NCBI RefSeq assembly: GCF_028607085.1
Contig: NZ_CP117411.1
Coordinates: 124,001-188,000, forward strand
Direction: 5' to 3'
DNA length: 64,000 nucleotides
DNA from: Sphingomonas naphthae
Lineage (GTDB): Bacteria > Pseudomonadota > Alphaproteobacteria > Sphingomonadales > Sphingomonadaceae
Shown here: positions 1-64,000 of the stretch, one piece after another
Numbering within the stretch: position 1 is the first letter of the stretch
Layout: each line of letters starts with the position of its first letter
Translations under genes and position numbers: made by a program
The notes under the pieces: generated by a model
Databases searched by the model: none
What the model was told of the DNA's origin: nothing
Seen by the model: only the letters and a program-made list of their open reading frames with translations

Positions 1-990
1 ATCTCCTCGCTCACCTATATGGACCCGCCCGAACATGGCGCGTTCCGCTCGATCACCTCCAACTGGTTCCTGCCCGGCCGCATCTCCAAGCTGGAGGAAC
101 AGATCCGCGTGCTGGCGCGCCGGTCGGTCGATCATCTGCTCAGCTTCGATGGCGAATGCGATTTCGTGCAGGATTTCGCGCTGCATTATCCGCTGCGCGT
201 CATCATGACCCTGTTCGGCGTGCCGCCCGAGGACGAACCGCGCATGCTGAAGCTGACGCAGGAATTCTTCGGGGTCCACGATCCCGAGGAGCAGCGCCCC
301 GAGATGATCGACGATCCCGTGGCGGCGGCCAAGATGTGGTATGCCTCGTTGCAGGACTTCTACGGCTATTTCGACGATCTGAGCGCCGAGCGGCGCCGCA
401 ACCCGACCGACGATCTGCTTTCGCTGATCGCCAATTCGCAGGTGAACGGTAAGCCCATCCCGCGCGAGGAAGCCAACGGCTATTATGTCGCCATCGCCAC
501 CGCCGGGCACGACACCACCTCGTCCACCACGGCAGGCGGGATGCACGGCATGGCGAGCTTCGCCGGCCAGTTCGACATCGTCAAAGCCGATCCGGCGATG
601 ATCAAGCCGATGATCGAGGAGGCGCTGCGCTGGGCCTGCCCGGTCAAGCATTTCATGCGCAACGCCACCGCCGATACCGAGGTGCGCGGCCAGTCGATCG
701 GCGCGATGGACCGGCTGATGATGTGCTACCCCTCGGGCTGCCGCGACGAGGACGTCTTCACCGATCCCGACACGTTCGATGTGCGGCGCACGCCCAACAG
801 CCACATCGCCTTCGGCTTCGGCCCGCACATGTGTCTCGGCCAGCATCTCGCCAAGCTGGAGATGCGCGTCCTGTTCGAGGAGCTGATGCCGCACCTCGAA
901 TCCGTCGAACTGGCGGGCGCGCCCAAGATGGTCGAGACCAATTTCGTTGGCGGCTACAAGAAATTGCCGATCCGCTTCAGGAAAAAATGA
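1..990 (+). CDS. Cytochrome P450, 5' end outside window
   Basis: The frame is open from base 1 and its first residues (ISSLTYMDPPEH) match the stretch before the C helix of bacterial P450s, so roughly the first 80-100 residues lie upstream. Hallmarks visible: the I-helix oxygen-activation motif AGHDTTSS, the K-helix ExxR (EALR) and the heme loop FGFGPHMCLG, whose Cys is the axial heme ligand. Proteins of this type are soluble monooxygenases that take electrons from a ferredoxin and a reductase; neither adjoins it on the visible side. The substrate is unknown. The TonB receptor and the oxidation genes that follow fit hydroxylation of a hydrophobic compound such as a terpenoid, steroid or alkyl chain, which is inference only. 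Confidence 0.93.
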   Translation: MSSLTYMDPPEHGAFRSITSNWFLPGRISKLEEQIRVLARRSVDHLLSFDGECDFVQDFALHYPLRVIMTLFGVPPEDEPRMLKLTQEFFGVHDPEEQRPEMIDDPVAAAKMWYASLQDFYGYFDDLSAERRRNPTDDLLSLIANSQVNGKPIPREEANGYYVAIATAGHDTTSSTTAGGMHGMASFAGQFDIVKADPAMIKPMIEEALRWACPVKHFMRNATADTEVRGQSIGAMDRLMMCYPSGCRDEDVFTDPDTFDVRRTPNSHIAFGFGPHMCLGQHLAKLEMRVLFEELMPHLESVELAGAPKMVETNFVGGYKKLPIRFRKK

Positions 991-1094
991 GGAAACCCGC
1001 GCCGCTCTTCGGCTGAAGGGCGGGGCGCATCGCATGTTCAGGACAGGATCGACCCGGCGACAAGGATCGGGCGACCAATAAAGGAGGGTTTGTC

Positions 1095-3467
1095 ATGAAA
1101 GCCAAGGTGCAAGGTCTGTTCGGCGTCTCGTTGCTGGGGCTGATGGCGGCGACCGCCGCGTCCGCGCAGACCGCGCCGCCCGCCCCCGGTGCGGCCAGCG
1201 ACGACGGCCTGGCCGAGATCATCGTCACCGCGCAGAAGCGCGAGCAGGCGCTGAACGACGTGCCGCTGTCGATCACCGCCGCCTCGGGCGACAAGCTCGC
1301 CAGCCAGGGCGTCAAGGACGTGAGCGATCTGGGCAAGATCGTCCCCGGCTTCTCCTATACCGAGAGCGCCTATGCCACGCCGGTCTACACGCTGCGCGGC
1401 ATCGGCTTCTACGACACCAGCCTCGCCGCCAAATCGACGGTCAGCGTCTATCTCGATCAGGTGCCGATGGCCTTTTCGATCCTCACGCGCGGCGCCACGC
1501 TCGATCTGGAGCGGGTCGAGGTGCTGAAGGGGCCGCAGGGCACATTGTTCGGCTCCAACTCAACCGGCGGCGCGATCAACTATATCGCCGCCAAGCCGAC
1601 CCGCGTGGCCAAGGCCGGCGTGGACGCGGGCATCGACAATTTCGGGCAGGTGCAATTGGGCGGCTTCGTCTCGGGGCCGATCTCCGACACGCTGACCGCG
1701 CGCGTCTCCGCCCGCACCGAACAGGGCGGCGACTGGCAGCGCAGCTACACCCGAAAGGACAAGTTGGGCGGCAGCAACTTCACCACCGGGCGCGTCCTGC
1801 TCGATTTCCGACCGAGCGATACCGTGTCGTTCGAACTCAACCTCAACGGCTTCGTCGACAAGAGCGACGGGCAGGCGGCGCAGCTGATCGGCGTGGTGCC
1901 GCTCGGCAATCCGGCCCGGCTCGGTGCGCTGGCGACCTATCCCCGCGCGCCCGAGAACAATCGCGACGCGGACTGGTCGATCGGGCAGGAGCCCAAGCGC
2001 GATAACTGGTTCTACCAGGCGTCGCTGCGCGGCGACGTCGATCTGTCCGACGCGATCACCGCCACGTCGATCACGGCTTATTCGCGCTATCATCACGATA
2101 CCGATCTCGATCCCGACGGCGTGGCGCTGCGCGATTATTTCTACAACACCGTCGGCAAGATCACCTCCTTCTCGCAGGAACTGCGGCTGGCGGGCAAGTT
2201 CGGTGACCTGAACGTGATCGTCGGCGGCAACTATGCTCGCGACAAGGCCAACCAGCAGGACAATTCCGGCCCCTACACCGATGCCACCTCGGCCTATCAG
2301 CTGGTCGATGCCGGGGTCAGCCCCGTGCCGTTCTTCACTTACTATCAGTATGGCAACCAGAAATTCACCAACAAGGCGGCCTTCGCCAATCTGGATTACG
2401 ACATCGGCGACAAGGTGACCCTGCACGGCGGCGTGCGCTATACCGATACCAAGATCGACTTCGCCGGCTGTACCGCCGATCTGGGTTTCCGGCTGGGGCA
2501 GGGCATCCAGAATCTGGTCAACTTCATCCGGGGCGGCGCCGGCCTCGCGCCGATCCAGATCCCGGCCGGCACCTGCGTGACGATCGACGCCAGCACGCTC
2601 ACCGTGGGTGAGGTGCGGCGCACCCTGAAGGAGGACAATGTCTCCTGGCGGGCTGGCGTCGATTTCAAGCCGAACCGCGATCTGCTGCTCTACCTCTCGG
2701 CCAGCCGCGGCTATAAATCGGGCAGCTTCCCGATCCTGTCGGCCAGCGACGCCAACCAGTTCAACCCCGTCACGCAGGAATCGGTGATCGCCTACGAAAC
2801 CGGCGTGAAGGCCAAGATCGGGCGGCGCGCCCAGCTCAACGGCGCGCTCTTCTACTACGATTATCGCGACAAGCAGCTGAAGGGCCGCGTGGTCGCCAAT
2901 CCCGACGTGTTCGGGCCGCTGGAGGCGCTGGTCAACGTGCCCAAATCCTCGGTCAAGGGCGGCGAGATCCAGTTCGACGTGACGCCGGTACGCGGCCTCA
3001 ATTTCAGCCTCGCCGCGACCTATATCGAAACGAAGATCCGCGGCGATTTCCAGAATTACGATTCCTACGGAAACGTGCGGAATTTCGGCGGATCGGCCTT
3101 CCCCTACACCCCCAAGTTTCAGGGCGTGGCGGACGTGCAATATGATTGGTCGGCGGGTGGCCGGGTGTCGCCCTTCATCGGCGTCAACCTCTCCTACCAG
3201 AGCGCGACCAAGGCGGTGCTGGGCAATTCGCGCCTCACCCCCTCGGCCGATCTGAGCGCGCGCGGCGGCCTCAAGATCGAGGATTATGCGCTGGTCGATC
3301 TGCGTGCCGGCGCCAACATCGACGACAGGAAATACCGCGTGTCCCTGTTCGTGCGGAACCTGTTCGACAAATATTACTGGAACAATGCGACCCGCGTGAC
3401 CGACACGACCGTCCGCTTCGCCGGCCGGCCGCGCACCTTCGGCGCTTCGGTCTCCGCCCGCTTCTGA
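1095..3467 (+). CDS. TonB-dependent outer-membrane receptor
   Basis: 790 residues. A signal peptide (about residues 1-24, ending ASAQ) is followed by a TonB-box-like start of the plug (EIIVTAQKREQALNDVP), the plug domain (LKGPQGTLFGSNSTGGAINY) and a long beta-barrel ending in an aromatic residue (SVSARF). The protein should lie in the outer membrane and import a large or scarce substrate using TonB energy. AGGAGG sits just upstream of the ATG. Lying between a P450 and an aldehyde dehydrogenase, and lacking a siderophore-synthesis neighbour, it more likely takes up an organic carbon source than iron (inference). A strong intrinsic terminator follows. Confidence 0.93.
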   Translation: MKAKVQGLFGVSLLGLMAATAASAQTAPPAPGAASDDGLAEIIVTAQKREQALNDVPLSITAASGDKLASQGVKDVSDLGKIVPGFSYTESAYATPVYTLRGIGFYDTSLAAKSTVSVYLDQVPMAFSILTRGATLDLERVEVLKGPQGTLFGSNSTGGAINYIAAKPTRVAKAGVDAGIDNFGQVQLGGFVSGPISDTLTARVSARTEQGGDWQRSYTRKDKLGGSNFTTGRVLLDFRPSDTVSFELNLNGFVDKSDGQAAQLIGVVPLGNPARLGALATYPRAPENNRDADWSIGQEPKRDNWFYQASLRGDVDLSDAITATSITAYSRYHHDTDLDPDGVALRDYFYNTVGKITSFSQELRLAGKFGDLNVIVGGNYARDKANQQDNSGPYTDATSAYQLVDAGVSPVPFFTYYQYGNQKFTNKAAFANLDYDIGDKVTLHGGVRYTDTKIDFAGCTADLGFRLGQGIQNLVNFIRGGAGLAPIQIPAGTCVTIDASTLTVGEVRRTLKEDNVSWRAGVDFKPNRDLLLYLSASRGYKSGSFPILSASDANQFNPVTQESVIAYETGVKAKIGRRAQLNGALFYYDYRDKQLKGRVVANPDVFGPLEALVNVPKSSVKGGEIQFDVTPVRGLNFSLAATYIETKIRGDFQNYDSYGNVRNFGGSAFPYTPKFQGVADVQYDWSAGGRVSPFIGVNLSYQSATKAVLGNSRLTPSADLSARGGLKIEDYALVDLRAGANIDDRKYRVSLFVRNLFDKYYWNNATRVTDTTVRFAGRPRTFGASVSARF

Positions 3468-3479
3468 TCGCCTCCCCTG

Positions 3480-3518
3480 GGCGCCGGCCTTCCGCACCCG
3501 GCCGGCGCCTCTTTTTTT
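3480..3518 (+). terminator. Intrinsic terminator after TonB receptor
   Basis: A perfect 10-bp GC stem (GGCGCCGGCC at 3480-3489, GGCCGGCGCC at 3500-3509) with a 10-nt loop is followed at once by a run of seven T (3512-3518). It separates the receptor from the downstream aldehyde dehydrogenase. Confidence 0.9.
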
Positions 3519-3582
3519 GGATTTCAGGCCGATGACTGGCTTATCGGGAGCCCGGCCTCTCCTGCCACAAGGATGGAACAGC

Positions 3583-4986
3583 ATGGCCTACAAGCTCCTG
3601 ATCGACGGTAAGCTGGTCGATGGCGCCGCGACGCTCGACGTGATCGATCCGGCGACCGGCGCGGTGTTCGAGACGTGCGCGCGCGCCGATGCGGCGCAGC
3701 TCGACGAGGCGGTCGCGGCGGCGAAGCGGGCGTTCCCCGCCTGGTCGGCGCTGCCCCATGCCGAGCGGCGCGTCTATCTGGAGCGGCTGGCCGATGCGAT
3801 GGAGGCGCGCTTCGCCGAATTCTGCACGCTCCTCACCCGCGAACAGGGCAAGCCGACCCCGCAGGCGCAGTTCGAGATCGGCGGCACCGTGGCGGCGCTG
3901 CGCTATTTCGCCGCGCAGGATCTGCCGATCGAACTGATCCGCGAAACCGAGCAGGAGAAGATCGTCGAGCAGCGCATCCCGCTCGGCGTGATCGCCGCCA
4001 TCACGCCCTGGAATTTCCCGATCATCCTACTGATGCTGAAGCTCGCCCCCGCGCTCGCGATCGGCAACACGATGGTCGCCAAGCCCGCCCCCTCGACCCC
4101 GCTCACCACCGCTCTGTTCGGCGAGCTGGCGGCGGATATCCTGCCACCGGGCGTGCTGAACGTGATCGTCGACGCCAATGATCTGGGCGCGCGCCTCACC
4201 GATCATCCCGATGTCGCCAAGGTCAGCTTCACCGGATCGACCGCCACCGGCAAGCGGGTAATGGCGAGCGCGGCCGGCACGCTCAAGCGCCTCACCCTCG
4301 AACTGGGCGGCAACGATGCCGCGATCATCCTCGACGATGCCGATGTGAAGACCGTCGCGCCCAAGGTGTTCGACGCGGCGATGATCAACGCCGGCCAGGT
4401 GTGCCTCGCGGTCAAGCGCGTCTACGCCCCCCGGCCGATGATGGACGCGCTGTGCGCCGAATTCGCGCGGCTGGGCGCCGAAGCGGTGGTCGACGACGGG
4501 CTCAACCAGGGCGCCACGATCGGCCCGGTGCAGAACAAGGCGCAATATGACAAGGTGCTGGCGCTGATCGACGAGGCCAAGTCCGAGGGCCGGGTCGTCG
4601 TCGGCGGCGAGCCGCTGGGCCGCGACGGCTATTTCATCGCCCCTACCGTCATCCGCGACCTGCCCGACGATGCCCGCCTCGTGCGCGAGGAGCAGTTCGG
4701 CCCGGTCTTCCCGGTGCTGGCCTACGACGATCTCGACGAGGTGATCGCCCGCGCCAACGACAGCGATTTCGGCCTCGGCGGCACGATCTGGACCAGCGAT
4801 CCCGATCGCGGAATGGCGGTCGCGCTGCGCATCCATTCGGGCACGGTGTGGGTGAACAAGCACCTCGACATGCCGTTCGACATCCCCTTCGGCGGGGCCA
4901 AGCAATCCGGCCTCGGCCGCGAGCAGGGTGTGGACGGCATGAAGGAATTCACCCAGGCCAAGATCATCAATATCGCCAAGCGGTGA
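3583..4986 (+). CDS. NAD(P)-dependent aldehyde dehydrogenase
   Basis: 467 residues from the ATG at 3583, which has AAGGA upstream and begins MAYKLLIDGKLVDG, the usual family start; an in-frame ATG at 3517 lies in the terminator T-run and is unlikely. Family motifs: substrate/cofactor Asn region ITPWNFP, nucleotide-binding FTGSTATG, catalytic Glu in LELGG and catalytic Cys in NAGQVC. It would oxidise an aldehyde to a carboxylate in the cytoplasm. The terminator just upstream implies its own promoter. In context it would oxidise the aldehyde formed from the imported compound (inference). Confidence 0.92.
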   Translation: MAYKLLIDGKLVDGAATLDVIDPATGAVFETCARADAAQLDEAVAAAKRAFPAWSALPHAERRVYLERLADAMEARFAEFCTLLTREQGKPTPQAQFEIGGTVAALRYFAAQDLPIELIRETEQEKIVEQRIPLGVIAAITPWNFPIILLMLKLAPALAIGNTMVAKPAPSTPLTTALFGELAADILPPGVLNVIVDANDLGARLTDHPDVAKVSFTGSTATGKRVMASAAGTLKRLTLELGGNDAAIILDDADVKTVAPKVFDAAMINAGQVCLAVKRVYAPRPMMDALCAEFARLGAEAVVDDGLNQGATIGPVQNKAQYDKVLALIDEAKSEGRVVVGGEPLGRDGYFIAPTVIRDLPDDARLVREEQFGPVFPVLAYDDLDEVIARANDSDFGLGGTIWTSDPDRGMAVALRIHSGTVWVNKHLDMPFDIPFGGAKQSGLGREQGVDGMKEFTQAKIINIAKR

Positions 4987-5098
4987 GGCGGGGCGCCCGG
5001 CGCCGCGCATTATGGCGACACGCTTTTCGTATTTGAATTTCACGCCGCCGCGCGCTCAGCGTGGCGGCGATGGACAAGCGTGATCGAGAGGGTTCGTG

Positions 5099-5848
5099 AT
5101 GAAGGTATTGGTGCCCGTGAAGCGGGTGATCGATTACAATGTGAAGCCGCGCGTGAAGATGGACGGTTCGGGCGTCGATCTGGCGAACGTGAAGATGTCG
5201 ATGAACCCGTTCGACGAGATTGCGATGGAAGAGGCGATCCGGCTGCGCGAGAAGGGTGTCGCGACGGAAGTCGTGGCGGTGTCGATCGGGGTGGCCAAGG
5301 CGCAGGAGACGCTGCGCACGGCGCTGGCGATGGGTGCGGATCGCGCGATCCTGGTGGTGAACGAGGGCGATGTCGAGCCGCTGGCGGTGGCCAAGATCCT
5401 GAAGGGCATCGTCGACGAGGAGCAGCCGGGTCTGGTGATCCTGGGCAAGCAGGCGATCGACGACGACAGCAACCAGACCGGCCAGATGCTGGCGGCGCTG
5501 ACCGGGCGGCCGCAGGGCACTTTCGCCTCGAAGGTCGAGGTGTCGGGCGAGCAAGTGTCGGTGACGCGCGAGGTCGATGGCGGGCTCGAGACGGTGACGC
5601 TGGCGCTGCCGGCCATCGTGACGACCGACCTGCGCCTCAACGAGCCGCGCTATGCCAGCCTGCCGAACATCATGAAGGCCAAGTCCAAGCCCTTGGCGCA
5701 GAAGACCCCCGCCGATTACGGCGTGGACGTGACCCCGCGTCTCACGACGGTGACGGTGGTCGAGCCCCCCAAGCGGGTCGCCGGCGTCAAGGTCGCCGAT
5801 GTGGATGAACTGGTGGCGAAACTGAAGAATATGGGAGTGGCGGCATGA
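5099..5848 (+). CDS. etfB: Electron transfer flavoprotein beta subunit
   Basis: 249 residues starting [16 protein letters not shown], the conserved EtfB start; the GTG at 5096 directly before the ATG at 5099 is an alternative. The adenine-nucleotide-binding region ([27 protein letters not shown]) is intact. With EtfA it forms the soluble FAD/AMP protein that takes electrons from acyl-CoA dehydrogenases and passes them to ETF:quinone oxidoreductase. The stop overlaps the etfA start by 4 bp. An acyl-CoA dehydrogenase lies about 4 kb downstream in the same region. Confidence 0.96.
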
Positions 5849-6774
5849 GCGTCCTCGTCTGGGTCGAGCATGATGGCGGCGCCGTGAAGGACGCCACCCT
5901 GTCGGCCGTCACCGCCGCCGCGAAGCTGGGCGACGTCCATGCGCTGGTCGCGGGCGAGGGCGTCGCCGCCGTCGCCGATGCCGCCGGCAAGATCGCGGGC
6001 GTCGCCAGGGTGCTGCTCGCCGACGATGCGGCCTATGCGCACGCGCTGCCGGAGAATGTCGCGCCGCTGGTGGTGGGCCTGATGGGCGACCACGACGCCT
6101 TCGTGGCGCCGGCGACCTCCAACGGCAAGAACATCGCCCCGCGCGTCGCGGCTTTGCTCGATGTGATGCAGATCAGCGATATCCTCTCGGTCGAGAGCGC
6201 CGACACCTTCACCCGGCCGATCTACGCCGGCAACGCCATCGCCACCGTCAAGTCGAGCGATGCGAAGAAGGTCATCACCGTGCGCGGCACGGCGTTCGAC
6301 AAGGCGGGCCGCGAGGGTGGCTCGGCCAGTGTCGAGGCCGTCACGGGCGCGGGCGACAGCGGTCTGTCGACCTTCGCGGGCGCCGAGATCGCCAAGTCGG
6401 AGCGGCCGGAGCTGACCTCGGCGAAGATCATCGTCTCGGGCGGCCGCGCGCTAGGCTCGGAAGAGCAGTTCCACGCCGTCATCGATCCGCTGGCCGACAG
6501 ACTGGGCGCCGGTGTCGGCGCCTCCCGCGCGGCGGTCGACGCGGGCTATGCGCCGAACGACTATCAGGTCGGCCAGACCGGCAAGATCGTGGCGCCGGAA
6601 GTGTATGTCGCCATCGGCATCTCGGGCGCGATCCAGCACCTCGCCGGCATGAAGGACAGCAAGACCATCATCGCCATCAACAAGGACGAGGACGCCCCGA
6701 TCTTCCAGGTCGCCGACATCGGCCTCGTCGGCGACCTGTTCAAGATCGTACCGGAACTCACCGGCAAGCTCTGA
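5845..6774 (+). CDS. etfA: Electron transfer flavoprotein alpha subunit
   Basis: 309 residues. The C-terminal FAD domain has the expected signature stretches ([37 protein letters not shown], read here in two parts, and [20 protein letters not shown]). It partners EtfB, and its ATG overlaps the etfB stop (ATGA), so the two are translationally coupled. A palindromic intergenic repeat follows and may act as a transcript end. Confidence 0.96.
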
Positions 6775-6787
6775 TCGCTCGATCCGT

Positions 6788-6861
6788 GCTCCGGCGAATG
6801 CCGGAGCCCAGGGTTCAGAACGCAGCGCGTGTGACCCTGGGCTCCCGCTTCCGCAGGAGCA
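6788..6861. repeat. Palindromic intergenic repeat after etfA
   Basis: Three nested hairpins lie in about 75 bp: GCTCCGGC/GCCGGAGC (6788-6795, 6800-6807), CCCAGGGT/ACCCTGGG (6807-6814, 6834-6841) and GCTCC/GGAGC around 6842-6861. There is no T-run. It resembles the GC-rich intergenic palindromes often seen in sphingomonad genomes and may stop or stabilise the etfBA transcript. Confidence 0.6.
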
Positions 6862-6917
6862 CATGTCGAATATGATTTCGCCTTGCTCCGGTGGCTCTCC
6901 GCGCGCCATTTAAGATC

Positions 6918-7637
6918 ATGGCCAGCAAACCCTCCGGCAAGACCCAGCGCGCGTTCGAGATCATCTGTGAGCGGATCCGCAACGATCTGGCGACGGGCGC
7001 GCTCAAGCCCGGCGACAAATTGCCCGCCGAGCGCGAACTGGCGGCGCAATTCCAGGTCAGCCGCAGCGCGCTGCGCGAGGCGCTGCGCAGTCTGGAAGTC
7101 GCCGGCATCCTGCGCAACCTGAAGGGGGTGAAGGGCGGCGCCTTCGTACAGGAGGCCGCGCCCGACCGGATCGTGCAGGCGATGCAGGACTACGTCAGCC
7201 TGGGCGACATCACGCTCCGCGAACTCACCGAGGCGCGGATCGCGATGCAGGACGTGATCGTCCGCCTCGCCTGCGCGCGCGCCAGCGAGGCCGATCTGGT
7301 CGAGCTGGAGGAGATCGCCGCCGCGACCCAGACAGTGTCCGATGTCGCCGCGCGCTACCAATGCGCGATCGCTTATTACAAGGTGCTGGCGCGGGCGACG
7401 GGCAACCGCATCTTCGGCATCTTCGTCGATTCGCTCTCCTCGATCCTCCAGCAATTCGTGCGCGGGCCGGATTACGAGACGTTGCAGGAATCGCTGATCG
7501 ACTCCCGCCTGCGCCTCGTCGCCCATCTGCGCGCGGGCGATGCGGATGCAGCCGCGACCGAGATGCGCGAACATCTCGAACGAGTCCACGATCACGTTCG
7601 CCGCAACGTGAAAGGCCAGCTCGCCGACCGCCTTTGA
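6918..7637 (+). CDS. GntR/FadR-family transcriptional regulator
   Basis: 239 residues from the ATG at 6918 ([16 protein letters not shown]); a GTG at 6891 is possible but overlaps the upstream repeat. The N-terminal winged helix reads [23 protein letters not shown] then [18 protein letters not shown]. The C-terminal all-helical FCD domain carries [10 protein letters not shown] and EMREHLERV, the acyl- or metal-binding half of FadR-like proteins. A GGTaggACC dyad typical of this subfamily lies 36 bp beyond its stop, before the CoA-transferase gene, so that gene is the likely target. The ligand is probably a CoA thioester or carboxylate (inference). Confidence 0.9.
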
Positions 7638-7673
7638 CGCTGCCACGCCGTTGACACGGGCGCGCCCATATCT

Positions 7674-7688
7674 ATTGGTAGGACCAAT
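7674..7688. promoter_or_regulatory. FadR/PdhR-type operator candidate
   Basis: ATTGGT-AGG-ACCAAT is a perfect 6-bp dyad with a 3-bp spacer, very close to the operators described for PdhR/LldR/FadR-type GntR regulators (TGGTnnnACCA). It lies between the FadR-family gene and the CoA-transferase start at 7743. Confidence 0.65.
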
Positions 7689-7748
7689 TGAAATGGGGAG
7701 GAATTTGCGTGACCGGACCAATTGAAATGGGGAGGAATTTGCGTGACC
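7681..7748 (+). repeat. 34-bp perfect tandem duplication over a start region
   Basis: Bases 7681-7714 and 7715-7748 are identical. Each copy holds ACCAATTG, the ribosome site GGGGAGGAA and a GTG start. Only the second copy (GTG 7743) is in frame with the CoA-transferase; the first GTG (7709) opens a frame that runs across the gene start without family features. The right half of the operator is also duplicated. Confidence 0.95.
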
Positions 7749-8936
7749 GACGATCTCGGCGTTTCACCGATGCAGGATGCGCTGGCCGGCGTGCGCGTGC
7801 TCGATTTCTCGGCGGTGATGGCCGGGCCCTATGCCACGCGGATGCTCGCCGATCTGGGTGCCGACGTCATCAAGGTGGAATCGATGGAGGGCGATCAGGT
7901 GCGCGCCCGCCCGCCGCTGCGTGAGGGGCACAGCACCTATTTCGGCCACCTCAACGCCGGCAAGCGCAGCATCGCGCTCAACCTGAAATCGCCCGACGCG
8001 GTGGCGCTGATCGAGGGGATGGTGCCGCGCTTCGACGTGGTGATGGAGAATTTCCGCCCCGGCGTGATGAAGCGGCTGGGCCTCGATTACGCGGCGCTGT
8101 CGAAGATCAACCCACGCCTGATCTATTGCTCGATCTCGGGCTATGGCCAGACCGGGCCGCGCGCGCTCGATCCGGCCTATGCGCCCGTCGTTCACGCCTC
8201 CAGCGGCTTCGACATGGTCAATATGGATTATCAGGACGGCGCGGCCGATCGCCCGGCCAACAGCGGCATCTTCATCGCCGACGTGCTGGGCGGCACCCAT
8301 GCCTTCGGTGCGATCCAGGCGGCGCTCTACCAGCGCGAAAAGACCGGGCGGGGCCAGTTTATCGATCTGTCGATGATGGAGGCGATGACGGGCATGCTGG
8401 TGTTCGAGACCCAGCAGGCGCAATTTCCCGCGCCCCGCCGCCCGATCTACACGCCCCTCAAGACGAGCGACGGCTTCATCATGGTGGCGCCGACCAGCCC
8501 GCGCAATTTCGAGCAGCTCGCCGATGCCGTCGGCCATCCCGAATGGCGGGACGATCCCCGCTTCCGCACCAATGCCGATCGCAACGCCAATTGGGCGACC
8601 CTACTGGCGCTGGCCGAGGAATGGACGATCGAGCGGCCGGCGCTGGAGGCCGAGCGCATCCTCTCCCAGCATGGCGTGCCGTGCGCGCGCTATCGCGAGG
8701 TGGCGGAATTGCTGGACGATCCGCAGATGGCGGCGCGCGGCGCCTTCGCCACGATCAGCGACGCGGCGGGCGAATATCGCGTGACCAACCCGCCGTTCCG
8801 CATGTCGGCCTCGCGGACGGAGGCGCGCGATCTGGTCGCTGGGCTCGGCGAACATGGCGGCGAGGTGCTGGCGGCGGAACTGGGCCTCGACGAGCCCGCG
8901 ATCACCGCGCTGCGCGCATCGGGCGCGTTGGGATAA
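7743..8936 (+). CDS. CaiB/BaiF (class III) CoA-transferase
   Basis: 397 residues from GTG 7743, preceded by GGGGAGGAA. The N-terminus ([20 protein letters not shown], then [12 protein letters not shown]) and the GQTGP, NSGIF and [15 protein letters not shown] stretches are characteristic of the family, which moves CoA between carboxylic acids by way of an acyl-glutamyl/aspartyl anhydride. At the usual catalytic Asp position (SxxD) this protein has Glu (SMMEA). It would activate a carboxylate from the upstream oxidation steps for the acyl-CoA dehydrogenase that lies convergently downstream. It is probably controlled by the operator at 7674. Confidence 0.92.
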
Positions 8937-8941
8937 AAAAG

Positions 8942-8996
8942 TCCTCCCCCGCCAGGGGGAGGATAGAAAACGGAGGGGGCCTGCCCGCCCCCTCCG
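8942..8996. terminator. Two hairpins between convergent genes
   Basis: TCCTCCCCC/GGGGGAGGA (8942-8950, 8955-8963) and CGGAGGGGGC/GCCCCCTCCG (8971-8980, 8987-8996) stand between the convergent CoA-transferase and acyl-CoA dehydrogenase genes. The A-run at 8935-8940 becomes a U-run for minus-strand transcripts, so this can end transcription on that strand. The first hairpin matches the TCCTCCCC palindromes at 11546 and 62650. Confidence 0.65.
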
Positions 8997-9005
8997 CCCG
9001 GTCGA

Positions 9006-10142
9006 TCAGCGCAGCAGTTCGCGCGCGATCGTGTTCTTCTGGATTTCGGTCGAGCCCTCGTAGATCCGCGTGATGCGGATATCGCGGTACATCCGCTCCA
9101 CCGCGAAGCCGCGGCAATAGCCCGAACCGCCGAAGATCTGCACCGCCGTGTCGACCGTGCGGCTGCCCGCCTCGGTCGCGAACAGCTTGGCCATCGAGGC
9201 CAGTTCGCGGCGCTTCTCGCCCTGATCGTAGCGCCAGCAGGCGTCGAGCAGGATCAGGCGCGCGGCGCGCATGTCGGTCGCCATCGTCGCGATATAATGG
9301 CGGATCGCCTGGAAATCGGCGATGACGCCGCCGAAGGCCGGGCGCGTCTTGGCTTGGTCGATCGCCAGTTCAAGCGCATATTCACCCATGCCGACCGCCG
9401 TCGCGCCGACGTTGAGGCGGCCCTCGTTCAGCCCCTCCAGCGCATAACCGAACGCCGCGCCTTCCTCGCCCAGCAGCGCGTCGGCCGGCACGAAACATTC
9501 GTTGAACGACATTTCGTACACGCCCGGCGTGGCGGTGCCCATCAGCGGGATCGTCCCGTCGATCGAATAGCCCGGCGTCTCGGCGTTCATCAGGAAAGCG
9601 GAGATGCCCTTACGCCCGGCCGATTTGTCGGTGTAGGCGTAGACGATCACTTCCTTGGCGTTCTTGCCGTTGGAAATATAGGTCTTGCTGCCGTTGATGA
9701 CCCAGCCTTTGCCCTGCCGCACGGCGGTGGTGCGCATCGAGGCGAGATCGGAACCGCAATGCGGCTCGGTCAGCGCGAAGGCGATCGGGATGGTGCCGTC
9801 GACCATGCCGGGGATCAGCCGCGCCTTCTGCTCCGGCGTGCCGTGGTTGAGGATATTCTTGGCGCCCGGCCCCATCAGCGGGCGCAACTCGGTCCAGAAT
9901 TGCGGGGGGAGGCGGGCAAGCTCGATCTGCACCGCGCATTGCGCCAGCGCGCCCATGCCCAGGCCGCCATATTCTTCCGGCAGGCCCAGGCCGAAATAGC
10001 CGTTGTCGATCAGCGTCTGGCGCACGATCGGCGGCACCTTGCCGGTTTCCTGAAACTCCAGCTCGTAAGGCAGCAGGTCGCGCACGATGTCGCGCGTGAC
10101 GTCGCAAAATTCCTTGACCTCGTCGGGCAGCTCAAAATCCAC
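9006..10142 (-). CDS. Acyl-CoA dehydrogenase
   Basis: 378 residues from the ATG at 10142 (MDFELPDEVKEFCDV). The FAD/substrate motif FALTEPHCGSDLASM, the C-terminal signature QIFGGSGYCRGFAVERMYRD and the catalytic-Glu stretch RIYEGSTEIQ are all present. It introduces an alpha,beta double bond into an acyl-CoA and hands the electrons to ETF, encoded at 5099-6774. The promoter region holds GGTcctACC, the same core as the FadR-type site at 7674, which suggests common control with the CoA-transferase. Confidence 0.94.
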   Translation of the reverse strand: MDFELPDEVKEFCDVTRDIVRDLLPYELEFQETGKVPPIVRQTLIDNGYFGLGLPEEYGGLGMGALAQCAVQIELARLPPQFWTELRPLMGPGAKNILNHGTPEQKARLIPGMVDGTIPIAFALTEPHCGSDLASMRTTAVRQGKGWVINGSKTYISNGKNAKEVIVYAYTDKSAGRKGISAFLMNAETPGYSIDGTIPLMGTATPGVYEMSFNECFVPADALLGEEGAAFGYALEGLNEGRLNVGATAVGMGEYALELAIDQAKTRPAFGGVIADFQAIRHYIATMATDMRAARLILLDACWRYDQGEKRRELASMAKLFATEAGSRTVDTAVQIFGGSGYCRGFAVERMYRDIRITRIYEGSTEIQKNTIARELLR

Positions 10143-10192
10143 GGATGATCCTTTCCCAGCTTCCGCTCGCGCCTCGCTTGCGCTAACTGAAT

Positions 10193-10217
10193 GGTCCTAC
10201 CTTTCAAAAACCAGGAC
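10193..10217. promoter_or_regulatory. Candidate operator between ACAD and LysR genes
   Basis: GGTCCTACC (10193-10201) is a 3-bp-spacer dyad whose reverse complement shares GGTAGGACC with the operator at 7674. It runs straight into TTTCAAAAACCAGGAC, which aligns with sites at 16329-16353 and 19042-19066 (19 of 25 bases match the 16329 site). It lies about 50 bp upstream of the acyl-CoA dehydrogenase start and about 100 bp from the divergent LysR-type gene. Confidence 0.5.
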
Positions 10218-10320
10218 GTCCAATTGGAAAAGCGGGATAGGATCGGCAAGGTGACGACGATGCGACGAACGACATCCGCGCCCATTCCGGCACCGGCCGG
10301 GGCATCGAAGGGGCTCGCCC

Positions 10321-11541
10321 GTGGCGACTGATCCGTTCGACCTGAATCTGCGTCATCTGCGCGCCTTGCTCGCCATCGAGGAGCATGGCAGCATCACCAC
10401 CGCCGCCGACGTGGTGAGCCTCTCGCAACCGGCGCTGACGCAGGGCCTCGCCAAGATCGAGCGCCAGTTCGGCTATGTCCTGTTCGAGCGGCGATCGGGG
10501 GGCATGGTGGTGACGCCCGTCGGCCGCATCGTCGTCGATCGCGTGCGCGCGGCGATCGATCATCTGGCGGGCGGCGCCAAGGGGCTGACGCGGGTGTTCC
10601 AGCATCCCGAGCGGCTGATGACGATGACCCAGCTGCGCGCCTTCCTTGCGCTGGCCGAGGCGGGCAGCTTCACCGCCGCCGCGCACGGCACCGGCCTGTC
10701 GCAGACCGCCGTCCACCGCGCGGTCGGCGATCTGGAACAGGTGATCGGCGGCGAACTGGTCGAGCGGCGCGGGCGCGGCGTGTGGCTCAACGCGGCGGGC
10801 AAGCGCCTGTCGCGCGGGATCCGGCTGGCGGTGGGCGAACTCAACGCGGCGCTGGCCGAGCTGGGGCTGGAGACGGCGGGTGAGCTGATCGCTTTCGGCG
10901 CGCTGCCGCTGTCGCGCCCCTTCCTGGTGCCCGCCGCCATGGCGCGGCTGGCGCAGGAGCAGCCGCAATCGCGCTTCGAGGTGGTAGAAGGCAGCTGGCG
11001 CGAACTGGTGGAGCCGCTGCGCGACGGGCGGATCGACCTGATCGTCGGCGCGGTGCGGCCGTTCGACATCACCGATCTGCATCAGGTGCCGCTCTACGAG
11101 GATCGGCTGGTGATCGCGGTCGGCAGCCAGCATCCGCTCGCCGGGCCGGACATGCCCTCGCTCGATGTGCTGGCCTCCTATCCCTGGATCGTCCCGCCGG
11201 CGAACACGCCGCTGCGCGGCATCTGGGAGCGATTGTTCGAGGGGCGGCCGCTGCCCGCCACGCCGATCGAATGCGGATCGGTTATGATCATCGGCCGGCT
11301 GCTGACCGAGGGCAATTTCCTCACCCTGCTGTCGCCCGATCAGGTGGCGTTGCAGATCCGTCTCGGGCTGCTCGCCCGCGTCGGCCCGCCGCTCGCAGAG
11401 AGCACCCGCATGATCGGCATCACCACCCGCCGCAGCTGGCGCCCGACGGCGATGCAACGCCGCTTCATCGAACTGCTGGGCGAGGTGGGCACGACCGCGC
11501 GCGAGAACGACCCCGACGCGCGAATGCTGGGCTGGGTGTAA
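10321..11541 (+). CDS. LysR-type regulator with two HTH domains
   Basis: 406 residues from GTG 10321. Two LysR-type winged-helix domains stand in tandem: residues about 8-66 (LNLRHLRALLAIEEHGSITT, then LSQPALTQGLAKIE) and about 100-160 (MTMTQLRAFLALAEAGSFTA, then LSQTAVHRAVGDLE). One substrate-binding domain follows (LIAFGALPLSRPFLVPAAMA, IDLIVGAVRP). Usual LysR proteins are near 300 residues with one HTH, so the extra 100 residues are the second HTH. It is divergent from the acyl-CoA dehydrogenase and may bind the shared region at 10193-10217. The ligand is unknown. Confidence 0.9.
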   Translation: MATDPFDLNLRHLRALLAIEEHGSITTAADVVSLSQPALTQGLAKIERQFGYVLFERRSGGMVVTPVGRIVVDRVRAAIDHLAGGAKGLTRVFQHPERLMTMTQLRAFLALAEAGSFTAAAHGTGLSQTAVHRAVGDLEQVIGGELVERRGRGVWLNAAGKRLSRGIRLAVGELNAALAELGLETAGELIAFGALPLSRPFLVPAAMARLAQEQPQSRFEVVEGSWRELVEPLRDGRIDLIVGAVRPFDITDLHQVPLYEDRLVIAVGSQHPLAGPDMPSLDVLASYPWIVPPANTPLRGIWERLFEGRPLPATPIECGSVMIIGRLLTEGNFLTLLSPDQVALQIRLGLLARVGPPLAESTRMIGITTRRSWRPTAMQRRFIELLGEVGTTARENDPDARMLGWV

Positions 11542-11545
11542 GGAA

Positions 11546-11671
11546 ATCCTCCCCTGCAAGGGGAGGGGGACCATCGGCGCAGCCGATGGTGGAGGGGTGA
11601 CCCGCTCTCGATGGCGCGATACCCCTCCGTCAGCCCTGACGGGCTGCCACCTCCCCTTGCAGGGGAGGATT
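11546..11671. repeat. Pair of inverted TCCTCCCC palindromes
   Basis: Between the convergent LysR and aldehyde dehydrogenase genes, ATCCTCCCCTGCAAGGGGAG (from 11546) and CTCCCCTTGCAGGGGAGGAT (from 11651) are inverted copies of one palindrome. They flank further hairpins (ACCATCGGC/GCCGATGGT near 11570). The unit resembles those at 8942 and 62650 and may serve as a bidirectional transcription end. Confidence 0.7.
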
Positions 11672-11679
11672 GAAGGCCC

Positions 11680-13164
11680 TCAATCCAGCTTGATCCAGAC
11701 CGCCTTGGTCTCGAGATAATCCTCGATGTGGTGGATGCCGGATTCGCGCCCGAAGCCGCTGACGCCATAGCCGCCGAACGGCACCGCCGGGTCGAGCATC
11801 TGGTAGCAATTGATCCATACCGATCCCGCGCGGATGCCGCGTGCCATGCGGTGCGCGGTCGAGAGATCGCGGGTCCAGACGCCGCTGGCCAGGCCGAATT
11901 CGGTGGCGTTGGCGCGCTCCAGCACTTCCTCGGCCGTGTCGAAGCTGAAAGCGGACAGGACGGGGCCGAAGATTTCCTCCCGTGCGATCGTCATGCTGTC
12001 CTCGACGCCGTCGAAGATGGTCGGTTCGATGAAGAAGCCCTTGTCGTGATAGTCGCCGCTCATCCGCCGGCCGCCGACGAGCGCGGTGGCGCCTTCCTTG
12101 CCGCCGACGTCGATATAGCCGAGGATCTTCTCCATCTGCTGGCTCGATACGACCGGGCCGATCGCGGTTTCGGGATCGAGCGGATCGCCGACCTTGATGG
12201 TGCGGGTATAGGCCGCGAGCCGCTCCATGAACTCCTCGCGGATCGAGGATTGCACGAACAGGCGCGTGCCGGCCGAGCAGATCTGGCCCGAATTGGCGAA
12301 CACGGCGGTCGCGGCGGCGGGCACCGCCTTGTCGAGATCGGCATCGGCGAACACGATATTGGGCGATTTGCCGCCCAGTTCGACGGTGACGCGCTTCATC
12401 GTCGAGGCGGCGGCGCGGATGATCTTCTCGCCCACGCCGGTCGATCCGGTGAAGGAGATCTTGTCCACGCCCGGATGCGACGACAGCGCCGCGCCGACCG
12501 CGCCCAGCCCGGTGACGACGTTGATGACGCCCTCCGGCACGCCCGCTTCCAGGCACAATTCGCCGAAGCGCAGCGCCGACAGCGGCGATTGTTCGGCGGG
12601 CTTCATCACCATCGTACAGCCGCTGGCCAGCACCGGCCCGGCTTTCCACACCGACATGCCGACCGGCCCGTTCCACGGGTTGATCGCCGCGACCACGCCC
12701 ATCGGCTCCTTCAGCGTGTGCGACAGCACGTCGCCGGCGGCCGAATTGGGCAGCGTCTCGCCATGGATGGTGGTCACCTGGCCCGCATAATAGCGCAGCA
12801 GCGCGCCGGCGCGCGCGCGGCCGAGCGTGCTGCGCGACAAGGGCGAGCCGATGTCGAGCGTGTCGAGCATCGCCAATTCGTCGAAATGCGCCTCCACCAG
12901 ATCGGCCAGCCGCAGCATGATCTTCTGCCGCTCGGCGGGCTTCAGCCTGCTCCACGGGCCGGTCAGCGCCTTGCGCGCGGCGGCGACGGCGCGGTCGACG
13001 TCGGCCTCAGCACCCTCCGCCACCTGCGCGAGCAATTCGCCGGTCGCGGGATTGCGCGTCTCGAAACGCTTGCCCGACAGCGCGGGGACGCGCTGGCCAC
13101 CGATCAGCATGTCCTGCTCGATCCGGTCGAGGAAGGCCGGGCGGACGATCTTGCCAAGTTCCAT
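11680..13164 (-). CDS. Aldehyde dehydrogenase family protein
   Basis: 494 residues from the ATG at 13164 (MELGKIVRPAFLDRIEQDML), with GGAG upstream; the frame stays open further upstream but lacks family sequence there. Motifs: INPWNGPVG, FTGSTGVGE, catalytic Glu in VELGGKSPN and catalytic Cys in NSGQICSAG. It is the last gene of the MFS-GMC-ALDH run, 23 bp after the GMC gene, and would oxidise the aldehyde the GMC enzyme makes. A TonB receptor, permease, GMC alcohol dehydrogenase and ALDH is also the gene set of polyether-alcohol degradation in sphingomonads, but that is only one possibility. Confidence 0.93.
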   Translation of the reverse strand: MELGKIVRPAFLDRIEQDMLIGGQRVPALSGKRFETRNPATGELLAQVAEGAEADVDRAVAAARKALTGPWSRLKPAERQKIMLRLADLVEAHFDELAMLDTLDIGSPLSRSTLGRARAGALLRYYAGQVTTIHGETLPNSAAGDVLSHTLKEPMGVVAAINPWNGPVGMSVWKAGPVLASGCTMVMKPAEQSPLSALRFGELCLEAGVPEGVINVVTGLGAVGAALSSHPGVDKISFTGSTGVGEKIIRAAASTMKRVTVELGGKSPNIVFADADLDKAVPAAATAVFANSGQICSAGTRLFVQSSIREEFMERLAAYTRTIKVGDPLDPETAIGPVVSSQQMEKILGYIDVGGKEGATALVGGRRMSGDYHDKGFFIEPTIFDGVEDSMTIAREEIFGPVLSAFSFDTAEEVLERANATEFGLASGVWTRDLSTAHRMARGIRAGSVWINCYQMLDPAVPFGGYGVSGFGRESGIHHIEDYLETKAVWIKLD

Positions 13165-13187
13165 GATACTCTCCGTCAGGTCGCCGG

Positions 13188-14819
13188 TCAGGCGGCGATG
13201 TTCGATTTGGCGCTGTCTTCGCGGATGAATTGCGCGGCCCGCTGGGCGATCATCATCGTGGGCGCGCTGGTGTTGCCGCTGATGATGCTGGGCATCACCG
13301 ACGCATCGACCACGCGCAGGCCCGATACGCCGCGCACCCGCAGGCGATGATCCACCACCGCCATGGGATCGTCGTCCGGCCCCATCTTGCAGGTGCCGGT
13401 GGGGTGGTAGGCGGTGTTGACGATCTTGCGCAGCGCCGCCTCGATCTCGGCATCGCTCTGGGCGGCCGCGCCGGGCTCGATCTCGGCGCCCGACAGAGCG
13501 GCCAGCGCCGGCTGCTGGGTGATGCGCCGCGCTTCGCGGAAGCCCCGGATCAGCGTGTCCATATCTTCGCGATGGGCGAAGAAATTGGGGTCGATCACCG
13601 GCTTGTCCTGCGGCCGCGCGCTGGCGAGCTTGACCGAGCCGACGCTGAGCGGACGCAGCAGCTGCGTCAGGATCATATAGCCATGGTCGGAAGGGATGAC
13701 CCGCGCATTGGCCTTCAGGCCGACGAGGAAGGTCATCTGGATATCCGGCCGCCCGCTGCCGTCGGTCGAGACGAAGCCGCCCGCCTCGGCCACGTTGGAG
13801 GCGAGCATGCCGTCGCCGCGCAGCAGATAGCGCAACGGGCTGAGCGCGATGCGCGGCAGGGCGCGGGCGGACAGGGCGTAGGATTCGGCCGTGGGATTCT
13901 CGACCGAGATATGGACGGTCGGGTGATCCTGGAGGTTGGCGCCGACGCCCTCCAGCGGCTGATGCACGGGAATGCCCAGCGCGCGCAGCTGCGCGTCGGG
14001 GCCGATGCCCGACAACATCAGCAATTGCGGCGAATTGATCGCGCCGGCGCACAGCACGATCTCATGGCCGGCGCGCAGCAATTTCTGCTGGCCCTGATGC
14101 ACCACCTCGATCGCCACCGCCCGGCCGCGATCGAGGACGATCCGGTTGACCATCGTCTCGTCGAACACGCTGAGGTTGGGGCGCTTGAGCGCGGGGTGAA
14201 GGAACGCGCGCGAGCTGGACAGGCGGATGCCGTTGCGCTGGTTCAGATCATACTGGCCGAAGCCGTCCTGATGGTCGCCCGCGAAATCCTGGTTGCGGCG
14301 ATGGCCGGCCTGCGCCGCCGCCTCGACGAAGGCGCGCGCCAGCGGGTTGAACTGGCGCGGCTTCTGCACGTCCAGCTCGCCGCCGGCGCCGTGATATTCG
14401 TTCGGCCCGCCCGCGTAATTCTCCAGCGCGCGGAAGGCGGGCAGCACCTCGTCGTACGACCAGCCCTCGTTGCCCGCCGCGCCCCAGGCGTCGTAATCGG
14501 CGGCGTCGCCCCGGATATAGACCCCGCCGTTGATCGAGCTGCATCCGCCGAACATCTTGCCGCGCGGAAAGCCGATCTGGCGGTTGCCGACCGCGTCGTT
14601 GCCGCTGAGCATATGCTGCCAATTATATTTGGCGTGGGGCAGCAGGAAGATGTTGCCGACCGGCAGCCGCGTCTTGAGGCTGGTCGGGAATTTGCGATCG
14701 GAGGGGCCAGCCTCGATCAGCGCCACCCGCACCGCCGGATCGGCCGACAGGCGGTTGGCCATCACGCTGCCGGCGGAGCCCGATCCGATGACGATATAAT
14801 CGAAACTGTCGTGCATCAT
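13188..14819 (-). CDS. GMC-family FAD oxidoreductase (alcohol dehydrogenase type)
   Basis: 543 residues from ATG 14819 (MMHDSFDYIVIG); the second ATG at 14816 is equally usable. The N-terminal Rossmann motif GSGSAGSVMANRL with acidic LIEAG binds FAD. GMC signatures follow (FPRGKMFGGCSSINGGVYIR, LCAGAINSPQLLMLSGIGP) and the C-terminal catalytic region reads YHPTGTCKMG and GNTSAPTMMIAQRA. The family oxidises alcohols such as choline, long-chain or polyether alcohols to aldehydes. It lies between the MFS gene and the ALDH gene in one operon, which suggests a two-step alcohol to acid conversion. Confidence 0.94.
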   Translation of the reverse strand: MMHDSFDYIVIGSGSAGSVMANRLSADPAVRVALIEAGPSDRKFPTSLKTRLPVGNIFLLPHAKYNWQHMLSGNDAVGNRQIGFPRGKMFGGCSSINGGVYIRGDAADYDAWGAAGNEGWSYDEVLPAFRALENYAGGPNEYHGAGGELDVQKPRQFNPLARAFVEAAAQAGHRRNQDFAGDHQDGFGQYDLNQRNGIRLSSSRAFLHPALKRPNLSVFDETMVNRIVLDRGRAVAIEVVHQGQQKLLRAGHEIVLCAGAINSPQLLMLSGIGPDAQLRALGIPVHQPLEGVGANLQDHPTVHISVENPTAESYALSARALPRIALSPLRYLLRGDGMLASNVAEAGGFVSTDGSGRPDIQMTFLVGLKANARVIPSDHGYMILTQLLRPLSVGSVKLASARPQDKPVIDPNFFAHREDMDTLIRGFREARRITQQPALAALSGAEIEPGAAAQSDAEIEAALRKIVNTAYHPTGTCKMGPDDDPMAVVDHRLRVRGVSGLRVVDASVMPSIISGNTSAPTMMIAQRAAQFIREDSAKSNIAA

Positions 14820-14827
14820 CTCTACCC

Positions 14828-16186
14828 TCAGATCGGGATGGCGGTCTGTCGCACGAGCCGGGGAATATGCCCCCGCACCGCGACGAAGCCGATCGCATTG
14901 ACGAACATCAGCACGGCCAGCGTGCCGAAGAAACCGAGATTGCCGTGGCCGATCAGCAGCGCGCCCATCAGCGCGCTCAGCACCGCGCCGATCCGGCCGG
15001 AGGCGCCCATCAGGCCGAGCCCGCGCGCCCGCACGGCGGTGGGGAAGGCGTGGGCGCCCACCGCGAACATCGCCGATTGCGCGGCGCTGGCCGACAGGCC
15101 GAGCGCGCCGAGGCCGGCGAGCAACGCCCCCTCGTTGCGCGCGCCGGAGATCGGCAGCAGGGCGAGGAACACGCAGGCCGCCGTGCCCGCCAGCGCCATC
15201 ACGACCAGAGTGCCGCGCGATCCGAAGCGGATGATCGCGAGCGAGGCGCACATCGCCCCGATCGTGCCGCCGATGTTGAAGCTGGTGAGCCCCGAACTGG
15301 CGGTGGCGAGCGTGAAGCCCTCGCTGAACAGCAGGGTCGGCGCCCAGTTGAACATCAGGTAGATCATGAACATGCCCGAGAACATCGCGACCGCCAGCGC
15401 GAGCGTGTCGCGCAGCAGCGCCGGGCCGACCAGCGCGCGCATCGGCACGAATGCGGGCGTCGGTCTGTCGAGCGTGGGCAGGTGGACGTTCGCCGGATCG
15501 GGATGGCCGATGCGGCGCAGCATCGCGGTCAACTCCGGCCCACGCTCGGGCCGGCCTGCCAGATAGCGCGGGCTTTCCGGCATCAGGAAATGCAGCACGG
15601 CGACGAACAGCACCGAAATGCCGCCGCCGAGATAGAAGAGCCAGCGCCAGCCGAGTTCGGGCAGGATCAATGCCGCCGCGACCCCGCCGAGGATACCGCC
15701 GATCGACACGCACACCACGCCGAAGGTGACCGCGACACTGCGCCATTTGGGGGGCGTGAACTCCGCGATCATCGCCGAGGCGGTGCCGGGGATGCCGCCG
15801 AGGCCGACACCGGCCAGCGTCCGCAGCACGCCGACCTGCGTGAGATCGGTCGCGAAGCCGGTGGCGAGCGTGGCGATGCCGAACACCGCGACGCCGAAGA
15901 TCAGCGCCCCGCGCCGCCCGAAGCGGTCGCCCATCCAGCCCGAGGTGAGCGTGCCGAACGCCATGCCGACGAAGCCGAAGGCGAACACCACGCCCAGCGA
16001 TTCCTTGGCGACGCCCCATTCCTTGATGAGCGACGGCGCGGCGAGGCCGAGCATCTGATTGTCGAGCCCGTCGAGCACGACGGTCGCGGCGGCCATCAGC
16101 ACCGCCCACACCTGAAAGGCGGACAAAGGCAGATCGTCCAGCAACCCCGGCGCAGTCTCTATCGTCACGGATTGCGCCAACGCCAT
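14828..16186 (-). CDS. MFS transporter, aromatic acid:H+ symporter-like
   Basis: 452 residues from the ATG at 16186 (MALAQSVTIETAP), with GAGAGG upstream; an in-frame ATG at 16270 would add 28 residues unlike the family. About twelve hydrophobic segments are visible. DGLDNQMLGLAAPSLIKEWG and GWMGDRFGRR match the first-helix and loop motifs of the AAHS family, which imports aromatic acids, though the helix-1 motif reads DGLDN rather than the usual DGxD of well-studied members. It is first in a minus-strand operon with the GMC and ALDH genes and is preceded by the candidate operator at 16329. Confidence 0.88.
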   Translation of the reverse strand: MALAQSVTIETAPGLLDDLPLSAFQVWAVLMAAATVVLDGLDNQMLGLAAPSLIKEWGVAKESLGVVFAFGFVGMAFGTLTSGWMGDRFGRRGALIFGVAVFGIATLATGFATDLTQVGVLRTLAGVGLGGIPGTASAMIAEFTPPKWRSVAVTFGVVCVSIGGILGGVAAALILPELGWRWLFYLGGGISVLFVAVLHFLMPESPRYLAGRPERGPELTAMLRRIGHPDPANVHLPTLDRPTPAFVPMRALVGPALLRDTLALAVAMFSGMFMIYLMFNWAPTLLFSEGFTLATASSGLTSFNIGGTIGAMCASLAIIRFGSRGTLVVMALAGTAACVFLALLPISGARNEGALLAGLGALGLSASAAQSAMFAVGAHAFPTAVRARGLGLMGASGRIGAVLSALMGALLIGHGNLGFFGTLAVLMFVNAIGFVAVRGHIPRLVRQTAIPI

Positions 16187-16328
16187 CGTCCTCTCTGCAT
16201 TGTCCTGCCGGCCGGTTGCCGGGGCGATCGTGGCGCATCGGGCGGCGCCTTTCGATCGGTGGGCCGCCATAAGCCCGCGTTTACGATCGTCTTAGGCCGC
16301 CCACGTACCGGCGGCCCATAAGGATAAA

Positions 16329-16353
16329 GGTCGCACCATTCAAAAACAGGGAT
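16329..16353. promoter_or_regulatory. Shared 25-bp motif upstream of MFS-GMC-ALDH operon
   Basis: GGTCGCACC (16329-16337) is followed directly by ATTCAAAAACAGGGAT (16338-16353). 21 of 25 bases match the site at 19042-19066 and 19 of 25 the site at 10193-10217. It lies about 145 bp upstream of the MFS start. The surrounding 16187-16482 region holds no gene; an imperfect inverted repeat (GTGGGCCGCC / GGCCGCCCAC, about 16260-16303) lies nearer the MFS gene. Confidence 0.55.
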
Positions 16354-16482
16354 GAGCTCGATCCGCGTTGCTGCGCCGCACAAATGGCGCGGGGCGGTTG
16401 GAAGCGGTAGCTCCGTCAGACCATCCCTTCTGTTGCCTGATCGTCAATATAGTCGAAGTACCGGACGCCTTCGCAGATGCGA

Positions 16483-17415
16483 TCAGATGTCCAGAACGAG
16501 CGTGGCGGACTTCGAACCCGAACAACAGACCATGATCGACTTGTTCTCGGCCTTTTCGTCTTCAGTGAGGAAATGGTCGCGATGGTCGGGGATGCCGTCC
16601 AGCACCTTGACCTGACAGGTGCCGCAGATGCCCTCCGAGCAGGCGAAGCCCACATCGATGCCGGCGCTCAGCATCGCGTCGAGCATGGTCTCGCCTTCCT
16701 CGACGACGATGCGCTTCTTGCTGCGCACGCAGTCCAGCGCATAGCCGCCCTCGGTCGCCAGTTCGGTCTCGGCCGAGAAATATTCGATATGGGCATGGCC
16801 CTTGGGCCGATCGGCGTTGATCGCGACGAAGGCCTCGAGCATCCCCGTCGGGCCGCAGCAATAAAGGTGCGCGTCGGCCGGCGCGCGGCCGCAGATCGCC
16901 TTCAGGTCGAGCCGCTGGCCGCCGGGCACGCCGTCATAGGCGATCTCCACCTGCGGATATTCCTCGACGCGATCGACATAGGCCGCGCGATCGGGCGTCG
17001 CCGCGACATAGTGCAGCTCCCAGCTCTTCTTCAGTTTCTCCAGACGCGCGATCATCGGCAGCATCGGGGTGATGCCGATGCCGCCGGCGACCAGCACGGT
17101 ATGGCCGGCGCTCTCGTCCATCGGGAAATTGTTCTTCGGCGCCGAAATCTCCAGCACCTGGCCCACGCGCCACTGTTCGTGGATATGCTTCGATCCGCCC
17201 CGGCCGTCGATCGCGTGATGCACGGCGATCTCGTAATAGCCGCGGATCGCGGGGTCGTTGACCAGCGAATAGCTGCGCGCCAGCCCCGGCGAGAGCTGCA
17301 CGTCGACATGCGCGCCCGGCTCGAAGGGGGGGAAGACCTCGCCCGGCATCGGATACAGCAGATAGCTGTTGATCCCCTCCGCTTCCCAGCGGATGTTCCT
17401 CAAAATCGCGCGCAT
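16483..17415 (-). CDS. Phthalate dioxygenase reductase-like oxidoreductase
   Basis: 310 residues. Order of domains: FMN-binding barrel (RSYSLVNDP, residues about 1-100), NAD-binding domain (GGIGITPMLPMI, YCCGPTGML) and a C-terminal plant-type [2Fe-2S] domain with CSEGICGTC and a last Cys near the end. This is the phthalate-dioxygenase-reductase/VanB layout, which takes electrons from NADH to a Rieske oxygenase. It lies just downstream of the Rieske gene at 17573-18889, on the same strand with a 157-bp gap, and is its probable partner; it could also serve the VanA-like oxygenase at 22458. Confidence 0.92.
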   Translation of the reverse strand: MRAILRNIRWEAEGINSYLLYPMPGEVFPPFEPGAHVDVQLSPGLARSYSLVNDPAIRGYYEIAVHHAIDGRGGSKHIHEQWRVGQVLEISAPKNNFPMDESAGHTVLVAGGIGITPMLPMIARLEKLKKSWELHYVAATPDRAAYVDRVEEYPQVEIAYDGVPGGQRLDLKAICGRAPADAHLYCCGPTGMLEAFVAINADRPKGHAHIEYFSAETELATEGGYALDCVRSKKRIVVEEGETMLDAMLSAGIDVGFACSEGICGTCQVKVLDGIPDHRDHFLTEDEKAENKSIMVCCSGSKSATLVLDI

Positions 17416-17572
17416 CAGCCTCTCCGTCCGGTGCGTCGCGTATGATGATGAAGCGTCGCGCCGGCCATGGATCGGCAGGCGGCCTCCAGCTCAACTCGGT
17501 TCGTCACCTGTTGTTGTCCCGTGGTGGTGGAATGAGCGGCCGGCGCATGGATCGCGCCGGCCGCGGCGAAAC

Positions 17573-18889
17573 TCACTCGGCCGCTTCGGTTTCCTTGATC
17601 GGCCAGCGCACCGCCTTGGCGAGCGCGCTCTCATAGGCGCCCATCAGCGTATCGGCGGGATCGTGCAGGAACGAGCCGGCGCGCGCGCGGTAGAAAATCG
17701 AGGGATCCTCCACCCCCGGCGGGGTGACGCCCTTGTTGGCCAGCGCGCGCGCCGCCAGCAGCACGCGGCGGCGCACACGGGCGATCATCTGGTCGGTCGG
17801 CGCCAGGTTCTCGAAGCTGTGGTCGGTGATCGGCCCCATGCTCTCGGTCACGGCCTGATCCTGCATCGTGATGTTGGGGATGCCGGTGAACTGGTGGCCG
17901 TTGCGCTGCGATTCGCGGTCGATCGCCCAGTCGTTCGCTTCGCTGTCGGCCGAACGCCAGCGGCCGAACCAGTCGGTCGTGTTGGGCGCGTATTTGATCG
18001 TGTCGTACAGCGGCGTGCCGTCCTTCAGCGTCGAATTATAGGCCGGGTTGCCCGCGTCCACGCCGCAGGTGATGTCGAACAGCATCGAATGCGTGTCGTC
18101 CATCGGTACCCAGGCGCGGGCGATCGCGCGGCTGACGAAGCGGTTGTTCGGCGTCTGCGTCCAGAAGGGGAACATGTAATGGGCGATGCGCCAGCTCATC
18201 TGGCCGTCGTCGTTCGGGCGATAGCCGCCGTACATCACGCCCCAGTCGGACTGCGCGACTTCATATTCGGGCGCGCGGTTCAGGATGGTCGGGCGCATCG
18301 GATGATCTTCCTCCAGATCGTCCGCCTCGATGCCGCCGACATGCAGGAAGCCGACGTGGCTGGTGTCGATGTCGCCTTCCAGCGCCTGGAGCCAGTTGCA
18401 GTCGCGCTGGAGGCACCAGATCTCCGCGTCCGCCTCCATCGTCGCCTCGATCTGCGGCAGGGGCGGGGGGCTCGCCTGGTTTTCGCCCATATAGACCCAG
18501 ATCAGGCCATTGGCCTCGTGGGTCTTGTACGCCTTGGCATGGACCTTTTCCTTGAAATCCATGCGGGCGGGCACGCTCGGCATGTCGACGCACTTGCCGT
18601 CCACGTCGAACTTCCAGCCGTGATAGACGCAGCGGATGCCGTTCTCCTCGTTGCGGCCGATGAACAGCGAGGCGCAGCGATGCGGGCAGCGGTGATCCAT
18701 GATGCCGACCCGGCCGGAGCTGTCGCGGAAGGCGATCAGCTTTTCGCACATGATGAGCAGGCGGACGGGATCGCCATCGGCCTTCACCTCGGACGAGAGG
18801 GCGGCCGGCATCCAATATTGCCGCATGAAATTACCCATCACCGTGCCGGGGCCGACACGGGTCATGTCATTACTGTCGGTGGACTGCAT
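17573..18889 (-). CDS. Rieske aromatic ring-hydroxylating oxygenase, phthalate dioxygenase type
   Basis: 438 residues. The N-terminal Rieske domain has CPHRCASLF and CVYHGWKFD (C-x-H-x16-C-x2-H), and the catalytic domain carries the mononuclear-iron stretch GDIDTSHVGFLHVGG. The start (GPGTVMGNFMRQYWMPAALS) closely resembles phthalate 4,5-dioxygenase oxygenase components. It hydroxylates or dealkylates an aromatic or related substrate with O2 and electrons from the reductase encoded next to it. Divergent from the TonB receptor at 19166; the shared 276-bp intergenic region holds a candidate operator. Confidence 0.93.
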   Translation of the reverse strand: MQSTDSNDMTRVGPGTVMGNFMRQYWMPAALSSEVKADGDPVRLLIMCEKLIAFRDSSGRVGIMDHRCPHRCASLFIGRNEENGIRCVYHGWKFDVDGKCVDMPSVPARMDFKEKVHAKAYKTHEANGLIWVYMGENQASPPPLPQIEATMEADAEIWCLQRDCNWLQALEGDIDTSHVGFLHVGGIEADDLEEDHPMRPTILNRAPEYEVAQSDWGVMYGGYRPNDDGQMSWRIAHYMFPFWTQTPNNRFVSRAIARAWVPMDDTHSMLFDITCGVDAGNPAYNSTLKDGTPLYDTIKYAPNTTDWFGRWRSADSEANDWAIDRESQRNGHQFTGIPNITMQDQAVTESMGPITDHSFENLAPTDQMIARVRRRVLLAARALANKGVTPPGVEDPSIFYRARAGSFLHDPADTLMGAYESALAKAVRWPIKETEAAE

Positions 18890-19041
18890 TTCAGGATCTT
18901 TCCACTTGCTTATTCATGGGGCGCGATCGTCGATGCCGGGCTTCGCAGCCGGCCCGCCGGCCGCTTGCCGTGCCCTGTCGCAATAGGGGATAGCCTACCC
19001 AGCGCCTAGATGGATGAAGCCCCGCAATCGATCGGAAAGCG

Positions 19042-19066
19042 TGTCGCGCCATTCAATAACCGGGAT
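19042..19066. promoter_or_regulatory. Shared motif between Rieske oxygenase and TonB receptor
   Basis: TGTCGCGCC (19042-19050) followed by ATTCAATAACCGGGAT (19051-19066) matches the site at 16329-16353 in 21 of 25 positions. It lies about 100 bp upstream of the TonB receptor start and about 155 bp upstream of the divergent Rieske oxygenase start, within an otherwise gene-free stretch (18890-19165). Confidence 0.55.
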
Positions 19067-19165
19067 AGTGTGTTCAGGCCCCCTTGCGCGCATCGGCCGG
19101 ATGCTGTCTTTCGCCGCCGGAAGCGGACCTCGAAGCCGCCCATTTTAGATGAGGGGAGACCATTG

Positions 19166-21457
19166 GTGCACACCATTTTCGCCACCCGTTCGGCCATCGG
19201 CGCTCTCGCGCTCGTGCTGGCCGCGCAGGCCCAAGCACAGACGACGGCGCCCGCCATGACGGCCCAGCCGGCGCCGACCGCCACCACCGCGCCGTCCGAC
19301 GTCGCCGCCGCACCCGCCAGCACCGAAGTCGCCGGCGACATCATCGTGACCGCGCAGCGCCGCGAATCGACCGTGCGCGAAGTGCCCTTCTCGATCGCGG
19401 CCTTCGGTGGCGAGCAGCTGCGCCTGCAACAGGTGTTCAGCCCGACCGCGCTGGTGCAGACCGTGCCCGGCATCACGATCAACACCGCCGACAAGTCGCT
19501 GTCGATCGTCGCCATCCGCGGCAACGTCTCCACGTTCCGCACCGCCACGCTCGACACGCCGGTCGCCTTCTTCGTCGACGACGTTTATTACGTCTTCAAC
19601 AACGATCTGAACTCGAACTTCTACGATGTCAGCCGCGTCGAGCTGCTGCGCGGGCCGCAGGGCACCCTGTTCGGCCGCAACGTGGTGGGCGGCGCCATCG
19701 CCGTCATCACCAACAACCCGACGATGGACGAGGATTATTACGGCCAGATCACCGGCGGCAATCGCGGCTATCTGCGCACCGAGGGCGCCTACAACACCGT
19801 CCTGTCCGAGGATAAGGTCGCCGCGCGCGTCGCGTTCAGCACCGAGCGGTCCGATGGCCTCATCAAGACGCCCAACCAGCGCGGCCGCTATGGCGATCTC
19901 GACAGCTATGCCGTGCGCGGCAAATTGTTGTTCCGCCCGACCGACACGCTGAAGATCGTGCTGGCCGGCGACTATAGCTACACCAGCGGCAATGGCGGGG
20001 CGATCGCGCTCGGCATCGGCGGCAATCAGGTGGTGCCCGCCACGTTCGGCAATTTCACGAACGACAAGTGGACGAACAACGATTACGCGACCTCGCCCTT
20101 CCACCAGCGGCTGCGCGGCACCTATCTGCGCGGCGACCTGGATGTTGCTGGCGGCACGCTGACCGCGATCAGCGGCTATCGCATGAATAACAGCTACGCG
20201 CTGAACGACGACGTGCCCGTCGGCACGGTGACCCCGGTGTTCGGCCGCGCGCAGGACGTGAAGAATCGCAGCTTCACGCAGGAAGTCCGCTTCGCCTCCG
20301 CGCCGAGCCGCCTGTCCTATGTCGTCGGCGCTTATTATCTGTCGGCCGACGTCTCGACGACCAACTATTTCTTCTACAGCCCGCTGCCGGGCAGCGCGAC
20401 GGGCGCCGCCGTCCGCAACAACCCCTCGATCACCAACATCAATCGCGTGCAGGACGGCAACGTCCGCAGCTTCGCGATCTTCGGTGAGGCGACCTTCAAC
20501 GTGACCGACACGATCGCGCTGGTCGCCGGCGGCCGCTACACCACCGATCGCAAGAAGATCGACTATCACGCTTTCTCGAACACCGATCCGGGCGTGATCG
20601 CGGGCTTCGGCTTCCCCGGCGAGGTCTTCGCTTCGGGCGGCAAGACGTGGAAGGCCTTCACGCCGCGCTTCACCGCCAAGTGGAAGCCGGTCGAGGCGGT
20701 CAATCTGTACGCGACCTATGCGAAGGGCTTCAAGAGCGGCGGCTTCGTCGACAACGCCTATCGCAATCCGACCATTCCGCTCGACCCCGAAAAGGCCCAG
20801 AATTACGAAGCCGGCATCAAGAGCCGCTTCCTGGACAACAAGGTTGACGTCAACCTCTCGGTCTTCCGTCAGGAAACCAAGAACCTCCAGAACTTCTCGG
20901 GCGCGGGCGGCATCGCCCACACCTACAACGGCACTTTGCTGATGAAGGGCGCCGAGCTGGAATCGGTTTTCCGTCCGGTCACCGGCCTGCGCATCAACTT
21001 CAACTACACCTACCTGAAGGGCGAATATACCTCGCTGAAGGATCCGCTGGTGACGGCGGACTATTCGGGCAATCCGGCGAAATACGCGCCGCGCCATGCC
21101 TTCAGCTGGGCGGCGAGCTATCAGGCGAAGATGGCCAATGGCGGATCGATCACCCCGCAGGCCGACTTCAATTACTCGACCCGCATCTCGACCGACGACG
21201 CCAATTCGCTGCGCCTCTACCCGAACCTGAAGGACGATACGCGCGGCCGCACCGTCAACGCGCGCCTCACCTATGACGAGCCGAACGGCAAGTGGAGCAT
21301 CGGCGCCTGGGTCAAGAATCTGACCAACAATTACCAGATCCTCCATGCCGACGACATCACCGCCTTCCTGGCGCGTCCCGGCAACGGCACGACCTATTGG
21401 AAGATCTTCACCAACACGCCGCGCACCTTCGGCGTGACGATGTCCTTCAAGAAGTAA
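19166..21457 (+). CDS. TonB-dependent outer-membrane receptor
   Basis: 763 residues from GTG 19166, which has GAGGGGAG upstream and begins a proper signal peptide (HTIFATRSAIGALALVLAAQ, cut after AQAQ). The in-frame ATG at 19010 would put 52 charged residues ahead of the signal and cover the candidate operator. The TonB-box/plug start reads DIIVTAQRRESTVREVPFS, the plug LRGPQGTLFGRNVVGGAIAV, and the barrel ends VTMSFKK. It is divergent from the Rieske oxygenase and probably imports that enzyme's substrate (inference). A strong terminator follows. Confidence 0.92.
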   Translation: MHTIFATRSAIGALALVLAAQAQAQTTAPAMTAQPAPTATTAPSDVAAAPASTEVAGDIIVTAQRRESTVREVPFSIAAFGGEQLRLQQVFSPTALVQTVPGITINTADKSLSIVAIRGNVSTFRTATLDTPVAFFVDDVYYVFNNDLNSNFYDVSRVELLRGPQGTLFGRNVVGGAIAVITNNPTMDEDYYGQITGGNRGYLRTEGAYNTVLSEDKVAARVAFSTERSDGLIKTPNQRGRYGDLDSYAVRGKLLFRPTDTLKIVLAGDYSYTSGNGGAIALGIGGNQVVPATFGNFTNDKWTNNDYATSPFHQRLRGTYLRGDLDVAGGTLTAISGYRMNNSYALNDDVPVGTVTPVFGRAQDVKNRSFTQEVRFASAPSRLSYVVGAYYLSADVSTTNYFFYSPLPGSATGAAVRNNPSITNINRVQDGNVRSFAIFGEATFNVTDTIALVAGGRYTTDRKKIDYHAFSNTDPGVIAGFGFPGEVFASGGKTWKAFTPRFTAKWKPVEAVNLYATYAKGFKSGGFVDNAYRNPTIPLDPEKAQNYEAGIKSRFLDNKVDVNLSVFRQETKNLQNFSGAGGIAHTYNGTLLMKGAELESVFRPVTGLRINFNYTYLKGEYTSLKDPLVTADYSGNPAKYAPRHAFSWAASYQAKMANGGSITPQADFNYSTRISTDDANSLRLYPNLKDDTRGRTVNARLTYDEPNGKWSIGAWVKNLTNNYQILHADDITAFLARPGNGTTYWKIFTNTPRTFGVTMSFKK

Positions 21458-21477
21458 GCCTTCACTCCCGAAGCCTG

Positions 21478-21519
21478 GGGGAGAGGAGCGTGTCCCCCAC
21501 GTTCCTCTCCCCTTTTTTT
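21478..21519 (+). terminator. Intrinsic terminator after TonB receptor
   Basis: A 15-bp stem with a single G-U pair (GGGGAGAGGAGCGTG at 21478-21492, CACGTTCCTCTCCCC at 21498-21512) has a 5-nt loop and a run of seven T (21513-21519). Confidence 0.92.
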
Positions 21520-21547
21520 GTTCTCCCGCCCAGTTCAGGATCGCGCC

Positions 21548-22327
21548 ATGACCGACGACATTTCCATCCCGCCCAACGGCAGTTTCTCCTTCGTCGGCCG
21601 CACCGCGCTCGTCACCGGCGGCGCGCGCGGCGTGGGCGCGGCGGTGGTGCGCGAACTGCACGCCGGCGGCGGCAAGGTGGCGGTGACCGATCTGGATCTC
21701 GACGAGGCCACCCGCGTCGCCGAGGCGCTCGACCCGAGCGGCGCCACCGCCTTCGCCATCCGCCTCGACGTGCGCGAGAAGGCCGATTTCGAGGGGGCGC
21801 TGGCGGCGGTGGTCGATCGCTGGGGCAAGCTCGACATCGTCGTCAACAATGCCGGCCTCGCCAAGCGCACGCCCACCGCCGAGATCACGCCCGAGGAGTT
21901 CGACGAAATCTGCCGCATCAACATGCGCAGCGTGTTTTTGAGCTGTCAGGTGCTGGCCGATCATATGGTGGCCAACGGCTATGGCCGGATCGTCAACATC
22001 ACCTCGCTCGCCGGGCAGAATGGCGGCACCGTCGCCTCGCCCCATTATGCCGCGTCGAAGGCGGGGGCGAACATGCTGACGAAGTATTTCGCGCGTCACT
22101 TGGCTGGCACCGGCGTCACCGTCAACGGCGTCTGCCCCGGCCCGATCGAAAGCAGCAAGGTGCGGATGACGCCCGAGATGATCGCGCGGGTCGAAAGCGA
22201 GGTGCCGATCGGCCGCTTCATGACCGTCGGCGAGATCGCCGCCGCCACCGCTCTGCTCGCCTCCGATCGCGGCGGCTTCTTCATGGGCGCCACGCTCGAC
22301 ATGAATGGTGGGCTCTATCTGCGCTGA
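21548..22327 (+). CDS. Short-chain dehydrogenase/reductase
   Basis: 259 residues from ATG 21548, with AGGA upstream. Classical SDR features: cofactor loop TGGARGVGAAVV, NNAG, catalytic Ser in NITSLAG and YAASK with catalytic Tyr and Lys, plus the C-terminal PGPIESSKV and NGGLYLR. Acidic residues after beta-strand 2 (TDLDLDEA) favour NAD. It oxidises or reduces an alcohol/ketone; in context it could dehydrogenate a diol or alcohol from a Rieske step. It starts after the receptor terminator, so it is transcribed separately, perhaps with the Rieske gene 130 bp downstream. Confidence 0.92.
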   Translation: MTDDISIPPNGSFSFVGRTALVTGGARGVGAAVVRELHAGGGKVAVTDLDLDEATRVAEALDPSGATAFAIRLDVREKADFEGALAAVVDRWGKLDIVVNNAGLAKRTPTAEITPEEFDEICRINMRSVFLSCQVLADHMVANGYGRIVNITSLAGQNGGTVASPHYAASKAGANMLTKYFARHLAGTGVTVNGVCPGPIESSKVRMTPEMIARVESEVPIGRFMTVGEIAAATALLASDRGGFFMGATLDMNGGLYLR

Positions 22328-22334
22328 ACCAATG

Positions 22335-22357
22335 GCCATTCCCGAAAAGTGAATGGC
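22335..22357. promoter_or_regulatory. Inverted repeat before VanA-like oxygenase
   Basis: GCCATTC (22335-22341) and GAATGGC (22351-22357) form a perfect 7-bp dyad with a 9-bp AT-richer spacer. No T-run follows, so an operator is more likely than a terminator. The half-site CCATTC also occurs in the motifs at 16336, 19049 and 23533. Confidence 0.4.
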
Positions 22358-22457
22358 GCTATTGCAAAATTATTAGGTCGGCGTCCGCGCGAACGGTAAA
22401 TCGAGGGCAACGATGGTGCGGGTCACGTGCCCGCAAAAGAATTCGGAGAGCGCGATC

Positions 22458-23504
22458 ATGTTCATTCGCAACGCTTGGTACGTCGCCGCCTACGCCGCCG
22501 AGATCGAGCCGGGCAAGCAGATCGGCCGCAAATATCTCGGCGAATCCGTGGTCCTGTTCCGCACCGAATCCGGCGAGATCGCCGCGCTCGAGGATCGGTG
22601 CAGCCACCGCGCGATGCCGCTCAGCGCCGGCCATGTCGATGGCGAGATGATCCGCTGCTGCTACCACGGCGTCGAATTCGACAAGCGCGGCACCTGCACC
22701 CGCATCCCCAACCAGACCCGCATCCCGGCCGCCGCCAACGTGCGGTCCTTTCCGGTGTGCGAGAAGGATCATCTGATCTGGATCTGGATGGGCGACGCGG
22801 CGCTGGCCGACACGAACGACATCATCGACAGCCCCGAGCATAATGACCCGCGCTGGACGTGGAAGGCGTTCAACTTCCCGGTCAAGGCCGACTGGCAGCT
22901 CGTGGTCGACAATATCATGGATCTGACCCACGTCCCCTACATCCACGCGCGCACCATCGGCGGCAATCCCGAGCAGCATTATGGCGCCGACACCAACGTC
23001 GATTTCGACGGCCGCAAGGTGACGCTGATCCGTCACATGCCCAATTCGGTGCCGCCCAAATCCTATATCGACGCCGGCGGCTTCAAGGGCCGGGTCGATC
23101 GCTGGCAGGAAGTCCGCTTCGAGCCGTCGAGGGGCATGACGCTGCGCGTCAACGCCGGCGGCTGCGATGCCGGCACCGGCGCCTATGAAGGCAAGCGCGA
23201 TCACGGCTTCATGCTCGCCAACAACCATTTCGTCACGCCCGAGACCGAGACGACGACCCACTATCTCTGGACGATCTGCACCACCGCCTCGAAGGAAAGC
23301 GGCGTGCCCGAAGTGCTGTTCGATCAGTTCTTCGACACGATCACCGAGGATGAGGTGACCCTGGAGGCGCAGCAGGCCCGCATCAGCGAGACCCCGCACA
23401 TGAAGTTCGTCGGCATCGCCAGCGACGGCGCCGTCAACCAGACCCGCCGCCTGCTCGGCGCGATGCACGATGCGGAAACGGGCGAGCTGGTCGCGGCGGA
23501 GTGA
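22458..23504 (+). CDS. Rieske oxygenase, vanillate O-demethylase (VanA)-like
   Basis: 348 residues from ATG 22458 (MFIRNAWYVAAYAAEIEPGK), the standard family start; the open frame extends upstream without family sequence. Rieske motif CSHRAMP and CCYHGVEF (C-x-H-x16-C-x2-H), iron-site stretch DNIMDLTHVPYIHA with the Asp/His ligands. Length and sequence fit VanA/dicamba-monooxygenase-like enzymes that demethylate aryl ethers or hydroxylate aromatics. No dedicated reductase adjoins it; the reductase at 16483 has the right layout. Confidence 0.92.
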   Translation: MFIRNAWYVAAYAAEIEPGKQIGRKYLGESVVLFRTESGEIAALEDRCSHRAMPLSAGHVDGEMIRCCYHGVEFDKRGTCTRIPNQTRIPAAANVRSFPVCEKDHLIWIWMGDAALADTNDIIDSPEHNDPRWTWKAFNFPVKADWQLVVDNIMDLTHVPYIHARTIGGNPEQHYGADTNVDFDGRKVTLIRHMPNSVPPKSYIDAGGFKGRVDRWQEVRFEPSRGMTLRVNAGGCDAGTGAYEGKRDHGFMLANNHFVTPETETTTHYLWTICTTASKESGVPEVLFDQFFDTITEDEVTLEAQQARISETPHMKFVGIASDGAVNQTRRLLGAMHDAETGELVAAE

Positions 23505-24022
23505 CATCCAGCGGTCGCGTGATCCCCTAACTCCATTCCAATACCCCGGATTGCCTACGGCCGCCTGACGAAGGCGGCCGTAGCAATGTTTGCGCTTGGG
23601 GATGCCCGGGCCGCCGCCGCTGAAATAGGCGGCCATCCCTCTCCCATCGTGCGGACGGCATGGCCGGCCGCATCCGATGCGCCCGACAGGACGGTCGTCG
23701 GGCGTGAATGCCCTGCGTGCTTTTCGGCGCGGCGATAGCGGCTCGCACAGACACTACGTCCAGAGCCTGCCGGCGAGGCGACGGTGGGGTCATCCGCTGT
23801 CCATCGCCGTACAGGCCGCCGGATGGGGCGCATGCGGGAATGCCATATGGCGGCATTCTTGGTGACCCCAAGGGCATTCGAGCCCATGCTTTCGCCGTGC
23901 AATTCGCACCCCGCAAACACCTTTCTGCGGGCGAGAATCCGAATGGGAGCAATCGTGCAACCACCTGTTTCAGGGCTGCCGCCACCTACACGGACCGCGC
24001 GCCTTTTAAGGGCATCCTCTCC
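23505..24022. other. Intergenic region without a recognisable gene
   Basis: 518 bp between the Rieske gene and the convergent MFS gene. A perfect 11-bp hairpin (CTACGGCCGCC at 23555-23565, GGCGGCCGTAG at 23573-23583) lies 50 bp after the Rieske stop and could end its transcript, though no T-run follows. CCATTCCAATACCCCGGAT (23533-23551) weakly resembles the shared motif core. Open frames exist on both strands but none shows a ribosome site or a known protein pattern; the stretch may be a decayed gene. Confidence 0.55.
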
Positions 24023-25321
24023 CTACGGCTTGGCGGGGCCCTGCGATCCGTCGGCGGCGGCACGGGTCAGGCTCAGCACCGCCAGTGCCCCGATCACGCA
24101 GGCGCCTGCCACCAGGTAGAGGCCGGCATCGTAGGCGCCGGTTTCCTGGCGCAGCCATCCCACGACGGATCCGCCGACGAAGCCCGCCGTAATCCCCCCG
24201 GCGTTGACGATGGCGAAGCCGCCGGCCGCGGCCTTGCCGCGCAGGAAGGTGGGGGCGATCGCCCAGGATATGCCGGTGGCGACGGTCGCCGTGATCGCGG
24301 CGCCGCAGATCAGGGCCAGGCTGACGATCGGGCTGGCATGCAATGCCGCGCCGCCGGCGAAGAGTGCGCAGAGGCCCAGCGCGAGCGCCGTATGGATCGT
24401 GCGGTTGCCGGATCGATCCGACCAATTGCCGATGAACCACATCGAGGGGATCACGATCAGGGCCGGCGCGGCCACCACCCAGCCGACGGCGCGGACCGAG
24501 AGGCCGGTATTCTCGCTGGCGATCTGCGGAAGCCACAGCGCCACCGTGAAGACGGCGAGGCCGTTGGCGAATTTGGAGAGGAACAGCGCCCACACCTTCC
24601 AGTCGCGTACCCCGTCCCACAGGCCGTGCAGCCCGTGGGCGGCGACCCGGCGGCTGTCCGTGGCGAGTTCCCCTTCAAGCCATACGCGCTCGTCTTCCGT
24701 CAGCCAGCGGGCGTCGCGCGGCGTTTCGGCCAGCAGCCACAGCGCGGCCACGCCCAGCACGATCGTCGGCACCGCCTCGATCACGAAGAGCGCCTGCCAA
24801 TTGGCGAGCCCGGCGAACCCATTCCCGCCCAGGATCCAGGCCGAGACCAGCGGGCCGCCGAGGCCGGCGAACTGGCCGAGGGCGAAGAACAGCAGCACCG
24901 CCTTCGACCGGTGTCGCGCCGGCACCCACGTCGCGAGGTACAGCATGGCGCCCGGCAGGAAGCCGGCTTCGGCGAGGCCCAGCAGGAAGCGCACGATATA
25001 GAAGGAGACGGGATCGGAGACGAACGCCGTCGCCCCCGATATCACGCCCCAGGAGATCATGATCCGGGCGATCCACAGCCGGCTGCCGAAGCGCAGCATC
25101 AGAAGGTTGCTCGGGATCTCCGCCATGAGGTAGCCGACGAAGAAGATGCCGGCGCCGAAGCCGAACTGCTTGGGCGAGAGCCCCAGATCGTCGTTCATCG
25201 CCAGCGCCGCATAACCGACGTTCAGCCGGTCGAGCAGGTTGGTGATGTAGAATATGCCCATCACCACGACCACGCGCAGCAATATCTTGCGCATGGCCGA
25301 TTTCTCGATCGACTCCATCAT
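24023..25321 (-). CDS. MFS transporter, anion:cation symporter-like
   Basis: 432 residues from ATG 25321 (AGGAG upstream; second ATG at 25318). About twelve membrane segments. TNLLDRLNVGYAALAMNDDL and SNLLMLRFGSRLWIARIMI are typical of the ACS family (phthalate, tartrate, 4-hydroxyphenylacetate and hexuronate permeases), inner-membrane importers of organic anions. Third gene of an IclR-RraA-MFS operon, 35 bp after the RraA-like gene, so it probably imports the acid handled by that operon. Confidence 0.9.
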   Translation of the reverse strand: MMESIEKSAMRKILLRVVVVMGIFYITNLLDRLNVGYAALAMNDDLGLSPKQFGFGAGIFFVGYLMAEIPSNLLMLRFGSRLWIARIMISWGVISGATAFVSDPVSFYIVRFLLGLAEAGFLPGAMLYLATWVPARHRSKAVLLFFALGQFAGLGGPLVSAWILGGNGFAGLANWQALFVIEAVPTIVLGVAALWLLAETPRDARWLTEDERVWLEGELATDSRRVAAHGLHGLWDGVRDWKVWALFLSKFANGLAVFTVALWLPQIASENTGLSVRAVGWVVAAPALIVIPSMWFIGNWSDRSGNRTIHTALALGLCALFAGGAALHASPIVSLALICGAAITATVATGISWAIAPTFLRGKAAAGGFAIVNAGGITAGFVGGSVVGWLRQETGAYDAGLYLVAGACVIGALAVLSLTRAAADGSQGPAKP

Positions 25322-25356
25322 GAACTCCTGGACTGGATGGATTTTGGTGGAGAGGA

Positions 25357-26148
25357 TCAGTCGTAGCGCTTGCGGAACAGCGGGCGCAGTTCGCTGATCG
25401 GCCGCTTGTTGACGATCAGGTCGCGCATCGTGTCCTCGGCGCCCTCGATTGCCTGCGCTTCGGCCAGGACGCGATCGATATATTGCGATGGAATGAAGCA
25501 GACGCCGGAATCGTCGGCCACGACGAGGTCGCCCGGCTCGACGACGATGCCGTGCACGGTCACCGGGCCGTTGATCTCGATCGCCTCCATCCGGAACTTG
25601 CCGGTGATCGGCGTCACGCCCGACGCCCAGACCGGATAGTCGAGCTTGCGGATCGAATTCACGTCGCGCACCGCGCCATGGACGACCGCGCCGACGAAGC
25701 CGACGCTCTGGCCGACGGTGCAGGACATTCCGCCCATGTTGGAGACGTCCAGATTGCCGCCGAAATCGGCGACCAGCACGTCGCCTTCCTCCGCGAGATA
25801 ATAGACCTCGCGCGTCGACATGCGGATCGGCTCCTTGTCGATATAGCCTTGGGTCGGCGTCTTGCGCTCGGGAATGCTGCGCAGCGTGACCGCCGTGCCG
25901 ACCATCCGCTTGCCGGGGAGCAGGCCGGGCAGGTGCGAGCCCGCGACGACGCTACAGATGCCGAGCGAGTCCAGGATGTCGGACACGCTGGTCGTCATGT
26001 CCTCGATCGCGAGGAAGGCTTCACGGACCTCGGCGGAGGCGCGCGGAAACTTGATCTTCTTGATCCGGTCCTGCGGCACCTGGCCCCAGATCCGCCCGGC
26101 GGCCTTATATTCCTCATAATCCGCCGCGACGCTGTTGGCTTCGGTCAT
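25357..26148 (-). CDS. RraA-like / 4-hydroxy-4-methyl-2-oxoglutarate aldolase family protein
   Basis: 263 residues. The core motifs of the RraA/HMG-aldolase fold are present: LLPGKRMVGTAVT, FVGAVVHGAVRDV (Arg and Asp of the substrate/metal site) and VEPGDLVVADDSGVCFIP. The bacterial enzymes cleave 4-carboxy-4-hydroxy-2-oxoadipate or HMG to pyruvate, the last step of protocatechuate 4,5-cleavage. Other members act as RNase E inhibitors, but an RraA role is unlikely beside a permease and an IclR regulator. It is longer than RraA (about 160 residues), as many catabolic homologues are. The start overlaps the IclR stop by 4 bp. Confidence 0.85.
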   Translation of the reverse strand: MTEANSVAADYEEYKAAGRIWGQVPQDRIKKIKFPRASAEVREAFLAIEDMTTSVSDILDSLGICSVVAGSHLPGLLPGKRMVGTAVTLRSIPERKTPTQGYIDKEPIRMSTREVYYLAEEGDVLVADFGGNLDVSNMGGMSCTVGQSVGFVGAVVHGAVRDVNSIRKLDYPVWASGVTPITGKFRMEAIEINGPVTVHGIVVEPGDLVVADDSGVCFIPSQYIDRVLAEAQAIEGAEDTMRDLIVNKRPISELRPLFRKRYD

Positions 26149-26960
26149 GCTTGGGTCTCCTGTTGATCGATGGAACTGGATGCGAGACCGGCCTCGGCGA
26201 GGGCACGGTGCAGGGCTGAGGCGACGACGATTTCCTGATCCGCCGGCAGGCGGCTTCCCGGCCCGGCGATTGACAGGGCGCCCATGAGGACGCCCGCCCC
26301 GTCGAGCACCGGGACGGCCAGCGCATAGCTATGGGCGGTCGCCTCACCCCGGCTGACGAGATAGCCCTGCGCCCTGGCCTGGCCGATCTCCCGGCGCAGC
26401 CGTTCGGCATCGACGGTGGTCGCCTGGGTCAATGGGGTGAGGGCGCCGCTCAGCACGCGCTGGCGCAGCCCTTCCGGACCGAAGGCCAGCAGCACCTTGC
26501 CGGTCGCGCCGACGTGTAGCGGGCGCATCTGGCCTTCGCTGAGAACGAAGCGCAGCGCCTGCTCGGGGCTGGCCTGTTCGACGACCATGCGCTCGAGGCC
26601 GCGCACGACCGAGAAGAAGCAGGTATCGCCCAGCTCGAGCGCCAGCCGGGACAGGATCGGCCGCATCGTCTCGGCGATCTCGGCCGAGCCCTCGGCCACG
26701 ATCTGCGCGAGGCGCTGGACCTTGGGGCCGAGGCGATAGCCGCCGGTCCCGCGCTCCACGGTCAGATAGCCGCTGGCCGCCAGGCTGCCGGCGAGCCGCA
26801 TGATGCGGCTTTTCTGCATGCCCGTTCGCTCATGGAGATCGCGAAGCCGAAGCGTCGCATCCTCCTCGAAGCAATCCAGGATGGCGAGCGCCGCGGTGAC
26901 GGCCGCGACATGGCGCTCGCTCTCGCGAGCGCCGGCGTCTTCATCGATATCGTTCTGCAT
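26145..26960 (-). CDS. IclR-family transcriptional regulator
   Basis: 271 residues from ATG 26960 (MQNDIDEDAGARESER); the frame is open further upstream but into the neighbouring repeats. The N-terminal winged helix (VTAALAILDCF, then LHERTGMQKSRIMRLAGSLA) and C-terminal effector domain (MRPLHVGATGKVLLAF, YALAVPVLDGAGVLMGALSI) are typical. Such proteins repress or activate aromatic-acid catabolism genes. It leads the operon with the RraA-like and MFS genes (4-bp overlap) and so likely controls its own operon and perhaps the TonB receptor just upstream. Confidence 0.92.
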   Translation of the reverse strand: MQNDIDEDAGARESERHVAAVTAALAILDCFEEDATLRLRDLHERTGMQKSRIMRLAGSLAASGYLTVERGTGGYRLGPKVQRLAQIVAEGSAEIAETMRPILSRLALELGDTCFFSVVRGLERMVVEQASPEQALRFVLSEGQMRPLHVGATGKVLLAFGPEGLRQRVLSGALTPLTQATTVDAERLRREIGQARAQGYLVSRGEATAHSYALAVPVLDGAGVLMGALSIAGPGSRLPADQEIVVASALHRALAEAGLASSSIDQQETQA

Positions 26961-27011
26961 AGTGAAACATAGGGCCGTCGACCGCAGCCGGCTGTCAAGC
27001 CGGTCGTCGAT

Positions 27012-27048
27012 CCGCGAAAGGGTGGGCGATCCCCACCGCGAAAGGGTG
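27012..27048. repeat. 13-bp direct repeat upstream of IclR gene
   Basis: CCGCGAAAGGGTG occurs at 27012-27024 and 27036-27048, a 24-bp period, in the 103-bp gap between the TonB receptor stop and the IclR start. Position and spacing (about two helix turns) suit a regulator binding site. Confidence 0.6.
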
Positions 27049-27063
27049 ACATCTTCCAGCATG

Positions 27064-29916
27064 TCAGAAGGTCACGCGCACGCCGGCGGTGAAGTAACGG
27101 CCGATCGTGTCGTAATAGGTGCCGTTCGTACCGGTGTAGAGCTGCGGGTTCGGCACGGCCGGCGGATCGGTATTGAGGACATTGCGGATGGAGGCGAACA
27201 GCTCGAACCGGTCGCCCACCTTCTGGTTGGCGAAGAGGTTCACATAAGCGAACGCCGGGACGTGATTGCGACTGGCCGTCGTGGCGGCCGAACTGTTGTA
27301 GAGATTGTCGATCGTGCCGGCCGAGATGAAGTTCGTCTGCACCGTCCCCGAGAAGCCCCCGACCGAATAGGTCGTGGACGCGGTGAAGCGGGTCGATGGC
27401 GTCGCATAGGTGTTGAGCGAGCTGTTCTCGCCCGCGCGATCGACCGCCCCGCTGCCCGTGCCCGTATCGACCAGCACGTCGGCGGTGCGGGTGCCGGTGA
27501 TGTTCACTTCGATCGTGCCCGGCAGCGAACTCGCCAGCCGGTGGAGCGGCAGGCGGTAGGCGAGCACGGCATCGAAGCCCTTCACGCGCACCGAGGCGAG
27601 GTTCTGCACGCCGAGGTTGAGCGCGGTCGGCGCACCGGTGGCGCCGAAAGTGAAGGCCGAGCAATAATAGCTGTCGCCGGAATTGCAGAGGCTGCCGGCG
27701 GCGGTGCTCGTCAGCGTCGTGATCGCATCCTTGACCTCGATATCGTAATAATCGACCGACAGGCTGAGGCCGGGCGCGAAGGCCGGCTCCAGGACGATGC
27801 CGCCGGTATAGGTGTGCGACCGCTCCGCATTCAGATCGGCATTGCCGCGGCTGATGTTGACCGGAATGTTGGCCGAATAGGAAATGCCGTTGGCGGGGTT
27901 CCGCACGCTGACGGTGTTGTTCGCGACCGAGCCGGGGCTGAACAGCTCGAACAAGGCAGGTGCGCGAATGTCGAGCGAGGCCGTGCCGCGCAGTCGGATG
28001 CCCCGGATCGGTTCGTAGGTGGCGCCGGCCTTCCAGGTCGTCTGCCGCCCGACGGAACTGTAGTCGGCGACGCGGACGGCGCCGTTGATGTCGAGCGACC
28101 GGCCGAGCGGCGAATCCCGCAGCAGCGGCACCAGCGCCTCGACATAGCCTTCCTTCACATCGAAATCGCCGCGGAAGGGGCCGGCATTGGCGATCTCGAA
28201 GCCGCCGGCCGCCGCGATCGCATCGGCCGTTACAGCCTCCTTCTCGCGCCGATATTCGACGCCGGCGGCCAAAGCGACCGGCCCCGCCCAGGTCTCGAAC
28301 GGCTCGCCGTGCACATTGGCGGCGGCGGTGGTCTGCGTATAGACCGCCTTGGCGCGCGACGTGCCGGTGACATAGCCGATCGCCTCGGCCGAAGGGGAGC
28401 CGGCGCCGAACAGATTGATGGGGACGCAACCCGCCGCCGCCGTCGGGTTATACGTCGTGCTGCCCGGCACGAGCGCGCGGCAGGTGATGGCGCCATTGAA
28501 CAGGACCGCGTCGGTCGCGAAGGTCTCGCGCTGGCGGATGCCGATGCCGGAGGCCGTGTTGCGATAGGTGTTGCGCCCCCAGCCGACATGCGCGTCGTAG
28601 CGCCAGCCGCCCCCCAGATCGCCCTCGATGCCGCCCGCGATATGGGGGGTCTCGTTCTTGACGACGATGCGTCCATTGCGGCCCTGCGGGTAGAAATCAT
28701 AATTGACGCGGTTGAACGTCAGGGTGCCGGCCGAGCCGAGCGCCGCGGCGACCGCCGGATAGAGCTGGCGCAGATACGCATTGTCGCTGCGGATCGTGCC
28801 GCCGGTGATCCGCGAGGGAAGCGGCGTCAGGGTGGACCGCAGCTTCGAATAGGAACCGACGACATAGAGCTTCGCGGCGTCGCTTACGTCGAACTGGACG
28901 CGGGCATAGGGATCGAGGCGGCGGACACCGGGCACCAGCGACACGTTGAGCGCCTGCGAGAAGCCCTGACCGCCGATCGTGGCCTGCCCGCCGATCAGCG
29001 AGCCCGCATCGAAGGGCACGAGCTGCCCGCCGGTGAAGGTGCGATTGCGGAAGGCCGCGACCGTCGAGCTGGTCACCAGCAGGTCGGGCGAACTGTAGAA
29101 GCGGACGCCCGGCACGATCAGATTGACCGGCAGGCCGTTGGTCGCGGAAGCCGAGTTGGTGACGATCTGGTTCTCGCGCCGGCCCCAGTCGCGGGTGTAG
29201 AGGTCGCCGACCTCGTCGCTGCTGGTGTAGTCGAGGGCGGCGACGATATGCAGCCGGTCGTCGAGGAGGTTGAGCCCGCCCACGCCGCCGACGCGGCGCT
29301 GCGCGGCGTCGCCAAGCTCCGAAACTCCCGCCTGCGCCGTCAGCTTCAGCCCATCGAATTTCTTGCGGAGCAGGACGTTCACGACGCCGCCGACGGCATC
29401 CGATCCCCATTGGGCCGATGCGCCGCCGGTCACCACGTCGATCCGCTCGACCATGAGCGCGGGGATCTGGTTGAGATCCGGCGATACGGTGACGCCGGTG
29501 TTGTTCGCGGGGGCCTGCGGCACGACCCGCATGCCATCGACAAGGACCAGAGTGCGATTGGCGCCCAGGCTGCGCAGATCGGCCTGGTTGGTGCCCGGCA
29601 ATTGCGTCTTGATGCCGTTGGCGCTGGGCGAGCTGGACGGCTTGAACGCCGGCAATTCCTGAAGGACGTCGGCGACGTTCGTGGCCTGGCGTTGCTCGAG
29701 CGCCTGGGCGCCGACGACGGTGGTGGGGGTGGGCGCGCGGAATCCCGAAGCGCCGGTACGGCTGGCGGTGATGACGATTTCGGCCTCGGCGGCCTGCGCG
29801 GCCCCATCACCAGCCGCTGCCCCCTGCACCTGCGCGGCGGCGAACTGCGCCGAGGTCGCGATGGCCAGGATACCCGCACCGGCGAAAATGCGCCGACCCA
29901 CTCCAAACCTTTTCAT
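27064..29916 (-). CDS. TonB-dependent outer-membrane receptor, large
   Basis: 950 residues from ATG 29916, with AGGAGAG upstream. Signal peptide MKRFGVGRRIFAGAGILAIA ending QFAAA, then EIVITASRTGASGFRAP and a plug with NQADLRSLGANRTLVLVDGM and DVVTGGASAQWGSDAVGGVV, and a long barrel ending FTAGVRVTF. The LGANRTLVLVDG / GGASAQWGSDA pattern is that of the large receptors of sphingomonads and xanthomonads thought to import carbohydrates or aromatics rather than siderophores. It lies directly upstream of the IclR-RraA-MFS operon on the same strand. Confidence 0.92.
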   Translation of the reverse strand: MKRFGVGRRIFAGAGILAIATSAQFAAAQVQGAAAGDGAAQAAEAEIVITASRTGASGFRAPTPTTVVGAQALEQRQATNVADVLQELPAFKPSSSPSANGIKTQLPGTNQADLRSLGANRTLVLVDGMRVVPQAPANNTGVTVSPDLNQIPALMVERIDVVTGGASAQWGSDAVGGVVNVLLRKKFDGLKLTAQAGVSELGDAAQRRVGGVGGLNLLDDRLHIVAALDYTSSDEVGDLYTRDWGRRENQIVTNSASATNGLPVNLIVPGVRFYSSPDLLVTSSTVAAFRNRTFTGGQLVPFDAGSLIGGQATIGGQGFSQALNVSLVPGVRRLDPYARVQFDVSDAAKLYVVGSYSKLRSTLTPLPSRITGGTIRSDNAYLRQLYPAVAAALGSAGTLTFNRVNYDFYPQGRNGRIVVKNETPHIAGGIEGDLGGGWRYDAHVGWGRNTYRNTASGIGIRQRETFATDAVLFNGAITCRALVPGSTTYNPTAAAGCVPINLFGAGSPSAEAIGYVTGTSRAKAVYTQTTAAANVHGEPFETWAGPVALAAGVEYRREKEAVTADAIAAAGGFEIANAGPFRGDFDVKEGYVEALVPLLRDSPLGRSLDINGAVRVADYSSVGRQTTWKAGATYEPIRGIRLRGTASLDIRAPALFELFSPGSVANNTVSVRNPANGISYSANIPVNISRGNADLNAERSHTYTGGIVLEPAFAPGLSLSVDYYDIEVKDAITTLTSTAAGSLCNSGDSYYCSAFTFGATGAPTALNLGVQNLASVRVKGFDAVLAYRLPLHRLASSLPGTIEVNITGTRTADVLVDTGTGSGAVDRAGENSSLNTYATPSTRFTASTTYSVGGFSGTVQTNFISAGTIDNLYNSSAATTASRNHVPAFAYVNLFANQKVGDRFELFASIRNVLNTDPPAVPNPQLYTGTNGTYYDTIGRYFTAGVRVTF

Positions 29917-30011
29917 GTTCTCTCCTGTAGAACTTATTGTTCTGTTGAGCGATACATGATGGATTACGGACGGGTGGTCAATGGCCAATTACGCGCCAAC
30001 TCGCTAAATTC

Positions 30012-30028
30012 GTTCTGCTTGATAGAAC
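30012..30028. promoter_or_regulatory. Dyad upstream of TonB receptor
   Basis: GTTCT (30012-30016), 7-bp spacer, AGAAC (30024-30028), about 96 bp upstream of the receptor ATG. It is a plausible operator, for instance for the IclR regulator encoded downstream, but no second copy was seen. Confidence 0.3.
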
Positions 30029-30261
30029 AGGGTGGCGCTTGCTTCATTTGGCAGGTGCCACGTTGGATGGCGATCGCGATCGTAGATGTCGCGCGCATGA
30101 GGTTGCGGACATCGAGTCGGTTGTCGGGAAGATGCTGCGGCTCTCGGTGACGTGACCGTGGATGCCCCGCTGGCCGAGGTGAACCGCGACGCCACGGTCA
30201 GATCATCCCCGATGATCCGGCCTTCGGATCACGAAATGTGCCTTGGCCTCGATATCCGCGA

Positions 30262-30305
30262 TACCCGCGCCGCTACCCGCGCCGCTACCCGCGCCGCTAC
30301 CCGCG
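30262..30305. repeat. 12-bp tandem repeat, 3.7 copies
   Basis: TACCCGCGCCGC is repeated three times without change (30262-30297) followed by a partial TACCCGCG (30298-30305). It lies outside any gene, 109 bp left of the element's attachment site. Confidence 0.95.
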
Positions 30306-30413
30306 AATGTCGAACAATTGGCGCGAGCGAACGTGCTGACCGAGGGTGAATCCGGCGCGGTCGCGGGGGGTAAACTCCCAAAGCGCCCAGCGAAAAATGG
30401 CTGATTTCCGCCG

Positions 30414-30429
30414 TGGTGACCCCAACGGG
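30414..30429. repeat. attL, 16-bp core of tRNA-Glu 3' end
   Basis: TGGTGACCCCAACGGG, identical to 41237-41252. The flanking bases differ on both sides (G versus A after the core), which defines the core at 16 bp. TGG at its left is the CCA end of the tRNA in reverse complement. Confidence 0.88.
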
Positions 30430-30547
30430 GCGGCAGCAAAGCCGCTTTTTCAATCGCTTAGATTGGCAACCCCTGATGATCGGCCTTGTTCAAGCAAGGC
30501 ACGATCGAAACGTGCTGGCTAACCTTTTTAGCTGAACGGCGGCCGCC

Positions 30548-30907
30548 GTGCGCAGCAGCTTTGACCGGATCGAGGCCGCGATGGCCCGTCGATACGCAGT
30601 CCGCGCGGACGGTTGGCCCGTTGGGGCGGAGGTTGTCGCAAGAGTCTGGAGTTGCCCCGTCCCCACCGTGCAGCTGGTGGATAATGGTAAGGTGGGGCAG
30701 CAGCGCTTTACCATCTGGACGCTCTTGCCGTTCCGCCGGGCGCACCTTGCGTTCCCGCCGCTTCACGCGCCGACCCTATATCGGGCGCGGCAAATCGCTT
30801 TTCGCCGGCTTCGCGACGCTGGTGGCGAAACGTTACAGCTCGGCCGATCCTGCGGATTGGAGTTGGCCCGTGCGGGCAAGTACATCGGCCTGGAGTGCTG
30901 CCGGTGA
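30548..30907 (+). CDS. Hypothetical protein, first element gene
   Basis: 119 residues from GTG 30548. The support is its position: the stop overlaps the primase start as GTGA, a coupling used by several genes in this element. The sequence (FDRIEAAMARRYAVRADGWP, LARAGKYIGLECC) shows no domain I recognise. Other frames are open here as well, so it may not be real. Confidence 0.4.
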   Translation: MRSSFDRIEAAMARRYAVRADGWPVGAEVVARVWSCPVPTVQLVDNGKVGQQRFTIWTLLPFRRAHLAFPPLHAPTLYRARQIAFRRLRDAGGETLQLGRSCGLELARAGKYIGLECCR

Positions 30908-33468
30908 GCGATTCTAACGCACTCTTGGCAGCTGCGCTCGAATATGCCGCACGTGGCTGGCCGGTTTTTCCATGTTCGCCACGCGACAAGAAGCCCCTGA
31001 TCCCGCGTGACAAGGATGACGCTGGCAAGCCGATCAAGGGAACCGGCGGGCTGCACAAAGCCAGCGTAGACGCTGACACAGTTCGCACCTGGTGGGAGCG
31101 TTGGCCAAAGGCGATGATCGGCCTTCGCATGGGCGTGAACGGCTTGTTTGTGCTCGACTTCGATCCGCGCACCGATGAGGCGACGGGCGAGGAATGGACG
31201 CTCGATCGTCTGAAGGGCGAACTCGAAGAGCAGATGCGGTGCCCGCTCCCGGCCTCGCTGGCGGTGCGAACGCCGAGCGGCGGCGTCCACGTCTACCTTG
31301 CCCAGCCCGCCGGTGCGGCGATCCGCAACCGTGACAATCTACCCGAGCATGTCGACGTGCGCGGAGAAGGCGGCTACGTGATCGCGCCGCCAAGCGTCAT
31401 GGCCGATGGGCTCCGCTATCGCTGGTTGCGCGATGATGCCGCCGCGCCGATCGTCGCCGCCCCGCCCGCGCTGGCCGCGATCCTGCAAGCCGGCAAGGGT
31501 GCAAAAAAAGACGTTGGCAAGCTTGTCGGGGAGGGCGTGGGGGCGGGCGACGATGGCCTGCGACGCTATGGCCTCGCCGCGCTGGATGCGGAGTGCCGCT
31601 CGATCCAGAGCGCGCCCTCCGGTAAGCGGCAGAACGCGCTGAATGCGGGTGCCTATGCCGTCGCGCAGTTGGCGGCTGGCGGCGCGCTCAGCGAGACGAT
31701 GGCGCGGCGCGCGATCCTGGCGGCAGCGCTGGCGAACCCCGGCAACGACGACGAAGGCGCGATCGTTGCCACCATCGACAGCGGCTGGGCCGCCGGATTT
31801 GCCAAGCCGCGCGACCTGTCGGACGTGGGAACGCGGGCTGCGCATGCCCCGTCTCGTTCGTCGCGGCTGGCAACCGCGAATGACAACCCACACTTGCCGT
31901 CTTGCGACGAAGCCGAGGCGCTGCATCGCCGGCTGGCGATGCGGCCGATGACGGACTTGGGCAACGCCGAGCGCTTCGCAGAACGGTTCGGAAGGCGCAT
32001 CCGCTACGTCGATAAGATGGGCTGGATGGCCTATGACGGCCGGCGCTTCATCTTGGACGGTGCCGAGGCGCTTATCGGCGGCTGGGTGCACGAGACGGTA
32101 CGCGCGATCCGCGAAGAGGCACGCGCAATGCGCGATAGCGGCCGGCGCGACCTTGGTATCGAGGGCGCGATCGACGACCTCGTGGAGACCAAGCGCGACG
32201 GCACGGAGGTGCTGCTGTCGGACAAGCTGGTGACCTGGGCAAAGGCTTCGGAGAGCGCCAACCGCCTGTCCTGCATCGCCGGCATCGCGCGCAATCTGTC
32301 GCGCCATGGGCTGACGGTTCAGCCGGAGCAGCTGGATCGCAATCCTTTCCTCGTCAACATCCTGAACGGCACGCTGGAACTGGTGACGGACCCGCACGCG
32401 CCGCAACCATGGGCGGAACTGCGCTTGCGCCCGCACGATCCGGCGGACCTCATCACGCGCCTGGCGCCGGTCGAGTACGATCCCGATGCGGCCTGCCCGG
32501 TCTATGACCGCTTCCTTGCGCGGGTGCAGCCTGGGCAGGACATGCGGCGATTCCTGCACCAATGGGGCGGGCTGTCGCTGACGGGCGATGTGTCCGAACA
32601 GAAGCTGGCCTTCTTCCACGGCAAGGGCGCGAACGGCAAATCGACCTTGGTCGATACATGGGCGACGATCGCGGGCGACTATGCCGGCACGGTGCCGATC
32701 GAGACGTTCCTCGATCAAGGCCGGAAGCGGAAGGGGTCTGATGCGTCGCCTGATCTAGCCGCGCTCGTCGGCGTGCGGATGCTGCGCACGTCGGAGCCGG
32801 AAAAGGGCTCCAAACTGGCGGAAGCCCTTATCAAGCTGGCGACGGGTGGCGAGCCCATGCCGGTGCGCCGGCTGAACCGCGATCCGTTCGATCTGCATCC
32901 CGCGTTCAAGATGACCGTTTCGGGCAATCATCGCCCGTCGATCAGCGGTGTGGATGACGGCATCTGGCGCCGCGTCATGCTGGTGCCTTGGGACGTGCAG
33001 ATCCCCGACACCGAGAAGGATCGGCAGCTTGTCGCTAAGATGCAGCGCGAGGCGCCCGGCATCCTCAACCGCCTTTTGGCCGGCCTGATCGACTGGCGGC
33101 TGAACGGCCTTGTGGAGCCCGCCAGCGTGCGCGGTGCGACAGCTGACTATCGAGAGCAAAGTGACCCGCTGGGCCGCTTCCTTGCCGCCTGCACACGCAG
33201 CGAGACAGGGCAGCGAGTGCAATCGTCCAAGCTCTACGCACTCTTCATAGCGTGGGCCAAGGCCACCGGCGAACGCGAGTGGTCACAGGTTGGCTTCAGC
33301 AAGGCGCTAACCGATCGCGGCTTCAAGCGGATCGAGAGCCACGGGATGCGATGGCTTGACCTGATCGCCACGCGCACACCCGAGGAATTGGAAGCCGACG
33401 ATTGGGCCGACCCCGTTGCGTCGTCGCCCCCGCGCCCCTGGGAGGATGACGATGGCTGGCCACTGTAG
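30904..33468 (+). CDS. P4-type primase-polymerase / SF3 helicase
   Basis: 854 residues from GTG 30904, which has GGAG 8 nt upstream; GTG 30895 is an alternative. Residues about 5-200 form a PrimPol domain (AARGWPVFPC, catalytic LDFDPR near 85-87, GGVHVYLAQP, GEGGYVIAPPS). The C-terminal half is a D5/SF3 helicase with Walker A GKGANGKST near 572, the later RTSEPEKGSKL stretch, and MTVSGNHRPSISGVDDGIWR. This is the domain plan of phage/plasmid P4-type alpha proteins, which recognise origin iterons, unwind and prime. The iteron array right after the gene is the matching origin candidate. Confidence 0.9.
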   Translation: MSDSNALLAAALEYAARGWPVFPCSPRDKKPLIPRDKDDAGKPIKGTGGLHKASVDADTVRTWWERWPKAMIGLRMGVNGLFVLDFDPRTDEATGEEWTLDRLKGELEEQMRCPLPASLAVRTPSGGVHVYLAQPAGAAIRNRDNLPEHVDVRGEGGYVIAPPSVMADGLRYRWLRDDAAAPIVAAPPALAAILQAGKGAKKDVGKLVGEGVGAGDDGLRRYGLAALDAECRSIQSAPSGKRQNALNAGAYAVAQLAAGGALSETMARRAILAAALANPGNDDEGAIVATIDSGWAAGFAKPRDLSDVGTRAAHAPSRSSRLATANDNPHLPSCDEAEALHRRLAMRPMTDLGNAERFAERFGRRIRYVDKMGWMAYDGRRFILDGAEALIGGWVHETVRAIREEARAMRDSGRRDLGIEGAIDDLVETKRDGTEVLLSDKLVTWAKASESANRLSCIAGIARNLSRHGLTVQPEQLDRNPFLVNILNGTLELVTDPHAPQPWAELRLRPHDPADLITRLAPVEYDPDAACPVYDRFLARVQPGQDMRRFLHQWGGLSLTGDVSEQKLAFFHGKGANGKSTLVDTWATIAGDYAGTVPIETFLDQGRKRKGSDASPDLAALVGVRMLRTSEPEKGSKLAEALIKLATGGEPMPVRRLNRDPFDLHPAFKMTVSGNHRPSISGVDDGIWRRVMLVPWDVQIPDTEKDRQLVAKMQREAPGILNRLLAGLIDWRLNGLVEPASVRGATADYREQSDPLGRFLAACTRSETGQRVQSSKLYALFIAWAKATGEREWSQVGFSKALTDRGFKRIESHGMRWLDLIATRTPEELEADDWADPVASSPPRPWEDDDGWPL

Positions 33469-33469
33469 T

Positions 33470-33749
33470 GCAAGGGTTCATGCAAGGGTTGAGCAAGGGT
33501 TTGAGCAAGGCTCGAACCCCGGTTTTCTGCGGCTTTGCAAGGGTTGCAAGGCCCATGCGCATGCCTGTCTCACGTACATGTGCGCGCAGGCGCGCCTGCG
33601 CATGTGCGACAGGTTGCACATAACCTTTGCAACCCTTGCAACCCTTGCTTTGAAATCTCTTCATTGGCGGATTTCCGCCATTCCTTTCCCGTTGTGTCCG
33701 CAAGGGTTTCTCATAGCCCGCAAGGGTTGAGCCGAAATGCGCAAGGCTT
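33470..33749. repeat. Iteron array, probable replication origin of the element
   Basis: The 9-mer GCAAGGGTT occurs exactly six times on the plus strand (33470, 33482, 33493, 33537, 33700, 33720) and twice on the minus strand (33631-33639, 33640-33648), with near matches at 33505, 33546, 33622-33630 (minus) and 33741. An 18-bp perfect palindrome (GCGCAGGCGCGCCTGCGC, 33584-33601) and a second one (TGGCGGATTTCCGCCA, 33665-33680) lie inside. Placement between the primase stop and the next gene parallels P4-type origins. No protein-coding pattern fits the stretch. Confidence 0.8.
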
Positions 33750-33763
33750 TGGAGGATCGATAG

Positions 33764-33985
33764 ATGAACACCTATTCCCCGCTCTGGGACACGCTGCTGC
33801 AAACCGCTGTCTGCCACACGGAGCATCCGGGCGAAGCAGTGTCCGCATTGATGAGAGCGGCGGCTGAAATCCTCCAGCGGTCATTCGGGCAAGACGTTGC
33901 GATCGAGCTTTTGAGCGAGATCGTGGCGGAAGCGACAGATCATTGGCGCTCGATCCAGCCTCCGCCCGCGTCGGTGCGCCATTAA
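33764..33985 (+). CDS. Small hypothetical protein
   Basis: 73 residues, with a strong ribosome site (GGAGG at 33751-33755, 8 nt before ATG 33764). The sequence is mostly helical and acidic (LMRAAAEILQRSFGQDVAIE) with no recognised domain. It follows the iteron array, so it may take part in copy or replication control; this is a guess from position. The 142-bp stretch after it shows no gene. Confidence 0.6.
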   Translation: MNTYSPLWDTLLQTAVCHTEHPGEAVSALMRAAAEILQRSFGQDVAIELLSEIVAEATDHWRSIQPPPASVRH

Positions 33986-34127
33986 GGCCCGCGGGCCGCC
34001 CCCTTCGGGTCCTTCCGGGGCGGGCGCGGGCAATGCGGTTGGGCAGAGCGCATGGTTTCAACATTCAAGCCCGATCTGTCTTTTTGAACTTCATGAACTG
34101 TTTGAACCATTTAGCGTGCCGGGAGCG

Positions 34128-34400
34128 ATGATCGTGTCCACCGACAAGATTTATGACTTCGACGAGAAATCGGCGGCGCGGATCATGGGCGTGGTGCCCC
34201 GGACGCTTCGCAACTGGCGGAAGGCGGGCAAGATCGGCTTCTATCGAACGCCTGGCGGCCGCGTCCGCTATTCGATCGATCAGCTGATCGAGGTGCGGAC
34301 CGGAGGGCGCGTCGATGCCGCGTTTGACCCCACGTTTCCACCTTTTGCCGCACAAGGGTCATCGACCGCCGACGCCCCCGTGGCGATCATTCCGGCATGA
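34128..34400 (+). CDS. MerR/AlpA-like helix-turn-helix protein
   Basis: 90 residues from ATG 34128; GTG 34134 has the better-spaced GGGAG (8 nt) and may be the true start. Residues about 12-50 form an HTH of the MerR/excisionase type (EKSAARIMGVVPRTLRNWRK, wing PGGRVRYSIDQLIE). AlpA-like proteins activate late or excision genes in satellites and prophages. The stop overlaps the capsid-fusion start as ATGA, which ties a regulator directly to the structural gene. Confidence 0.75.
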   Translation: MIVSTDKIYDFDEKSAARIMGVVPRTLRNWRKAGKIGFYRTPGGRVRYSIDQLIEVRTGGRVDAAFDPTFPPFAAQGSSTADAPVAIIPA

Positions 34401-36583
34401 GCCACAACCGCACCCGCACTTTGGCGCCGACGCCGGCCCCCCGACGCCCCGATGGCCAGCTTATCGCCGACGTGCTGGATCGCATCACGGCCCGGCGGAC
34501 GGCGGGGGAGTCGCAATCCGCCTCGCCGCACGCGGAGCGCCGGGTTGCAGCGCCGCAAGGGCAGCGCACCCTCTCGCTGCAGCCGGCCAGCTGGAACGCC
34601 GAAGCGCGCACGATCGACGTGGTGTGGACGACAGGCGCGCGCGGCGTCCGTTTCGACTTCGATACGCTGGCGCTGGTGGATGAGGAGCTGGCGACAGGCA
34701 CCGCCAATGTCCGGCTCGATCGCCTCAATCGCGGCGCGCCCGTCCTCAATACGCACCAGAAAGACGACCTGGGCGCGCAGATCGGAACCGTCGTGCCGGG
34801 CAGCGCCCGCATGGTGGGCGGACAGGGCATCGCGACTCTGCAACTTTCGGCGCGCGAGGATGTGGCGCCGATCGTCGCGGATATTGCCGCCGGCATCATC
34901 CGCAACCTGTCGGTCGGCTACACCGTCCATGTTTTCGAGGTGAACCGGAAGGCCAGCCCGCGACCGCTGTACCGCGCGACGGACTGGGAGCCGACCGAAA
35001 TCAGCTTCGTCCCCGTGCCTTTCGATGCCGGTGCGCAGGTTCGCGACCTGCCGAGCCATCCCGGCGCGACCTGCCTTGTCCGAACGATCCCCTTTCAGGA
35101 GCCCAAAGCTATGTCTACGTCGTGGATGTCCCGTTTCACCCGTGCCTTCATCCCCGCCGCGCCCCCGGCCGCCGCCCCGGCACCGACGGCGCCCGCCGAG
35201 CCGTCCTACGAGCGGCAAGCCTCGATTGCCTGGCTACGAGACTACACCCGTATGGCGAGCGAGACGATGACGCTGCCGCCCGAACTGGCGGCCGATCTCG
35301 CGCTGGAGATGGCGGAGCGGTCGATGACCGAGGGGCAGGCGCGCGATGCCGTCATGCAGATTCTCGGCGAGCGGCAGCGCAATGCCACGGGCACAATCTC
35401 GAGCGTCAACGGCTCGCCGGTCGCAAACGCGCTGATCTATGGCGAGCGCAGCTATGACAATCCCGACTTTCAGGCTGCGGCGATCGGCGATGCCCTGTTC
35501 GCGCGGATGAGCGGCAGCGCGCCCACCGAGCAGGCGCGCAAGTTTATGAATATGAGCATGGTGCAGATCGCGGGCGAGCTGATGATCCGGCAGGGCGTGC
35601 GCGACGTGAACCGCATGGGGCCGAACGAAATCCTCAATAGCGCCGCGTGGAACTCGGGCGGCACGCGCAGCTTCGCCCCCGATCACGGCTATGCGCGCGG
35701 GCTGGGCGGGATGCACACCACGTCCGATTTCCCGCAGCTGCTGATGGGCGCAGGCGAGCGGTTCCTGTTGACGGTCTTCGAGGCCGCCGCCTCGCCCCTC
35801 AAGCAGATCAGCCGGCAGCGTAGCGCACGGGATTTCCGCGCGATCAGCGGGCTCCAGCTGTCGGGTTTCGGCACGCTGCTGGAGGTGCCGGATGCCGGCG
35901 AGATCAAGCACGGCACGTTCAAGGAGCGGAAGGAAACCTATCGCCTCAAGACGTTCGCCAAGCAATTCGCGCTGTCGCGGCAGGCGATCATCAATGACGA
36001 TCTGAACGTCTTCAGCGATCCCATCACGATCATGGGGCGCGCCTCGGCCGAGACCGAGGCGACATTGCTGGCGGACCTTATCAACAGCAATCCGGCGCTG
36101 AGCGACGGCATCCCGCTGTTCGATGCCCAGCATGGCAATTTGGCGGCGACGGGGGCGGCGCCGACAAGCATCGGCCCGCTTGACGCCGGTCGCCTAGCGA
36201 TGCGGCGGCAGAAGGATTTGGACGGCAAGACGCCGCTCGCGCCGGCGCCCAAATTCATCGTGTCGAGTGTCGAGAACGAAACGCGGATCGAGCAGCTCCT
36301 GACCATGCTCCAGGCCACGACGACGGATGCGGCCAACCCGTTCGCCGGGAAGCTGACACCGCTGGTCGATCCGCGCCTCGACCCGCTGCCCTGGTATCTT
36401 TTCGGCGCGCCGGGCAGCGCGCCGATGCTGGAACATGCCTACCTGAACGACCAGGCCGGCCCCAAGGTCGAGATGCAGGACGGCTGGGACGTGCTGGGCA
36501 CGAAGTTCCGCGTCTACATGGATTTCGGCGCGGGCGTGGTGGATTGGCGCGGCGGCTACAAGAACCCCGGCGCGGCCGGCTGA
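34397..36583 (+). CDS. Prohead protease-major capsid protein fusion
   Basis: 728 residues. Residues about 50-230 match a HK97-type prohead protease (S78/U35): catalytic His in VLNTHQKDD (near 119), catalytic Ser in RNLSVGYTV (near 170), then EPTEISFVPVPFDAGAQVR. A Pro/Ala-rich linker (about 250-275) leads to a Mu gpT-like major head protein (about 280-725; GERFLLTVFEAAASPLK, IPLFDAQHGNLA, WYLFGAPGSAP, GWDVLGTKFRVYMDFG). In most phages these are two genes or the protease cleaves itself free. It implies the element makes its own shell. No portal, terminase or scaffold gene lies beside it. Confidence 0.88.
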   Translation: MSHNRTRTLAPTPAPRRPDGQLIADVLDRITARRTAGESQSASPHAERRVAAPQGQRTLSLQPASWNAEARTIDVVWTTGARGVRFDFDTLALVDEELATGTANVRLDRLNRGAPVLNTHQKDDLGAQIGTVVPGSARMVGGQGIATLQLSAREDVAPIVADIAAGIIRNLSVGYTVHVFEVNRKASPRPLYRATDWEPTEISFVPVPFDAGAQVRDLPSHPGATCLVRTIPFQEPKAMSTSWMSRFTRAFIPAAPPAAAPAPTAPAEPSYERQASIAWLRDYTRMASETMTLPPELAADLALEMAERSMTEGQARDAVMQILGERQRNATGTISSVNGSPVANALIYGERSYDNPDFQAAAIGDALFARMSGSAPTEQARKFMNMSMVQIAGELMIRQGVRDVNRMGPNEILNSAAWNSGGTRSFAPDHGYARGLGGMHTTSDFPQLLMGAGERFLLTVFEAAASPLKQISRQRSARDFRAISGLQLSGFGTLLEVPDAGEIKHGTFKERKETYRLKTFAKQFALSRQAIINDDLNVFSDPITIMGRASAETEATLLADLINSNPALSDGIPLFDAQHGNLAATGAAPTSIGPLDAGRLAMRRQKDLDGKTPLAPAPKFIVSSVENETRIEQLLTMLQATTTDAANPFAGKLTPLVDPRLDPLPWYLFGAPGSAPMLEHAYLNDQAGPKVEMQDGWDVLGTKFRVYMDFGAGVVDWRGGYKNPGAAG

Positions 36584-36733
36584 CGGGAAGCGAAGCGCGG
36601 ATAGCACGATCGCGGGGACCGCGCTGGGCGAGCATTTCACCCTCCTCATCCTCGTATCGCAGGCCCCCGGCGGGCCTGATCCAAGCCAGCGGGCCAAGGC
36701 AGCTCGCTGGCAGCCGCTTCAAAGGAGGAAAGC

Positions 36734-36955
36734 ATGTCCAAGACTTTGCGAACCGCCGCCATCGTGGTGGGCGTCGTTGCGCTTGGGGTGGCGACCTACG
36801 GTGCCGCACTCGGGCCGGCTGCCGCCGCCGCTACCGGAGCGGCAAGCGGTTTGGCTGGCCTGGGCGTCGGCGCGAGCGTTGCCGCAGTCGGCACCGGCCT
36901 CGGGGCAATCAGCGGCAATCGCTGCCTCACCGGCAAACTGCGGCGCCGCAGGTGA
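36734..36955 (+). CDS. Small hydrophobic Gly/Ala-rich protein
   Basis: 73 residues with a very strong ribosome site (AAAGGAGG, ATG 36734). It has one membrane-like segment (residues about 7-26) and a second Ala/Gly-rich hydrophobic stretch (about 27-58), ending in a basic tail (KLRRRR). Such N-termini occur in phage tail-region proteins of alphaproteobacteria, and a holin-like role is also possible; neither is established. The stop overlaps the next start (GTGA). Confidence 0.55.
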   Translation: MSKTLRTAAIVVGVVALGVATYGAALGPAAAAATGAASGLAGLGVGASVAAVGTGLGAISGNRCLTGKLRRRR

Positions 36956-37659
36956 CGGCGATCAATGTCGTTGTCCAGCGCAAGGCGCGGGCTGCTTTCA
37001 TCATATCCGACACGGCCGTCACCGCCCCGGATGGCACGCTGGTGCGATCGGTCGGGAAGGTCATCTTCAGCGTCAAGCACGGTTTTCCTTGGGCAATGGG
37101 CGTAACGGGAAACGTCGCGCCTGAGGTGTTGCTGAAGGCGATCGGTGAAGAAAAGACGGCCACGCTCAAGCAGCTGGAGAAGCGGCTGCCCTTAGCCATG
37201 CGCCGCGCGGTTGCAGAGACTTGCGATCTTCGTGGCGTAACGCCGGCAGAGATATTCTGTCAGGTGAAGGGCGCCTATTGGGATTTCTCGCGCAAGCGGC
37301 CGATGGGCATGATGATGCAGGCGAATGCCGGCGATATGGTGGGCGCTGGCGCGATCGAGGCGTACACGTGGTATGATCTGCCTTGGGCGATGGGCACCCA
37401 TGAAGCCGCCGAAGTACTGCTGGGCCGCGCCGTCGATCTTGAAGAACCTGATAGTTTCGACGCGGAACATGACGGCTATGCGTTGATTAAGGCGCAGCGC
37501 CAGCGCGGAGGGATCGACATCACACCGGGCATGGAGGCGGGCCACTGTCGGATCGGCGGCGAGGTGCATTTGACCGAAGTGCGCAAAACGGGTGTTCAGG
37601 TGTACGTGATTGGAGATTTTGTAGATCAGATCGGCGAAAGAATTGTTGCGTCCGCCTAA
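36952..37659 (+). CDS. Unknown protein, possible Ntn-hydrolase-like fold
   Basis: 235 residues from GTG 36952, coupled to the previous gene by a 4-bp overlap. The first 90 residues (TAINVVVQRKARAAFIISDT, GKVIFSVKHGFPWAMGVTGN) have the strand-turn rhythm of proteasome-like/Ntn proteins (xxSDTAVT, then kv..i..g..a.tG). That similarity is judged by eye only, and no catalytic N-terminal residue is evident. The rest shows no known domain. Continuing the frame upstream gives TAAPQ, which would join smoothly to the preceding protein after its LTGK, so an ancestral single gene split by a frameshift is possible. Confidence 0.6.
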   Translation: MTAINVVVQRKARAAFIISDTAVTAPDGTLVRSVGKVIFSVKHGFPWAMGVTGNVAPEVLLKAIGEEKTATLKQLEKRLPLAMRRAVAETCDLRGVTPAEIFCQVKGAYWDFSRKRPMGMMMQANAGDMVGAGAIEAYTWYDLPWAMGTHEAAEVLLGRAVDLEEPDSFDAEHDGYALIKAQRQRGGIDITPGMEAGHCRIGGEVHLTEVRKTGVQVYVIGDFVDQIGERIVASA

Positions 37660-37692
37660 CCGTCAACCAAAATACAGAACACAATCCCCCGT

Positions 37693-37878
37693 TCATTCGC
37701 TATAAATGTATCTGCCATCTATCCAAAAATCGCTGTCTCCAGTTTCATTATTGTACAGATAGGTTCCAATAAGATTATGAGTGGATGATCCGTTCATATT
37801 GTAGAATATTGCGCCAGATAGATAACCGACGCAATTACCATTCTCATAACCATAAATATATCGATGGCCCGATCCCAT
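37693..37878 (-). CDS. 4-fold beta-flower-like repeat protein
   Basis: 61 residues from ATG 37878, with GGAG 7 nt upstream on the minus strand. About 16-residue units repeat (YIYGYENGNCVGYLSG, AIFYNMNGSSTHNLIG, YLYNNETGDSDFWIDG, RYIY), the pattern of the small 4-fold beta-flower proteins. It is much richer in A and T than its neighbours and runs against the structural genes, which suggests separately acquired cargo. Function unknown. Confidence 0.6.
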   Translation of the reverse strand: MGSGHRYIYGYENGNCVGYLSGAIFYNMNGSSTHNLIGTYLYNNETGDSDFWIDGRYIYSE

Positions 37879-37896
37879 CACCTATCTCCAGGAGGA

Positions 37897-38400
37897 TCAA
37901 CGTGCTGATACGATAGAATCGATTTCGCTTACCGCGAGCTTATAGTTTTTACCAAGACTTTCCCAAACCTTCAGCATCGCACGGTACGCAGCTAAGCTCG
38001 TGCCGCTGTGTGAATTGTCCGGGCGTTCTTCGAGTTCCTCATATCGCTTCTCAGTTCGGCGGACGAATTTAGCGAATCCATAATGTCCGCTAGAAGAGTT
38101 TCCGTCAAACCCCTCGAACTGGGCATATAACCCTGTCGGTTCGTGCTTGAGGCGCTGAGATGAGAACGTTATGGCTCGATACATACTCAAAATATCGAGA
38201 ACCTCCATACACACGACTGCACTTAAAGGATCTGGATCAATGGAGCGGTTCAGGTCCTGATATAATAGCTCATACCCATTCGATAGTATTTCCTGATTTT
38301 TCTCGTAAATATCTATCTCTTCTGGGTTGGTACCCTTCAAAATTTCGTACTGGTTCCAGAGGATCAAACGTTCGGTCTGCGACAGTTTCATGTCAGCCAC
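37897..38400 (-). CDS. YfbU-family protein
   Basis: 167 residues from GTG 38400; ATG 38391 is the alternative. It aligns by eye along its length with E. coli YfbU (SQTERLILWNQYEIL, NGYELLYQDLNR, EGFDGNSSSGHYGFAKFVRR, YRAMLKVWESLGKNY, SEIDSIV). The family's biochemical role is unsettled. The start overlaps the stop of the ribbon-helix-helix gene by 8 bp, so the two are co-translated, an arrangement like toxin-antitoxin pairs. Lower GC than the structural genes. Confidence 0.85.
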   Translation of the reverse strand: MADMKLSQTERLILWNQYEILKGTNPEEIDIYEKNQEILSNGYELLYQDLNRSIDPDPLSAVVCMEVLDILSMYRAITFSSQRLKHEPTGLYAQFEGFDGNSSSGHYGFAKFVRRTEKRYEELEERPDNSHSGTSLAAYRAMLKVWESLGKNYKLAVSEIDSIVSAR

Positions 38401-38578
38401 TTAGCTTCTCTCCCAAGATTATTCTGATTGCCTCCGGACGTGACAGCCCAGGCGACCGTTGCCCAATCCATGTGTCAAGCGCGGCGAGTTGAGCGGGCGG
38501 GAGCTTTACCATCACGCCAACAGAGCCGACAGGCGGCCGACCGCGACGTTTTCCGATATCCGCTATTGCATCGACCAT
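38393..38578 (-). CDS. Ribbon-helix-helix DNA-binding protein, antitoxin-like
   Basis: 61 residues. A basic arm (KRRGRPP) precedes a ribbon-helix-helix pattern: strand VGVMVKLPP, helix AQLAALDTWIGQ, helix SRPEAIRIILGEKL. Small RHH proteins of this kind are usually antitoxins or autorepressors. An inverted repeat brackets its start codon (38553-38594), suiting autoregulation. It is first in a two-gene unit with the YfbU-like gene. Confidence 0.8.
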   Translation of the reverse strand: MVDAIADIGKRRGRPPVGSVGVMVKLPPAQLAALDTWIGQRSPGLSRPEAIRIILGEKLSG

Positions 38579-38594
38579 GTTTAACGGATATCGG
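38553..38594. promoter_or_regulatory. Inverted repeat bracketing the RHH start
   Basis: CCGATATCCG (38553-38562) and its exact reverse complement CGGATATCGG (38585-38594) flank the RHH start codon at 38576-38578. Each arm contains the smaller palindrome GATATC. Placement suits binding by the RHH protein. Confidence 0.65.
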
Positions 38595-38668
38595 ATAGAG
38601 CGAGCCGGCGCAAGGATTAGGCCCCCCGCGCCAGCTCTAACCGCAACAGACCCTTAGGAGGTACTGTC

Positions 38669-39337
38669 ATGGCTACCGCTGCCCGTAGCATCGTCCCCGC
38701 GTGCATCGCACCCGGAAAAAACGCCGATAAGTCCACCGCGCCCAGCCGGCGCGGCTTCCTCGCGCTGGCCGCTGCCGTTCCCGCCGCAGGCGCAATGGCC
38801 GGTCTTCCCGCAACGGTTCGACCCTCGCCTTGGAACCGCGCCGTTGCCGCCCTTCAGGCGGCCAAGACCGCACGCGAAGCCTACGAGCGCGACGTGTTTC
38901 TGCCGATGGATCGAGAATATAATCGGCGGTCGGGCAAGCGTCCCAGCCTCGATTTCTCGGTTAAGGCGCTCAACGGGCATGTCGCAACCTATCACATGCG
39001 GCCGCACGAGCTTGACGATTGGGCCGATTGCGACATGTGGCGCCGCTATGCTGCGCCGATCCGAGAAGAATATCGGGCTTGGCAACGGCGGCACGACGCT
39101 GCCCTTCGCGACCTGAACTATGAAGCGATCCAGGTGCGTTATGACGACCTTAATGTGGTCGAGGCGGACGCCGAGGACGCGCTGATCGCCACGCCTGCGC
39201 CCGATGGCGCTGCACTCGCTGCAAAAGTCAGGCTGGTTCTGTCGCTGACGGCAGACTCTTCGTTTGACGACCGATGGCGGCAGGGCCTGTTGGCCGATTG
39301 CGAGAGTTTCGAGGAGGCTCGCTCTAAAAGCGCGTAA
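38669..39337 (+). CDS. Hypothetical protein with Tat-like N-terminus
   Basis: 222 residues with AGGAGG upstream of ATG 38669. A twin-arginine-like segment (SRRGFLALAAAVPAAGA, about residues 26-42) sits unusually far in. The remainder is helical and charged (AAKTAREAYERDVF, MWRRYAAPIREEYRAWQRRH) with no recognised domain. It is divergent from the RHH-YfbU unit and first of a run ending in the integrase. Confidence 0.65.
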   Translation: MATAARSIVPACIAPGKNADKSTAPSRRGFLALAAAVPAAGAMAGLPATVRPSPWNRAVAALQAAKTAREAYERDVFLPMDREYNRRSGKRPSLDFSVKALNGHVATYHMRPHELDDWADCDMWRRYAAPIREEYRAWQRRHDAALRDLNYEAIQVRYDDLNVVEADAEDALIATPAPDGAALAAKVRLVLSLTADSSFDDRWRQGLLADCESFEEARSKSA

Positions 39338-39420
39338 GTTTTATGTTCTTCACGAACAGGCAATTGACGACGGCGGAAAATCGCTTCATGTTCACAATGA
39401 ACACACAGAGAGATTTGGAC

Positions 39421-39879
39421 ATGAAGCTTGGCAGCCTCCTGCATTTGGTCGGCCTCAACCGCAACTCCTACAACACGTTGAATCGGCGAAATTCCTTCCG
39501 CTTTATGGACCGGGATTTGCTCGATGAGCGATCCTATGATCGGTACTCGATGACCCACGCCGTTGCCGTTGGGTGTGTCGTCGAGTTCATGGCAGCAGGC
39601 CTGTCGGGGCAACGGGCGGGCGCTGCTGTGGACAACCTTTTCCGCGTTATCGACGCCGCGACCCACACGCTCGCCCAAGGCAGCGCCGGAGATCATTGGT
39701 GGCTCACGATCACCAACTTTGCCGATGGCAGTTGGGGTTGGGCCAGCGGCAACGAGAATGCCGATACGTTCGGTCGCGGCCTTGTGTCCAATAAGGTGAG
39801 CATCAATGTCGTCGCGGTGTGGGAGGACATGGCAAAGCGTCTCGGCACGCCGATGGACCCGAGCAATGTCGAAAGCTGA
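39421..39879 (+). CDS. Putative HTH (MerR-like) regulator
   Basis: 152 residues from ATG 39421 (GAGAG 8 nt upstream); ATG 39343 would add 26 residues. The first 70 residues look like a MerR-type HTH (KLGSLLHLVGLNRNSYNTLN, then YSMTHAVAVGCVVEFMAAGL). The C-terminal part (WWLTITNFADGSWGWASGNE) is unassigned. A control role for integrase or excision would fit its place, but this is inference. Confidence 0.6.
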   Translation: MKLGSLLHLVGLNRNSYNTLNRRNSFRFMDRDLLDERSYDRYSMTHAVAVGCVVEFMAAGLSGQRAGAAVDNLFRVIDAATHTLAQGSAGDHWWLTITNFADGSWGWASGNENADTFGRGLVSNKVSINVVAVWEDMAKRLGTPMDPSNVES

Positions 39880-39924
39880 CGCATGGCCCCAGGTGACCGC
39901 CAGACCGGAAAGGTGTTTGGCGAT

Positions 39925-40104
39925 ATGAGCGGACGTAGCCGCTTCAAACAGGTTGACGCGACTCGCGCGCTCAAAGCTGCGCTCGATGCCGGCCTTCCGC
40001 CATCGGAGTGCATCATTGATGGCGACGGTGCGATTCGACTGATCTTTCGAGATGGCAGCGCCAGCCCACTTGCTAATCCGCTTGACCGACTGCTGCCCCG
40101 GTGA
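39925..40104 (+). CDS. Small conserved protein upstream of integrase
   Basis: 59 residues from ATG 39925 (MSGRSRFKQVDATRALKAAL); ATG 39883 would add 14 residues. A helical DATRALKAALDAG segment is followed by IDGDGAIRLIF. Similar small proteins often precede tyrosine integrases in alphaproteobacteria. The stop overlaps the integrase GTG by 4 bp (GTGA), so the two are coupled. Confidence 0.65.
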   Translation: MSGRSRFKQVDATRALKAALDAGLPPSECIIDGDGAIRLIFRDGSASPLANPLDRLLPR

Positions 40105-41225
40105 AGCGAAAGCGCCGCTATCCGAACGTATCGTCGTTCACCGATCGCCACGGCAAGTTGCGCTGGCGGTGGCGCAAGGCGGGTTTCGTCACCTATTATT
40201 TCCGCAGTCCGCCAGACACGGCGGGCTTCAAGGAAGAATTGGCAGCGTGCGAGGCGGGCGCGCCGATCCGTGCTGGCGGGGGGCGCTGCATCCCGCGATC
40301 GGTCTCGGACCTGGTGGCACGCTATTATGCCTCCGCTAACTTCAATCGCGGGGGGCTAGACGATCAGCACCGGCGTCGATTGCTGATTGAGAGCTTCCGC
40401 ACTCCCTTGGCCAACGACCTCGTTGCGAACTTCCGGTGGGATCATATCGAGGCGATTTTGGCCGATCGTGCAAAGAAGGCGATCGATGGTCGGGGTCGTG
40501 TTGTCGGAGGACCCGTGGCGGCGCTCAATCTACGCAAGCAGCTTCGCCGGCTGTTTGCCTATGCGAAGCGGCTGGGCTGGATAACAGACAATCCGGTGGA
40601 CGATGCCGAGCGTATCGCTGCCCCGAAAACGGGCGGCTATTACGCATGGTCCGAAGACGACATCGCCGCGTATCAGGCGCGACACCCGCTCGGGACGGGA
40701 GCCCGGCTTGCGCTGGAGATTATGCTTTGGACCGGCCAACGCCGCAGTGATGCCCGGCAGCTTGGTCCCGAGCATCTGAAAAGCGGGCAGATCAATTACC
40801 GCCAGGGCAAGACTGGCACAGATTTATGGTTGCCAGCTGTGCCACAGCTCATGGAGGCAATCCGCGCAATGCAACGCGTCGGGCTCAATACCTTTCTGGT
40901 GACCGACCACGGCAAGCCATTCAGCCGCGCCGGCTTCGGCAACAAGATGCGCGAGTGGTGTGACGAAGCAGGGCTTCCCCAATGCACGTCGCACGGCCTC
41001 CGCAAAGCCGTGGCGCGCCGCCTTGCTGAAAGCGATGCAAGCCAACAGTCGATCAAGGCTGTGGGTGGCTGGAAAGGCGATGCCGAGGTTACGATCTACA
41101 CCGCCAGCGCCGATCAAAAACGCCTCGCGCGGACGGCCATTGATCGACTTTCCGACGCTGATTTGGCTAACCGCGACATCAAGTTAGCCAAATCATTCAA
41201 CCAAAAGATTGAAAAGAAAGACTAA
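40101..41225 (+). CDS. Tyrosine-type integrase
   Basis: 374 residues from GTG 40101. An N-terminal arm/core-binding region (to about 185) is followed by a catalytic domain with Arg in TGQRRSDARQL (near 213), HxxR in SHGLRKAVARRL (near 297), GGWKGDAE (near 322) and the nucleophile Tyr in TIYTAS (near 332). The five-residue active site looks complete, so the element may still be mobile. It ends 11 bp before the tRNA-Glu gene, as expected for an integrase using that site. Confidence 0.93.
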   Translation: MKRKRRYPNVSSFTDRHGKLRWRWRKAGFVTYYFRSPPDTAGFKEELAACEAGAPIRAGGGRCIPRSVSDLVARYYASANFNRGGLDDQHRRRLLIESFRTPLANDLVANFRWDHIEAILADRAKKAIDGRGRVVGGPVAALNLRKQLRRLFAYAKRLGWITDNPVDDAERIAAPKTGGYYAWSEDDIAAYQARHPLGTGARLALEIMLWTGQRRSDARQLGPEHLKSGQINYRQGKTGTDLWLPAVPQLMEAIRAMQRVGLNTFLVTDHGKPFSRAGFGNKMREWCDEAGLPQCTSHGLRKAVARRLAESDASQQSIKAVGGWKGDAEVTIYTASADQKRLARTAIDRLSDADLANRDIKLAKSFNQKIEKKD

Positions 41226-41236
41226 ATCCATGACCA

Positions 41237-41252
41237 TGGTGACCCCAACGGG
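41237..41252. repeat. attR core within tRNA-Glu 3' end
   Basis: TGGTGACCCCAACGGG equals the left core at 30414-30429. It covers the CCA end, the acceptor 3' strand and part of the T arm of tRNA-Glu, so insertion leaves the tRNA intact. Confidence 0.88.
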
Positions 41253-41312
41253 ACTCGAACCCGTGTTTTCGCCGTGAAAGGGCGACGTCCTAGACCGCTA
41301 GACGATGGGGCC
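41237..41312 (-). tRNA. tRNA-Glu (anticodon TTC)
   Basis: 76 nt including an encoded CCA. Acceptor GGCCCCA pairs with TGGGGTC (one G-U). The anticodon arm is CGCC-CTTTCAC-GGCG, giving TTC, and the T arm is ACGGG-TTCGAGT-CCCGT. It is the integration site of the adjacent element. Confidence 0.95.
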
Positions 41313-41382
41313 GCAGCGGGAGACGGTGCCGATAGTGGGGGTGGGGCGGCACGTCAATCCGGCTTTCGCGCGTCGCGGCGGA

Positions 41383-43155
41383 TCAATCGGCCCAGGCGGC
41401 GTCGTCGAGGTGCATTTCGGCTTCGGGCCGGCCGGACCAATCGTCCACCTTGGCGCGGCCGGCGATCCACAGCTGGCGGGTGGTGCCGGCGGCGAGCAGC
41501 GCCTGCCCCAGCGGCGTGTCGGCGGCGCGGAAGGCGATCGTCTTGATGCTGCGGCCATCACTGCCCACCACGATCGCGCGGACATGGCCGTTGCCGACGA
41601 TGTCGACCTTCACGATCCGCACCGGCCCGGCCGCCACCCTCGGCGCGGGCCAGCCGGCGCCATAGGGGCCGCCTTCCTCCAGCGCATCGACCAGCGACGG
41701 GCCGACCCCGCCGGGCGCCACCACCGCGTCCAGCAGCAGCGCCCGGCCGTCCGACGCCCGCGCCACGTCGGCGGAGAGGCGCTCGTCGAGGAAGTCCGCC
41801 AGCGCGTCGATGCGCGTGGCATCGATGGTGAGACCCGCCGCCATCGCATGGCCGCCGCCCGCCACCAGCAGCCCCATGTCCTTGGCGGCGAGCACCGCCG
41901 CGCCGAGATCGACGCCCGATATCGAGCGGCCCGATCCCTTGCCGACGCCGTCCGCGTCCACCGCGATGATGATCGTCGGCCTGCCCAGCTTCTCCTTCAG
42001 CCGGCTGGCGACGATGCCGATCACGCCCGGATGCCAGCCCTCGCCGGATATCACCGCGACCGCGCGATTGCCCTGGGTGCCGGCGCGTTCGGTGGCTTCC
42101 TCGATCACCGCCGCCTCGATCGCGCGGCGTTCCTCGTTCAGCCGATCGAGTTCGGCGGCGATGCCGTCGGCCTCGGCCTCGTCGTCGGTGGTGAGCAGGC
42201 GCACGCCGAGATCGGACTTGCCGACCCGTCCGCCGGCGTTGATGCGCGGCCCCAGCGCGAAGCCCAGATCGGTGCAGCTGACCGGCTTGGTCAGCCGCGC
42301 GGCGCGGGCCAGCGCGGCGAGGCCGATGTTGCGGCCCTGGCGCATCACCTTCAGGCCCTGCGTCACGAAGGCACGGTTGAGCCCCTTCAATTGCGCCACA
42401 TCGGCGACGGTGCCGAGCGCGACCAGATCGAGCAGGTCGATCAGCTTCGGCTCGGCCCGGTCGGTGAAGAAGCCGCGCCCGCGCAATTCGCGCAACAGCG
42501 CCGCGCCCAGCAGGAAGGCGACACCCACCGCCGCCAGATGGCCGTGCGCCGCGCCCTCGCCCTCGTCGAGCCGGTTGGGGTTCACCAGCGCATGGGCCAC
42601 CGGCAGCGCGGCGGCGCATTTGTGGTGATCGACGACGATCACGTCCACCACCGCCGCGCGCGCCATCTCCAGCGCGTCGAACGCCTGCGCGCCGCAATCG
42701 ACCGTCACGATCAGCCGCGCGCCGCCCTCGGCGATCCGCACCAGCGCCTCGCCTGAGGGGCCATAGCCCTCCATCAGCCGATCGGGAATGTAGGCGGCGG
42801 GGGTGAGGCCGAGCGAGCGCAGCAGCCGCACCAGCAGCGCGGCGGAGGTGGCGCCGTCCACGTCATAATCGCCGAAGATCGTCACCGGCTCGTTCGCCTG
42901 CACCGCATCGGCGAGGCGACGCGCCGCCACATCCATGTCGCGGAAGATCGACGGGTCGGGCATGAACGCGCGCAAGGTGGGCGTGCGATGCGCCTCGACC
43001 CCCTCGCGCGGGCAGCCGCGCGCCATCAGCAGGCCGGTGACGAGATCATCGGGCCGAAACCCCTCGTCCGCCATGTCCAGCGATCCGCCGCGCCAATGCC
43101 AGGGCTGGCCGAGGATCGAACGGGTGATATCGAGAACAGGGCGGCGAGGCTGCAT
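41383..43155 (-). CDS. recJ: Single-stranded-DNA-specific exonuclease RecJ
   Basis: 590 residues, near the usual RecJ length. DHH-family motifs: VTIFGDYDVDGATSAALLVR, VDVIVVDHHKC, and the DHHA1-type stretch VAGGGHAMAAGLTI. RecJ degrades single-stranded DNA 5' to 3' in recombination and mismatch repair in the cytoplasm with Mn/Mg. Monocistronic here, reading toward the tRNA-Glu gene. Confidence 0.95.
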   Translation of the reverse strand: MQPRRPVLDITRSILGQPWHWRGGSLDMADEGFRPDDLVTGLLMARGCPREGVEAHRTPTLRAFMPDPSIFRDMDVAARRLADAVQANEPVTIFGDYDVDGATSAALLVRLLRSLGLTPAAYIPDRLMEGYGPSGEALVRIAEGGARLIVTVDCGAQAFDALEMARAAVVDVIVVDHHKCAAALPVAHALVNPNRLDEGEGAAHGHLAAVGVAFLLGAALLRELRGRGFFTDRAEPKLIDLLDLVALGTVADVAQLKGLNRAFVTQGLKVMRQGRNIGLAALARAARLTKPVSCTDLGFALGPRINAGGRVGKSDLGVRLLTTDDEAEADGIAAELDRLNEERRAIEAAVIEEATERAGTQGNRAVAVISGEGWHPGVIGIVASRLKEKLGRPTIIIAVDADGVGKGSGRSISGVDLGAAVLAAKDMGLLVAGGGHAMAAGLTIDATRIDALADFLDERLSADVARASDGRALLLDAVVAPGGVGPSLVDALEEGGPYGAGWPAPRVAAGPVRIVKVDIVGNGHVRAIVVGSDGRSIKTIAFRAADTPLGQALLAAGTTRQLWIAGRAKVDDWSGRPEAEMHLDDAAWAD

Positions 43156-43200
43156 CGGCCGCCTTATGGCAGACGGCGAGTCAGCGGGACAGGCCGATCG

Positions 43201-45438
43201 CTACAGCAATTTGTCGATCGTGATCGGCAGCTCGCGCACCCGTTTGCCCGTCGCGTGGAAGATGGCGTTGGCGATGGCGGCGGCGGTGGAGACGGTGCCG
43301 ATCTCGCCCACGCCCTTCACGCCCAGCGGCGAGACCTCGCTGTCCTGTTCCTCCACGAAGATCACGTCGATCGTATCCACGTCGGCATGGGCGGGGATGT
43401 GATATTCGGCGAGGCTGTGGTTCATGATCCGGCCGAAATGATGGTCGGTCATGGTCTCCTCGTGCAGCGCCATGCCGATGCCCCACACCACGCCGCCGAC
43501 GATCTGGCTGCGCGCGGTCTTGGGGTTGATGATACGGCCGGCGGCGATCGCGCTGACGATGCGGGTGATCCGCACCACGCCCAGTTCCTCGTCCACGCGC
43601 ACTTCGGCGAAGACGGCGGAATGGGTGTTACGCGCCTTCACGACCTGATTGGCCATGCCGCGCGGGCCGGGCGCGGCGGTGGCCTCGGCCTCCAGCTCGG
43701 TCACGCCGGCGGCGGCCATGATCCGGCCGTAGGGCGCGCGCACCTGAGGATCGGCCTTCAGATACATTTCGCCGTCCGCGAAGCCGACCGAGGCGATCTC
43801 GGGCTGCGAGCCGAATGGGCGGCCCTCCAGCTTGCCGGCGGCCTCCGCCAGCTTGGCCTGTAGCGCCTCGCACGCCAGCTGCACCGCCGCCCCGGTCGAG
43901 GCGGCGCCCCAGGAACCACCCTCCAGCGGCGCGGGCGGCAGGCTGCTGTCGCCCAGTTTCGCGCTGACCTGCTCCACGGGGAGCCCCAGCACGCCGGCGG
44001 CGATCTGCGCCATGATCGTATAGGTGCCGGTGCCGATATCGGATGTGGCGCTGGCGACCTCGAGATGGCCGTTGGCGCCGAGCCGGGCGCGGGCCGATGT
44101 CTTCATGAACATCGCGTCCCACACGCCGGTCGCCATGCCCCAGCCGATCAGTTCGCGACCCTCGCGCATCGATCGTGGCGCCTGGCTGCGCTGATCCCAG
44201 CCGAAGGCCTCGGCGCCCTGCTCGTAGCAGGCCTTCAGCGCCTTGCTGGTGTAGGGGATCTGGCGGATCTGCTCGATGTCCGAATAATTGGTCAGGCGCA
44301 GCGCGAGCGGATCGACGTCGGCGGCATAGGCCAGCTCGTCCATCGCCATCTCGAACAGGGTCAGACCGGTCGCGGCGCCCGGCCCGCGCATCGATCCTGG
44401 CGTGGCGCTGTCGATCGGCGCCACGGCATAGTCGAAATGGGCGTTGGGCGCGGCATAGGTCTGGCCGCCCCATTCCACGATCGTCTCGGCATACGCTTCG
44501 TAGCGGGAGGTGGCGGTGGTCGCGATGGTCGAAATGGCGGTCAGCTTGCCATCGGCCTCGGCGCCCAGCGCGACCCTCTGGATCGCCTCTGGCCGGTGGA
44601 CGTGGGTGAACATCTGCTGGCGGGTCAGCACCACCCGCACCGATCGCTCCAGCATCTTGGCGGCGAGCGTGGCGAGGAAGACATGATACAGCGGCCGCAG
44701 CGCCGCCCCGAACGCCCCGCCGACATAGGGATTGAGCACGCGCACGTCGTCGGGCTCGAAGCCGAAGACGTTGCACAGATAATCCTGCACCTGCGCCGGC
44801 CCCTGCGTCTTGTCGTGGACGGTCAGGCGACCTTCGCCATGCCATTCGACCGTGGCGCCATGCAGTTCCATCGGATTGTGATGTTCGGTCGCGAGGCGAT
44901 ATTCGCCCTCGTGGCGGACCGGGGCGGTTTCAAGCGCCGCGTCGGTATCGCCGCGATCGCTCGGCGGCTTCTGGCGCGGAACGAAGCGTTCGGCGATCGC
45001 CACGTCGAGATCGGTATTGTGCCGCTCGCCCTCATAATCGATCGCGATCAGGCGGGCGGCATGGCGCGCCGCCTCGAAGGTCTCGGCCACCACCAGCGCG
45101 ACCGGCTGGCCGTTGTAATAGATGGTGTCGTCGTAGAACGGGCGCAGCGGTTTGCCGCCGGCCGGGGCGAGCTGATCGCCATAGCGGCTGGTGCGCCACG
45201 GCAGATGCGCGCGATTTTCGTGGTGGATCACGGTGACCACGCCGGGCACCGCCAGCGCCGCGCTGTCGTCGAGCGCGGCGATGCGGCCGCGCGCGATCGT
45301 GCTGGAGACGGCCACGCCATACAGCAGGCCCTCGATCGGATGATCGGCGGCATAGCGCGCCGCGCCGGTCACCTTGGCGGGGCCGTCGATCCGGCTGACG
45401 GGGGTGCCGATACCGGCCTGGGCGGGGGACGCGGCCAT
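43201..45438 (-). CDS. Molybdopterin-binding subunit, xanthine oxidase family
   Basis: 745 residues from ATG 45438 (MAASPAQAGIGTPVSRIDGP). The first part (KVTGAARYAADHP, VAVSSTIARGRI) and the Mo-domain motifs (PYVGGAFGAALRP, SMRGPGAATG, the final GVGEIGTVSTAAAIANA with catalytic Glu in VKGVGE) are those of aldehyde oxidoreductases. It is the third gene of a 2Fe-2S/FAD/Mo operon in the PaoABC order, and its start overlaps the FAD-subunit stop by 1 bp (TGATG). The probable reaction is hydroxylation of an aldehyde or N-heterocycle. Confidence 0.92.
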   Translation of the reverse strand: MAASPAQAGIGTPVSRIDGPAKVTGAARYAADHPIEGLLYGVAVSSTIARGRIAALDDSAALAVPGVVTVIHHENRAHLPWRTSRYGDQLAPAGGKPLRPFYDDTIYYNGQPVALVVAETFEAARHAARLIAIDYEGERHNTDLDVAIAERFVPRQKPPSDRGDTDAALETAPVRHEGEYRLATEHHNPMELHGATVEWHGEGRLTVHDKTQGPAQVQDYLCNVFGFEPDDVRVLNPYVGGAFGAALRPLYHVFLATLAAKMLERSVRVVLTRQQMFTHVHRPEAIQRVALGAEADGKLTAISTIATTATSRYEAYAETIVEWGGQTYAAPNAHFDYAVAPIDSATPGSMRGPGAATGLTLFEMAMDELAYAADVDPLALRLTNYSDIEQIRQIPYTSKALKACYEQGAEAFGWDQRSQAPRSMREGRELIGWGMATGVWDAMFMKTSARARLGANGHLEVASATSDIGTGTYTIMAQIAAGVLGLPVEQVSAKLGDSSLPPAPLEGGSWGAASTGAAVQLACEALQAKLAEAAGKLEGRPFGSQPEIASVGFADGEMYLKADPQVRAPYGRIMAAAGVTELEAEATAAPGPRGMANQVVKARNTHSAVFAEVRVDEELGVVRITRIVSAIAAGRIINPKTARSQIVGGVVWGIGMALHEETMTDHHFGRIMNHSLAEYHIPAHADVDTIDVIFVEEQDSEVSPLGVKGVGEIGTVSTAAAIANAIFHATGKRVRELPITIDKLL

Positions 45439-46448
45439 CAGGCGATCCTCTTGTTCGTCTGGGACTGCGGCGTGCCGGCCGCCGCCTGGGTGAGCGCGCG
45501 GACGATGGCGCGGCGGGCCAGCGGGATTTTGAAGGCGTTGCCGCCGCGGGGCGCGGCCGGGGCGAGCAACGTGTCGGCGAACCCCTCGAACATGGTGCGG
45601 ACGGGGATTTTGCCGATCAGCGCCGCCTCCGCCTCCCGGTCGCGCCACGGCTTGTGGGCGACACCGCCCAGCGCGACCCTCGCCTCGACGATCCGATCAT
45701 CCTCGATCCGGAGCGTGGCGGCGACCGAAACGAGGGCGAAGGCGTAGGACAGGCGATCGCGCAGCTTGAGATAGCTGTGATGCGCGGTGAAATCCTCGTT
45801 GGGCAGGCGGATGGCGGTCACCATCTCGCCGGGAAGCAGGTTGTTGTCCCGCTGCGGCGTCTCTTCGGGCAGGCGATGATAATCGGCGAAGGGGATGGCG
45901 CGGCCGCCCTCCGGCCCCTCGACCTCCACCACCGCGTCCAGCGCGGCGAGCGCCACGCACATGTCGGAGGGGTGGGTGGCGATGCACATGTCGCTCGTGC
46001 CGAGGATCGCGTGGATGCGGTTCACCCCGCGCAGCGCGCCGCACCCGGATTCGGGGGTGCGCTTGTTGCAGGGGGTGGCGACGTCGTAGAAATAATAGCA
46101 GCGGGTGCGCTGGTTCAGATTGCCACCGGTGCTGGCGGCGTTGCGCAGCTGCGGCGTGGCCCCCGCCAGGATCGCGCTGGCGAGAAGCGGATAGCGGGCC
46201 AGTACGCGCTCGTCCTCGGCCACCGTGGTGTTGGGCACCAGCGCGCCGATCCGCAGGCCGCCGTCGGCCTCCTCGATCGCCCCGAGCGGCAGGCGGCCGA
46301 TATCGATCAGCGCGGTCGGCCGCTCGACGCTCTCCTTCATCAGATCGATCAGGTTGGTGCCGCCCGCGATCAGCTTCGCGCCGGGCGTGGCGGCGGCCGC
46401 GACCGCGTCGGCGACGGTGGTGGGGCGCTGGTAGGTGAAGGGGGTCAT
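45438..46448 (-). CDS. FAD-binding subunit of molybdenum hydroxylase, PaoB-like
   Basis: 336 residues from ATG 46448 (MTPFTYQRPTTVADAVAAAA). FAD-binding stretches KLIAGGTNLIDLMK and ASTGGNLNQRTRC are present. Four Cys (RCYYFYD, PCNKRTP, GCGA, MCIA) lie where PaoB-type subunits hold an extra [4Fe-4S] cluster absent from most xanthine oxidase FAD subunits. The start overlaps the 2Fe-2S-subunit stop by 4 bp. Confidence 0.92.
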   Translation of the reverse strand: MTPFTYQRPTTVADAVAAAATPGAKLIAGGTNLIDLMKESVERPTALIDIGRLPLGAIEEADGGLRIGALVPNTTVAEDERVLARYPLLASAILAGATPQLRNAASTGGNLNQRTRCYYFYDVATPCNKRTPESGCGALRGVNRIHAILGTSDMCIATHPSDMCVALAALDAVVEVEGPEGGRAIPFADYHRLPEETPQRDNNLLPGEMVTAIRLPNEDFTAHHSYLKLRDRLSYAFALVSVAATLRIEDDRIVEARVALGGVAHKPWRDREAEAALIGKIPVRTMFEGFADTLLAPAAPRGGNAFKIPLARRAIVRALTQAAAGTPQSQTNKRIA

Positions 46449-46954
46449 TCCGCCGCCTCCCGCATGGCGGTTCGGGCCTGTTCGGCCGCCACCGCCTCGA
46501 TGGCGTCGGCGATGTTGGTATAGGCGCCGCAGCGGCAGAGATTGCCGCTCATATATTCGCGGATCGCCTCGCGGCTGGTCGCCTTGCCCTCGTTCAGCAG
46601 CGCCACGCCCGAGCAGATCTGCCCCGGCGTGCAATAGCCGCACTGGAAGGCGTCATGATCGATGAACGCCTGTTGCAGCGGGTGGAGCGTGCCGTCGGGG
46701 CCGGCCAGCCCCTCGATCGTGACGATCTCGTCGCCCTCATGCATCGCGCCGAGGCGCAGGCAGCTGTTCATCCGCCGCCCGTTGACCAGCACGGTACAGG
46801 CGCCGCACTGGCCATGGTCGCAGCCCTTCTTGGTCCCCATCAGCCCCAGCCGCTCGCGCAGCAGATCGAGCAGGGTGACCCACGGTTCGACCTGCACGGT
46901 TTCGATGCGGCCATTGACGGTCAGGCTGAGCGGGAGCGTGGAAAGTTCGGTCAT
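46445..46954 (-). CDS. 2Fe-2S subunit of molybdenum hydroxylase
   Basis: 169 residues. The N-terminal plant-type cluster is bound by CDHGQCGAC with a fourth Cys in SCLRLG. The C-terminal second cluster uses CGYCTPG and CRCGAY. It begins MTELSTLPLSLTVNG with no Tat signal, unlike E. coli PaoA, so the complex is likely cytoplasmic. It is the first gene of the three-gene operon. Confidence 0.94.
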   Translation of the reverse strand: MTELSTLPLSLTVNGRIETVQVEPWVTLLDLLRERLGLMGTKKGCDHGQCGACTVLVNGRRMNSCLRLGAMHEGDEIVTIEGLAGPDGTLHPLQQAFIDHDAFQCGYCTPGQICSGVALLNEGKATSREAIREYMSGNLCRCGAYTNIADAIEAVAAEQARTAMREAAE

Positions 46955-46981
46955 CGCGGAACAGGACGGATCGGCGCGGAT

Positions 46982-47122
46982 TCAGTTCCCCGCTTCGTCA
47001 TCCGATTTCGTCGCGGCGGCGGCGGGCACGTCCCGCTCGCGCGCCTGCGCCTTGCGCCGCCGCAGATTCTGGCGAAGCGCCTCCGCCAGCCGCCGATCGC
47101 GCTCTTCATCCTGCTTGCCCAT
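46982..47122 (-). CDS. Small basic conserved protein (46 aa)
   Basis: 46 residues beginning MGKQDEERDRRLAEALRQNL and continuing RRRKAQARERDVPAAAA before an acidic tail. Start CAT at 47120-47122, stop at 46982. It is highly charged and helical. Proteins of this pattern (DEERDRRLAEALRxNLxRRK) are common, short and unnamed in sphingomonads. It lies between the molybdenum hydroxylase operon and tRNA-Thr. Function unknown. Confidence 0.8.
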   Translation of the reverse strand: MGKQDEERDRRLAEALRQNLRRRKAQARERDVPAAAATKSDDEAGN

Positions 47123-47214
47123 CGCGGTGGACCTTTAAGTGGTCCCGTGCGGGTTGACGAGCCCGGCCGCTTTGTCCATAGGCGCGCCTTCCGAAGGCCC
47201 CGGCGCCTGACGAT

Positions 47215-47289
<75 letters not shown>

Positions 47290-47540
47290 TTTTTCCCGCT
47301 GCGATAGAAATTTAGCCCCTTCGGGGCCGTCGCGGAATCATGTCTGATCGGCCAGGCCGCAGACGGCAACGGACGGTGGAGCCCCTGCGGTCAGGCGGGG
47401 CACGTATCTGCTGTAGCTGATCGGATCGTGACCAAGCCTCTGGACAGTTCGCGCAAAGCGTGAACATCTATGTGTGACCAAAAGAAGACAGTTCGGATTC
47501 GGGGAGAGGCGCCTGGCTGGCCATCGGACGGGGGTCTACG
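47290..47540. other. Promoter region of sigma factor gene
   Basis: 251 bp after tRNA-Thr with no gene. A short GC dyad (CCCCTTCGGGG, 47319-47329) follows the tRNA by 30 bp. The rest should hold the promoter of the sigma-factor operon, but no clear -35/-10 pair was recognised. Confidence 0.45.
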
Positions 47541-48134
47541 ATGGACAATGTTCGCGCCAAGCTCGATTGGTTCAAGGCCATCATCCTGCCGCACCAGCCC
47601 GCGCTGCGGGCGCGGCTGCGGCGGCTGTGCCCGACGACGGGGGATCTGGAGGATCTCGTGTCCGAGGTGCTCACCCGCGCCTACGCCAATCCCAACTGGC
47701 ACGGCGTCGATCACGGCCGCGCCTATCTGTTCACCGTGGCGCGCAATCTGGTGATCGACATGACCCGGCGCGACAAGATCGTGTCGTTCGACACGGTCGT
47801 CGAACTCGATCTGCTCCAGTCCGATCACGACATGGACGCGCAATTGTGCGCGCGGGACGAATTGCGGCGGATGCAGGCGATCGTCGATACGCTGCCCGGC
47901 CAGTGCCGCCGCGCCTTCATCGCGCGGCGCGTGCAGGAGAAATCGATGGGCGAGATAGCGGATGAGATGGGGCTATCCGTTTCAACGGTTGAGAAGCATC
48001 TAGGCAAGGCGGTACGGCTGATTATGCAGGCGCTGGCCGATCAGGAGGATCAGGGGTTTGTCGGGGGGCGCAAAGCAGACGAGGGACGCGACGGAGCGGC
48101 AGGCCGCCCGGCACCTGGTCGCGCTCGTCAATGA
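47541..48134 (+). CDS. ECF sigma factor, FecI-like
   Basis: 197 residues. Region 2 (LEDLVSEVLTRAYANPNW, GRAYLFTVARNLVIDMTRR) and region 4 (LPGQCRRAFIARRVQEKSMG, then VSTVEKHLGKAVR) match FecI-type sigma factors of cell-surface signalling. With FecR (overlapping downstream) and the STN-bearing receptor it forms a three-part system in which substrate binding outside the cell switches on receptor transcription. The C-terminal tail after region 4 (about 25 residues) lies in the overlap with fecR. Confidence 0.93.
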   Translation: MDNVRAKLDWFKAIILPHQPALRARLRRLCPTTGDLEDLVSEVLTRAYANPNWHGVDHGRAYLFTVARNLVIDMTRRDKIVSFDTVVELDLLQSDHDMDAQLCARDELRRMQAIVDTLPGQCRRAFIARRVQEKSMGEIADEMGLSVSTVEKHLGKAVRLIMQALADQEDQGFVGGRKADEGRDGAAGRPAPGRARQ

Positions 48135-49050
48135 TCCCGATGCGCGGACCCGCGCCGCGATCGAGGACTGGATCGGCGCCGATCCCGCCCACGCCATCGC
48201 CTTCGCGCAGGCCGAGGCGGCATGGGACGCGGCCGAACGGCTGAAGGCCAATGGCGCGTCGCACGACGCGGGCGACGCGGCGACGGACCATCCCGATTTC
48301 TTCGCGGGCGATCAGTGGTGGACGCGGCGGCGCTTCGTTGTCGGCGGCGTGATCGCGGCGTCGGCGGCGGCGCTCGGCCTGACGGGCTGGCTGCACGCCA
48401 GCAGCAGCTACGCCACCGGCGTCGGCGAGGTGCGCGACGTGACCCTGGCCGATGGATCGGCGCTCCACCTCAACACCGACAGCAAGGTGACGGTGGATTA
48501 TAGCGGCAACCGCCGGCTGCTGCGGCTCGATCGCGGCGAGGCCTATTTCGATGTCGCGCACGATCCCGCCCGCCCGTTCGACGTGCAGACGCGCGGTGGC
48601 GTGACGGTGCGGGCGCTGGGCACCGCCTTCAACGTGCGGCTGCGCGAGGCGGTGGTGGAACTGACCGTCACCAAAGGCGTGGTCGGCGTGGCGACGGCGA
48701 GCCGGACGATGGCGAAGGTGGCGGCCGGGCGCGGCGCCATCATCCAGCCGCGCACGGTGGCCTTGGCCAGCCTCGACAAGCGCCACATCGAACAGCGCAC
48801 CGCCTGGCGGGACCGGATGATCGAGCTGGACGGGGAATCGGTCAATCAGGCGATCGACGAATTCAACCGCTACCGATCCTCTCCGCTGGTGATCGGCGAC
48901 CAGCGGCTCGCCCCGATGCGCATCGGCGGCCGTTTCCGTACCGACGAGAGCGACCAGTTCATCGCCGCGCTGGAACAGTCGCTGCCGATCCGGGCGGTGG
49001 CGAACGGCGACGGTTCGGTGCTGCTGCTCTATCGCGACGACGACGCCTGA
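48058..49050 (+). CDS. FecR-family anti-sigma/transducer protein
   Basis: 330 residues from a TTG at 48058 (AGGAGG 10 nt upstream), overlapping the sigma gene by 77 bp. The cytoplasmic N-terminal domain (ATERQAARHLVALVNDPDAR, then WIGADPAHAIAFAQAEAAW) binds the sigma factor. One membrane segment (about 90-113, RRRFVVGGVIAASAAALGLT) is followed by the periplasmic FecR domain (VRDVTLADGSALHLNTDSKV, GEAYFDVAHD, VRALGTAFNVR) that contacts the receptor STN domain. The TTG start and long overlap would keep its level tied to the sigma factor. Confidence 0.9.
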   Translation: MSGGAKQTRDATERQAARHLVALVNDPDARTRAAIEDWIGADPAHAIAFAQAEAAWDAAERLKANGASHDAGDAATDHPDFFAGDQWWTRRRFVVGGVIAASAAALGLTGWLHASSSYATGVGEVRDVTLADGSALHLNTDSKVTVDYSGNRRLLRLDRGEAYFDVAHDPARPFDVQTRGGVTVRALGTAFNVRLREAVVELTVTKGVVGVATASRTMAKVAAGRGAIIQPRTVALASLDKRHIEQRTAWRDRMIELDGESVNQAIDEFNRYRSSPLVIGDQRLAPMRIGGRFRTDESDQFIAALEQSLPIRAVANGDGSVLLLYRDDDA

Positions 49051-49220
49051 ACCGGCGGCCGCCCCTTTTGGGGTGCGGCGCAACATTGTGATCCCCATCC
49101 GCTTGGGGCTGTCATAAAATCGCACAAAACCGCCGGAGTGCATGGCGGGTTCATTTTCCAGCTTCGTTTGAAAGGGAGAGACAACGGCCGAAAACGGCCT
49201 CTCTTGGGGGTATTTTCACC

Positions 49221-52070
49221 ATGCGATCCTTGCTCGCCAGCCTGTGCCTTACGACCGCCGCCGTCGCTGCTTTGCCCGCGCCGGCCTTCGCGCGTGCAGC
49301 AGAAGCCTCGCCGCTGGCCGAGCGCCATGCCTTCAACATCCCCGAGCAGGATATGGCGAGCGCCTTGCTGGCCCTGTCGCAGCAGTCCGACGTGCGCATC
49401 CTCTTTCCCTATGACGAGGTGGCGGCGTTCAAGGGTCGCCGGATCCAGGGCTGGCTGACGACCGACGAGGCGCTGGGGCGGCTGATGGCGGGCCGGCCGC
49501 TCAAGCTGACCGTGACCGGCGATCGCGCCGTCGCCATCGCCTCGACCCTGGCCCGTTCGGCGCGGACCCGCCCGGCGGTGACGCAACTGGCCGACGCCTC
49601 GGGCGCCGGCAGCGGCCGCTTGATGCTCGCCGCCTTCCAGGCCGCCAGCACGCCGCCCGCCGCCACCGAGGAGGCCGACGCGATCATCGTGACCGGCACG
49701 CGCGTCACCAACCGCACCGTCGCCGACAGCCTCGCGCCGATCGACGTGCTGAGCGCCAAGGACATGGAGGCCAGCGGCAAGCAGTCGGTGCGCGACCTGC
49801 TCGGCACGCTGGTTCCCTCGATCAACGTCTCCAACAATGGCGCGGGCGCCAGCTGGGCGGTGCGGACGCTGTCGCTGCGCGGCCTCGGCGGCGATCAGCT
49901 GCTGATGCTGGTCAACGGCAAGCGACGCCACAATACCGCGACGCTCTTCATCAACGGATCGGTGCAGAACGGCCAGTCGCCGCCCGATTTCGATCTCATT
50001 CCGGGCAACGCCATCGAGCGGGTCGAGGTGCTGCGCGACGGCGCGTCGGCGCAATATGGATCGGACGCGATCGCCGGCGTCGTCAACGTCATCATGAAGA
50101 GCGGTACGTCGGGCGGCGCGTCGGTGCAGTTCGGCAGCTATTACGAGACGGGCGGCGATCAGGGCCGCTTCCAGATCGACAAGGGCATCGCCATCGGCGA
50201 CGGCGGCCACCTGCACGTCTCGATCGACGGCGCGATGCAGAACAACACCATCACCCAGAGCAGCCCGATCGCCGGGCAATTCTACCCCACGGTCAACGGC
50301 GCGGCCGATCCACGCGAGGCCGGGGTCGATCGCTACAAGGCGAAATATGGCCAGCCCGAAGTTCTGGGCGGCAACATCAGCTACGATGCGGCGCTGCCGG
50401 TGACCGACGCGATCGAGATCTACGGCTTCGGCACCTTCTCCAAGCGCCACGCCGCCGGCTGGCTGACGTATCGCACGCCGATGGCGGCCAACAACATCCT
50501 CCAGGTGTTCCCGGAAGGCTATATCCCGCGCATCCACGTCTACGATCTGGACTATCAGTTCGCCGGCGGCGTGCGCGGCGACGGGCCGGCGGGCAGCCAT
50601 TTCGATCTGTCGACGACCTATTCGCGCGATCGGGTGAAATATATCCACACCACCTCGCTCAACGCATCGCTCGGGCCGGCGAGCCCGACGACCTTCTACC
50701 TCGGCCTCGTCCGCTCGACCGAATGGACCACCAACCTCGATCTGACGAAGGAGTTCGATCTGGGCCTCGCCGATCCGCTGTCGATCGCGATCGGCGCGGA
50801 ATATCGCGAGAACAGCTTCGCGATCGGGGCGGGCGATCCCTCCTCCTACATCGACGGCGGCTATCGCTCGCCGGCGGGCACCTTCCGCGCGGGCGAATTG
50901 CGCACCGCCGGCGCGCAGGGCGTCACGGGCTTCCTGCCCTCGGGCTCGGGCAAGTGGGATCGCAACAATTGGAGCGCCTACATCAATCTGGAACAGACGA
51001 TCACCGAGGGGTTCGAGGTGGCGCTGGCCGGGCGGCATGAGGATTATTCGGACTTCGGCACCACCGATACCGGCAAGGCCTCGATCCGCATCGAGCCGAT
51101 CCGCGGCTTCGCGCTGCGCGGTACGGCCAGCACCGGCTTCCGCGCGCCGACGCTCCAGCAGCAGCATTATGCCTCGTCCAGCACGATCGGCGTGCCGGTC
51201 AACGGCGTGAACGTGCTGCTGCCGGTGCAGGCGCTGCCGGTCGATTCCGCCGCCGCGCTGGCCTTGGGTTCGACCCCGCTGAAGCCGGAGAAATCGACCA
51301 ACTTCTCGGGCGGTATCGTGTTGACGCCGGTGCCCGCGCTCAACATCACGGTCGATGCCTATCAGATCAAGATCAAGGACCGCATCCTGCTGAGCGAGAC
51401 GCTGAGCGGCACGCTGGTGCGGCAGGTGCTGGCCGCCGCCAACATTCCGGGCGTGGCGGGCGGCTTTTACTTCTCCAACGCCGCCGATACCCGCACGCGC
51501 GGCCTGGACATCGTCAGCACCTATCGCGCGCGGATGGGCGATCTGGGCAATGCCACGATCAGCCTGTCGGCCAATTTCAACAAGACGGTGTTCACCAGCA
51601 TCGATCCCATCCCCACGGTGCTGGCCGCCTCGGGCCTCGTGCTGGTCGGCCGCGCCAAGCAGGGCGACTTCACCAAGGGCACGCCGCGCAACAAGTTCAT
51701 CGCGAACGTCCTGTGGAACAAGGATGCCTTCTCGGCCAACTTCCGCGCGACCCGCTATGGCAAGATCACGCAGGTCGCATCGGGCATGGTGCTGCACAAT
51801 GCCGACAATGTCGCCTGCGTGGCCGGCAGCGCGGGCTGCGTGCTGAGCTATGTCGATGAAGTGGTGAAGCCCAAGGTCATCCTCGATCTGGAGCTGGGCT
51901 ATGCGGTGAACCAGGGCGTCAAGGTCTCGGTCGGCGCCAACAATCTGCTCAACATCTATCCCACCAAGCTCCAGCCGGTGAACCAGGTCGTGGGCAATCT
52001 CTACAACGGCTACGCCCCCTACGGCATCTCGGGCGGCCTCTATTATGCGCGGGTGAACTTCAGCTTCTGA
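49221..52070 (+). CDS. TonB-dependent receptor with STN signalling domain
   Basis: 949 residues. A signal peptide (ending APAFARA) is followed by an STN domain (about 30-110; FNIPEQDMASALLALSQQS, VRILFPYDEVAAFKGRRIQG), a TonB-box/plug (AIIVTGTRVTNRTVADSLAP; LRGLGGDQLLMLVNGKRRHN; VLRDGASAQYGSDAIAGVVN) and a barrel ending YYARVNFSF. The STN domain contacts FecR, so this receptor is both importer and sensor. It lies 170 bp after fecR and is followed closely by an exported amidohydrolase. The ligand is unknown and need not be an iron chelate. Confidence 0.94.
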   Translation: MRSLLASLCLTTAAVAALPAPAFARAAEASPLAERHAFNIPEQDMASALLALSQQSDVRILFPYDEVAAFKGRRIQGWLTTDEALGRLMAGRPLKLTVTGDRAVAIASTLARSARTRPAVTQLADASGAGSGRLMLAAFQAASTPPAATEEADAIIVTGTRVTNRTVADSLAPIDVLSAKDMEASGKQSVRDLLGTLVPSINVSNNGAGASWAVRTLSLRGLGGDQLLMLVNGKRRHNTATLFINGSVQNGQSPPDFDLIPGNAIERVEVLRDGASAQYGSDAIAGVVNVIMKSGTSGGASVQFGSYYETGGDQGRFQIDKGIAIGDGGHLHVSIDGAMQNNTITQSSPIAGQFYPTVNGAADPREAGVDRYKAKYGQPEVLGGNISYDAALPVTDAIEIYGFGTFSKRHAAGWLTYRTPMAANNILQVFPEGYIPRIHVYDLDYQFAGGVRGDGPAGSHFDLSTTYSRDRVKYIHTTSLNASLGPASPTTFYLGLVRSTEWTTNLDLTKEFDLGLADPLSIAIGAEYRENSFAIGAGDPSSYIDGGYRSPAGTFRAGELRTAGAQGVTGFLPSGSGKWDRNNWSAYINLEQTITEGFEVALAGRHEDYSDFGTTDTGKASIRIEPIRGFALRGTASTGFRAPTLQQQHYASSSTIGVPVNGVNVLLPVQALPVDSAAALALGSTPLKPEKSTNFSGGIVLTPVPALNITVDAYQIKIKDRILLSETLSGTLVRQVLAAANIPGVAGGFYFSNAADTRTRGLDIVSTYRARMGDLGNATISLSANFNKTVFTSIDPIPTVLAASGLVLVGRAKQGDFTKGTPRNKFIANVLWNKDAFSANFRATRYGKITQVASGMVLHNADNVACVAGSAGCVLSYVDEVVKPKVILDLELGYAVNQGVKVSVGANNLLNIYPTKLQPVNQVVGNLYNGYAPYGISGGLYYARVNFSF

Positions 52071-52117
52071 GGCGCCCGCCTCTCACATCGACCGAACGAG
52101 TAACGAGGGAGTATCCG

Positions 52118-55100
52118 ATGGCCGAGACGCGCGACGCCGGGAATGCGGCTGGCGGCGGGGTGAGCCGCCGTCAGGCGCTGGCGACAGGCGGGCTCGGCCT
52201 GCTCGCGGCGGGGGGCAGCCTGTCCCTCGCCGCACAGGCGCAGCAGCCGGGAAAGCCCGGCGAGGGCGCGGAAAAGACCATCACCGTGCATGACGCCACG
52301 AATGTGGCGCTCACCGTCTCGCCCGATTTCAAGTCGGTCGCGATGGACCTGCTCGGCATATTGTGGACGATCCCGATCGGCGGCGGGCCGGCGATCCGCC
52401 TCACCGGCGATTTCGACGATCTCGGCCAGCCCGACTGGTCGCCGGATGGCGGCCGCATCGCCTTCCAGTCCTACAAGACCGGCAATTTCAAGATCTGGTC
52501 GGTGCCGGCGGCGGGCGGCGAGCTCCTCCGCCATACCGACGGCAATTTCGACGATCGCGAGCCGCGCTGGTCGCCCGACGGCAAGACGATCGCCTTCGCC
52601 AGCGACCGCAGCGAGGGCCGCTACGCCATCCACCTGCTCGACGTGGCGAGCGGCAAGGTGACGCTGTTCTCTGCGGGCAAGAGCCAGGACAGCGAGCCCT
52701 GCTGGTCGCGCGACGGCAAGAGCATCGCCTATATCGCCGATGGCACAAAGGTGATGCTGGCGCCGGTGGCGGGGGGCGCGGCGACGGTCGCGGCGTCGAT
52801 CGCGCCGTCGCCCGATCGCTTCAAGCCCTCCGAACTCCACGCCCCCAGCTTCGCGCCGGACGGGACGCTGGCCTACACCCGTGTCGATGCCAGGGGCGTG
52901 ACCTTGGTGGTGGGCGGCAAGGATATGGTGGCGGGCGAGGATCTCTATCCCTTCCGCCCGGCGTGGCTGGCGGCCGGCGTGTTCCTCTACGGCTCCGGCG
53001 GCAAGATCCGTTTGCAGGCGCCGGGCGCCAGGGCCGTGCCGGTGGAATTCACCGCGCCGGTGCCGGTGACGGTGCCGAACTATACCAAGAAGACCCGCGA
53101 CTTCACCAGCACGAGCCCCAAGCCGGTCGTCGGCATCGTCGCCCCCGCGCTGTCGCCCGATGGCCGGCAGATCGCGTTCGGCGCGCTCAACGATCTGTAT
53201 CTGATGACGATCGGTTCGGCGCCGAAGAAGCTGGTCGCCGATGGCTTCTACAAGGTCGATCCGGCCTGGTCGCCCGATGGCAAGTGGCTGGCCTATGCCA
53301 CCGATCGCGCCGGCACGATGGACCTGTGGTTGCGCGAGATGGCGACCGGCAGGGAACGCCAGCTGACCAACCTGCCCGATCAGGGCGCGGTCTCGCCCGC
53401 GTGGAGCCCGGACGGCAAGATCATCGCCTTCCTCGATCAGGAGGGCGCGCTCCATACCGTCGAGGTGGCGGGTGGCGCTGTCCAGAAGGTCTATGCCGGC
53501 ATCTGGGAGCCGGGCCGCCCCAGCTTCGGCCCCGGCGGCAAGACGATCGCCTACACCGCCTTCAAGCCTGCCTCGGCGCGTTATCGCGAGGGCCTGTCCG
53601 AAATCCTCACCGTCGATCGCGCGACGGGCAAGGGCGTCTATGCGCCGATCGCGCCGGGCAAGTCGCTCGGCGTGCGGGGCGTCGACGGCCCGGTCTGGTC
53701 GCCCGACGGCACGATGTTCGCCTACGTCTTCGCCAGCACCCTGTGGGTGGCGCCGGTGGACGAGACCGGCAAGATCACCGGCACGCCCCGCCAGCTCAAC
53801 ACGGAGGTCACCGACGCGGTGAGTTGGAGCGGCGACAGCAAGTCGATCCTCTATCTCAACAACGGCAAGCTGAAGCTGATCCCCGCCACCGGCGGCGCGG
53901 CCAAGACGATCCCCTGTGCGCTGACCTGGGCGAACGCCAAGCCGAAGGGCCGCACCGTCGTCACCTCGGATCGCCTGTGGGACGCGGTCGGCACGGGCTA
54001 TACGCAGGCCGATGTCGTGATCGACGGCAACGTCATCGTCGGCCTCGCCCCCAAGGGGTCGGTCACCGACGCCAATGCCGTGAAGGTGGACGGCACGGGC
54101 CTCACCCTGATGCCCGGCCTGATCGACATGCACACGCATCGCCAGATGCAGGGCTATAATTACGGCGACCGCATGGGCCGCGCGTGGCTGGCGATGGGCA
54201 TCACCGCGACCCGCTCGCCGGGGGCGCCGGCCTATCATCTCGTCGAGGATCGCGAGGCGATCCAGTCGGGCGCGCGCATCGCCGCACGCCATTACGGCAC
54301 CGGCGAGGCGGTCGACGGCAGCCGCATCTTCTACAATTTCATGCGCCCCGTGACCGAGCCGGGCCAGATGGAGCTGGAACTGGAGCGCGCCAAGGCGCTC
54401 GATTACGACATGATAAAAACCTACGTCCGCATGCGCCACGACGTGCAGGCGCAGGTGGTGAAGGCCGCGCACCGCATGGGGATGCACCTGTCGTCCCATT
54501 ATCATTATCCGGCGCTCCACACCGGCATGGACTGCATGGAGCATACCGGCGCCACCAACCGCTACGGCTATTCGCGCACCATCACCGCGCAGGGCGGCGG
54601 CTATCAGGACGTCAACGAACTGTTCGCCGCCGCCAAGGCGGGCCGCACACCCACCCTGTTCATCGCCTCGGCCATGCTGGGCGAGGATGACGGGCTGGCG
54701 CAGGATCCGCGCATCAAGACGCTGTTTCCCTCATGGGAATATGCCAAGCTGATGGGCCGGGTGAAGACGATGCGCGACGGCGACCGCACCGGCTTCTTCG
54801 CCTCGCTCCAGCGGCAGGTCGATCAGATCAGGATGACGATGGCCTATGGCGGCAAGGTCGTCTCGGGCACCGACGCGCCGATCGATCTCGTCGCGATCAG
54901 CCTCCACCTCAACCTGCGCGGCATGGAGCGGTGCGGCATGTCGCCGATCGATACGCTGCTGACGGCGACGCGCAATTCGGGCGAGTTCCTGAACGAACCG
55001 ATCGGCCGCATCGCCAAGGGGATGCTCGCCGACCTGATCCTGGTGGACGGCGATCCGCTGGCGAGGGTGGCGGACGCGGCGGCGGTGAAGATCACCCTCG

Positions 55101-55291
55101 CCAATGGCGTGGTCCACACCCCCGAAAGCCTGATGGCGCCCTTCGCCGCAATCAGGCCCTCGGCCGTCCACAGCCACCACTTGCCCGCGCTGGCCGCCGA
55201 CGACCGCTATTTCTGGCAGACCGCCGAATATGTCGAGAGCAGCCGGGGCGCCTGCTGCGCCGATCATCACCACCCGATCATGCGGGCGTAG
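52118..55291 (+). CDS. Exported beta-propeller (TolB/WD40-like) amidohydrolase
   Basis: 1057 residues with GAGGGAG upstream. Twin-arginine signal (VSRRQALATGGLGLLAAGGS) ending AAQAQ. Residues about 50-620 hold repeated WSPDGK/WSRDGK-type TolB-like propeller blades. The C-terminal half is a metal amidohydrolase (MPGLIDMHTHRQ with the HxH metal motif, LSSHYHYPALH, SGTDAPIDLVAISLH, GRIAKGMLADLILVDGDPL). Such fusions act in the periplasm on peptides or cyclic amides. It follows the STN receptor by 47 bp with no terminator, so it is probably part of the same signalling-controlled unit and acts on the imported compound (inference). Confidence 0.9.
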   Translation: MAETRDAGNAAGGGVSRRQALATGGLGLLAAGGSLSLAAQAQQPGKPGEGAEKTITVHDATNVALTVSPDFKSVAMDLLGILWTIPIGGGPAIRLTGDFDDLGQPDWSPDGGRIAFQSYKTGNFKIWSVPAAGGELLRHTDGNFDDREPRWSPDGKTIAFASDRSEGRYAIHLLDVASGKVTLFSAGKSQDSEPCWSRDGKSIAYIADGTKVMLAPVAGGAATVAASIAPSPDRFKPSELHAPSFAPDGTLAYTRVDARGVTLVVGGKDMVAGEDLYPFRPAWLAAGVFLYGSGGKIRLQAPGARAVPVEFTAPVPVTVPNYTKKTRDFTSTSPKPVVGIVAPALSPDGRQIAFGALNDLYLMTIGSAPKKLVADGFYKVDPAWSPDGKWLAYATDRAGTMDLWLREMATGRERQLTNLPDQGAVSPAWSPDGKIIAFLDQEGALHTVEVAGGAVQKVYAGIWEPGRPSFGPGGKTIAYTAFKPASARYREGLSEILTVDRATGKGVYAPIAPGKSLGVRGVDGPVWSPDGTMFAYVFASTLWVAPVDETGKITGTPRQLNTEVTDAVSWSGDSKSILYLNNGKLKLIPATGGAAKTIPCALTWANAKPKGRTVVTSDRLWDAVGTGYTQADVVIDGNVIVGLAPKGSVTDANAVKVDGTGLTLMPGLIDMHTHRQMQGYNYGDRMGRAWLAMGITATRSPGAPAYHLVEDREAIQSGARIAARHYGTGEAVDGSRIFYNFMRPVTEPGQMELELERAKALDYDMIKTYVRMRHDVQAQVVKAAHRMGMHLSSHYHYPALHTGMDCMEHTGATNRYGYSRTITAQGGGYQDVNELFAAAKAGRTPTLFIASAMLGEDDGLAQDPRIKTLFPSWEYAKLMGRVKTMRDGDRTGFFASLQRQVDQIRMTMAYGGKVVSGTDAPIDLVAISLHLNLRGMERCGMSPIDTLLTATRNSGEFLNEPIGRIAKGMLADLILVDGDPLARVADAAAVKITLANGVVHTPESLMAPFAAIRPSAVHSHHLPALAADDRYFWQTAEYVESSRGACCADHHHPIMRA

Positions 55292-55306
55292 CGCACGGCG
55301 CTTCGC

Positions 55307-57865
55307 CTACAGCCCCAGCAGATCCTCCACGGCGCGGGCGATATTGTGCGTCGTATAGGGCTTCTGCACCACCGTCCGCGCGCGATGTTCCTGCGGCAGC
55401 TTGGCCTGCTCGCCATAGCCCGAGGCGAAGAAGAAGGGCACGCCCATGTCGGTCAGGCGATCGGCGATGCCGAAGCTGGTCTGATCGCCCAGATTGATGT
55501 CGAGGATCGCGAAATCGGGCTGGTGGCCGTCGAGCATGTCGTGCGCCGCCTCGGTGGTGGAGGCGGTGGCGATCTCGGCGCCGAAGCGGGTGAGGATATC
55601 CTCGGCATCGAGCGCGATGATGAGGCTGTCCTCCACCAGCATGACCGAAAGGCCCGCCAGCAGATCGGGCTTGACCGGCACCATCTGCGGGTTCTTCGGA
55701 TGCGGCAGCCGCACCGCCGGCCCCTTGAAGTTGCGCCGTTCGGAGACATGCCGCGCGGGGATGCAGAATTGCGCCCGCACGCCCGCCGGATCGTAACGGA
55801 TCTCGGCCGATCCGCCGAGATCGTAGGGCACCGATCGCTCGACGATGGTCGTGCCGAAACCCTTGCGGGTCGGCTTGGTCACCGGTGGGCCTTCGCTCTC
55901 CTGCCAGCTCAGCACCAGATCGTTCTGCTCGTTGCGATGCCAGCGGATATGGACCTCGCCGTCGCCCGAAAGGCTGCCGTATTTCGTCGAATTGGTGACC
56001 AGTTCGTGCACGACCAGCGCCATCGTCGAATAGGCCTGCGGATTCAGCAGCACGGGCGGCCCGTCCGAGATGATCGCGCTTTCCTTGTTGGCGGCGAAGG
56101 CGGCGGCCTCGGCGTCGATCAGCGCCTGCAGCGGGGCCGGCCCCCAATGATCGTCGGTAATCTGGTTGTGCGCGCGGGCGAGCGAGTGGATGCGCCCGTC
56201 CACCACGTGCACGAAATCGCGCACCGCATCCTCGTCGGGCTGGGACTGGCGGATGAGGCCACGGATCACGCCGAGGATGTTGCGGACGCGATGGTTGAGT
56301 TCGGCGATCAGCAATTCCTGCCGCGCGTTGGCCTGATGGCGCTGCGCCGCCGCCTCGTCGGCGAGGCGTAGCACGACCTCGATCAGGGTCGCGCGCAGCG
56401 TCTCGGCGACGCGCAGTTCCGACAGGGAGAAAGGCTTGGAGCGGCCCTCGACCTGCTCCTGCCATTCGGCGAAGCTCTCGCGCGGCGTCAGGCGGGGGCC
56501 GTTCGGGCCGTAGTGCACCGGTTTGTGCGGATCGCCCGCCCAGCGCACCGATTCGCGCATCTCCGAACGGAACAGCACGACATAATCGCGCGGCGAGCGT
56601 GAGATCGGGATGGCGAGCAGCCCCGACGCCTGTTTCGCGAAACCGGCGGCGCGATCGACCAGCGAGCCGATATGGTCGGTCGCGAACACCTTGCCCGCCG
56701 CCATGCCGTTCAGCGCGCGGATGATGCGGCGGAAATCGTCGGTCGGCGGCGTGATGCCCGAGAAGGCATAGCTGCCGTTGATCCACACGCCCACGCCATC
56801 GGCGGGGATGGTGCTGGTGAGGATATCGGCCAGCCAGTCGGGATCGTTGAGCAAGGTCTCGTCCGAGGCGACGGCGCCCAGCAACTGATCGGAAATGTCG
56901 CGCGCCCGCCGCTCATATTCCACCAGCGCGCGCCGCTCGCGGCTCTCCAGCCGCATCGAGAACATCTGCGCGAACAATTCGGAGACCGAGCGCCGCTCGA
57001 ACGTGGGCGAGCGCGGCGAATAATGGTGGCAGGCGAACAGCCCCCACAATTCGTCGTCGACGATGATCGAGATCGACAGCGACGCCCCGACCCCCATGTT
57101 CCTGAGATATTCGATGTGGATCGGCGACACCGATCGCAGCACCGACAGCGACAGGTCGAGCGGGCGGCGATGCTCGTCCAGCTCGGGGACGATGCCGACC
57201 GGGCGGGCATCCACGTCGCGGATCACGCGCAGCAGGTTGCGCTTGTACAGGTCGCGCGCCTGCCGGGGGATATCGCTGGCGGGGTAATGCAGCCCCTTGA
57301 ACGATCCGATGCCGGGCTTGCACGCCTCTGCCACCACCTCACCCGCGCCATCGGTCGCGAATTTGTAGACCATCACCCGATCGTAGCCGAGCAGCAGCCG
57401 CACCTGCCGCGCGCCCTCGCGGTAGAAGCCCGCCATGTCGGCCTGCCCGTCCAGCCGCACCATCATCGAGCGCACCGTGCCGCTCGCGTCGCCATTGTTG
57501 TGCGTGCCGGGCTCCGCCTCGATCACGATCTGCCCGCCGGAGAAGTGGATGGCGATGTCGAACGGCTCGCCGCCTTCGCGGAACGCGCAGCCGAACAGCC
57601 GCTCCACCGTATCGGGCGTGTTGAGATAGGCGACGCGGTTGCGCAGATCGTGGACCAGTTGCGGCGGCACGAAATCGGCCAGCAGATTGCCGATCATCGA
57701 CGCCGGCTCGAAGCCGAGGAAGGTGGCGATGTTGGCCGAGGTGCGCGCGACGATCCAGTCGGTGCTGACCGCGATCAGGAAACCGACCGGCTGGATCGCA
57801 CCGAGGAGATGAATGGGTTCGCGATCGCAATTTGTGAGATCGACGGGGGTTTCGGCGTCGGCCAC
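55307..57865 (-). CDS. Bacteriophytochrome histidine kinase with receiver domain
   Basis: 852 residues from GTG 57865 (AGGA upstream); an in-frame start at 57913 adds 16 residues. Order: PAS with the biliverdin Cys region (NCDREPIHLLGAIQPVGF, Cys near 13), GAF with the phytochrome signature HYPASDIPRQAR (near 193), PHY (about 310-480), HWE/HisKA_2-type kinase (LNHRVRNILGVIRGLI, near 522) and a C-terminal receiver (MLVEDSLIIALDAED, phospho-Asp in AILDINLG near 788). It senses red/far-red light through biliverdin. No heme oxygenase or separate output regulator adjoins it. It faces the amidohydrolase gene end to end with a 15-bp gap. Confidence 0.93.
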   Translation of the reverse strand: MADAETPVDLTNCDREPIHLLGAIQPVGFLIAVSTDWIVARTSANIATFLGFEPASMIGNLLADFVPPQLVHDLRNRVAYLNTPDTVERLFGCAFREGGEPFDIAIHFSGGQIVIEAEPGTHNNGDASGTVRSMMVRLDGQADMAGFYREGARQVRLLLGYDRVMVYKFATDGAGEVVAEACKPGIGSFKGLHYPASDIPRQARDLYKRNLLRVIRDVDARPVGIVPELDEHRRPLDLSLSVLRSVSPIHIEYLRNMGVGASLSISIIVDDELWGLFACHHYSPRSPTFERRSVSELFAQMFSMRLESRERRALVEYERRARDISDQLLGAVASDETLLNDPDWLADILTSTIPADGVGVWINGSYAFSGITPPTDDFRRIIRALNGMAAGKVFATDHIGSLVDRAAGFAKQASGLLAIPISRSPRDYVVLFRSEMRESVRWAGDPHKPVHYGPNGPRLTPRESFAEWQEQVEGRSKPFSLSELRVAETLRATLIEVVLRLADEAAAQRHQANARQELLIAELNHRVRNILGVIRGLIRQSQPDEDAVRDFVHVVDGRIHSLARAHNQITDDHWGPAPLQALIDAEAAAFAANKESAIISDGPPVLLNPQAYSTMALVVHELVTNSTKYGSLSGDGEVHIRWHRNEQNDLVLSWQESEGPPVTKPTRKGFGTTIVERSVPYDLGGSAEIRYDPAGVRAQFCIPARHVSERRNFKGPAVRLPHPKNPQMVPVKPDLLAGLSVMLVEDSLIIALDAEDILTRFGAEIATASTTEAAHDMLDGHQPDFAILDINLGDQTSFGIADRLTDMGVPFFFASGYGEQAKLPQEHRARTVVQKPYTTHNIARAVEDLLGL

Positions 57866-57960
57866 GCTGGTCCTGTTAAATTGGGTTCGTGATGATCGGG
57901 CTCGTAGCCGCAACCGCGCGGATGCGCCTTGGTTCCGATCAACTTTTTCCGGAATTTCAA

Positions 57961-57988
57961 CGCCAGCCCGCCAGAAAGCGGGCTGGCG
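57961..57988. terminator. Hairpin between GST and phytochrome genes
   Basis: A perfect 11-bp stem (CGCCAGCCCGC at 57961-57971, GCGGGCTGGCG at 57978-57988) has a 6-nt loop. It lies just beyond the GST stop and lacks a strong U-run on either strand, so it is a weak or Rho-assisted end. Confidence 0.55.
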
Positions 57989-58025
57989 CGAGGTTCGGCC
58001 ATTCGATCCTGCCTGTGGAAATCAC

Positions 58026-58874
58026 TCAGGGCCGGGTGAAATCGGCCGCGCTGTGGCGCTCGGCCAGCTGGTCGGCGGGCTCACCGGTCACGCGGTTGAC
58101 CCGCCGGCCCCGGATCACCGCAGGGCGCTGGTCGATCGCGTCTGCCCAGCGTTGCAGATTGGCATATTCGTGGACCGACAGGAATTCCGCCGCGCCATAA
58201 GCGTAATTCTTGGCCAGCCCGCCATACCAGGGCCAGATGGCGATATCGGCGATGCTGTAGCTGTCGCCCGCGACATATTCGCTCTCGCCCAACCGCCTGT
58301 CGAGCACGTCGAGCTGGCGCTTCACCTCCATCGCGAAGCGGTTGATGGCATATTCGATCTTCACCGGCGCATAGGTGTAGAAATGGCCGAAGCCGCCGCC
58401 CAGGAAGGGCGCGCTGCCCATCTGCCAGAACAGCCACGACAGCGCCGTCGCCCGCCCCGCCGGATCGGCCGGCAGGAAGGCGCCGAACTTCTCGGCGAGG
58501 TGGAGCAGGATCGCGCCGGATTCGAACAGGCGGATCGGCTCCGGCCCGCTGCGATCGAGCAGCGCCGGGATCTTGGAATTGGGATTGATGTCGACGAAGC
58601 CGCTGCCGAACTGGTCGCCCTCGCCGATGCGGATCAGCCAGGCGTCATATTCGGCGCCGCTGTGGCCGGCCTCCAGCAGCTCCTCGAACAGGATCGTCAC
58701 CTTCTGGCCGTTGGGCGTGGCGAGCGAATAGAGCTGGAAGGGATGCTCGCCCACCGGCAGCGCCTTGTCGTGCGTGGCGCCGGCGATCGGCCGGTTGATG
58801 TTGGCGAAGGCGCCGCCGTTCGCCTTGTCCCACGTCCAGACCTTCGGGGGCACATAGTCGCTGCTGTCGGTCAT
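58026..58874 (-). CDS. yghU: Glutathione-dependent disulfide-bond oxidoreductase, YghU-like
   Basis: 282 residues. The N-terminal extension (YVPPKVWTWDKANGGAFANI, NRPIAGATHDKALPVGEHP) and thioredoxin-like domain (YSLATPNGQKVTILFEELLE, NPNSKIPALLD, RLFESGAILLHLAEKFG) are specific to the YghU/nu-class GST group, followed by the helical domain (SYSIADIAIWPWYGGL). These enzymes reduce disulfides or organic peroxides with glutathione. Monocistronic; a 201-bp promoter region separates it from the divergent LuxR gene. Confidence 0.93.
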   Translation of the reverse strand: MTDSSDYVPPKVWTWDKANGGAFANINRPIAGATHDKALPVGEHPFQLYSLATPNGQKVTILFEELLEAGHSGAEYDAWLIRIGEGDQFGSGFVDINPNSKIPALLDRSGPEPIRLFESGAILLHLAEKFGAFLPADPAGRATALSWLFWQMGSAPFLGGGFGHFYTYAPVKIEYAINRFAMEVKRQLDVLDRRLGESEYVAGDSYSIADIAIWPWYGGLAKNYAYGAAEFLSVHEYANLQRWADAIDQRPAVIRGRRVNRVTGEPADQLAERHSAADFTRP

Positions 58875-59075
58875 CGATCATCCTTCGTGTCCGTGAAGCA
58901 TCGTCATATCGTTCGCGATCGCCGTCGCGCCAGTCTCCGCCCCTGCAAGAAGATGTGCGGGGGCTGAAATCGGAACTCGCCCGTCGAAATCCGGCCGTCA
59001 CGCGGCGCGGGCCCGCGAAATCCCCTTTTTCTTCCGCGCCCCTTTTACTAGCAAAGCGGTGGGGAGCGGGGGCGC

Positions 59076-60071
59076 ATGCAGCAGTCTTTGGTCGGGTTGA
59101 TGTATGAGGCGGGGCTCGATGCCGGGGCCTTTCCGGTGCTGGCCGAGGGGCTGGCGAATCATTTCCGCAGCGGCGGCCTGTTCTCGCAGCAACTCACCCA
59201 CGGTGGCGATGTGGTGATGACGTCGGGCTTCAACCCGGCCAGCTACCACGATTACCTCACCCATTATCGCGATCATGATCCCTGGTTGAAGGCGGGGATG
59301 CGCCAGCCGGTGAACCACGCCGTCAGCCTGGAAGGCATCGTCACCCAGCAGGATCTGAGCCGGAGCGAGGCCTTCGCCGACTTCTTCCGCGCGAACGGCA
59401 ATTTCGCCCATTGCATGGGGGTCGCGCTGGAGGCGGGGAGCAACCTCTACACCGTCAGCTTCCAGCGCGAGATGCGCGACGGTGGCTATAGCGCCGACGA
59501 AGCCGAGGCGCTGCAACAGCTCGTCCCCCATTTCCGCCGCGTGTTCCGCACGCGCGAACTGGTGAGCCTCCAGGCGGGCGTGATCGGCCGGATGGCGGGG
59601 GAGGAGGAGACCATCTGGGTGGTCGACGCGCGCGGCACGGTCCACTGGCGGCACGGCGCGGCGGGCGATGCCGGGCCGTTCGCGGGGCCGACGGGCCAGC
59701 AGGTCCGCAAGGCCGCGCGCGACGCGATCGACGGCACCACCTCGATCGCGACCGCCTTCGATCAGGGCGGCCACGCCATCCGCGTGTCGCCGGTGGCCGG
59801 CGGCAACGGCGTGCCCGCCTATGCGCTGATCCAGCGGGTCGATCATGCCGGCCGTGCGCGCCGGCAGGCCCGCGCCGCGCGCGAGAGCTATGGCCTGACC
59901 GCGTCGGAGGAGGCGCTGGCCGTCAGCCTGCTGCTCGGCCGCACCTTGCAGGAGCATGCGGCGCTGCGCGGCAATCAGACCTCCACCGCCCAATCCCACC
60001 TGAAGAACATGCTCTCCAAGACGGGAACGTCGCGCCAGGCGGCGTTCGTGCTGCTCCTCTCCCGCCTGTAG
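59076..60071 (+). CDS. LuxR-family transcriptional regulator
   Basis: 331 residues. Only the C-terminal HTH is clear: LTASEEALAVSLLLGRTLQE, SHLKNMLSKTG and ASRQAAF-like end, the GerE/LuxR helix order. The N-terminal 260 residues show no receiver motif (no conserved phospho-Asp context) and look like an unassigned ligand or PAS-like region. It begins 4 codons after GGGGGCGC with no strong ribosome site. Targets unknown; the divergent GST gene is a candidate. Confidence 0.85.
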   Translation: MQQSLVGLMYEAGLDAGAFPVLAEGLANHFRSGGLFSQQLTHGGDVVMTSGFNPASYHDYLTHYRDHDPWLKAGMRQPVNHAVSLEGIVTQQDLSRSEAFADFFRANGNFAHCMGVALEAGSNLYTVSFQREMRDGGYSADEAEALQQLVPHFRRVFRTRELVSLQAGVIGRMAGEEETIWVVDARGTVHWRHGAAGDAGPFAGPTGQQVRKAARDAIDGTTSIATAFDQGGHAIRVSPVAGGNGVPAYALIQRVDHAGRARRQARAARESYGLTASEEALAVSLLLGRTLQEHAALRGNQTSTAQSHLKNMLSKTGTSRQAAFVLLLSRL

Positions 60072-60455
60072 GCCTGCTGCGCCCGCGAAGGCGGGCGCGC
60101 CGCGGGCGGCGCAACTGACGCGACATCCGCCTGCCTTGCCGGGCGCGCGGTGCCGCCGGACGATGCGATGAAGCCCCGATCCCTGCAATTTTGTGACACC
60201 GTTCGCCAAAAGTGTGCCCGGCCATGTTGCACCGCACCGAAAAACGGGGTTCAATGTTTTTTGGGGCAGCCGTCGTGGGGGCGATGGCGGATTCCATGTC
60301 CCGGCTCGTTAGAGTTCGGGGAGCAGGATGGGGGGACGAAGCGACGACCGCAACATGCCGGCGCGGCTGACGCGCATCCTTCCCTTATCGTTCGCCCCCG
60401 CCCGGGCCGGATGCCGGCGGGTGCGTGAAGCGTCGCTCTTACAGGTGTTCCAGTA
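60072..60455. other. Intergenic region with terminator-like hairpin
   Basis: 384 bp before the TauE/SafE gene. A perfect hairpin (GCGCCCGC at 60080-60087, GCGGGCGC at 60092-60099) lies just after the LuxR stop without a T-run. No credible gene was seen; the stretch should contain the promoter of the permease gene. Confidence 0.5.
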
Positions 60456-61283
60456 ATGACATTAGCGTCCCTGCCCTGGCTGTTGCCGTTGATCGCGCTG
60501 CTTGCCGCGGGCCTTTTCGCGGGCTTCACCGCCGGGCTGTTTGGCGTGGGCGGCGGTTTCGTCGTCGTGCCGGCGCTCGTCATCGTCCTGCCGCTGCTGG
60601 GGGGCAGCAAGGAAGCGATGACCCATGTCGCGATCGGCACCTCGGCGGCGACGATCATCGTCACCTCGATCCGCTCGCTGCGCAGCCACGCCAAGCGCGG
60701 CGCGGTCGAATGGGAGGTGCTCAAGACCTGGGCGCCGTGGATCACCGGCGGCTGCGTCATCGGCGTGCTGCTGGCGAGCCATGTCGACGGCCATGTCCTC
60801 AAGCTGATCTTCGCGACCGGCGTGGCGCTGATGTCCCTGAACTTCATCCTGCCACGCATGGAAAAGGTGCTGTCGGAAAATATGCCCGGCGGTCTGCCGC
60901 GCGCCGCCATCGCCGGCGGGCTCGGCACCTTCTCGGCCTTGCTCGGCATCGGCGGCGGCACGATCGCGATCATGGTGATGACGTTGTGTGGCCGCACCAT
61001 CCACCGCGCGATCGCCACCGCATCGGGCATCGGCACGCTGATCGCCATCCCGACGACGCTCGGCTTCGCGATCATCGGCTTTGGCGAGGCGGGGCTGCCG
61101 TGGGGGTCGCTCGGCTACATCAACGTGCCGGCGACGGTGGCGATCGCCTCCATGTCGCTCATCACCGCGCCCTTGGGCGTGGCGGCGGCGCACAGCCTGC
61201 CGGCCAAGCCGCTCAAGCGGGTGTTCGGGGCCTATCTGGTCGTGATCGCCGCCTTCATGTTCAAGAACGCGCTGAAGATATAA
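60456..61283 (+). CDS. TauE/SafE-family sulfite/anion permease
   Basis: 275 residues, about eight membrane segments. Two related halves with the family's glycine-rich repeats (LFAGFTAGLFGVGGGFVVVP and GGLGTFSALLGIGGGTIAIM). These inner-membrane proteins export or import sulfite, sulfoacetate or other small anions. No sulfur-metabolism gene adjoins it, so the substrate is open. It is the first of a possible two-gene run with the aminotransferase 71 bp downstream. Confidence 0.9.
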   Translation: MTLASLPWLLPLIALLAAGLFAGFTAGLFGVGGGFVVVPALVIVLPLLGGSKEAMTHVAIGTSAATIIVTSIRSLRSHAKRGAVEWEVLKTWAPWITGGCVIGVLLASHVDGHVLKLIFATGVALMSLNFILPRMEKVLSENMPGGLPRAAIAGGLGTFSALLGIGGGTIAIMVMTLCGRTIHRAIATASGIGTLIAIPTTLGFAIIGFGEAGLPWGSLGYINVPATVAIASMSLITAPLGVAAAHSLPAKPLKRVFGAYLVVIAAFMFKNALKI

Positions 61284-61354
61284 AGACGTAATCCGAAAAA
61301 GACTGGGCCGGCAAACGGCCATGGGGACCGCGTGAAAATCTAGGGAGACTTCCG

Positions 61355-62557
61355 ATGACCGCCGACGACATGATGATGGACGACCTCACCGACACCCGCC
61401 TGTCCGGCAACGCGCAGGAAGACCTGACCGAGCGCGGCTATTCGCGCCGCCAGCTCGCCCGCATCGCCGCCGTGTTCAGCGTCGGCGCGGTCGCCGCCAG
61501 CGTCGGCCGCCCGGCCTGGGCCGCCGCCGGCGTGCCCGATCCCGCGCCCGTCGTGAAGACGCGCATCGGCGCCAACGAATGCTGGACCGGCCCGCTGATG
61601 CCCGGCCAGAAGGCCGCCGCCGCGATCATCGCCGATGGCAACCGCTATGCGCCCAAGGACGAGCGCGGCGACTTCATCAAGGCGGTGATGGCCGTCGAGA
61701 ACGTGCCCTACGATCATGTCGCGCCGTGGCCCGGCTCGTCCGATCCGCTGTCGCGTGCCGTCGTCAGCTTCTGCTCGCCGACGCGCGGCCTCGTCACCGC
61801 CGATCCCACGTTCGAGCTGGCCGGCCGCACCGCCACCTGGCTCGGCGCGCCGGTCAAGGCCGTGCCCTTGAAGGCCGATTATTCGCACGACGTGAAGGCG
61901 ATGCTGGCGGCAAACCCGAACGCCGGCCTCTATTACATCTGCACGCCCAACAACCCGACCGGCACGATGACGCCGCTGGCCGACATCGAATGGCTCGTCG
62001 CCAACAAGCCGAAGGACGCCATCGTCCTGATCGACGAGGCCTATACCCATTTCGCGGACAAGGCCCCGGTCGCCTCCTACATGGCGGCCGCCGGCAAGGA
62101 CGTGATCGTGATGCGCACCTTCTCGAAGATCTTCGGGATGGCCGGAATGCGGATGGGCTTCATCATGGCGCGGCCGGACATCATCGCCAAGATGATGCGC
62201 TACGATGGCGGCATGCAGTCGGGCGCGCTGCCGCTCCCGTCGCTCGCCTGCGCCACCGCCAGCCTCACCGACGCATCGGGCATCATGGCGCGCCGCAAGG
62301 AGATGGAGGAAGCGCGCGGCATGACGCTCGCTCACCTCAAGAAGAAGGGCCTCACCGTCCTGCCGACGGCGGTCAACATGTTCATGGTCGACTGGAAGAC
62401 CAAGCCCGCCAAGGACATGCAGGCCGCCTTCATGAAGGAAGATGTCGCCATCGGCCGCAACTGGCCGATCTGGCCCACCGTCAGCCGCATCACCGTCGGC
62501 TCGATGGAGGACATGAAGAACTTCACCCGCGCCTTCGACAAGATCAGCGCCGCCTGA
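61355..62557 (+). CDS. Tat-targeted class I/II aminotransferase (HisC-like)
   Basis: 400 residues. The N-terminus has a twin-arginine signal (GYSRRQLARIAAVFSVGAVA, Ala-rich end PAWAAAG), unusual for this family. The PLP domain is complete: NPTGTM, IVLIDEAYTHFAD (PLP-binding Asp/Tyr) and the Schiff-base Lys in MRTFSKIFGMAGMRMG (near 258). It resembles histidinol-phosphate aminotransferases. Tat export of a folded, PLP-loaded enzyme would place it in the periplasm. AGGGAG precedes ATG 61355. A strong terminator follows. Confidence 0.9.
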   Translation: MTADDMMMDDLTDTRLSGNAQEDLTERGYSRRQLARIAAVFSVGAVAASVGRPAWAAAGVPDPAPVVKTRIGANECWTGPLMPGQKAAAAIIADGNRYAPKDERGDFIKAVMAVENVPYDHVAPWPGSSDPLSRAVVSFCSPTRGLVTADPTFELAGRTATWLGAPVKAVPLKADYSHDVKAMLAANPNAGLYYICTPNNPTGTMTPLADIEWLVANKPKDAIVLIDEAYTHFADKAPVASYMAAAGKDVIVMRTFSKIFGMAGMRMGFIMARPDIIAKMMRYDGGMQSGALPLPSLACATASLTDASGIMARRKEMEEARGMTLAHLKKKGLTVLPTAVNMFMVDWKTKPAKDMQAAFMKEDVAIGRNWPIWPTVSRITVGSMEDMKNFTRAFDKISAA

Positions 62558-62580
62558 TCCTGTCGCCCCTGATGGGGTAG

Positions 62581-62622
62581 AAAGGCCCGTCCCGGTTCGC
62601 CGGGGCGGGCCTTTCGCTTTTT
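62581..62622 (+). terminator. Intrinsic terminator after aminotransferase
   Basis: A 15-bp stem with one G-U pair (AAAGGCCCGTCCCGG at 62581-62595, CCGGGGCGGGCCTTT at 62600-62614) has a TTCG tetraloop, followed by a T-run at 62618-62622. Confidence 0.92.
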
Positions 62623-62728
62623 AGGCATCGGCCTCCCGATCCGTAACGATCTCCCCCAAATGGGGGAGGATTCCATCCGAAGCGGATGCAAAGCTGTTCC
62701 CCGGAAATTCGTATTTCCAGGGGGCAAA

Positions 62729-63073
62729 ATGCTGAACTTCTCGCGCGCGTTCGCCGCGCCGCTGCTCGTCGCCGCGGCGCTCAACCTGTCGGGCTGCGCC
62801 ACGACCACGGCGAGCATTCCCGTCGCGCCGGTCGCCGCGACCATCGCCAACCAGACCGGCAAGACGATCGCGCGGGTCGAATATCAGGCGTGCGGCGCGC
62901 CGGCCGAAAGCTGGTCGCCGCTGGCGCTCGGCGCGGTCGGCTCCGGCCGCGCGCTCAAGTTCGAGCTGCCCGAAGCGTGCGTCAACATGACCGCTTATTT
63001 CGAGGACGGCCGCGTCGCCGGCACGCAGGTCGGCGTGCGCCGCGACTTTCCCTTCACCTGGACCCTGTCCTGA
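62729..63073 (+). CDS. Small lipoprotein
   Basis: 114 residues from ATG 62729 (GGGGG upstream); the longer frame from 62660 would bury the signal peptide. Lipobox LSGC near residue 23 after a hydrophobic stretch (AFAAPLLVAAALNLSGC), so lipidation at that Cys is expected. The rest (IANQTGKTIARVEYQACGAP, VNMTAYFEDGRVAG) has no recognised domain and looks beta-rich. It is 20 bp before a second lipoprotein gene, probably in one transcript. Confidence 0.85.
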   Translation: MLNFSRAFAAPLLVAAALNLSGCATTTASIPVAPVAATIANQTGKTIARVEYQACGAPAESWSPLALGAVGSGRALKFELPEACVNMTAYFEDGRVAGTQVGVRRDFPFTWTLS

Positions 63074-63093
63074 TCGTCACCGGGGGTAATCTC

Positions 63094-64000
63094 ATGGTCA
63101 AGTTTCTGAAGGCGGCGCCGATCGCCGCGCTTTCCCTGCTCGCCGGCTGCTCGAGCGGCCCGAGCTACGAATATTACAAGGTCAGCTCGCGTTTCGTGTC
63201 GAGCGCGCAGAACCAGAGCGCGCCGGAGATCATCACCACCCCCGGCTACGGCCAATATGCCGGCCGGGCGCTGACCGTCGCGGTGCGCGCGCCCGATCGC
63301 TGCTCGAACAACACCGCCAACCAGGCGAGCGGCGGCGCCGCCGCATCGGGCGCGATTCTGCAGACCAATTGCGGGGTCGAGATGGCCGAGATCGAGCGTG
63401 GGCTGACCCGCGCCGGCTACAACGTGATCTCGTGGAACATCCTCGAGCGCGAGATGGCGCGCAACAGCTCGGCCAACGAGGTCGCCAGCACGCTGGGCGC
63501 GCAGGTGCTGTTCCAGATCAACTCGCTGGAAAATTCGCGCAAGACGCTGGGGCAGGATGCGCGCTGGGAGCGGACCTATGCGCGCTCCGACCCGCGCGGC
63601 ATGACGGGGGCGCCGCTGCCGCTGACCGAAGAGACGCGCAACATGATCGGCCGCACCTATCTGGCGCCGATCGAGGCCAAGGCCAACACCCGCGCCTACG
63701 CCGTCACGCTCGACGCCGTCGCGGTGTGGGTCGCGACCGGCCAGTCGCTCTGGTATTATCGCTGGACCCGCGCGAAGGAGCCGAACGGCACCGCCGTGGG
63801 CTATAACCTGCCGCTCCAGTGCATCGCCGGCTACGGCTTCAGCCAATGCTCGCAATTCCGCCCGGTCGGCGCGCAGGCGCAAGCCAGCACCGTCGTCGCC
63901 GCCGGCGAGTCGGTCGCCATCTCCGCCTCCGAGCGGCCCGAGGATGTCGAGAAGGCGATCTACGCGGAGCTGTACAAGGAAGTCGTCCAGAACTTCGTCG
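63094..64000 (+). CDS. Lipoprotein, 3' end outside window
   Basis: At least 302 residues, open to the window edge. MVKFLKAAPIAALSLLAGCS is a lipoprotein signal with Cys near 19. Downstream stretches (GYNVISWNILEREMARNSSA, LGAQVLFQINSLENS, SLWYYRWTRAKEP) suggest an outer-membrane-associated protein with a CsgG/curli-secretion-like or TolB-N-like nucleotide-free fold, but this is not firm. It lies 20 bp after the small lipoprotein and is probably co-transcribed. Confidence 0.8.
   Translation, partial: MVKFLKAAPIAALSLLAGCSSGPSYEYYKVSSRFVSSAQNQSAPEIITTPGYGQYAGRALTVAVRAPDRCSNNTANQASGGAAASGAILQTNCGVEMAEIERGLTRAGYNVISWNILEREMARNSSANEVASTLGAQVLFQINSLENSRKTLGQDARWERTYARSDPRGMTGAPLPLTEETRNMIGRTYLAPIEAKANTRAYAVTLDAVAVWVATGQSLWYYRWTRAKEPNGTAVGYNLPLQCIAGYGFSQCSQFRPVGAQAQASTVVAAGESVAISASERPEDVEKAIYAELYKEVVQNFV

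Follow-up and report, generated by a model that had tools for sequence, protein, structure and literature searches.

A probable PICI-like phage satellite with a protease-capsid fusion gene in the tRNA-Glu of a sphingomonad-family genome

The window analyzed here is the whole 64-kb stretch of Sphingomonas naphthae DNA, and the element under study spans its positions 30414-41252 (10.8 kb), bounded by a 16-bp direct repeat. The repeat, TGGTGACCCCAACGGG, was present at 30414 and at 41237 with 16/16 identity, and its right copy formed the 3' end of an intact tRNA-Glu(ttc) gene on the minus strand, as the first-pass annotation had described; in 200 first-order random sequences generated as a control from the window's dinucleotides, no direct match to the tRNA-Glu exceeded 14 bp, a length reached once. 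The integrase gene ended 11 bp from the tRNA. The order of the features from the left was orf119, primase, iterons, orf73, HTH_17 regulator, capsid fusion, orfN and orfC, followed in the right arm by a reverse copG-like/yfbU pair, the TAT-signal protein gene, orf178, orf73b and int (Table 1). The main genes were on the plus strand, the YfbU and CopG-like genes on the minus strand, and the GC content was 62.8% for the element, 66.4% for the window and 47% for yfbU.

Table 1. Features of the element and its attachment site, in window positions.
Feature	Position	Strand	Evidence and remarks
Left att core TGGTGACCCCAACGGG	30414-30429		16/16 identity to 41237-41252
orf119	30548-30907	+	Overlaps primase start; GC3 0.75; weak match to a PHROG of unknown function, E 0.0034
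P4-family primase-polymerase/helicase	30895-33468	+	phrog_1156, 534 bits (residues 8-823); Prim-Pol, D5_N, TIGR01613
Iteron array, 6 direct and 2 inverted GCAAGGGTT	33470-33728		Motif counts
orf73	33764-33985	+	43% over 44 aa to a similar gene in the L199 satellite
HTH_17/MerR-type small regulator	34116-34400	+	PF12728, 33.6 bits, cut-off 27; 4-bp overlap with capsid start
Prohead protease/major capsid fusion, 728 aa	34397-36583	+	NF045541, 655 bits over 66-726, cut-off 525; phrog_4523, 578 bits
orfN, small hydrophobic protein	36734-36955	+	30-34% to orfC neighbors in L274, L275, L278 and to L162
orfC, 235 aa	36952-37659	+	Profile matches in 8 genomes including its own; relative in contig L199
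YfbU-domain protein, low-GC cargo	37897-38400	-	PF03887, 131.9 bits; 47% GC
CopG-like small protein (name by eye)	38393-38578	-	Overlaps yfbU; 49% and 44% to L283 and L277 genes
Palindrome over CopG-like gene start	38552-38595		14-nt arms, 93% complementary
TAT-signal protein	38669-39337	+	TIGR01409, 18.0 bits, cut-off 16.7
orf178	39343-39879	+	No family match
orf73b, small gene paired with integrase	39883-40104	+	41% to pre-integrase gene of L162
Tyrosine integrase	40101-41225	+	PF00589 Phage_integrase, 70.2 bits, cut-off 27.1
tRNA-Glu(ttc), attachment gene; right att core 41237-41252	41237-41312	-	Intact tRNA

In other genomes, recJ adjoined the region matching the tRNA-Glu in 26 relative loci (L125-L150, of 29 returned), and a match to the window integrase was found at one of these 26, each covered with 1.5 kb of flank only. 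At the level of the genus, the comparison covered a single genome, that of the element itself. Prophages may use the tRNA-Glu site as well, because a 36-kb contig (L171; integrase 49% identical) had the tRNA-Glu core behind its integrase with one mismatch. Other islands, with 47-bp repeats, were observed at the same tRNA-Glu/recJ site in two sphingomonad-family genomes (L160, 7620-15306; L161, 7476-14420). Elsewhere in the window, a degenerate copy of the 3' part of tRNA-Glu (43 nt, 84%) lay at 23860-23902 and is perhaps an older attachment site; the 6.5 kb between this fragment and the element held TonB-receptor-like and transporter-like genes, both named by eye.

The tyrosine integrase that had been placed beside the tRNA-Glu was upheld as a predicted member of the family by its Phage_integrase match. 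A sister integrase (68% identity) was that of a 10,848-bp contig (L162) on which Rep, terminase, HTH, capsid, protease and portal-type genes also occurred, and integrases 55-61% identical were found on seven viral contigs of 34-46 kb. The P4-type primase was recovered by the Prim-Pol, D5_N and TIGR01613 (P4 family) matches, and six of the 20 loci fetched for its relatives carried terminase and portal according to our own BLAST set. Since relatives of the two proteins occur in terminase/portal loci and on 34-46-kb viral contigs, neither the primase nor the integrase is satellite-specific. The iterons also stood, with eight copies of GCAAGGGTT in the array, the first starting one base after the primase stop codon, and one more elsewhere across the 64 kb, against at most five counts per 300-bp window for any 9-mer outside the array. 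An AT fraction of 0.48-0.50 was obtained in the 100-bp windows from 33600 and 33650, and the array is a probable replication origin, as judged from its sequence.

Only part of the earlier description of the regulator as AlpA-like could be retained: the HTH_17 match was above cut-off and phrog_66, an excisionase/regulator family, was matched at E 1.9e-6, but the profile scans gave no AlpA-family match. PF12728 is among the AlpA profiles used in PMC10803314. The protein was 46% identical over 54 aa to the product of the same-position gene in L199, and it also weakly matched the small-terminase family phrog_57 (E 0.0054). A mad1 match to it (E 6.7e-7), returned by PADLOC for the ten ORFs searched, was taken as a shared HTH fold.

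The capsid gene proposed by the first-pass annotation proved to be a full-length prohead protease/major capsid fusion, in which H120, S172 and E201 were invariant across 12 aligned sequences. NF045541 was matched above cut-off in 5/199 genomes of the family and 13/385 of the class, and the second such match in the element's own genome was that of a resident prophage, whose capsid was 33% identical to that of the element. Terminase and portal matches accompanied the capsid in 15 of the 18 loci fetched from the class search, the rest being a capsid piece and two short contigs. The viral contigs were scanned with the twelve-capsid alignment and 80 loci scoring at least 597 were kept; terminase and portal were detected by BLAST in 60 of these, and 17 of the other 20 were contigs shorter than 10 kb. 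Scans with the capsid as a single query protein gave no relative in either the genome or the viral collections. A medium-confidence structural model of the fusion (mean pLDDT 69) gave HK97-fold matches, with encapsulins among the best. Such matches, together with the location of orfN and orfC directly after the capsid gene, would fit a domesticated shell that serves as an encapsulin-like compartment and takes up the orfC or orfN product as cargo; this is very improbable, as phage, P4, SaPI1 and cf-PICI capsids matched as well, the prohead protease is fused to the capsid, the integrase, primase, iterons and att sites are those of a mobile element, and orfC was present where no capsid gene was recognized (L276, L282).

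The orfN and orfC genes overlap in a GTGA at 36952-36955; this overlap, and the same two-gene arrangement in L275, where the orfN stop and the orfC start overlap too, ruled out a single frame-shifted gene. The likeness of orfN across elements was weak and partly a matter of hydrophobic composition, and its reading as a tail-tip remnant was unsupported, the best PHROG being an endolysin profile (E 0.059). For orfC, no significant Pfam, PHROG or PDB family was found; an Ntn-hydrolase/proteasome-like assignment was dropped at E 0.28 in a profile search of solved structures, and a two-sequence AlphaFold model was too poor for use (mean pLDDT 38.9). No match was obtained in 50,697 phage records with either the window's or the L199 copy as query, and single-protein scans of the genome and viral collections returned nothing or the source contig only. 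Profiles of two and seven sequences detected orfC in 6/397 family and 3/396 order genomes, respectively, its own included each time, making eight genomes for both searches. Elsewhere, in seven genomes and one viral contig, the neighbors of orfC were mostly Rep, integrase or tRNA genes, with differing head genes.

Among the remaining cargo, the CopG-like gene matched the phrog_4738 repressor only at E 0.045, and the TAT protein gave a PDC-M02A match (E 0.0063) when PADLOC was run on ten ORFs. The palindrome, a possible operator judging by its sequence, sits between the CopG-like gene and the plus-strand genes that run up to int; that the two constitute a lysogeny switch is a guess.

Ten ORFs were scanned with PHROG, Pfam and NCBIfam and four more with PHROG, and no large terminase, portal or tail gene was detected, which agrees with the earlier statement that packaging and tail genes are lacking, apart from the weak phrog_57 match. 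In a six-frame search of the genome, the profiles for the lambda-type terminase, PF05876, and for the portal, PF05136, had one match above cut-off each, at 297.5-300.7 kb; this gpA-type terminase and this PF05136 portal, the sole ones of their families above cut-off genome-wide, are both in the resident prophage, and for these two families the element gave no match. When 44 phage structural proteins were compared with the DNA of the element, a 28-residue match (E 0.033) and a 48-residue match (E 0.045) were all that appeared, and so no convincing remnant of a structural gene was detected. The first-pass annotation had regarded recognizable terminase or portal remnants as the sign of a decayed prophage; profile search recognized none, and its view of a satellite rather than a prophage is supported.

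The phylogeny of the capsids was based on 50 rows hand-picked from 114 after a first FastTree, the tested clade being also chosen afterwards. The capsid of the element fell among those of small satellite-like elements, in a group of 15 rows (support 83/88) and, within it, a subgroup of 13 (93/75), supports that we consider moderate, and forcing it into the clade of the resident-prophage capsid was rejected (p-AU 0.00106). FastTree, run on 114 of 117 capsids, placed the L199 satellite next to it, a placement that the 50-row tree did not reproduce. The satellite-like contigs were labeled tail-free by BLAST against the tail proteins of a few phages, so that divergent tails may be missed, and several of these contigs are incomplete; genes of unannotated loci were called with our own GC-frame caller, and the names of the integrases of L275 and the resident prophage, the NlpC-like genes, the terminase-like and resolvase genes of L282 and the TAT gene of L283 were given by eye.

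The gene order was paralleled in L199, a 13.8-kb viral contig (1-13763), where orf73, HTH, a ClpP-type capsid fusion and orfC follow each other as in the element, with NlpC-like, antirepressor and integrase genes besides. NlpC-like genes are often found among the tail genes of phages. The L199 satellite adjoins the start of a second capsid fusion gene, and its left end holds a terminase fragment 79.5% identical to that of the resident prophage. It resembles the helper-embedded PICIs described for Enterobacteriaceae in PMC10111431, although the left terminase fragment is unlike a simple insertion.

These comparisons bear on whether deletions took the terminase, portal and tails of a prophage and left its integrase, primase and capsid. 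Close relatives of the primase and integrase do lie in prophage-type loci, and a Sphingomonas plasmid carries a capsid-bearing island (L048) that looks decayed in this way, with no annotated portal or terminase and a capsid that groups with prophage capsids. In the element, however, the primase, capsid and integrase match their families nearly full length, the genes are tightly packed, the 44 structural proteins revealed no convincing remnant, the capsid clusters with those of small elements, a place in the clade of the resident prophage being rejected, and the orf73-HTH-capsid-orfC order recurs in L199. A decayed prophage is thus unlikely, and on sequence grounds a worn prophage appears less likely than a satellite.

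Three further contigs of 11-12 kb among the 80 viral loci (L189, L182 and L193) carried between them integrase, primase/Rep, terminase, HTH, portal, capsid fusion and DUF2190 genes, with no recognized tail genes. Att repeats were found in comparable elements within genomes, namely L112 (17 bp at tRNA-Phe, the terminase split into two ORFs), L113 (49 bp at tRNA-Gly, a small terminase present too) and L111 (20 bp at tRNA-Arg, a transposase gene inside); by their gene content, these three and the 11-12-kb contigs are cf-PICI-like. An 11.4-kb satellite-like contig at a tRNA-Glu ctc (L183, region 2680-4524) combined a capsid fusion with a tape-measure protein (phrog_34270, 1.6e-83), while terminase and portal gave no match there. 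A capsid fusion whose start is overlapped by an HTH gene was also observed in RHOAph (L044, NZ_OW485609.1), a 10,690-bp plasmid of Rhodovastum atsumiense with genes for a DUF3987 protein, a head-closure-like protein (phrog_82, 6.5e-5), ParA and a toxin-antitoxin pair, and no annotated portal or terminase; Rhodovastum plasmids are treated in PMC9938234. The HK97-type prohead protease gene of a 7.8-kb plasmid of Synechococcus elongatus PCC 7942 (L123, NZ_CP130604.1, 6063-7667) matched 84% of the RHOAph fusion at 24% identity.

In Escherichia coli, an island beside tRNA-Ile showed the arrangement int-HTH-primase-capsid fusion-DUF1441, with no terL or portal annotated; both this island and a 10,790-bp circle, the latter with an annotated tail assembly gene too, are ClpP-type capsid cases. 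A place covering at least 80% of the capsid gene of the tRNA-Ile island was present in 191/5426 E. coli genomes; the contexts examined were one chromosomal island case and one short-match case, which was an ordinary prophage. The capsid of the island grouped with an E. coli prophage capsid, and the state of a capsid without terminase and portal therefore seemingly arose more than once.

Other orfC-bearing loci differed in what surrounded the gene. L275 presented terminase, head protein, protease and portal matches and a neck protein, then orfN, orfC and tRNA-Thr, and L274 presented Rep, terminase, tape-measure-like and NlpC-like genes, orfN and orfC, with tRNA-Asn about 3 kb further; the tape-measure-like gene of L274 was the only hit of the tail-protein BLAST among these other loci. 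An integrase match, AlpA-like and primase genes and a weak small-terminase match accompanied orfC in L276, with tRNA-Lys and a 47-bp repeat 9.9 kb apart, and L282 had Rep, a terminase-like gene and orfC near tRNA-Arg. The incomplete contig L278 contained antirepressor-like, protease, capsid and NlpC-like genes, orfC and an integrase fragment, with no portal or terminase recognized. In L277 orfC was at the contig end. The arrangement of L283 (orfC, copG-like at 49%, a TAT-type gene, an integrase 36% identical to that of the element, tRNA-Gln) was like the right arm of the element, its left arm being cut by the contig.

A resident prophage was located around 275-323 kb of the same contig by terminase, gpW, portal, capsid fusion, DUF2190, tube and tape-measure matches, with a probable integrase (321.4-322.6 kb) adjoining tRNA-Asn. 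Its best short match to the element was of 27 bp, within the capsid gene of both, and no cos or pac common to the two was recognized. It is a natural candidate for a local helper. Weaker capsid or protease matches in phage-type loci were detected at 1568 and 2203 kb, and the resident prophage is therefore not the sole possible helper.

P4-like satellites are defined by the Psu, Sid and Delta genes, and P4 is not known to encode a capsid protein. The element shares with them a P4-family primase and a similar size but differs in the missing Psu and Sid families, and none of Psu, Sid and Delta was found among the Pfam, PHROG and NCBIfam matches of ten ORFs. The cf-PICIs carry their own full head and packaging set. 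Like them, the element has its own head protein and protease, and its capsid group is common to 11-13-kb alphaproteobacterial terminase/portal/capsid elements (L112, L113, L189) with no recognized tail genes; unlike them, it lacks the full head, having no large terminase or portal, and therefore cannot build a packaging-competent head alone. That cf-PICIs make their own capsids is stated in PMC10803314, among other sources. As with SaPIbov5 Ccm (PMC6092414), the satellite itself encodes a protein related to the capsid protein of the helper, although here the capsid is fused to a protease and any effect on capsid size is putative.

The closest agreement was with the Gram-negative PICIs. According to PMC10111431, the genes essential to a PICI are int, alpA and pri, ori lies downstream of pri, sizes range over 10-20 kb, and 21/29 reference PICIs carry a major capsid gene; PMC6092414 describes capsid homologues and iterons that flank an AT-rich stretch. 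The element resembles EcCICFT073, PmCI172 and the E. coli elements in its size, in an integrase with att repeats at a chromosomal site in a tRNA or gene end, in an HTH regulator of the alpA/merR type (PF12728 above cut-off, MerR-like, its role predicted), in a primase with an iteron ori right behind it, the two iteron sets flanking the AT-richer stretch, and in a capsid gene with no portal or large terminase, these and the tail genes (or remnants of them, as a prophage would have) being absent from the scans. It differs in its alphaproteobacterial host, in orfN/orfC, in the reversed genes at 37897-38578, in the position of the regulator between primase and capsid, and in a protease part of the HK97/S78 type instead of the ClpP-like one of the E. 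coli cases. For two other PICI traits, a mostly uniform gene direction and genes and an att site not shared with prophages, the picture was mixed: the YfbU and CopG-like genes run against the main genes, primase and integrase relatives lie in prophage-type loci, and L171 suggests a prophage at tRNA-Glu. The first-pass suggestion that this could be a new type of satellite carrying a capsid gene finds no support in that form, because the combination of int, regulator, primase/ori and capsid is the published content of Gram-negative PICIs (PMC10111431, PMC6092414) and has a close E. coli parallel at tRNA-Ile.

Taken on its sequence, the element is probably a seemingly intact PICI-like phage satellite that has integrated into the tRNA-Glu of its sphingomonad-family host. 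Repression would be relieved by a helper phage whose capsid is of the same class, the island would be excised by Int and then replicate from its iterons, steps suggested by the protein families named; its own protease-capsid protein would form or co-form a shell suited to an 11-kb genome, and the helper would supply portal, terminase, connectors and tail. Shell building is proposed because the capsid fusion is complete and because protease plus capsid without portal or terminase recurs. Going by the sequence, the capsid gene may make small shells or may mainly spoil helper assembly. In the latter variant of the satellite reading, whose likelihood overlaps with that of the whole, the capsid would be only a weapon of interference, entering the heads of the helper during assembly and spoiling them, while the satellite would travel in helper-sized heads. 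We rate this variant as possible if less likely than not. PICI capsid genes are reported in PMC10111431 as dispensable for PICI transfer, which speaks for it; the absence of an own portal or large terminase also favors it. A mere poison, however, would need no protease, and the protease part is retained with residues invariant in the 12 aligned sequences, as L278 likewise keeps protease and capsid on its incomplete contig.

The passages of PMC10803314 consulted assign PICIs to Firmicutes and Gammaproteobacteria and give a cf-PICI list that is without Alphaproteobacteria. Our literature search, which covered few subscription papers, found none that pairs PICIs with Sphingomonas or Alphaproteobacteria or phage satellites with Sphingomonadaceae, and the host clade and the orfN/orfC pair, not found in the papers searched, are what is new relative to them. 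We tentatively put forward, as somewhat short of an even case, that the elements marked by orfN/orfC form a distinct sphingomonad-family satellite lineage, located mostly at tRNA genes, whose members would each keep a different slice of the genes for head and packaging: the protease-capsid alone, the stretch from terminase to portal, the terminase with a tape measure, or just the terminase. If true, one lineage would show which helper parts satellites can do without. A satellite and its candidate helper on one chromosome would extend the PICI economy to another class, and relatives that swap head genes while retaining orfC lead to the questions of which head parts satellites must bring and what the role of orfC is.
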